25,833 nt of DNA from a virus. Positions within the stretch are counted from its first letter, which is position 1, and each line of letters opens with the position of its first letter. Below are positions 1 to 25,833 of the stretch, piece by piece. The stretch is from positions 1 to 25,833 of IMG/VR virus record IMGVR_UViG_3300026094_000728. One strand, 5' to 3'. The position numbers and the translations under genes are program-made. The notes under the pieces were generated by a model. It made no database searches, was not told where the DNA came from, and was given only the letters and a program-made list of their open reading frames with translations.

Positions 1-348
1 ACGACCAACCGAGGCGTTGCTGTTTTCGTTATAGATAGGCTGGCGCGTCTCAGAGGGCTGTGTTTCACGCATAAGCTTCTTTAAAGTTTCAGTCTTTATA
101 TAAATTCCGCCAACTCCATCAGGACTAGCCCACACCCAATAGTCTGATTCAGTGACGTTAATGCCAGATAAAACCATCATGCCTTCGTTATATTGCTTGG
201 TCTCAACATAAAAATTGCCAGTTTCAGCAGTTTTATAGTCAGTCTTTACTTCATGCCTCCCATTGAGGAAACCTTCGTGCGAGTCTTCTCCGACTTTTCC
301 TCGTTGAAAGTCAATATCAAAGTGAGGGTTAAATTCTTTATCTGCCAC
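1..348 (-). CDS. PD-(D/E)XK nuclease-like protein, C-terminus cut by window edge
   Basis: A GTG-started reading frame runs leftward off the window with 116 codons visible. GAGG lies six bases before the start. The visible protein has HEVKTD followed by TGNFYVETK about 14 residues later. This is the D...(V)ExK arrangement of PD-(D/E)XK nucleases, with the 'TGN' often seen between the acidic residue and ExK in small phage nucleases of this type. Candidate metal and catalytic residues are the Asp of KTD and the Glu and Lys of VETK. A role in DNA processing, such as host DNA degradation or resolving branched DNA, is inferred from the fold only. It follows the dimer-glycosylase-like gene after an 18-base gap, so the two are probably cotranscribed. 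The motif match is by eye and the C-terminus is missing. Confidence 0.6.
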   Translation of the reverse strand, partial: MADKEFNPHFDIDFQRGKVGEDSHEGFLNGRHEVKTDYKTAETGNFYVETKQYNEGMMVLSGINVTESDYWVWASPDGVGGIYIKTETLKKLMRETQPSETRQPIYNENSNASVGR

Positions 349-366
349 GTTTAGCCTCACTTTCTA

Positions 367-858
367 CTATTTAACTGGCCAAATGTAATCATATCCAGAA
401 GGTTGACATCCAGAGTCTTCTGGCCATCCGAATTGCGAATACCACTCGTAATTTTTCGTTAAAAGCGCCATCCGGTGGCTAGAAGCTATTTCATCAAACT
501 GTTCTTTGTTACGCATCCACTCGGGGAGTCTATGACTAGCTTTAGTAATTCTATCTAACTTAATTGCTTGTATATACGTCGTTAAGGTTTTTTGACCGAT
601 GGTGGATTTATAGCCCCTACTTTCCCACTCTAAAACCATCTTGAGTATATATGAAACTAAGGCCCCTTCGTGGCCTCGCCACATTTTTACTGCCGGGTGG
701 TTTCGCCAACCTTTGGCCACGCGGTGGTTCCCCATAGGGTCTAGCTCTACTAAGTTCATTAGTATTTGCCAACCTTCTAGAGCTTGTTTGTTGAGCCTAG
801 CTCTATCTAATACTTGTGCTGTATCCGTTGAATCAAGTAACGGTACGAACGTTTGCAT
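367..858 (-). CDS. MSMEG_6728-family / pyrimidine-dimer DNA glycosylase-like protein
   Basis: This 163-residue protein begins MQTF, has LDRARLNKQ near residue 20, HPAVKMWRGHEGALVSY in the middle and SHRMALLTKNYEWYSQFGWPED near the C-terminus. These are the hallmarks of the actinobacterial MSMEG_6728 family, related in profile to the phage T4 endonuclease V (DenV, Pyr_excise) group. A role in base-excision repair of UV damage fits a phage of sunlit water, but activity in this subfamily is inferred. The N-terminal Thr used by T4 DenV is not in the equivalent place: Gln follows Met and Thr is third. The start is preceded by GGAG, and a good promoter lies about 30-55 bases upstream, so this gene appears to head a new transcription unit with the nuclease-like gene after it. 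Confidence 0.7.
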   Translation of the reverse strand: MQTFVPLLDSTDTAQVLDRARLNKQALEGWQILMNLVELDPMGNHRVAKGWRNHPAVKMWRGHEGALVSYILKMVLEWESRGYKSTIGQKTLTTYIQAIKLDRITKASHRLPEWMRNKEQFDEIASSHRMALLTKNYEWYSQFGWPEDSGCQPSGYDYIWPVK

Positions 859-885
859 CTCCAGCCTACTTTCTTTTGTTTTTTA

Positions 886-914
886 AAACTATCAGTAGGT
901 GGTAATTTTGTCAA
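886..914 (-). promoter_or_regulatory. sigma70-type promoter for the glycosylase-like gene
   Basis: On the minus strand TTGACA (914-909) is followed after exactly 17 bases by TAGTTT (891-886). The start codon of the dimer-glycosylase-like gene lies about 28 bases after the -10 box. The -35 is a perfect consensus; the -10 is weaker. The pentamer CTATC occurs on both sides of the -35 (about 889-893 and 920-924, plus strand), which could be part of an operator. It also lies just behind the last of the HTH genes, so one of those proteins could act here; that is inference. Confidence 0.55.
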
Positions 915-919
915 GACAA

Positions 920-1150
920 CTATCTACCGTAGTGGCTTTCTGATTTACGCTTACTTTTTTTACCGCCAGAGGCCTGACCTTGTTTAGCAGCCCAAGAAGC
1001 TCTTAGTACATCTCTATAGTAGACAACCTGATAACCTGCTACATCTACAAACTCTAAGTAGCCATTCTTTTCATAGTTATATATTGACGCAGCAGTGATG
1101 CCACCTTTATAAGCAGCTTCCCTCACAGTCATAAGTGGACCTTTATTCAT
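920..1150 (-). CDS. small helix-turn-helix DNA-binding protein (HTH paralogue 3)
   Basis: A 76-residue protein with an N-terminal helix-turn-helix: LMTVREAAYKGGITAASIYNY, then a wing-like NGYLEF...YQVVYYRDVLRASWAA. The shape is that of MerR/excisionase-like winged HTH domains, followed by a basic, Lys/Arg/Ser-rich tail (KKSKRKSES). It is paralogous to the genes ending at 1150 and 1885: all share a GYLE step and YYRxxLRAxWxA. The ATG overlaps the TAA of the preceding gene by one base (TAATG), which indicates translational coupling. Its likely role is transcriptional control of phage genes or an excisionase-like architectural role. The family cannot be named from the sequence alone. Confidence 0.65.
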   Translation of the reverse strand: MNKGPLMTVREAAYKGGITAASIYNYEKNGYLEFVDVAGYQVVYYRDVLRASWAAKQGQASGGKKSKRKSESHYGR

Positions 1151-1350
1151 TAGTATTGTCCTCCTCTGTTTAAATCTTTTTGAGCTGCAGTCCAGCTAGC
1201 TCTAAGCAATTCTCTGTAGTAAATAAAAACATTCCGACTAATCTTGTGACTTTCAAGATAGCCTTTACTGAGGTACTTTCGGATGGTGCTTTCACTTAGC
1301 CCAGACTTAACTGCCGCCTGGGGGATAGTCATTAATTGACCCTTACCCAT
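1150..1350 (-). CDS. small helix-turn-helix DNA-binding protein (HTH paralogue 2)
   Basis: The ATG at 1350 is preferred over an in-frame GTG at 1362. It overlaps the stop of the preceding small zinc-finger gene as TAATG, and the resulting N-terminus MGKGQLMTIPQAA lines up with MNKGPLMTVREAA of the next gene. The 66-residue product is almost wholly one winged-HTH domain: QAAVKSGLSESTIRKYLSKGYLESHK, then FIYYRELLRASWTAAQ. It lacks the basic tail of its downstream paralogue. Together the pair looks like a gene duplication. A regulatory or excisionase-like function is inferred from the fold. Confidence 0.65.
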   Translation of the reverse strand: MGKGQLMTIPQAAVKSGLSESTIRKYLSKGYLESHKISRNVFIYYRELLRASWTAAQKDLNRGGQY

Positions 1351-1526
1351 TAGCACATACACCTTTCAATACTCAAATAGTTAGCGTACTTTTCAATCCG
1401 GCCAGCCCAACCACACTCCTTACATACAAAAACAAACTCTGAAACACCATCCTTGTGCTGAACTTTTACACTTGCAGGAATGGTCCAGGGCTCATCGTAT
1501 TGATAGCCTAAGTCTCCCATATTCAT
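1350..1526 (-). CDS. 58-residue zinc-finger-like protein
   Basis: A small ORF with ATG at 1526 and TAA at 1352-1350. It encodes a protein with FVCKECGWAG in the middle (C-x2-C followed by GW) and ERCMC at the C-terminus (C-x-C). Together these four Cys could bind one zinc. The start overlaps the stop of the preceding membrane-protein gene as ATGA, and its own stop overlaps the next start as TAATG, so it is locked into a translationally coupled chain. That coupling, rather than database recognition, is the main evidence that it is real. No specific function can be assigned. Confidence 0.6.
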   Translation of the reverse strand: MNMGDLGYQYDEPWTIPASVKVQHKDGVSEFVFVCKECGWAGRIEKYANYLSIERCMC

Positions 1527-1768
1527 ACCCTCTCCTCCCTAGACCAGAGCACGTAGTTTCTGATTGCAAGAAAAAACATAATTGAATTAGCGACCATAAA
1601 CCCATATTGGCTAGAAAGTACCGACACTGAAAAGGCTGATACCATTCCCAAGGCAGTGAAGATAAAACTTACTTTGCGCTTCTTACCCAGTAGCCACATT
1701 CCAGTAAAGCCTAGTGCCATGGCTAACCAATCAAGGCCATAATAGTTAAGTAAATTTAACTCAGTCAT
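1523..1768 (-). CDS. small membrane protein, 81 residues
   Basis: The protein has two to three hydrophobic stretches: LDWLAMALGFTGMWLLG near residues 13-29, a short KKRK cytoplasmic-type loop, VSFIFTALGMVSAFSVSVL near 33-51, and FMVANSIMFFLAIRNYVLW near 57-75. A basic loop between the first two helices suggests both termini lie outside or in the periplasm-facing side, although the topology is uncertain. The family is not recognised; the overall look is faintly like a fragment of a PnuC-type transporter, but that is not supportable. The stop overlaps the next start as ATGA. Confidence 0.6.
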   Translation of the reverse strand: MTELNLLNYYGLDWLAMALGFTGMWLLGKKRKVSFIFTALGMVSAFSVSVLSSQYGFMVANSIMFFLAIRNYVLWSREERV

Positions 1769-1774
1769 TAGACC

Positions 1775-1879
1775 TTATTTCTTCCACAGCCTATAAGCAG
1801 CCCACCAAATAAATAGTGCGCCGAAGGATAACCAATATGCCCAAGCCGTACCGAGCAATGCCTGCATTTCTAGAAACAT
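1775..1879 (-). CDS. 34-residue single-helix membrane peptide
   Basis: ATG at 1879 is preceded by GAGGG nine bases upstream. The product, MFLEMQALLGTAWAYWLSF followed by GALFIWWAAYRLWKK, has one aromatic-rich transmembrane helix and a basic C-terminal end. This is consistent with an inner-membrane peptide with its C-terminus in the cytoplasm. Such one-helix peptides are common in actinophages, where their roles are mostly unknown; some belong to lysis modules. It sits six bases after the HTH gene and six bases before the next membrane gene, so it fits the operon without a gap. Confidence 0.5.
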   Translation of the reverse strand: MFLEMQALLGTAWAYWLSFGALFIWWAAYRLWKK

Positions 1880-1884
1880 TAGAA

Positions 1885-2202
1885 TTACCCTCTTTTCTTA
1901 GGGCGTCCAGGTATTCCTGGCATTGGCCCTTTCCCTCTGTCACTTGCTTCCCAGGTGGCCCTTAAAAGCTCTCTGTAGTAAAGCATTGTCATGGGGCCCT
2001 CTTTCCATGTCTCTAGGTAGCCATCTTCTACTAGGCCATTAATGTATTTCTTACTAACACCAGCTTTAGTAGTCGCAGCTGTTATTGACAAAGCTGGACC
2101 CTTGGAGTCATCAACAACACCAGAACCCGTAAACAGCTCGGGGAAAATCTCCTGTAGATTTGATAAATCTAGCTCTTCTCTGCGTCCGTCTCTTTCCTCC
2201 AC
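1885..2202 (-). CDS. helix-turn-helix DNA-binding protein with acidic N-terminal extension (HTH paralogue 1)
   Basis: GTG start with AAGGA five bases upstream. The first 35 or so residues are acidic (LDLSNLQEIFPELFTGSGVV). They are followed by the same winged-HTH module as in the two downstream genes: ALSITAATTKAGVSKKYINGL, then EDGYLETWKEG and MLYYRELLRATWEASD. The C-terminus is basic and proline-rich (PGIPGRPKKRG). The added N-terminal segment could be a partner-binding or oligomerisation arm. It lies upstream of the other two HTH genes, separated from them by two membrane-protein genes and a zinc-finger gene. Confidence 0.6.
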   Translation of the reverse strand: MEERDGRREELDLSNLQEIFPELFTGSGVVDDSKGPALSITAATTKAGVSKKYINGLVEDGYLETWKEGPMTMLYYRELLRATWEASDRGKGPMPGIPGRPKKRG

Positions 2203-2220
2203 GCTAGTCCTTACTTTTGT

Positions 2221-2871
2221 TTACTCTGAACTCTCTAGATATTCTAACTTCTCTAGCTCAGAAATTGGTAACAAAGTCTGACGTGTTGACTCTTCCTTGG
2301 GGCTCGATACCCAGCTAACTCCAGTCCAGTAAAGGAGATTAGTATCTTTTATATACCACCCAACCTTCATCTTTTTGTTAGCAGCCGCAGTCGGGTCCTC
2401 TTTGTCGGCAGTTTCCTTGTCGTCACTTAAAAATTCAGGCAACTCCTCTGCAGTATCTGAAGCCTTTAAAGGCAACAAAGCTAGCCTCTTATCTTCTAAG
2501 GTGTCATTGGTTGACCTAGTTTCTTCAAGAAAAACAGTTTCTTCTCCATGCTTATATCTATACATTTGCTTTGTCTTATGGTTGTAGCCGATAGGAGAAG
2601 ATATCTTGTGCTCAAATTCACGAGAGGTGCGTTGGCTGGTAGTCATATCAGTAATGGCGTGCAGAAGTTCGCGCCGCGCAGCTTCATAGCCTCTGCGCTC
2701 AGCCTCCTCAACTACGTTATCGAATGTCTCTTCAGAAAGCTCTACCCAACTACTACCGTTCTCTTCCAAGCCAGTTATGCCTGGATTACTCCCAAACATA
2801 ACACCTTCTCCTTCTTGAAAGTAAGAGTCGTATTCGTCAGAAGCTCTATTCATACGGCGCCTAGATGCCAT
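2221..2871 (-). CDS. protein of unknown function with C-terminal DUF2510-like motif
   Basis: The start chosen is the ATG at 2871 (MASRRRMNRAS). GGAGAGGA lies about nine bases before it, and it overlaps the preceding small gene by 11 bases; an upstream in-frame start at 2907 lacks this support. The 216-residue protein is largely charged and probably partly disordered, with a helical stretch EETFDNVVEEAERRGYEAAR. Near the C-terminus it has VGWYIKDTNLLYWTGVSWV. This matches the pattern of the actinobacterial DUF2510 motif (GWY-x-D-x...RYWDGxxW), although the usual Pro after Asp is missing. DUF2510 units are typically attached to membrane or envelope proteins. The function here is unknown. Confidence 0.5.
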   Translation of the reverse strand: MASRRRMNRASDEYDSYFQEGEGVMFGSNPGITGLEENGSSWVELSEETFDNVVEEAERRGYEAARRELLHAITDMTTSQRTSREFEHKISSPIGYNHKTKQMYRYKHGEETVFLEETRSTNDTLEDKRLALLPLKASDTAEELPEFLSDDKETADKEDPTAAANKKMKVGWYIKDTNLLYWTGVSWVSSPKEESTRQTLLPISELEKLEYLESSE

Positions 2872-3037
2872 AGTCCCAGTCCTCTCCATCGATAAGGCCT
2901 TCTTCATGAGCTATCATCAAGAACTTGCCGTCTATGATGAGTTGCTCTGTTTTTGACATTAAGCTTTCGATGTCAGCATCGACCTCATTTAGCTGCTCGT
3001 AAACTTCTTGTAGCTGTTTACGCCAATTGTTTTCCAT
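2861..3037 (-). CDS. small coiled-coil protein, 58 residues
   Basis: ATG at 3037 has GGAG five bases upstream. The protein starts MENNWRKQLQEVYEQLNEVD and continues with heptad-like spacing of Leu/Val/Ile (LQEVYEQLNEVDADIESL), suggesting one amphipathic or coiled-coil helix, and ends in an acidic segment GEDWDYGI. The last codons overlap the start and ribosome-binding site of the next gene, indicating coupled translation. It is not recognised as a family member; a small regulatory or anti-host protein is possible but unsupported. Confidence 0.5.
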   Translation of the reverse strand: MENNWRKQLQEVYEQLNEVDADIESLMSKTEQLIIDGKFLMIAHEEGLIDGEDWDYGI

Positions 3038-3094
3038 GTTTTCTCCGTTCTACGTAAAAGAACAGTAGCACATAGATTTGCATCATGCAAGCTA

Positions 3095-3367
3095 TTAGGA
3101 CAGATACCTGAAATCCGTGCTTGATTTTATTACTTCAATTGCCCACTCGGCTGCTTCGGTGTTTTCTTGATTAGCTATTCTATCTTTAAACAAGTCAATA
3201 ATTCTACGCTTTTCAGCAACTTCACCTGCAGCAGCAAACTCCCTAGCCAACTTAGACTCTTCTTCATCACGTAAAGTAGAACCCAAAGCAACCTTAGCCA
3301 GCCTCTCGCGCTCTAGCCTTGCTCCAAGCTCTAGTTCAGATATATTATTCTCCATCATAATTTCCAT
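3095..3367 (-). CDS. small helical protein of unknown function
   Basis: A 90-residue, highly charged, probably all-helical protein (ELELGARLERERLAKVAL, then EEESKLAREFAAAGEVAEKR). Its start lies inside the end of halogenase 1. Three ATGs are available at 3367, 3358 and 3355, and a GGAAATT just before 3358 makes MMENN plausible. The overlap of about 10-20 bases means it is the last gene coupled to the halogenase pair. No cysteines, membrane segments or catalytic motifs are visible. It could be an accessory protein of the halogenase or simply the next early gene. Confidence 0.5.
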   Translation of the reverse strand: MEIMMENNISELELGARLERERLAKVALGSTLRDEEESKLAREFAAAGEVAEKRRIIDLFKDRIANQENTEAAEWAIEVIKSSTDFRYLS

Positions 3368-4856
3368 TTCTGCCTGCAGGAACTATATATAGGCCAGGTC
3401 CTTTATTTAAAGCCTCCCTTGTATCATAAAACCAACGCATAAAGTTGGTTCCTGTACCTGTGTATATATTTAAACTTTTTAGGATGCCTTTAGCTGTGTC
3501 CTTACTAATTAAATCTAAACCTGCAAGAGTCCATGACCAAAGACCTTTTGTGCTGAAATCGTTTAAGTAATAACCACCAGGAGCACTGTATTTAGCTTTT
3601 TCAATGTAGTCAGAGACTCTTTCTGTTATAAGATTATCATTCTTAATTCTTCTCCAGAAATCAGTGTCATCTCTACCTCCTTGATAGTGCAAGACCGTGA
3701 AGTCTTTGTATTCTTCGGTTATTTTATGAATAAAGGAATTATAAAGTTTTCTATTTAAATCATTAATAGTTCTATCTTTAGAAAAAGAAAAGTATTCTTT
3801 CACTAAAGTCAACATTTGCAGTATTGTTGTATGAATTGCCGTGGCCTCCAAGGGTTCTATAAAAGTAGAGGATAGGCCCAAGGAAACGCAGTTTTTTACC
3901 CAAAAGTCTTCAGATTTACCAGAGTCAAACTTTAAGTTACCTAAAGGCTCTATTTTATGTTTAAGCTTTTTCTCTATCTCTTCCTGAGCCTGCTCGGGGG
4001 TTAAATGGTTACTCGAGTATACATATCCAGCACCCCTTCTGCTCTGCAGAGGTGTGTTCCACATCCAACCAGAGCCCATGGCCTGGGCAACAGTTATAGG
4101 CATTACAGAACCCCCTTCCTTGTGTTCAATAATAAAAGGAAGCGCACTATCTACTGGGAGTACATCTTTGTAGCTAACCCAACCAACATCAAGTCTTTTC
4201 ATCAAAAGTCTTTTAAATCCAGTAGCATCAATAAACAAATCCCCACCAACCCGAGACCCATCATCCAAAACTACACTTTCAATATTGCCTTCAGTGTCCA
4301 GCTCTACATCATTAATAGGTGCGTCTATTACTTTTAACCTAGGGTCATAGCTGAGGAAGTCTTTCATAAAGGGTGCAAATTCATTACCATCAAAGTGAAC
4401 AGCCATATCTCCGTTCAAAGGCATCTTACGCATTTCATATGCCAATCCCAGTTCCGAGGCCACATGGGCCTGCCTAGTGCCAAAACGCGCCACTGCCTGT
4501 AAAAAAGCATAATCTGCTGGAAGCCCACTTGTCCAAGAGGGCGTTATTGGACCGAAGTAGTCTCCTGGTCTCTTAGACCACCCTCTATGTAAAATTCCAT
4601 ATTTGTAAAAACCTCTAGTTTTGTTGAAAAACTTTTGGATGTCTACAGCGGGAATTTTATTCGAATCAATGTCGTCATTATAGGTAAATTCATCTGTAAG
4701 AAGGTCTAAAAGTAGTCCACTAGAGGCTTCGCCGGCACCAATAACACCTATTGATGAAGGTTCTATCACTGTGACGCTTTCTGCCTGAGAGCCCCTTAGC
4801 ACCGTAAAAGCGGCAATCCAACCTGCAGTTCCACCACCGACAATGGTTACATCCAT
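3345..4856 (-). CDS. flavin-dependent tryptophan-halogenase-family protein (halogenase 1, catalytic residues present)
   Basis: Length 503 is normal for the PrnA/RebH family, which uses FADH2, O2 and chloride or bromide to make HOX that is channelled to a lysine near the substrate. Seen here: the FAD-binding VGGGTAGWIAA at residues 6-16; GFYKYGILHRGW at 82-93, in which Lys85 lines up with the catalytic Lys79 of PrnA; HFDGNEFAPF near 154; DLFIDATGF near 206; WMWNTP at 264-269, equivalent to the WxWxIP motif (Ile replaced by Thr); LGLSSTFIEPLEATAI near 327-341, equivalent to PrnA's ...EPLESTGI with Glu337 (PrnA Glu346) and Thr339 conserved but Ser and Gly changed to Ala; and RDDTDFW. AGGGAG lies eight bases before the ATG. 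Substrate, halide and flavin reductase are unknown, and no reductase is visible in the window. Cyanophages carry related genes, also of unknown function. Confidence 0.85.
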   Translation of the reverse strand: MDVTIVGGGTAGWIAAFTVLRGSQAESVTVIEPSSIGVIGAGEASSGLLLDLLTDEFTYNDDIDSNKIPAVDIQKFFNKTRGFYKYGILHRGWSKRPGDYFGPITPSWTSGLPADYAFLQAVARFGTRQAHVASELGLAYEMRKMPLNGDMAVHFDGNEFAPFMKDFLSYDPRLKVIDAPINDVELDTEGNIESVVLDDGSRVGGDLFIDATGFKRLLMKRLDVGWVSYKDVLPVDSALPFIIEHKEGGSVMPITVAQAMGSGWMWNTPLQSRRGAGYVYSSNHLTPEQAQEEIEKKLKHKIEPLGNLKFDSGKSEDFWVKNCVSLGLSSTFIEPLEATAIHTTILQMLTLVKEYFSFSKDRTINDLNRKLYNSFIHKITEEYKDFTVLHYQGGRDDTDFWRRIKNDNLITERVSDYIEKAKYSAPGGYYLNDFSTKGLWSWTLAGLDLISKDTAKGILKSLNIYTGTGTNFMRWFYDTREALNKGPGLYIVPAGRNGNYDGE

Positions 4857-5137
4857 AAAATAAACTCCCTAATTAAAACGTATGAAGACAAGAATATCCA
4901 AGCCAAGTTCAAAATAATAATGGTTGGTAGTGTCTTAACTGTAGAAGACCATACTAGAGCAAAACTAGTTGCAAGAGAAAACAGATATAGCCACCAGATA
5001 AAAATCCCCCAAATAAGACCAGGAATAATTATTATAATTTTAATCATGAAAGCAAAGAACTCGACTGTGTTGGCTCTATTCCAGTAACTCAAGTCTTTTA
5101 TAGTTGCTAGGGCTTTAACCCATTCCGGTTTCTTCAA
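4847..5137 (-). CDS. membrane protein wedged between the two halogenase genes
   Basis: The start chosen is TTG at 5137, because a perfect GGAGG lies eight bases upstream; the frame is open a further 11 codons upstream without a good site. The 96-residue product starts with a charged, Trp-containing amphipathic segment (KKPEWVKALATIKDLSYW). It then has long hydrophobic stretches: FFAFMIKIIIIIPGLIWGIFIWWLYLF (two segments or a hairpin), then SLATSFALVW and TIIILNLAWIFLSSYVLI. Two to four transmembrane helices are expected. Its start overlaps the end of halogenase 2 by 23 bases and its end overlaps halogenase 1 by 10. The three products are therefore made together. A membrane anchor or transporter for the halogenase product is a hypothesis only. 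Confidence 0.65.
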   Translation of the reverse strand: MKKPEWVKALATIKDLSYWNRANTVEFFAFMIKIIIIIPGLIWGIFIWWLYLFSLATSFALVWSSTVKTLPTIIILNLAWIFLSSYVLIREFILWM

Positions 5138-6710
5138 GCCCTTCACCTCCCACTGCCTTGAGTTCTTCAAGCATAGTTCTATGGTCCATAAGACTGTTTC
5201 CTGTAACTTCTGCCTGTTGAACCTTTAAAATATCGTAATTGTCTCTACTAGCCTCTATATAAATAGAGTCCTCAACAGATTCTTTAATAGCTTCAATTAA
5301 AGGTTTGTATTTAATACCTAACCCAATGTAATAATAAGAGTCTACGTTAAATAAGGAACCAAGCTTAGAAACGTCCCAAGCGTCAAGTGTTCTCCAATCC
5401 ATCACCTCTAATAAGCTATGTAGACCGTAGGGCGCATTAGATTTAGTAAATTTAGACCAAAACTCGTTGTAAGCCTCCCTACCAAAATAACTAAACTGTA
5501 ATAAAGAGGCCATGCCATCGACAATCATAGAATGTAATTCTTTATGCCTTTTCTCCCACTTTTCAGATTGATTGCGAACCATCTCTGCCCTAGTAAAGAC
5601 TAGCTCAAGCTCAACTAACATTGACCAAATTCCAACAGCTTCTTTGTTTTCTAGCAACATCGAAGATGCGCCTGAAAGAAGCACATTTGACTTTAAAGGA
5701 CTGTCCACATAGCCGTAGTTATATGTTTCTTCCGAGTAATCTTCAATATCTGTGTTCAAAAGGCGCTCAGCCTCTTCCTTTGCAGAATTAACATCTAACA
5801 ACTCATTGTCGTAAACATATCCGCACTTAATTTCACTTTGCAGCGGAGTTTTCCACAAATATCCATACTCCATAGCTACTAATTCGGTATAGGCCGGCAG
5901 CTTCTTAGGAGCCCTCATATTGAATGTAATTGCCGAGTTAGCCGGGAACGCCTGAGACATATCAACCCAGACTGCCTTTCCAAATACTTCTTTCCATGTA
6001 GTGAGCCCATACCCGGACACATCTACTATAAAGTGAGTGCTAAAAGATTTACCACTGTCTAAAGATATACGTGAAACCTGTTTACTGCTATTTTCCTCAT
6101 AAGACTCCACGTTTCCCGAAAGGATTTCTACATTACGACTTTTAGCTATGGCAAGCAAAAACTCCTCGGCTTCTTTAGTTTTTAAATTTAATCCAAAATC
6201 CACCATTGGACCATACAAGTTTAGAGGGTCACTGACTACACCATCTGCAAATGAACTTCCCAGTTTTCTAAACCCGACCTTTTTTAATTTAGAGGCTCTA
6301 GAAACCAAATCACTTTTGTCAGAAGATTCACTATTAGATACAGCTTGACCAAAAGCTCCAGGGTACGCAAACAACTGGGCCTCATTGTGCATATCGTGTA
6401 TGCCAATGTTTTCAACAGTTCGATATGGATTCATAAAAGAATCGTATTCACCTCCGCCACGGAAGTTTACATATTTAGTACCATTACAAAAAGCAGCATC
6501 AGCCAATCTAACTAAATCCGTAACAGAAATACTCAGATGCCTGAAAGTCATAGTTATGTGGGGAGGCAGTCTAACAAAATCACTTTGCTCTTCTTCAGTG
6601 TTGATATAGACAATCTTAAACTCGTTCGGCCTATGGCTATGAACCATTTCTAAATACAAAGCAGCCATTACCCCTGATACGCCGCTACCTACTACAGTTA
6701 TGTTCTTCAC
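5115..6710 (-). CDS. divergent halogenase-like flavoprotein (halogenase 2)
   Basis: This 531-residue protein starts VVGSGVSGVMAALYL, a good FAD-binding GxGxxG loop, and has the halogenase-fold landmarks in order. CNGTKYVNF at 75-83 is similar to PrnA's NGAFK region, with Lys79 a possible catalytic equivalent. FIVDVSGYGL near 227 is the second flavin-contact strand. YGYLWKTPLQ at 282-291 stands for WxWxIP, but the first Trp is Tyr. LLSGASSMLLENKEAVGIW at 344-362 keeps Glu357, but the halide-contacting Thr is Val359. The RDDT-like segment is absent. It could be an inactive or altered-specificity partner of halogenase 1, or a different flavin monooxygenase. It starts with GTG in a GTGA overlap with the stop of the preceding gene, so it is translationally coupled to it. 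Confidence 0.7.
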   Translation of the reverse strand: MKNITVVGSGVSGVMAALYLEMVHSHRPNEFKIVYINTEEEQSDFVRLPPHITMTFRHLSISVTDLVRLADAAFCNGTKYVNFRGGGEYDSFMNPYRTVENIGIHDMHNEAQLFAYPGAFGQAVSNSESSDKSDLVSRASKLKKVGFRKLGSSFADGVVSDPLNLYGPMVDFGLNLKTKEAEEFLLAIAKSRNVEILSGNVESYEENSSKQVSRISLDSGKSFSTHFIVDVSGYGLTTWKEVFGKAVWVDMSQAFPANSAITFNMRAPKKLPAYTELVAMEYGYLWKTPLQSEIKCGYVYDNELLDVNSAKEEAERLLNTDIEDYSEETYNYGYVDSPLKSNVLLSGASSMLLENKEAVGIWSMLVELELVFTRAEMVRNQSEKWEKRHKELHSMIVDGMASLLQFSYFGREAYNEFWSKFTKSNAPYGLHSLLEVMDWRTLDAWDVSKLGSLFNVDSYYYIGLGIKYKPLIEAIKESVEDSIYIEASRDNYDILKVQQAEVTGNSLMDHRTMLEELKAVGGEGLEETGMG

Positions 6711-7456
6711 TCTTCTTCTTTTTTCATATCAAATTCTTTTTTCTTCCACATAAACTTTTTGTAGAACCCACTTACCATGCTTGTAGATTTCTGAGAGCGT
6801 ACGTAAGCTTTTTTATCTAACTCATCGTTGCCTTCACCTATCCAATTATCTCTTTTAAATGGGATAATTTGAAATAAAGGAGTTCCCCTAGGGATTATGC
6901 CTTCAAAGTCTTCCTGTAAGTAGAAAGGAAAATTTCCGGGAGGTAGTAGAGAATCAGAATCATGTATGCCAGACAAAGTTATAAAAGGTAAATCGTATCT
7001 GTTTAAGGGGTGTGTATATAGTGCAGAATAGCCTTTAGGCAGTTTTACAGAAAAAGGCTGTAGCCAGACATATTGCTTCTCATCGTGCCCTGCTGGTATA
7101 GGAAGTTCCTCAAAGCCAGTACCGTTCCTACCATCAACCATGTTAGGGTCTAGCGCCCATACAAACTCAACTTGCCCGTTAACACTTCGCTTTACCTGCA
7201 GGTCTTGCCATAAGGTGGCTACGTAACCTACAGTTAGAGTATCCAAGAAAGGGATGCAGTATTTGACACCTAAATTGCCACCAGCATTTGTAACTTTGTT
7301 TTTTATTTCGGGCTTGTTACCGTAGGTAAGTCTAGGAGAGTTTTTATACCATTTAGGTATCTGAGACGCAGCCGGGACTGGATAGTCCATATAATCTGCA
7401 GTACGACCAAACTCTATCTTTTTAGGCTCCTTACCTAGTTTTAAAAACTCAAACAC
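6707..7456 (-). CDS. conserved phage protein, DUF6065-like (paralogue A)
   Basis: A 249-residue soluble protein sharing one core with the genes at 7829 and 10475: IPKWYKNSP near residue 38; KYCIPFLDTLTVGYVATLW near 65; a beta-rich middle; and then KLPKGYSALYTHPLNRYDLP, SGIHDSD, FEGIIPRGTPLFQIIPFKRDNW. The layout (PGY...PxNR...L.GI.DTD...F.I..GTP..QxIP.KR) resembles, from memory, DUF6065 proteins; no search was possible. Similar proteins occur in marine phages. The enzymatic role is unknown. The start is GTG at 7456, inside the end of the preceding gene, and its stop overlaps halogenase 2, so this is the paralogue most tightly tied to the halogenases. The C-terminus is basic and then acidic (KKKEFDMKKEEE). 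Confidence 0.6.
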   Translation of the reverse strand: MFEFLKLGKEPKKIEFGRTADYMDYPVPAASQIPKWYKNSPRLTYGNKPEIKNKVTNAGGNLGVKYCIPFLDTLTVGYVATLWQDLQVKRSVNGQVEFVWALDPNMVDGRNGTGFEELPIPAGHDEKQYVWLQPFSVKLPKGYSALYTHPLNRYDLPFITLSGIHDSDSLLPPGNFPFYLQEDFEGIIPRGTPLFQIIPFKRDNWIGEGNDELDKKAYVRSQKSTSMVSGFYKKFMWKKKEFDMKKEEE

Positions 7457-7805
7457 TATTTTCTCGCTCTTCCTTTAGCAGCTGTTTTTTAATTTTATAC
7501 TCCTCAGCTAGCGCCTCCTGCGTTGTATTCTTATAGTGAACACGCTGTACCCGGTCAATCCTAAAGCTTCTCATAGCTGGCATTTTCTTGGGACCACCCC
7601 AAACATCAATCCAATCAACGTCCAACTTCTCGTTGTACACATACTTAACAAACCTAAATCTACCTCGCTCACCCTTAATCTTTAGCTCAGTGCCTTTGAC
7701 AACGTGACGACCATTTATTTGCATTTCTTCCTTAATAGTCCAGTCAGCAATAGGAGCGCCGTTATCAATAGCGGCGTCTATTACTTTTTGTTTCTGTCTG
7801 GCCAC
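7449..7805 (-). CDS. small actinophage-type protein of unknown function
   Basis: A GTG start is preceded by GGAGAAGG four bases upstream. The 118-residue protein has a basic N-terminus, then WTIKEEMQINGRHVVKGTEL, KGERGRFRFVKYVY, VDWIDVWGGPKKMPAMRSFR and IDRVQRVHYKN, and ends in a charged helix. The 'GERGRFRF...W(I/V)DV.GG......RSFR..R(V/I)..VH' pattern is one I recall from hypothetical proteins of actinobacteriophages, possibly the DUF7246 group, although that name is uncertain. The short beta-rich core suggests a nucleic-acid-binding fold but this is not demonstrated. It is placed between paralogues A and B. Confidence 0.5.
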   Translation of the reverse strand: MARQKQKVIDAAIDNGAPIADWTIKEEMQINGRHVVKGTELKIKGERGRFRFVKYVYNEKLDVDWIDVWGGPKKMPAMRSFRIDRVQRVHYKNTTQEALAEEYKIKKQLLKEERENSV

Positions 7806-7828
7806 GTTGCCTTCTCCTATCTAATTCG

Positions 7829-8566
7829 CTACTTATATTCCTTGCGGTTCCAAAAGTAGCGCTTGTAGGCCTTCCACATACGGGTTCCAATAATACTACG
7901 ACCTGTGATTATGTCCTCGTCTTCTTTATACTCTTTTTGAACAGAGTGACTCCAAGATTCTCTTTTAATTGGTATCATTTGTATCATTGGAGTACCAGCT
8001 TCAATAATTCCTTCAAAGCCCTCTTTTATTACAAACGGGAAGTTTGTTGGAATTCTATACTCGTCAGTATCTACAATTCCAGTTAAAGATATAAACGGTA
8101 AATCATACCTATTTGTTGGATGAGTAAACAAAACAGAGTACCCAGGAGGAGTTTTGACTCGATATGGAGCTGTGAACTTATAAGGCTTCCTGTGATATCC
8201 TTCTGGCATCATTTGGTCTGGTGTTTGCTCAACGCCATGGCTAGAAATAAAGTCAAATTCAGCTATTTGCCACTTAAACTGGGGATATCCGGCTTCGTCT
8301 AAGGTTACCTGAAGGTCGCAAGGGAAAGGAATTGTGTAGCCAGCGGTCATACTGTCAAACATTGGCATGCAAGCTTTCATTGTTAGATTGCCGCCCTCCT
8401 CTCCAATAAAGGTAAACTTGCCCTCACCTTCTAAGAAAGTACTAAATCTTCTCCACCAGTCAGGTAAAGACCTTGTCATCGCCTGAGGCTGGTCTATCAT
8501 ATTTTTAGTAAACTCAAAGTCAGAATGGAACTCAACCTCTAACCTAGGTTTTTTATTAAATATCAT
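7829..8566 (-). CDS. conserved phage protein, DUF6065-like (paralogue B)
   Basis: The start used is the ATG at 8566, which overlaps the recombinase stop as ATGA; an in-frame codon at 8581 is less likely. The 245-residue protein carries the family signature: LPDWWRRF near residue 41; MKACMPMFDSMTAGYTIPF near 70; KTPPGYSVLFTHPTNRYDLP; LTGIVDTDEY; NFPFVIKEGFEGIIEAGTP; and MIQMIPIKRESW. Compared with A and C it has WW rather than WY and MPM instead of IPF, so the three copies are old duplicates rather than recent repeats. Conserved Asn-Arg, Asp and Lys-Arg positions across all three suggest a retained binding or catalytic site. The function is unknown. Confidence 0.6.
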   Translation of the reverse strand: MIFNKKPRLEVEFHSDFEFTKNMIDQPQAMTRSLPDWWRRFSTFLEGEGKFTFIGEEGGNLTMKACMPMFDSMTAGYTIPFPCDLQVTLDEAGYPQFKWQIAEFDFISSHGVEQTPDQMMPEGYHRKPYKFTAPYRVKTPPGYSVLFTHPTNRYDLPFISLTGIVDTDEYRIPTNFPFVIKEGFEGIIEAGTPMIQMIPIKRESWSHSVQKEYKEDEDIITGRSIIGTRMWKAYKRYFWNRKEYK

Positions 8567-9225
8567 GATGCACGCTTCCAAAAATTAGATACTGTCGTAG
8601 CATACCACAAGCCTCCGTTTTTCGTAGGGTATTTTTCTAAGTTGAGCTTCTGGGCTATCTTGTTGTATGACATACCCGCCTCCCTGCAATCGCTAATGAT
8701 ATTCATTATCTCGTCTCTACTATCTGCCTTGGGCCCTAAGTCTTTTCCCCACACCAATCCCTGTTGTCGTCGGTCCTTGTGGATATCTTTTGCACGCTCG
8801 GCGATAATGCCACGCTCCATCTCCGCGAGCGCCGACATCACAGTAGTCACAAACCTCCCCTGGTAAGTAGAAGTGTCTAGGTTCAGGTCCAACAGAATCA
8901 ATCTCCACCCCTCCTTGGCAGACTTATCCACTATTTGCAGGAAGTCACTGGTTGAACGAGACAATCTGTCGATTCTAGTAACAATAAGGGCGTCTACAAT
9001 TCCTTGTTCTAGCATCTCAAAGCACTCTTGCAGTTTGGGCCTGCCCTTGATGTTTTTACCAGAACGACCTTCCTCACGCACCAGTTCCCAATCATTAAAC
9101 CCGTGGAACTCAGCTGCTGTAATTAGCTGTCGCTCCTGAGCGTCTAGGGATATACCATCACTTACCTGCATAAGTGTTGATACACGTGCGTACAACAAAC
9201 ACTTACCAGTAGGGGCGTCTGACAT
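8563..9225 (-). CDS. small serine recombinase (resolvase/invertase type)
   Basis: The start at 9225 is favoured by GGAG ten bases upstream; a GTG at 9255 is an alternative. The 220-residue protein starts with a resolvase catalytic domain: LYARVSTLMQ with Ser16 as nucleophile; EEGRSGKNIKGRPKL; IVTRIDRLSRS at 81-91; and MSALAEMERGIIAERAKD as the start of the long E helix. It ends with a Hin/resolvase-like helix-turn-helix (ISDCREAGMSYNKIAQKLNL ... YATTVSNFWKR). The length is typical of resolvases and invertases, not of large serine integrases. Possible roles are dimer resolution, DNA inversion or moving the surrounding cassette. It is embedded in an operon with overlaps on both sides; no crossover sites or transposon ends were recognised nearby. 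Confidence 0.85.
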   Translation of the reverse strand: MSDAPTGKCLLYARVSTLMQVSDGISLDAQERQLITAAEFHGFNDWELVREEGRSGKNIKGRPKLQECFEMLEQGIVDALIVTRIDRLSRSTSDFLQIVDKSAKEGWRLILLDLNLDTSTYQGRFVTTVMSALAEMERGIIAERAKDIHKDRRQQGLVWGKDLGPKADSRDEIMNIISDCREAGMSYNKIAQKLNLEKYPTKNGGLWYATTVSNFWKRAS

Positions 9226-9445
9226 CTGTCGGCTGCTCCAATCCGAATTCTTCACGTATCCGATACTTAAAACCAGTTATCTCTGGCTTAGGAGATAGAG
9301 GGTACCAGTTGTCTACGAGCTTATTTAGCTTTTTTTCGTTCATAGCCCTCTCTCGCTCTCTCCCGAAAGCATAAGCAAGGGCCAAAAGAACCACTAAAGT
9401 CCACACTGAAACTAAAATAACGATGGCTAACAGTAGTGGAGGCAT
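9203..9445 (-). CDS. small membrane-anchored protein, 80 residues
   Basis: An N-terminal hydrophobic helix (PPLLLAIVILVSVWTLVVLL, ending near residue 27) is followed by a charged, cytoplasmic-type region (FGRERERAMNEKKLNKLV) and a C-terminal WYPLSPKPEITGFKYRIREE segment. No signal-peptidase site is evident, so it is probably a single-pass anchor protein. AGGTAG lies about ten bases before the ATG. The gene is the first after a 120-base spacer that contains a 30-base palindrome, and its end overlaps the recombinase start by 23 bases. It is unrecognised. Confidence 0.55.
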   Translation of the reverse strand: MPPLLLAIVILVSVWTLVVLLALAYAFGRERERAMNEKKLNKLVDNWYPLSPKPEITGFKYRIREEFGLEQPTDVRRPYW

Positions 9446-9465
9446 ATCAATAATTCTACCTTATT

Positions 9466-9495
9466 TTATATAACCTTAGACCTAAGTTTATATAA
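9466..9495. promoter_or_regulatory. 30-base near-perfect palindrome, candidate operator
   Basis: The arms are TTATATAA-C-CTTAG and CTAAG-T-TTATATAA around a central AC. Thirteen of fourteen positions pair; the exception is 9474/9487. It sits 21-50 bases before the ATG of the small membrane-anchored protein, in the longest spacer of this operon (9446-9565). Its TTATATAA ends could also serve as -10-like sequences for either strand. A dimeric repressor site or a promoter/operator is the favoured reading; an RNA stem would be AT-rich and weak. The same spacer holds a GGTTTTAGCCAAAACC hairpin near 9511-9526. Confidence 0.45.
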
Positions 9496-9565
9496 CAAAA
9501 GTTGTACATAGGGTTTTAGCCAAAACCAGCAAAATACTGGTCAACAATATGCTATATTTAGTACC

Positions 9566-10300
9566 TTAATACTCAGGTCTTTGAATCTTAAACCCAAGCC
9601 TCTTACCAGATAGCTTGTCGTTGCTTGAAAGGTCTATGACACTTGGTGGATTATCTCTCCACTCTCCTTTTGGCTCGTCGGAGCCTTCCCAGAATGGATA
9701 GACTTTCGACCCGACAGGCAGGTCGTCGAAATAATCGTTACCCAACCTAAGATGAATCTCAGTCATAACTCCGCCACGAAATTCAACATTAAATCCTGTA
9801 AAGCTGGATTCATTTAAAAACTCTGGCTTGACAATAAAACTTTCTACAGGCGGAGCTTCATCTACATTTAATTTTTCCCAGAAGGCAAATCTAGTTAAAT
9901 CTTTATCGCTTTTATGGAAGCCTTGCATAATGCTGCTAGCCACCCAAGAGTTTCCTCGGTCAACTGAACGCCTATAGTCCACCGATATTTGATTACCAGC
10001 CAACCACTCACACCAAAAATACCCTGGAGGAACAATTTCGCCGTTTAGCATTGCTCCTTTGTGCTCAGTAAGGTCATAATCAAATTTTTGCGCCCCCAAT
10101 CCCATCCCGTAAAGGTTATAGATAGGTCTAATAATATAAGAACCAGACTTATCCGGGGCCGTAGCAGAAGGCCCCGCTTTTAAGCCTTGACGAACAGCTA
10201 ACTCGAGCTTGTTAAACACCCAGCGGAAGTTGCTATACCCATATCGGCGCCATGTCTCAAAATCTTCAATGTTTTCAACATCCTTATATGTTTCAGACAC
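9566..10300 (-). CDS. conserved phage protein of unknown function
   Basis: GTG start with AAAGG six bases upstream. The 244-residue soluble protein begins SETYKDVENIEDFETWRRYG, with aromatic-rich motifs YSNFRWVFNKLELA, GSYIIRPIYNLYGMGLGAQ and VPPGYFWCEWLAGNQISVDY. It then has a beta-rich C-terminal half (FNVEFRGGVMTEIHLRLGND and so on) ending in KIQRPEY. I associate this sequence style with hypothetical proteins of marine T4-like and other aquatic phages. The 'RPIYNxxGMG' and 'GYFWxEwL.G..iSvDy' segments look like a conserved nucleotide- or ligand-binding core, vaguely ATP-grasp-like; that is unproven. Its start overlaps the preceding zinc-finger-like gene by eight bases. Confidence 0.55.
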   Translation of the reverse strand: MSETYKDVENIEDFETWRRYGYSNFRWVFNKLELAVRQGLKAGPSATAPDKSGSYIIRPIYNLYGMGLGAQKFDYDLTEHKGAMLNGEIVPPGYFWCEWLAGNQISVDYRRSVDRGNSWVASSIMQGFHKSDKDLTRFAFWEKLNVDEAPPVESFIVKPEFLNESSFTGFNVEFRGGVMTEIHLRLGNDYFDDLPVGSKVYPFWEGSDEPKGEWRDNPPSVIDLSSNDKLSGKRLGFKIQRPEY

Positions 10301-10463
10301 TGTCAGCCTTTACAACGGACAGTCTGGCACCACATTTGATGCAGTTTTCATACTTTCTGCCGGTATATGGGCAAGTCGCCCAGTCAGACACCTTGTGCCT
10401 ACAAAATTGTTGCTTAAACAGCTTTTTTGTCAGAGATATAAATGTTTCTTCTTCACCGTGCAC
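10293..10463 (-). CDS. 56-residue zinc-finger-like protein
   Basis: GTG start at 10463 has AAGGA five to six bases upstream. The product has QQFCRHKVSDWATCPYTGRK followed by YENCIKCGARLSVV. The Cys/His residues C-x2-H (Cys21, His23 region), Cys31, and C-x2-C (Cys41, Cys44) can form one treble-clef or ribbon-type zinc site. It lies 11 bases after paralogue C and overlaps the next gene by eight bases. It resembles short phage zinc-ribbon proteins but cannot be placed in a named family. A DNA- or RNA-binding or structural role is possible. Confidence 0.55.
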   Translation of the reverse strand: MHGEEETFISLTKKLFKQQFCRHKVSDWATCPYTGRKYENCIKCGARLSVVKADSV

Positions 10464-10474
10464 AATTTTCCTTA

Positions 10475-11197
10475 CTATTTAAAGTTCTTCTTAGTCCAAA
10501 ATTTATCTTTGTAGGCTCCCCAAAACTTATTATGAGCTCTAATGCTTTCATAAATAACCTCCTTGGAGTACTTTTCTGCTTTGGATACCCAATTATCTCT
10601 CTTAAACGGGATAATTTGATACATAGGGGTACCTGCTGGTATTAACCCAGAAAAGCCCTTTTTAATATAAAAAGGATGGTTACCGTCATTGTCCTGGTGG
10701 TACTTATCAGCATCAATAATTCCGGACAAAGTTTGAAAAGGTAGGTCATCTCTATTAAGGGGGTGGGTTAGCAGTGCGCTATACCCTTTAGGAAGTTTCG
10801 GGACCCACTGAGTCTTCCATTCAAGTTCCACAGGGTAGTATGATTGAACTTGATGGGAACCTATAAGTTGAGAAGAAGGCCTATCCTTAAAGGGTTCTGG
10901 TTGGCTGGCAAAGTAAAATAAAAAACCATCTTCGTCAAACTCATGCGGCTCTATATAGATATCTGTCCAAGTACACTGAACGTAGCCGACCCTAAAAGTG
11001 TCTGCAAACGGGACGCACATTTTCACAGAGGCGTCTACAGAACCCCCGTCACTACTAAACTTTGGCTTTCTACCGTTTAAAAATGCTGGCATATTTTTCC
11101 ACCACTCCGGCATAGATTTACCAACCGGTTGCGGCCTTGGCACAACACCCTCGGCCATTTCGCTCAACGGTTTAAAAGTTATTTTTTTACTTTTCAT
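10475..11197 (-). CDS. conserved phage protein, DUF6065-like (paralogue C)
   Basis: The start is taken as the ATG at 11197; a GTG at 11203 is equally possible because neither has a clear Shine-Dalgarno site. The 240-residue protein has the same landmarks as A and B: MPEWWKNMPAF; VKMCVPFADTFRVGYVQCTW; LPKGYSALLTHPLNRDDLP; LSGIIDADKY; PFYIKKGFSGLIPAGTP; and MYQIIPFKRDNW. The identical final block KGYSAL...THPLNR.DLPF and IIPFKRDNW makes C closer to A than to B. It is the first gene of the chain leading to the halogenases. Function unknown. Confidence 0.6.
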   Translation of the reverse strand: MKSKKITFKPLSEMAEGVVPRPQPVGKSMPEWWKNMPAFLNGRKPKFSSDGGSVDASVKMCVPFADTFRVGYVQCTWTDIYIEPHEFDEDGFLFYFASQPEPFKDRPSSQLIGSHQVQSYYPVELEWKTQWVPKLPKGYSALLTHPLNRDDLPFQTLSGIIDADKYHQDNDGNHPFYIKKGFSGLIPAGTPMYQIIPFKRDNWVSKAEKYSKEVIYESIRAHNKFWGAYKDKFWTKKNFK

Positions 11198-11238
11198 AGA
11201 CACAAAAATACTACACTAAAACCCTAAATTGCGCTACA

Positions 11239-11406
11239 TCAGTTAAAAGTTTTGTCAAACCAATCTTGCACAGTTTTTACGTATGAGCTTTTGATGTATC
11301 TGTAGTTATTGCAAGAAAAACAAATAAGATTTAGTTTATCTTTAGTCTTCTGATTTACAGGAATTTCATTCTTGCAGCTGGGGCAGTAGTATTGATATAT
11401 AGGCAT
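11239..11406 (-). CDS. FmdB-like zinc-ribbon protein
   Basis: The start at 11406 gives MPIYQYYCPSCKNE, the typical MPxYxYxCxxC opening of FmdB-family zinc ribbons; an in-frame start 21 bases upstream is less likely. A second pair, CFSCNN, completes a four-Cys zinc site about 20 residues later. The 55-residue protein ends with a helix (SSYVKTVQDWFDKTF). FmdB family members are small regulatory or putative translation-linked proteins of unclear role. GAAAG precedes the start, and an extended -10 promoter candidate lies about 50 bases upstream. Confidence 0.6.
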   Translation of the reverse strand: MPIYQYYCPSCKNEIPVNQKTKDKLNLICFSCNNYRYIKSSYVKTVQDWFDKTFN

Positions 11407-11454
11407 AGTTTCTTTCGGTCGCGTCAAACTACGCCTTTGTAGGGGGTCACTTAT

Positions 11455-11463
11455 AGTATAACA
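11455..11463 (-). promoter_or_regulatory. candidate extended -10 promoter
   Basis: On the minus strand TGTTATACT combines the TGn extension with a near-consensus TATACT. It lies between the small basic protein gene and the FmdB-like gene, and predicts a leader of about 40 bases for the latter. No convincing -35 is visible, which is usual for extended -10 promoters. Confidence 0.35.
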
Positions 11464-11478
11464 GAAGTGTAACGAACT

Positions 11479-11610
11479 CTACTCTTTGGTGATTAGACGG
11501 CGCTTTACGGGGTCAAAGACCTTTGGACGCTTCTTTGAAGCTTTACCGCTATTTCGGTCAGATGTTGGTTTCGACTGAGCTGGCTTGGAGCCGCCCTTAG
11601 ATTTAGCCAT
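11479..11610 (-). CDS. 43-residue basic protein
   Basis: ATG at 11610 lies inside the last codons of the preceding gene (eight-base overlap). The product MAKSKGGSKPAQSKPTSDRN continues through SGKASKKRPKVFDPVKRRLI to TKE. It is rich in Lys, Arg, Ser and Pro and has no hydrophobic core apart from the KVFDPVKRRLI end. It probably binds nucleic acid or a ribosome-like target through charge and is likely disordered alone. The overlap and regular codon use support it as a gene; no family is recognised. Confidence 0.5.
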   Translation of the reverse strand: MAKSKGGSKPAQSKPTSDRNSGKASKKRPKVFDPVKRRLITKE

Positions 11611-11845
11611 TAATTACTATTCCTTTATTAGTCGCTCTCCATACAGAAGGAGAGTGGTTGGTCTCTATTCTTTTCTTGTGGTGCTTGTCTTCATAAAGTC
11701 TAATTATGTGTAGACAAGGGTCAGAGCCTTCCTCAAACTCCGCTTCCTCAGCCTCATCAGTAGGGAGGCCATCATGAGTGTAGCAGACATCTGGTCCGGC
11801 CCAGCCTTGTTTAATACCGTATTCTAACCATTCATTAAAATTCAT
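11603..11845 (-). CDS. small actinophage-type hypothetical protein
   Basis: An 80-residue acidic protein: MNFNEWLEYGIKQGWAGPDV, then CYTHDGLPTDEAEEAEFEEG, DPCLHIIRLYED and a basic end. The pattern 'F.EW..YG...GW......C..HDG.P....E..E...G.DPC.H..RLY' is familiar from hypothetical proteins of many actinobacteriophages. Two Cys and several His/Asp residues are conserved in that pattern, hinting at a metal site. The role is unknown. The only Shine-Dalgarno-like sequence (GAGGGG) lies about 13 bases upstream, inside the 3' arm of a strong hairpin, so translation may depend on that structure. Confidence 0.6.
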   Translation of the reverse strand: MNFNEWLEYGIKQGWAGPDVCYTHDGLPTDEAEEAEFEEGSDPCLHIIRLYEDKHHKKRIETNHSPSVWRATNKGIVING

Positions 11846-11858
11846 GGGTAAAGATTAA

Positions 11859-11886
11859 CCCCTCTTAACTAAAAAGTCAAGAGGGG
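11859..11886 (-). terminator. 12-bp hairpin, probable terminator after the WhiB/membrane-protein unit
   Basis: CCCCTCTTGACT and AGTTAAGAGGGG pair over 12 positions with one G-U, around a TTTT loop (minus-strand reading). The run after it, TTAATCTTT, is only moderately U-rich. It follows the small membrane-protein gene by 22 bases and is 14 bases before the next start, so it could end the upstream transcript or hold the next ribosome-binding site, or both. Confidence 0.6.
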
Positions 11887-11907
11887 CTGTTTGAAATTAA
11901 GTTTTAG

Positions 11908-12192
11908 TTACTTAAATTCGTTATCATCTGGAAGTGATGCAGCTAGCTGTGGGTCCTCGTCGGGTACAGCAGCCTTACCAAATGCAGAGTTAATCTCGTC
12001 CATGTCCAACTTACCGTCAGTCATGTATGCACGAGAAATGTTTTCAGCAACGTCCATGACGCCGATGAATGCGGCCACTGCCGCGGATTGCCAGAGCTCA
12101 ACTCCAGCAATAGAACCACCAGCAAAGGTTCCGCTAATACGCAGAATAATCAATGCTCCAGTCCTACGGAATACCTCAGCAAAAATGCCCAT
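11908..12192 (-). CDS. small membrane protein, possible holin
   Basis: A 94-residue protein with FRRTGALIILRISGTFAGG near residues 8-26, followed by a second hydrophobic stretch LWQSAAVAAFIGVMDVAENI near 33-52. It then has a soluble tail with DGKLDMDEINSAFGK and an acidic C-terminus (PDEDPQLAASLPDDNEF). Two short membrane segments plus a charged tail, with length near 90, fit a class II-type holin or a related actinophage membrane protein; no endolysin gene is in the window to support this. AGGAG lies seven bases upstream but is inside a palindrome. Confidence 0.45.
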   Translation of the reverse strand: MGIFAEVFRRTGALIILRISGTFAGGSIAGVELWQSAAVAAFIGVMDVAENISRAYMTDGKLDMDEINSAFGKAAVPDEDPQLAASLPDDNEFK

Positions 12193-12199
12193 GATTGTT

Positions 12200-12239
12200 C
12201 TCCTAGGATTAATTAACTAATTAGTTTCTCTCCTAGGAG
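12200..12239 (-). promoter_or_regulatory. inverted repeat covering the ribosome-binding site of the small membrane protein
   Basis: CTCCTAGGA (12200-12208) is the exact reverse complement of TCCTAGGAG (12231-12239). The loop between them contains two further palindromes: AACTAATTAGTT and TTAATTAA. On the minus strand the second arm holds AGGAG, which is the Shine-Dalgarno sequence of the gene starting at 12192. Folding would hide it. The copies are also themselves palindromic, so an operator with two sites is the alternative. Confidence 0.5.
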
Positions 12240-12254
12240 CAATTCTACCAATCT

Positions 12255-12548
12255 TTAAATAGAGCGTCTTTTTAATATTTGACGGAGGCGCTTTCTATCA
12301 TTTTCAGTTGTTCCACCCCAGATGCCTTGCTCTCTATTTTCAAGAGCAAACCTGAGGCAAGCCTCTTGCAGGTCGCACTTCCGACAGATTGCCTTAGCCT
12401 CTCGCTCATATTTGTAGTGAGCCTTTAAGTTGCCAGTACCATAAGCCTCACCAACTTCTGCTGGATAGAAGATTTCAGGGTCAGTCTGTGCACATAGAGG
12501 TACTCCATCATCGGTAAACTCGGGAAAGTTTATGTTGTTAAACTGCAT
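12255..12548 (-). CDS. whiB: WhiB-family [4Fe-4S] transcriptional regulator
   Basis: The start chosen, ATG at 12548 (MQFNNINFPEF), has GAGGA ten bases upstream and gives 97 residues, the usual WhiB size. The four cluster ligands are present: Cys19 in PLCAQTDPEIFYP, then Cys55, Cys58 and Cys64 in CRKCDLQEAC. The family turn GIWGGTTENDRKRLR follows at 75-89, with a basic DNA-binding tail ILKRRSI. WhiB proteins are found in Actinobacteria and their phages; they bind the sigma factor and sense redox or NO. In mycobacteriophage TM4 a WhiB homologue shuts down a host WhiB gene, so host takeover or exclusion is a reasonable guess. It is in an operon after the FmdB-like gene. Confidence 0.92.
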   Translation of the reverse strand: MQFNNINFPEFTDDGVPLCAQTDPEIFYPAEVGEAYGTGNLKAHYKYEREAKAICRKCDLQEACLRFALENREQGIWGGTTENDRKRLRQILKRRSI

Positions 12549-12555
12549 ATAAAAT

Positions 12556-12735
12556 TTATCCTCGCTGTGCGCTAAAGCCACCACCCCTGAAGGTGATTGG
12601 CGGTGTACCGAACTTTCGTATTAGTTTAGTGCCGCAGTCGGGTTTAGCGCAAGTCGACCTAATCTGCTCCTCAGACATGGCTCGGAGCTCTGTGTACTCG
12701 TGACCATTCGTACAGATGTATTCATAAGTAGGCAT
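12556..12735 (-). CDS. FmdB-family zinc-ribbon protein
   Basis: Starting at 12735 gives MPTYEYICTNGHEYTEL, a standard FmdB opening. Zinc ligands are likely Cys8 and His12 (C-x3-H in place of C-x2-C) and the pair in CAKPDCGTKL. The end (FGTPPITFRGGGFSAQRG) shows the 'TPPITFRGGGF' segment typical of the family. The protein is 59 residues. There is no Shine-Dalgarno site, and a TATACT box ends exactly six bases before the ATG, suggesting a leaderless transcript. It is the first gene of the FmdB-WhiB-membrane protein unit. Confidence 0.8.
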   Translation of the reverse strand: MPTYEYICTNGHEYTELRAMSEEQIRSTCAKPDCGTKLIRKFGTPPITFRGGGFSAQRG

Positions 12736-12741
12736 TTTTAC

Positions 12742-12747
12742 AGTATA
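12742..12747 (-). promoter_or_regulatory. -10 box placed for a leaderless mRNA
   Basis: On the minus strand TATACT is followed by GTAAAA and then the ATG of the FmdB-family gene. Transcription starting about seven bases after the -10 would begin at the A of ATG. Leaderless genes are common in Actinobacteria. No good -35 is visible because the region is occupied by the upstream terminator hairpin. Confidence 0.45.
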
Positions 12748-12776
12748 TAAAAGAAAAGCCACCCCGAAGGGTGGCT
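12748..12776 (-). terminator. rho-independent terminator of the nrd operon
   Basis: AGCCACCC-TTCG-GGGTGGCT forms an eight-base-pair GC-rich stem with a very stable TTCG loop. It is followed by TTTTCTTTTA on the minus strand. It lies five bases after the stop of the 14-residue peptide and ends the leftward nrd transcript. Confidence 0.85.
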
Positions 12777-12780
12777 AGTC

Positions 12781-12825
12781 TTACTTATTATCGCCGCATT
12801 GGCAGTTACCGCACCCGCAGTACAT
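12781..12825 (-). CDS. 14-residue Cys-rich peptide MYCGCGNCQCGDNK
   Basis: ATG at 12825 is preceded by AGGAGGGACT, an almost perfect ribosome-binding site that overlaps the nrdF stop codon (TAG is part of TTTTAGGAGG). The peptide has Cys at 3, 5, 8 and 10, a symmetrical C-x-C-x2-C-x-C array, enough to bind one zinc, copper or Fe-S centre. It ends with TAA and is followed at once by the terminator, so it is the last gene of the nrd operon. Its strong site, Cys pattern and position argue against chance, but it is so short that translation needs proof. Confidence 0.55.
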   Translation of the reverse strand: MYCGCGNCQCGDNK

Positions 12826-12833
12826 AGTCCCTC

Positions 12834-13823
<990 letters not shown>

Positions 13824-13843
13824 TTATTTTTATATTTTTACCA

Positions 13844-15961
13844 TTAAAGCATGCAGCTAACGCAATTTTCTACATCTGTTCCCTCTAAGGCGTCCTGACG
13901 GATACGGATGTAGTAAATGGTTTTGATACCCTTTTTCCACGCCATAATCTGAGCGCGGTTGACATCCCTGGTGGTTGCTGTGTCTTTGAAAAATAGTGTC
14001 AATGAAAGACCCTGGTCAACATGCTGCGTTGCAGCCGCATAAATATTGATGACCGCATCCGGACCAATTTCATATGCATCTTTAAAATATTCAAGGTTTT
14101 CATCAGTCAATCCCGGAGCTGGGTAGTAAACACGACCTAGCTTCCCCTCCTTGCGGACCTCAATGGGGGCTGCAATTGGGTGAATAGAAGAAGTTGAGTT
14201 GTTTATGTAGCTGATAGAGCCAGTAGGTGGCACAGCCTGCAGGTTTTGGTTATAGAGGCCATACTTCATAACGTCTGCCTTCAACCTCTCCCAGTCCTCA
14301 ACAGAAGGAAGTTCGACCTTGGACTTATTAAATATATCTTTAATTTCGGCAGTTTCAGGAGCCCATTTGCGCTCAACATACTTGTTGAAAAAAGACCCAT
14401 CTGCATATTTAGAGTTTTCAAAGTTGTCAAACTTTTCGCCAGTCTCTTTAGCTAGTTCCATAGAGGCCTTTAGTGCGTAGTAGAGAACAGACATGAAATA
14501 GATATTGGTAAAGTCAACCGCTTCTTCCGAGTCATAGTGAATGTGCTGACTACCTAGGTAGCCATGCAGGTTCATTTGACCCAAGCCAATAGCCCTGGAC
14601 CTCTTATTACCCTCAGCAATAGACATAACTGATTCTATATAGCTAAAGTCAGCCACCGCACTAAGAGCCTGGATACCTGTCTTAATAGTTTTTCCAAAGT
14701 CAGGAGACTCCATGGTCTTTGCAATATTGAGTGAACCTAGATTACAGCTGATGTCCTTACCAATTTCGTTGTAGCTAAGGTCTGCGTTATAAGTAGTTGG
14801 AGTGTTAATCTGCAGAATTTCACTGCAGAGGTTACTCATGTTGATTCGTCCTTCAACTGGGTTAGAGTCGTTAGCGTTGTCTTCATATAAAACATAAGGG
14901 TAGCCAGACTCAAACTGAAGCTCTGCAATCTTTTCAAAAAGCTCACGTGCTTTGACCTTGCTCTTACGAATCCTTGGGTCATCCACTAGCTCTTGATACT
15001 TCTCAGTTACTGAGATGTCGCCAAAGGGGACTCCATAAACGCTCTCTACATCATATGGAGAGAAGAGGTACATGTCTTCATTGGATTTTGCTAGCTCCAG
15101 TGTGATGTTTGGAACCACGACACCAATAGAGAGGGTTTTAATTCTGATTTTCTCGTCAGCATTCTCACGCTTGGTATCTAGGAACTTCATAATGTCTGGG
15201 TGGTGAGCGTTTAGGTAAACAGCACCGGCACCCTGTCTTGCACCCAACTGGTTTGCATAGCTGAAGCTGTCTTCCAAGAGCTTCATAACTGGGATTACCC
15301 CCGAGCTCTGGCCCTCAATTTTTTTAATAGGGGCGCCTGCTTCACGGAGGTTGGAAAGGCTCAATGCAACTCCACCACCACGCTTTGAAAGCTGCAGGGC
15401 TGAGTTGATGCCTCGGGAGATTGACTCCATGTTGTCTTCGACTCTGAGAAGGAAGCAGCTAACGAATTCTCCACGTTGTTTCTTACCGCAATTTAAAAAG
15501 GTAGGAGTAGCAGGCTGGAAGCGACCAGAGATAATTTCATCTACCAAGCTTTCTGCCAAAGCTCTGTCTCCTCTAGCGAGGACCAAAGCATTTGCCACGA
15601 CTCTATCTTCGAAGCGCTCCAGATAACGCTCACCATCAAACGTTTTTAGTGCGTATGAGGTGTAGAACTTATATGCGCCCAAGAAAGTAGGGAACCTAAA
15701 TTTAAAGTCATAGGCACGCTTATATAAATCTTTTACAAAGTCAAACGTGTAAAGTTTCTTAAACCAAATATCTTCGTAGTATTCATTCTCAATTAGGTAG
15801 TCAATCTTCTCTTCTAGGCTGTGAAAAAATACCGTGTTCTGATTTACATGGTCTAAAAAGTAACGACGGGCAGCCTCTCGGTCTTTGTCAAACTGAATTG
15901 TCTTGTCATCGCTCCATAGATTGAGCATTGCGTTCAGCTCGTGATAGTTGTAGTTTTCCAC
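13844..15961 (-). CDS. nrdE: class Ib ribonucleotide reductase, large (alpha) subunit
   Basis: A 705-residue catalytic subunit. The N-terminus ([30 protein letters not shown]) is that of NrdE and lacks the ATP-cone of class Ia. Active-site features are present: [15 protein letters not shown] (disulfide and substrate Cys), NMSNLCSEI (Asn, Cys and Glu), and NLGSLNIAK. The C-terminal pair Cys-x2-Cys in ENCVSCML is reduced by NrdH. The start is GTG at 15961, within the end of nrdI; AAAGG lies about 11 bases upstream. The gene provides dNTPs for phage replication in the host cytoplasm. Confidence 0.96.
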
Positions 15962-16350
15962 AGTGTTTCTAGCCTTTCGTTGACTTCTTGTACATCTTCA
16001 GGTGTTCCAGATATTTCTACACGATAAAGCAGAGGAACACCAAGTTTCCTGGCAACTATCTCTCCTGCTGCACAAAAATGCGGACCGAAGTTCGTGTTGC
16101 CAAACCCAATTACTGCTTTAATGTTTTCTCTGTTTGCTTTGATGTTTAGAAACTTGACAACCTGTCTAGGGACAGTCTTGTCGTCGTTTCCTCCACCGTA
16201 AGTAGGTACAAAGAGGACCGAAGGTTTTTCGATAAGCAAGGGCTCATCTGGATTCCAATGAACAGGAATCCTGTTCGCTGTGAAGCTAAGTTTTTCTACA
16301 AACCTATGGGTATTGCCCGATACGTTTGAGAAGTAGATGACCTCATACAA
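15934..16350 (-). CDS. nrdI: NrdI flavodoxin-like protein
   Basis: A 138-residue protein whose first residues [18 protein letters not shown] hold the FMN phosphate loop, followed by [16 protein letters not shown] and [18 protein letters not shown], all NrdI signatures. NrdI supplies superoxide or peroxide to oxidise the Mn2 site of NrdF. Its start overlaps the end of nrdH by eight bases and its end overlaps nrdE by 28, so the three are translated together. The protein is complete. Confidence 0.93.
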
Positions 16351-16564
16351 GGGTCTCTATTTTTTCAGGACGAAACCCAGACCAGTGGTCATCTCCGGCC
16401 ACAACAATAGGGGCCTGGTTATACCCCAAGCCTCTGACCATTTCATAGGCCTCGGGGTCAGTAGAGAGGTCAATGGTCTCATACTCAATGTTGCTCTTGT
16501 CTAATAATCTCTTAGTGCTGTTGCATTGGACGCAAGCAGGAAGTACATAGACAGTTACAGACAT
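16343..16564 (-). CDS. nrdH: NrdH glutaredoxin-like electron donor
   Basis: A 73-residue thioredoxin-fold protein with the CVQC redox motif at residues 11-14, then NSTKRLLDKSNIEYETIDLS, the cis-Pro segment NQAPIVV and the NrdH signature HWSGFRPEKI. It reduces NrdE and is itself reduced by thioredoxin reductase from the host. GAAAGG lies eight bases before the ATG. It is the first gene of the nrd operon. Confidence 0.93.
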   Translation of the reverse strand: MSVTVYVLPACVQCNSTKRLLDKSNIEYETIDLSTDPEAYEMVRGLGYNQAPIVVAGDDHWSGFRPEKIETLV

Positions 16565-16691
16565 TGGGCTGACCTTTCAATTAGTTCATAAAAGAATATA
16601 AACCCGCTCTAAAAAATGCAAATTTAAGCGCTTTTTGAGCCACGGGGGATTACTAGTATAGGGCAAAATTTATAGCTCGATGAGAGCAAAA
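16565..16691 (-). promoter_or_regulatory. nrd operon control region with imperfect inverted repeat
   Basis: A gene-free stretch between the DUF3039 gene and nrdH. On the minus strand TTTGCA (16622-16617) and TATATT (16600-16595), 16 bases apart, are a possible promoter. The plus-strand sequences GCTC-t-AAAAA (from 16606) and TTTTTGAGC (to 16640) form an imperfect inverted repeat that covers the -35, a possible operator. A second TATACT lies upstream at about 16659-16664. No typical NrdR box was found by eye. Confidence 0.35.
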
Positions 16692-16913
16692 TTATCCAAA
16701 CATTTCTTGAACTATTTCAGTACATTCTTGACAAACTGGTAAGTTTTCTGGGTCCCTTGACGGCACAAAAACTTGACCGCACAATGCTATTACGGGACTG
16801 CCTAATACATATCCTTCTGTAACAGAAGTCTTCTCAGCATAGTGAGCTACCTCGGGACCGTCTTGGCCCTGGTCTAGTCGCTCATCTGTATCACTCAGTA
16901 AGCCCGTGGACAA
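16692..16913 (-). CDS. DUF3039 family protein
   Basis: A 73-residue protein with VAHYAEKTSVTEGYVLGSPV followed by IALCGQVFVPSRDP and LPVCQECTEI, matching the actinobacterial DUF3039 family (HYV....V.e..v.G..V.ALCG.vF.P.r.pe..PvC..C). The Cys in ALCG plus C-x2-C and the His in HYA could form a zinc site. The start is TTG at 16913, supported by GGAG seven bases upstream. The function is unknown; the family is nearly confined to Actinobacteria, so its presence is evidence for the host. It is the first gene leftward of the divergent region. Confidence 0.8.
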   Translation of the reverse strand: MSTGLLSDTDERLDQGQDGPEVAHYAEKTSVTEGYVLGSPVIALCGQVFVPSRDPENLPVCQECTEIVQEMFG

Positions 16914-17006
16914 TATTAATCTCCAGTCTTATGAAGCATCTGCCCTGTTGGTAAATGCTGTAAAATAATAACAGATTGTGCCCAAAAAATCTCCCGAGAG
17001 AGTCCA
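16914..17006. promoter_or_regulatory. divergent promoter region between early-type and structural genes
   Basis: Genes left of here run leftward and genes right of here run rightward. On the plus strand TTGGTA is followed by AT-rich sequence (TAAAAT, TAATAA) about 10-16 bases further on, and CTGTT...AACAG forms a loose inverted repeat around it. This is likely to contain the promoter of the tail genes. GAGAG four to six bases before the ATG at 17007 is the ribosome-binding site. The exact promoter cannot be decided by eye. Confidence 0.4.
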
Positions 17007-17402
17007 ATGAGTAATTCCACGAAAGTTTACAACTCAGATGTAAACACAAATAACTCTGCCGTACATAATATTGTAGCGGACCAGGGAGCAACCTTTTCAT
17101 ACACAGTTGTCTATAAGGATGCTAAGCGGAAGGTGATTGACGTCAGTGGATACACCGCACGGATGCAACTAAGACCTGCAACCAACTCGACCACTGTGAC
17201 GGCAGAGCTGACCACCGAAAATGGGCGAATCACCGTATACGGCAGCGAAGGAAGGTTTGACCTTTTAATTTCTGCAGCAGACATGTCCGCAATAAATGCG
17301 GATACCTATGTATATGATTTAGAAGTAGTAGCTCCGGTAAGCGGCTTTGTTGAGAAGCTTATCCTGGGCAACTTTACCGTGCGTCCGGAGGTAACTAGGT
17401 AA
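17007..17402 (+). CDS. baseplate/BppU-like structural protein
   Basis: A 131-residue protein resembling the N-terminal domain of BppU-type baseplate proteins and other phage tail proteins: VADQGATFSYTVVYKDAKRK, VIDVSGYTARMQLRPA, then GRITVYGSEGRFDLLISAAD, YVYDLEVVAP and LILGNFTVRPEVT. This is a beta-sandwich that usually attaches receptor-binding or fibre parts to the tail tip. Its stop overlaps the next start as TAATG, and the fibre genes follow directly. It may be the adaptor for these fibres. Confidence 0.6.
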   Translation: MSNSTKVYNSDVNTNNSAVHNIVADQGATFSYTVVYKDAKRKVIDVSGYTARMQLRPATNSTTVTAELTTENGRITVYGSEGRFDLLISAADMSAINADTYVYDLEVVAPVSGFVEKLILGNFTVRPEVTR

Positions 17403-17812
17403 TGGCTCAGTTTAGCAACCGTGTTGAGATTTCACGTGGAGGTCCACAAGGGCCCCTAGGACCCACAGGTCCCGCAGGTCCTGCAGGTGGACCCACCGGA
17501 CCTACAGGACCGGAGGGACAAGCTGGAGCGTTTGCAACTACTTTCCCTTCAGAACCATATGTGGGCCAGGTATGGGCAGACTTAGAGTCTGGAAAGTTTT
17601 ATCTATATGTAGACGACGGTGGTAGTCAACAGTGGGTTCAGGTTGCGACTGCGCCTCAAGGGCCCACAGGGCCAGCAGGCGAAGACGGAGCTAATGGAAA
17701 TGCTTCTCTATACACCCCTGCTGTAGAAACCGATTGGGATGTTGTTCCGACCACAATTACGGAAGCATTAGATGAAGTTGCAGCACGACTAAGAACCTTG
17801 GAGAACCTATAA
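17402..17812 (+). CDS. short collagen-like tail/fibre protein
   Basis: A 136-residue protein. After a short N-terminus ([11 protein letters not shown]) it has two runs of Gly-x-y triplets: [20 protein letters not shown] near 15-40 and [18 protein letters not shown] near 90-103. Between them is a small beta module ([20 protein letters not shown] ... QQWVQV) like those in the next gene. The C-terminus, [18 protein letters not shown], is a short trimeric coiled-coil-type helix, as in many phage fibres. It ends one base before the start of the large fibre, so the two are cotranslated. Confidence 0.7.
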
Positions 17813-17813
17813 C

Positions 17814-20800
17814 ATGGCGATAAATTTTCCAGCTAGCCCTAACATAGGGGATGAGTATACATATGACGGGATAACTTATGTGTGGACCGGGACTGTATGG
17901 GATATTCAATACTCAGAAATAGTCGGTCCAACCGGTCCTACTGGTTCATCTGGCATTCAAGGTCCAACCGGTCCTCAGGGCCCCTTAGGTGCTACCGGCC
18001 CCCAAGGTGAAAGTATTACGGGACCTCAAGGTGAAGAAGGCGAGCCAGGACCAACCGGTCCTCAAGGTACTCCAGGTGCTGTTGGAGGTCAAGGACCAAC
18101 CGGACCTACTGGAGCTAGTGGAGCTGATGGTGCTACTGGACCAACCGGTCCCGAGGGCGCTATTGGTCCAACAGGTGCTGATGGCCTTGAAGGTGCAACT
18201 GGTCCTACAGGTTCTACCGGACCTACCGGACAGTCTGGTCCGCAGGGCTCTACGGGTCCAACAGGTGCAGATGGCGTGCAGGGTGATACTGGTCCACAGG
18301 GTATTAAGGGAGATATTGGAGCAACTGGACCACAGGGTCTAGAAGGTTCTCAGGGACCAACTGGACCTCAGGGTCTAAGTATTACTGGACCTACAGGTGC
18401 AACTGGTGCGACAGGTTCTGACGGAATTCAAGGTGAGGCCGGCCCTACTGGTCCTCAGGGCTCTACTGGACCCACAGGTGCGACTGGAGACCTAGGACCA
18501 ACAGGTCCCGCAGGCTCTACTGGTGAAGCTGGACCTACTGGACCTACAGGTGCACAGGGTACCTCTATCAACCTCCTTGGGTCTGTTGCCACAACAGGTG
18601 ACCTACCTACAGAAGGTAACTCTGTAAATGATGCATATATCGTAGAAGCAGATAGCAATCTTTACGTGTGGGACGGGACCACATTTAACGATGTAGGTCA
18701 GATTGTTGGTCCTCAGGGTGAGATTGGACCTCAGGGTGATTTAGGACCTACAGGTCCCGTAGGTGGTACAGGTCCAACAGGACCAACAGGCTCAGAGGGT
18801 GTGACAGGTCCTCAAGGTGAATTAGGACCAACCGGGGCAACTGGACCTCAAGGACCTTTAGGTCCAACAGGTGCTGATGGTGTTGACGGTGGCACGGGCC
18901 CAACAGGAAGCACAGGACCAACTGGTGCAACAGGTCCCCAAGGTGGCCAGGGCGAGGTTGGACTTAATTGGCGCGGTGAGTGGTCTCCAGCCGAAACTTA
19001 TAATTACAGTGATGCTGTTGTTTATGCTGACAGCTCTTACTTCGCACTAAGCACAAGCACTGGCGTAGAGCCGCAGGGTAGTAGCCAGTGGCAAATAATT
19101 GCTCTTAAGGGTAGTAAAGGTGATACAGGTTCTCAAGGTGCAACTGGTGTTCCAGGAGCACAGGGGCCGACTGGTCCGACTGGAAGCCTAGGACCGACAG
19201 GCTCAAGCGGGCCTACAGGGAGTACTGGTCCAACCGGACCTCAGGGAATTACAGGACCTACCGGTTCTGACGGTATTGAAGGTCCAACCGGACCTCAGGG
19301 GGTCGGGTTAAACTTCCGTGGCTCGGTTTCTATTGAGACAGATTTACCTGCAGAAAATAACTCAGTAAACGATGCACTTGTTGTTATTCAAACACGTCAA
19401 ATTTATGTATGGAATGGCACCACCTGGGACCCAGTTAGCCAGTTTATTGGTGAGACAGGCCCAACAGGTTCTCAAGGTCTACTAGGACCAACAGGTCCTA
19501 AGGGTGACCAGGGTGAGCAGGGAATTCAGGGCCCAAAGGGTGATACCGGAGATACAGGTGCAACTGGAGACTTAGGACCTACAGGTTCAACTGGTGATAC
19601 AGGACCTACTGGTCCTCAGGGTATTCAAGGTGTGACTGGTCCTACAGGTCCACGAGGTGAAAACTTAAACCTAACCACCTCAGTTGCTACGTTTGGCGAC
19701 CTGCCAAGCAGCGAGAATGGATTGAATGATGCCCGCCTTGTAGAGCAGTCCGGAGAACTGTATTTTTGGGATGGCATTGAATGGGTAAATGCTGGACAGT
19801 TTACTGGTGATGTTGGTCCAATTGGTCCCACCGGGCCTAGGGGTCTCCCTGTAAACTTACTTGGTTCTGTTGACTTAATCTCTAATTTACCCCTGAGTGG
19901 CAATCAAGACAATGACGCTTATGTTGTTTTAGAAGATAACTTTGTCTATATTTGGAACGCAAGTCTCGGCGAATGGGTAGACATTGCTCAGTTTAAGGGT
20001 GATAAAGGTGATGTAGGTCCTCAGGGTCCTCTAGGTCCTACTGGTCCTCAGGGTACTGCCATCGAACTAATTGGTTCAGTGTTTGACACTTCATACTTGC
20101 CAAGAGAAACAAACAATATTGTATTTACGATAACTGTAGAGGCTACGGACGCTGGAAATCGATACTTTATTAATGGAGAAGAAACTCCTAATATTCACTT
20201 GCACAAGGGTGGAACTTATCTTTTCGACCAATATAACCCTTCCAACGATACTCACGAAGTGTATTTATCGGAGACGAAGAACGGCCATCACTCCGGACCT
20301 GGAGGCGTAGTTGATTATAAATACACTGAAGGGGTGTCATATTCAGGCACTGCAGGTGTTGACGGTAGGTTAACAATAGTTGTATCAGAAACTGCACCTG
20401 ATACCTTATATCTAGTTTGTGTAAACCATTCAAACATGTATGGTGATGCAGCAGCTAACGTTACAACCAATCAGTTAAATGATGCATATGTTGTACAAGA
20501 TATTGGAGACTTATTTGTTTGGACTGGTAGCGACTGGTCAAATGTAGGTCAGATTGTTGGACCAACTGGTCCGCAGGGTATTCAAGGTGAATTAGGACCT
20601 ACCGGACCCACGGGCCCAACTGGCCCCACCGGTTCTCAGGGTCTGGTCGGACCCCAAGGTTTGCTTGGACCTCAGGGTGACCTTGGACCTACCGGACCTA
20701 CAGGGCCAACCGGACCTACAGGCCCCTCTGGTCCTCAGGGTGTATCTCTTAATGTACTGGGACAAGTATTAACTCCAAATGAGTTGCCTCAAGGGGCAAC

Positions 20801-21170
20801 TAGGAATGATGCTTACTATGTTCAGTCTGAGGGCTCTATCTATGTTTGGAATGGGGCTACGTGGATTTTTTCTGGTAACTACGTAGGGCCTACAGGTTCA
20901 ACTGGCCCCGCAGGTGAGGCTGGAGTTGACGGCCCTACCGGCCCTACTGGCCCTGCAGGTGATACAGGTAGATATATTACCCAAGCAAATGAGCCAGACC
21001 CGCTAGCGTATACTGAAGGTATAGCTTGGTTTAACACAAATACAGCAAAAACATTTGTCTTGCAAGATAATACGTGGGTGGAAATTAACTCAGGTGTGGT
21101 TGGTGCTACAGGGCCGCAAGGTATAGACGGTCAGTTTGCTATATCTCAGGCTTGGTGGTTCGGTGTATAA
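17814..21170 (+). CDS. collagen-like tail fibre with repeated beta modules and an inserted cupredoxin-like domain
   Basis: An 1118-residue fibre. The N-terminus (1-34) is a small beta module ([20 protein letters not shown]). It is followed by long Gly-Pro-Thr/Gly-x-y triplet runs (about 37-250, 298-380, 433-495, 545-615, 909-975, 1025-1050) that should form collagen-type triple helices. Between them sit modules of the form 'LGSV..LP...N..NDAYVV...LYVW.G..W', near 252-297, 497-545, 617-664, 680-728, 749-915 and 978-1024. The 749-915 copy is split by a cupredoxin-like domain (about 768-884). A module at 382-432 differs and looks like a carbohydrate-binding CBM5/12-type unit. The C-terminus (1053-1118) is a further beta module. 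It is probably a trimeric receptor-binding fibre. Confidence 0.8.
17930..21130 (+). repeat. degenerate collagen-coding DNA repeats
   Basis: Scattered runs of near-identical 9-base units (GGTCCAACC, GGACCTACA, GGTCCTCAG and similar) code for Gly-Pro-Thr and Gly-Pro-Gln triplets. They are interrupted by unique beta-module sequence. Such tracts allow slippage and recombination, so triplet number may differ between related phages. The repeats are a property of the fibre gene and not a separate element. Confidence 0.8.
20115..20465 (+). other. cupredoxin-like domain within the large fibre
   Basis: Residues about 768-884 ([40 protein letters not shown], then [17 protein letters not shown]) form the Greek-key pattern of small blue-copper proteins. 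Candidate ligands are His814, Cys869, His872 and Met875. The spacing C-x2-H-x2-M is that of amicyanin-type copper sites. Similar domains are often seen in marine phage structural proteins. Here it lies between the two halves of a repeated module (LPRETNN | [11 protein letters not shown]). Copper binding is not proven. Confidence 0.65.
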
Positions 21171-21227
21171 TTTAGTTAGTTAGTTACCTTATGTTTTAAT
21201 AATGACTTATAGAAAGAGGAAGAGTTA

Positions 21228-23969
21228 ATGCCAGGATATCTAGGTGGAGGCTCAGCGAGCGGTGGCGGCGCCGGTGGAGAAATTTCATTCCCTAAAGAAT
21301 TTACTGACCCGGTAACTAAGCTACGTGTATCAAATCCAGAAACCTTGATTGATACCGACTTCGAGTACGGTCTTCAGCCCACCAAGTGGGAAACAGTTGA
21401 GCTTATCAACAACACTCCTTCGTTTTTCTCGAAGTCTGGTGACACAACTATTCCTGGAATTGCATCTATCACAACAAACGCTGGAACCCGAGAGATTACA
21501 GTAAAAACCGAGTTAGCTCACGGGCTAGCTGTAGGTATTCCGATTAACGTTCAAGGAACAAAATCTATTACTGCAGATGGTTCCTACATTATTAACTCTA
21601 TTCCAGACACATTTACATTTACCTATCTTTGTAAAGATGACCAACCCGAGACACTATCTATCCAAGACCTCTACTCATCTATCATTACAGGAGAGTTCTT
21701 TCAAGGTTCACAGATTAAAATCTCAGACTCTGCTGGAATTATTACAGACGGTGCAGACATTTCTACACTTACGGTGACTACAGACTCTACTCATGGGTTT
21801 GGTACGAATACTCCTTTCTACTTTCTAAACATTAATTCGACAATTAGCCAGCAGTTTGATGCTTCTAATACTTCAGCTCGCTCGTTTGACTCTTCAAATA
21901 GCGCTACAGCTCAGTCATTTGACGGCTCTAATACACTGTCAACAATTAACGTTGATTACAGCAACAGCGCGGTTGTCGGCGGAACAATCAGTCAAATAAC
22001 TGATACAGACATCGAAAACAACACGGTAACAGTCCAACACACTACCGAAAATTTTAACAGCCTATCTATAGGTGACCCCCTATATTACGATGTCCTTACA
22101 GGGAGTGGATTCTTCTCAGAAAACCCACGTGGTGTAGTTTTTATAAAAGATATTAGTAATGTAGGAACGACTTCCTCTACTTTTGACGTGAGCTCACTGC
22201 CAGACGGCGATGTTGTTGCTATACCATCTACCCTCTCTGGCACATTTCAAATTGCTAATCAAGCTCGCACTTTTGCTGGCAACAACGTTGACGTAGAAAT
22301 TCAAACCGTGCTTACAGTAGTAGATGACGACCCTGACACTGTTGATGCAGCAAACGAACTAGGTGTTGTTGGAGTTGTGAATTCTTACAGTGGAAGTTTG
22401 ATTACTATCGACTCCGAATCTGGAGAAGTATTTCCTGTACCCGAAGGACTTGCCAATGTGTGGTACCAAGGCACGATGGTACTTTACACAGTTGAAGATA
22501 TAACGGACGGCGGACTCGTGACAGAAGAGGGTACAGCGGCTGATAATCTCACTAACAATACAACTTACTTTGTAGACAGTTTTTTCCAACAAGGAAGCAC
22601 TAATCGTTATAGCTTTACAATTAGGCCTCTGCCTAACGGAGACCCAGTAGAAGGTATTACTGGTGGTTCCGGTATTCAGAAATTTACGCAAATTGGCGTA
22701 TCTCTAGATAAAAACATATTTCACGTATATGAAAATGGTTATGAAGAAGGCGACATGTTACGCTATGACTACCCGGATGGCGGAAGGTTTAGCGTAACTG
22801 ACCCAGATAATGACGAAGTAAATTTTTATTTCGTAGATACTAAATATGATGCACATAACTTTGATGTTCTATCTACCGTGGGAGAAGTTCTACCTAGGAC
22901 GGTAAGTCGTACAGGCGAAGATGCTCAGACTAGCCCTATCGAACCCACTCCCGTTACAGCTGTTGGATTAGAGTCACCTTTGACGTTTGCTGTAACCAGC
23001 GGCACCTTGCCAACCGGCTTGACCTTGAATACGTCAACAGGAGTTGTTAGCGGTACTCCTCAAGAGGTTATCGCTGAGCCCGGTAGAGAAGTCATTATTA
23101 CTTGTACTGACGCTAATGGGCAAACAGCTTTTCAGGTCCACACCTATCAGTTTAACCAGCCACCATTCCTATACTCATTTAACTCGGCTACTTTTAGCAC
23201 CTCAGGCTCAAGCGGCCGTGAAGGACCAAACGTTAATAACGCCAGAAATGGTCTAGGTCAGTCTTGGGTTAACACATACCTAAACATGAACTCTAGAGGT
23301 ACGCAATTGTGGACCGTCCCGCAGGCTGGAACCTACCGAATAACTGCTCGAGGTTCTGGCGGGGGTCGCGCTAACGGCTGGGGTCAACAAGGCCGAGGTG
23401 TAACAATGCGTGGCGACTTTCAGCTGCAGCAAGGTGAAGTACTAAAAATTGCTATTGGCACGAGAGGGGAGTATGATTACGGCTGGTCCGGCGGCGGCGG
23501 GGGCTCATTTGTTGCAAAAGAAGACAATACTCCTCTAATTGTTGCCGGTGGCGGTGGCGGCGGCTCTGCAAATTACAGCTATGACGATGCTAACACAGGG
23601 CGTAGCGGAGGGAACGCCAATTACAGTGGAGGAAGTTCTAACGGTAATGGCGGCGGAGGCCGTTACTATCAAGGTGGAGGCGGAGGCTTCTACAATAATG
23701 GACAAAGTAATAGTTACGGCGGCAAGGCATTTATTAATGGCGCTCGAGGCGGGACCAACAGCGGCAGAACAGGCGGCTTTGGTGGCGGTGGCACAGGTTC
23801 GTACTACTATAGTTACGGAGCTGGAGGCGGGGGCGGCTGGTCCGGCGGGGGAGCAGGAGATTACGGTAGGAATGCAGCCGGCGGAGGCTCGTACAACGAC
23901 GGAAATAGCCAGTCAAATCAAAATGGTACAAATCGTAGTAACGGCTACGTAAGTATTACAAGACTGTAG
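21228..23969 (+). CDS. large tail fibre protein with Ig-like and glycine-rich C-terminal domains
   Basis: A 913-residue protein. GAGG lies about eight bases before the ATG. The N-terminus has a Gly-rich start (GYLGGGSASGGGAGG) and then EISFPKEFTDPVTKLRVSNP, like attachment regions of aquatic phage fibres. The region to about 560 is Ser/Thr/Asp-rich with beta-type repeats, including a three-fold 'FDxSNxxxxxSFD' at about 209-233 and HGL/HGF modules. An Ig-like (He_PIG) unit lies near 578-640 (TFAVTSGTLPTGLTLNTSTG). The C-terminus from 690 (WTVPQAGTYRITARGSGGG) is a glycine-rich domain of the PF12810 type, with GGGGGS and YYYSYGAGGGG stretches. It is probably a receptor-binding or adhesive fibre. 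Confidence 0.7.
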   Translation: MPGYLGGGSASGGGAGGEISFPKEFTDPVTKLRVSNPETLIDTDFEYGLQPTKWETVELINNTPSFFSKSGDTTIPGIASITTNAGTREITVKTELAHGLAVGIPINVQGTKSITADGSYIINSIPDTFTFTYLCKDDQPETLSIQDLYSSIITGEFFQGSQIKISDSAGIITDGADISTLTVTTDSTHGFGTNTPFYFLNINSTISQQFDASNTSARSFDSSNSATAQSFDGSNTLSTINVDYSNSAVVGGTISQITDTDIENNTVTVQHTTENFNSLSIGDPLYYDVLTGSGFFSENPRGVVFIKDISNVGTTSSTFDVSSLPDGDVVAIPSTLSGTFQIANQARTFAGNNVDVEIQTVLTVVDDDPDTVDAANELGVVGVVNSYSGSLITIDSESGEVFPVPEGLANVWYQGTMVLYTVEDITDGGLVTEEGTAADNLTNNTTYFVDSFFQQGSTNRYSFTIRPLPNGDPVEGITGGSGIQKFTQIGVSLDKNIFHVYENGYEEGDMLRYDYPDGGRFSVTDPDNDEVNFYFVDTKYDAHNFDVLSTVGEVLPRTVSRTGEDAQTSPIEPTPVTAVGLESPLTFAVTSGTLPTGLTLNTSTGVVSGTPQEVIAEPGREVIITCTDANGQTAFQVHTYQFNQPPFLYSFNSATFSTSGSSGREGPNVNNARNGLGQSWVNTYLNMNSRGTQLWTVPQAGTYRITARGSGGGRANGWGQQGRGVTMRGDFQLQQGEVLKIAIGTRGEYDYGWSGGGGGSFVAKEDNTPLIVAGGGGGGSANYSYDDANTGRSGGNANYSGGSSNGNGGGGRYYQGGGGGFYNNGQSNSYGGKAFINGARGGTNSGRTGGFGGGGTGSYYYSYGAGGGGGWSGGGAGDYGRNAAGGGSYNDGNSQSNQNGTNRSNGYVSITRL

Positions 23970-23998
23970 AACAATAAAGTAGAGTAGAAGGTATAAAA

Positions 23999-25833
23999 AT
24001 GGCAGTAGGGCTAGCAGGACCCGGACTAACGGGTAGTCACACATTCGCTAAGACAAACATTAACTTTGACGATAACTACATATACTTTAAAAATGATGTC
24101 CCAGAAAATGAAATTCCAGATGTCTTTGAAGTAGGAGTTACCTTTATTTATAGTTCTGCAGCGGGCTCCTTGGCAGTTAAAGATACCGAAACGGGAGAGG
24201 TCCTCGAAGGTCCAGAAGATGGTGCACTGTTCTACGTAACTACAGAACAACCAAAGAAGCTAACTTTTAGCTATAGTGCAGGAGGACCATCTATCGACTT
24301 AGTAGACCCATCTTCAGGCGGTATAACGTTCAACAAACCAGTTGTTTTTGATAATAAGCTAAATATTGATTCACCAACAGCTACAAATCAGGCTGTTAAA
24401 TATTACACAAAGAACGAGCCTCTAATAGGACTCACTAGTGGTGACACCTACTTTCTAAAAAACGTTGATATTGCCAGCTTTTCTGGTTCTACCGCTCTAT
24501 ATAGTTTTACGTCTCACACTTTTACCACTTGCGGGCAGACTGGAAGACTAGGGCCAACACAATCCCAAATGCGGGCAGCGTACAACACACCTTGGGACGG
24601 AATCTACCTATCTCAGGGTGACTTCCAGGGATATCAGGACTGGACAGTTCCAGTTTCCGGTAACTATACCTTTGATGTCCAGGGTGCAGCAGGAGCAAAC
24701 GGTTCCGGCTCGGGTACACCCGGACGGGGAGCCCGAGTAAAGGGAACTGTCGCACTTACCAAAGGCGAGGTAGTTACAATTGCTGTAGGTCAAGTAGGCG
24801 AGGCTCAAAGTGACCAGCGAAACAAAGGTTCTGGAGGTGGAACATTTGTAGTCCGTAAAGCTGGTAACGAGGCTCTATTTGTTGCTGGTGGAGGTTCAGC
24901 AGACACTGGTAGCGTAGATGGTCAAGATGCTCAAATGACTCGTTTGGGAGGAAGCTCATCAGCCAATGTTGTTGCTCAAACCACCCCTGGGCAGGGTGGT
25001 TCTCGTAGCGGCGGATACTCAGCTGGAGGCGGCGGGTTCCTTACAGACGGTGGAGGCCTAAACTATAGAGACGGTAGGGTTTATACCGCTGGTGGCGGCG
25101 GATACCCTAATGGGCTATCAATGGGGACAAATAGTCAAGACGGTGGTTACGGTGGTTTTGGTGGTGGAGGCCAAGCAGATGCACAAGCCGTAAATCAATC
25201 TGCTGGCGCCGGAGGATATTCTGGTGGAGCTGGAGCCCGTTCACTTCAAAGTGATATTCGCGGTGGCGGTGGAGGAATTTATCTAACACCTACTGCTCAA
25301 AGCGTGGGAACATCCAACGGGACTTATGACACTACTACCGAATTTAACGGAACCACCATTGAAGACCTCTCTTCGTACAACACGGGTGAAGGTTCTGTAT
25401 CCGTCACGCTTATTACAGACTTCACGACTGGTAATGAAGTGTATCCAACAGCCCAAGATGCAGCAAATGGCACAAACAAGATTGCGGTAGAGCCTGCAGG
25501 AGGTTCATACCACTCCTTCGTGCCTATCACAATGGATTTCCAAAATAATGTTATTCACAGTCCAAGCCCCCACACTCTAAGTGAAGGCGAGGCTGTTCAG
25601 TATTCTTTCCAAGGTACGGCACCCGCAGGTGTTAACTCAGATGTAATTTATTATGTAAGCGTTGTTAACGCATATACTTACAAAATTAGCACTACTCCCT
25701 CCCCAGACTATGCTTTCTTAGAGTTCACAACACCATCTGCTCCAGGGGAAGCTCAAGATTCACTGAGCCGAGTAGTTGTAAATACGGTTACAAACACTTT
25801 AACTATTCCAAGCCATGGTTTTTTGGTAGACCA
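23999..25833 (+). CDS. second glycine-rich tail fibre, C-terminus cut by window edge
   Basis: ATG at 23999 is preceded by AGAAGG seven bases upstream. About 611 codons are open to the window edge. The N-terminus is MAVGLAGPGLTGSHTFAKTN followed by beta-rich sequence. A block YSFTSHTFTTCGQTGRLGPT then QSQMRAAYNTPWDG leads to WTVPVSGNYTFDVQGAAGAN, and this starts a PF12810-type glycine-rich domain (GGGSADTGSVDG, GGGGFLTDGGG, GGFGGGG) like that of the preceding gene. After it come beta modules with 'IPSHGFLVD' at the edge. The two fibres share this domain and probably serve related contact roles, either as two fibres or as two parts of one organelle. Confidence 0.7.
   Translation, partial: MAVGLAGPGLTGSHTFAKTNINFDDNYIYFKNDVPENEIPDVFEVGVTFIYSSAAGSLAVKDTETGEVLEGPEDGALFYVTTEQPKKLTFSYSAGGPSIDLVDPSSGGITFNKPVVFDNKLNIDSPTATNQAVKYYTKNEPLIGLTSGDTYFLKNVDIASFSGSTALYSFTSHTFTTCGQTGRLGPTQSQMRAAYNTPWDGIYLSQGDFQGYQDWTVPVSGNYTFDVQGAAGANGSGSGTPGRGARVKGTVALTKGEVVTIAVGQVGEAQSDQRNKGSGGGTFVVRKAGNEALFVAGGGSADTGSVDGQDAQMTRLGGSSSANVVAQTTPGQGGSRSGGYSAGGGGFLTDGGGLNYRDGRVYTAGGGGYPNGLSMGTNSQDGGYGGFGGGGQADAQAVNQSAGAGGYSGGAGARSLQSDIRGGGGGIYLTPTAQSVGTSNGTYDTTTEFNGTTIEDLSSYNTGEGSVSVTLITDFTTGNEVYPTAQDAANGTNKIAVEPAGGSYHSFVPITMDFQNNVIHSPSPHTLSEGEAVQYSFQGTAPAGVNSDVIYYVSVVNAYTYKISTTPSPDYAFLEFTTPSAPGEAQDSLSRVVVNTVTNTLTIPSHGFLVD

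Follow-up and report, generated by a model that had tools for sequence, protein, structure and literature searches.

Most reports of virus-encoded halogenases describe single auxiliary genes whose purpose is unclear. VirX1 (PDB 6qgm), the product of gp42 in the cyanophage syn9, is reportedly the first virus halogenase to be characterised, and to our knowledge no natural substrate of it has been identified. The enzyme is the second halogenase of a pair: the deposited cyanophages syn9, Syn10 and P-TIM40 all carry two tandem halogenases together with a DUF gene. The first-pass annotation of the locus described here had considered its two-halogenase arrangement to be new, which these tandem pairs contradict. 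The literature on phage halogenase clusters, searched mainly outside subscription journals, contained nothing pointing to this module.

The locus lies on the minus strand of the window, the 25,833-nucleotide stretch of viral DNA that was analyzed, and every gene in it is an open frame without internal stops at the coordinates claimed. The annotated leftward chain of overlapping genes is real: between 9445 and 3095, neighboring genes overlap or are separated by at most 23 nt, in an operon-like run. Besides the halogenase-like genes and their partners, the run contains a serine recombinase of the resolvase type (8563..9255; PF00239, E 7.4e-35) that overlaps DUF-B, a DUF7246/phrog_1338 protein (7449..7805; PF23904, E 1.6e-24), a 90-aa protein (3095..3367) that overlaps the end of hal1, and further small genes. 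The third paralogue gene, DUF-C, and its neighbor, a phrog_3577 protein (9566..10300; PHROGs match, conserved in locus L259), lie 120-174 nt further upstream. An inverted-repeat search gave no convincing invertible segment for the recombinase, and promoter and terminator scans gave site numbers not above those of shuffled sequences. The virus is of a lake type and infects bacteria. An actinobacterial host, as the actinophage label implied, is plausible from the WhiB gene and the genes shared with the Actinomycetia phage DSL-LC01.

To judge from its sequence, hal1 (3345..4856, 503 aa) is an intact flavin-dependent halogenase. PF04820 matches residues 2-454 of 503 with an E-value of 3.2e-84 in a profile search, and halogenases in the PDB match at E about 1e-50. 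Every sequence hallmark is present, as its intact look had suggested: GGGTAGW for the GxGxxG motif, Lys85 (K79 in PrnA), Glu337 (E346), and Trp264 in GWMWNTP, the counterpart of WxWxIP in which the Ile is replaced by Thr. Orthologues occur in L259 (49% identity), L260 (45%) and L137 (41%). The protein shares fold family, FAD motif, Lys, Glu and WxW with the tryptophan halogenases PrnA, RebH and PyrH; in contrast with these enzymes, it is not surrounded by a natural-product gene cluster, and the sequence similarity is distant. A search near hal1 found no flavin reductase gene.

The second halogenase-like flavoprotein, hal2 (5115..6710, 531 aa), also matches PF04820 (E 3e-39, residues 3-470) and retains GxGxxG and Glu357. 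The catalytic Lys is replaced by Cys75 within an ungapped motif (AAFCNGTKY vs ATVKNGIRF in L259), the WxWxIP position reads GYLWKTP with Tyr284 in place of Trp, and the GxGE motif is missing. A frameshift or misalignment as the origin of these losses was ruled out by the ungapped alignment and the retained flanking NG-K-Y/F pattern. All 161 related viral halogenases collected without use of the Lys motif have the Lys; the pattern for scanning clade II contained the Lys, a source of sampling bias, and the count was therefore redone on loci found with other patterns. Sister phages have a canonical halogenase in the position of hal2, and hal2 is only 31% identical to its L259 counterpart, compared with 49-78% for the neighboring genes. 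hal2 is homologous to halogenases but, with the catalytic Lys lost, is probably not a normal halogenase. The description of the pair as two halogenase-like flavoproteins is supported as to family membership, but activity of hal2 as a halogenase is not.

Between the two lies a conserved halogenase partner, a small membrane protein with three predicted transmembrane helices (4847..5170), whose likely start is a TTG at 5137 behind GGAGG, giving 96 aa. Its gene overlaps both flanking genes, hal2 at its end and hal1 at its start (hal1 ATG at 4856, membrane-gene stop ending at 4847), in agreement with the first description. Homologs number 66 in 250 loci; 64 share the locus with a halogenase, and in 61 of these the gene sits just downstream of the halogenase, mostly with a 4-nt overlap. 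The family has at least 548 relatives in IMG/VR; among the best 80 loci, 63 have a directly adjacent halogenase. Members also occur without any halogenase. The genetic coupling of membrane protein and halogenase is tight. No match to the family was found in Pfam, NCBIfam, PHROGs or 50,697 phage records, nor was there a PDB sequence match. The structural model (pLDDT 78.8) gave nine top Foldseek matches that are all SemiSWEETs, but weak ones (E 2.8 or worse), and a best VIA score of Z 8.6 to a mitochondrial pyruvate carrier (MPC); these scores are within the chance range for helical bundles. The resemblance to these half-transporters is in size (about 95 aa) and in the three helices, whereas sequence matches are lacking: nine members of the membrane family gave no Pfam match to PQ-loop, MtN3 or MPC at E up to 5. 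The sphingomonad genomes contained no SemiSWEET above the cut-off.

The three paralogues, DUF-A (6707..7456, overlapping hal2 by 4 nt), DUF-B (7829..8581) and DUF-C (10475..11203), are 34-39% identical in pairs (E about 1e-40 or lower), and all match phrog_7084 over most of their length (E 4e-39, for DUF-C, to 2e-49). They had been described as three related DUF6065-like proteins. The relationship among them stands, but only DUF-B reaches PF19541/DUF6065, at E 1.6e-4 and 21.7 bits, below the curated cut-off of 26.6; DUF-A and DUF-C gave no match in the Pfam profile search. As 49 of 123 members of the phrog_7084 family reach PF19541 at E below 0.01, a remote relationship of the family to DUF6065 is shown at the level of profiles. 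DUF6065 is not mentioned in the literature searched. DUF-A has orthologues in the same position in L259 (59%) and L260 (55%), and DUF-B has orthologues in both as well (48 and 47%); DUF-C was found in neither.

A dUTPase/dCTP-deaminase fold is predicted for the three paralogues with high confidence. The AlphaFold model of DUF-B (pLDDT 94.2) has dUTPases as all of its top 50 VIA matches (Z 9.5-10.4, about 112-138 residues) and a match to the beta-clip dUTPase fold in Foldseek (E 1.8e-3). The GIVDTD and GTPxxQ motifs align with the motif 3 Asp and motif 4 Gln of dUTPases (GVIDSD, GDRIAQ), and hhalign gives P 0.004 with a probability of only 8.7%. The family thus resembles the superfamily in predicted fold, motif 3-like GIVDTD and motif 4-like GTPxxQxIP, and differs in length (about 240 vs about 150 aa) and in the absence from its consensus of motif 2 (PRS) and motif 5 (GGFGSTG). 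The former label of accessory or substrate-linked proteins is accordingly changed to predicted dUTPase-fold proteins. DUF genes are near RNR genes in the window, HF2 and S-RIM4, and adjoin RNR, primase or helicase genes in some IMG/VR loci. An RNR beside the DUF gene as a general rule was rejected, with no RNR protein of the window matched in 250 loci. Bacterial homologs occur as one gene per Sphingomonadales genome, with neighbors not conserved across the order.

Co-location of halogenases and the DUF family, for which a search was proposed at the outset, is strong in other phages and includes the membrane protein. Single-protein scans of IMG/VR with hal1, hal2 and DUF-B found nothing, and alignment-based scans were needed. 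All three genes occur together in 28 loci (27 and the window), which fall into about ten groups whose flanking genes are unrelated. Of 46 loci in which DUF and halogenase co-occur, 15 have the two genes adjoining or overlapping (gap of at most 50 nt) and 34 have them within 1 kb. Loci with at least two halogenases carry a DUF gene more often (Fisher p 9e-6, odds ratio 8.4, with near-duplicate loci kept in). L259 and L260 retain the block of DUF-B, DUF7246, DUF-A, hal2, membrane protein, hal1 and the 90-aa protein, at identities down to 28-59%, and the recombinase is a conserved neighbor there. Since the whole regions of the window, L259 and L260 are syntenic, linkage within these three partly reflects nothing more than common ancestry. 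Halogenase-free occurrences of the membrane protein and of the DUF are also seen, for example inside a replication operon, so neither is tied strictly to halogenation.

The best explanation, which we consider to have about an even chance of being correct, is a conserved phage cassette that halogenates a small molecule with hal1 as the catalyst. By analogy with its family, hal1 would convert host-supplied reduced flavin, O2 and halide to hypohalous acid, which Lys85, helped by Glu337, would relay onto an electron-rich aromatic ring. The membrane protein may pass substrate or product through the membrane or tether the halogenase there. hal2 probably no longer halogenates and may act as a partner or in other flavin chemistry, and the most likely role of the dUTPase-fold paralogues would be to bind or process a substrate or product that is nucleotide-like or phosphorylated. 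Of the halogenating module first proposed, the hallmarks of hal1 and the co-location are supported, and the action of both halogenases as such is not, given the motif losses in hal2. The recurring membrane and dUTPase-fold families provide concrete handles, spanning cyanophages, actinophage-like viruses and uncultured lake phages, on what virus halogenases act on, and open one DUF and one unnamed protein family to testable hypotheses.

The cassette could instead modify virion proteins, with the halogenases, and 2OG-Fe(II) oxygenases in other phages, halogenating or hydroxylating tail-fibre residues; this is unlikely, though the strongest of the alternatives. The halogenase pair of syn9, Syn10 and P-TIM40 is directly behind tail-fibre genes. 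Around loci that combine a halogenase with a DUF gene, the oxygenase families PF13759 and PF13640 are each matched by 21 of 122 proteins; the neighbors also include matches to glycine-rich domains (9 and 3) and to tail collar (3). In the window, collagen-like and glycine-rich tail genes occur from position 17007 onward, and the collagen-like genes of DSL-LC01 lie 1.4-4 kb before its halogenase. However, the tail genes of the window are on the other strand with RNR genes in between, 2OG oxygenases are commonplace in aquatic phages, and protein modification needs neither a dUTPase-like fold nor a membrane partner. A somewhat less probable account treats the genes as independent passengers that gather in the same permissive spots without joint function. 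The variable number (1-4) and place of DUF genes, differences among related contigs in whether one lies between the helicase and primase genes, and the halogenase-free occurrences are consistent with it, but the same gene pairs share stop-start overlaps across unrelated flanks and the DUF is enriched in multi-halogenase loci.

The module as first conceived implied that both halogenases are active, sequentially on one substrate. Tandem pairs are common in phages and both copies in L259 and L260 keep the catalytic residues, but the substitutions and weak conservation of hal2 make this quite improbable for the window. Least probable is the halogenation of nucleotides or nucleobases, with dUTPase-fold proteins that handle a halogenated or competing dNTP; equally remote is its fuller form, in which a pyrimidine or modified nucleobase would be the halogenase substrate, the membrane protein would move precursors, and sorting or hydrolysis of the modified or competing dNTPs would fall to the dUTPase-fold proteins. 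The predicted fold and the RNR, primase and helicase contexts would fit, whereas no nucleotide halogenase is known to us, the family lacks dUTPase motifs 2 and 5, and nucleotide genes are missing from the surroundings of many DUF loci. If true, halogenated bases in phage DNA or the nucleotide pool would defeat host defence.

Two phage systems are among those closest to the cassette. DSL-LC01 is likewise a lake phage with WhiB, pyrimidine dimer glycosylase and collagen-like tail genes, and it carries one halogenase from the hal2 clade. This halogenase is single, 22% identical to hal2, and has kept the Lys while losing the Glu and the second Trp; neither a DUF gene nor a membrane partner was found beside it. 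The VirX1 locus of Syn10 and syn9 (gp41-gp42-gp43) differs in gene order (halogenase, halogenase, DUF), in the membrane family, which was not found in phage records, and in its halogenases, both of which keep Lys, Trp and Glu and are only 28-29% identical to hal1. The common ground is two tandem overlapping halogenases followed by an overlapping phrog_7084/DUF6065-like gene. The grouping of the kinds of genes seen in the window in many unrelated phages points to an undescribed chemical module.

The leftward gene run from 9445 to 3095 (minus strand), in which neighbours overlap or lie at most 23 nt apart, encodes in order a small transmembrane protein, a serine recombinase (8563-9255), DUF-B (7829-8581), a DUF7246 protein, DUF-A (6707-7456), hal2 (5115-6710), a membrane protein with three predicted helices (4847-5170), hal1 (3345-4856) and a 90-aa protein. 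Immediately upstream of the run are DUF-C (10475-11203), the third phrog_7084 paralogue, and a phrog_3577 protein. The whole block, including the recombinase, DUF7246 and 90-aa genes, is kept in two IMG/VR phages, L259 and L260; the recombinase overlaps DUF-B and holds the same position in both, and no clear inverted repeats were found near it. The L259 and L260 records each hold two halogenases and two DUF copies, so DUF-C is an extra copy in the window.

The window is an IMG/VR-type virus record of 25,833 bases with no larger assembly. L259 and L260 (3300037348_000049, 129.6 kb) are syntenic with nearly its full length; of the sequences available, L260 shows the wider genome best. Small leftward proteins at 920-1150, 1150-1362 and 1885-2202 are mutually related through common matches in both phages. 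Since the window carries a WhiB gene and shares genes with the Actinomycetia phage DSL-LC01, for which an actinobacterial host is predicted (PMC10611076), an actinobacterial host is plausible. The region 17402-25831 encodes a tail-type protein of 1118 aa with collagen repeats and a second protein with a glycine-rich domain of the ALK type; DSL-LC01 has genes similar to these.

The two flavoproteins differ in their catalytic residues, as directly observed. hal1 matches PF04820 (E 3.2e-84) and solved tryptophan halogenases (E about 1e-50) and retains GGGTAG, Lys85, Trp264 and Glu337, with WMWNTP as its WxWxIP motif; its sequence lends no support to a plain monooxygenase. hal2 is a clear PF04820 homologue in a second viral halogenase clade. 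Its Cys75 aligns with PyrH Lys75, Tyr284 stands in place of the first Trp, and the GxGE motif has been lost; Glu357 is retained. Activity of both flavoproteins as halogenases, which the first-pass module implies, is not supported for hal2. The catalytic Lys is kept in all 161 relatives fetched by patterns that omit it, and its loss is specific to the window lineage, as the syntenic L259 and L260 orthologues retain it. Identity between the window and L259 is 31% for hal2, 49% for hal1, 59% for DUF-A and 78% for the membrane protein; between L259 and L260 it is 43% for hal2 and 46% for hal1. The hal2 reading frame is open, so the gene would either reflect a loss that is recent or encode a protein whose role is new. 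Its nearest tree neighbour, on long branches that leave the grouping unsure, is the DSL-LC01 halogenase, which is likewise altered, with Asp in place of Glu and Ser in place of the second Trp.

The coupling of these genes is directly supported in other phages. In the phage collection, hal1 is matched by 61 records and DUF-B by 57; both are matched in five records (three phages), against 0.07 expected, and two halogenases and a DUF gene overlap in each of these phages (syn9, Syn10 and P-TIM40). The syn9 protein gp42 matches PDB 6qgm, the halogenase VirX1, over its full length; VirX1 derives from Syn10 (PMC8407142). Within IMG/VR, a DUF gene is present in roughly one in four of the loci retrieved for each of the two halogenase clades, more commonly where two or more halogenases are present (odds ratio 8.4, p 9e-6, near-duplicate contigs included). 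The viral contig L195 (4662-16245) has two DUF copies and five halogenase genes within 16 kb; the contig ends inside the last halogenase gene.

The membrane protein has no match in Pfam, PHROGs, NCBIfam or 50,697 phage records. The 250 loci retrieved through DUF or halogenase contain 66 homologues of it, 61 of them directly downstream of a halogenase and most with a 4-nt overlap. An IMG/VR scan returned at least 548 relatives, with a halogenase adjacent in 63 of the 80 best loci. Its model (pLDDT 78.8) tentatively resembles SemiSWEET and MPC half-transporters, with weak scores.

Halogenase, membrane protein and DUF occur together in 28 loci of about ten groups, which share few flanking genes; this co-location in other phages supports that part of the first-pass reading. 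Because loci were selected by similarity, these rates apply to the sampled sets only. The components are also found apart: DUF genes without a halogenase adjoin 2OG-Fe(II) oxygenases, tail genes, glycosyltransferases or replication genes, and one phage group carries the membrane protein in a helicase-primase-polymerase operon, some members with DUF, and no halogenase in the record. They are therefore frequent partners and not an obligate set. In L325 and L328 (both 4329-6288) and L082 (9989-11957), DUF lies between the DnaB helicase and DnaG primase genes, the membrane-protein gene directly follows the primase, and a halogenase is absent from the record; the related contig L326 has the helicase-primase spot without DUF.

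For the DUF family, a fold of the dUTPase/dCTP-deaminase type is predicted with good support. The model, built from a 121-sequence alignment (pLDDT 94.2, pTM 0.88), places dUTPases and one dCTP deaminase at the top of the Foldseek PDB list (best E 1.8e-3); all 50 top VIA-align rows are dUTPases (Z near 10), and a BFVD comparison agrees. Profile searches of the PDB return dUTPases exclusively, but at E 0.6-1.7, and hhalign against sphingomonad dUTPases pairs GIVDTD with GTIDSD and GTPxxQ with GDRVAQ (P 0.004, probability 8.7%). dUTPase motifs 2 and 5 are missing from the family, hence enzyme activity is not well supported. A chromosomal relative occurs in Sphingomonadales (L089-L101), in one copy in seven of seven genomes searched whole.

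In the proposed mechanism, hal1 would halogenate an aromatic small molecule using reduced flavin from the host, the membrane protein may tether the halogenase or move substrate or product, hal2 would no longer perform normal halogenation, and the dUTPase-fold proteins may bind or process a partner that is phosphorylated or resembles a nucleotide. Modification of tail proteins by the cassette is a serious, if rather unlikely, rival to small-molecule halogenation, in view of how the genes are ordered in the cyanophages and of the neighbours that encode glycine-rich proteins or 2OG oxygenases. Halogenation of nucleotides is the boldest reading and a highly improbable one.

Halogenases have been known from phages before, and the deposited sequences of three phages contain tandem pairs next to a DUF gene, so the two-halogenase arrangement, which the first pass took as possibly undescribed in an actinophage, is not in itself new. 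No remark on such pairs and their DUF neighbour was found in open-licence papers. Measured against that literature, three features appear to be newly observed here: the conserved membrane partner, the predicted dUTPase-like DUF fold and the loss from hal2 of its catalytic Lys.
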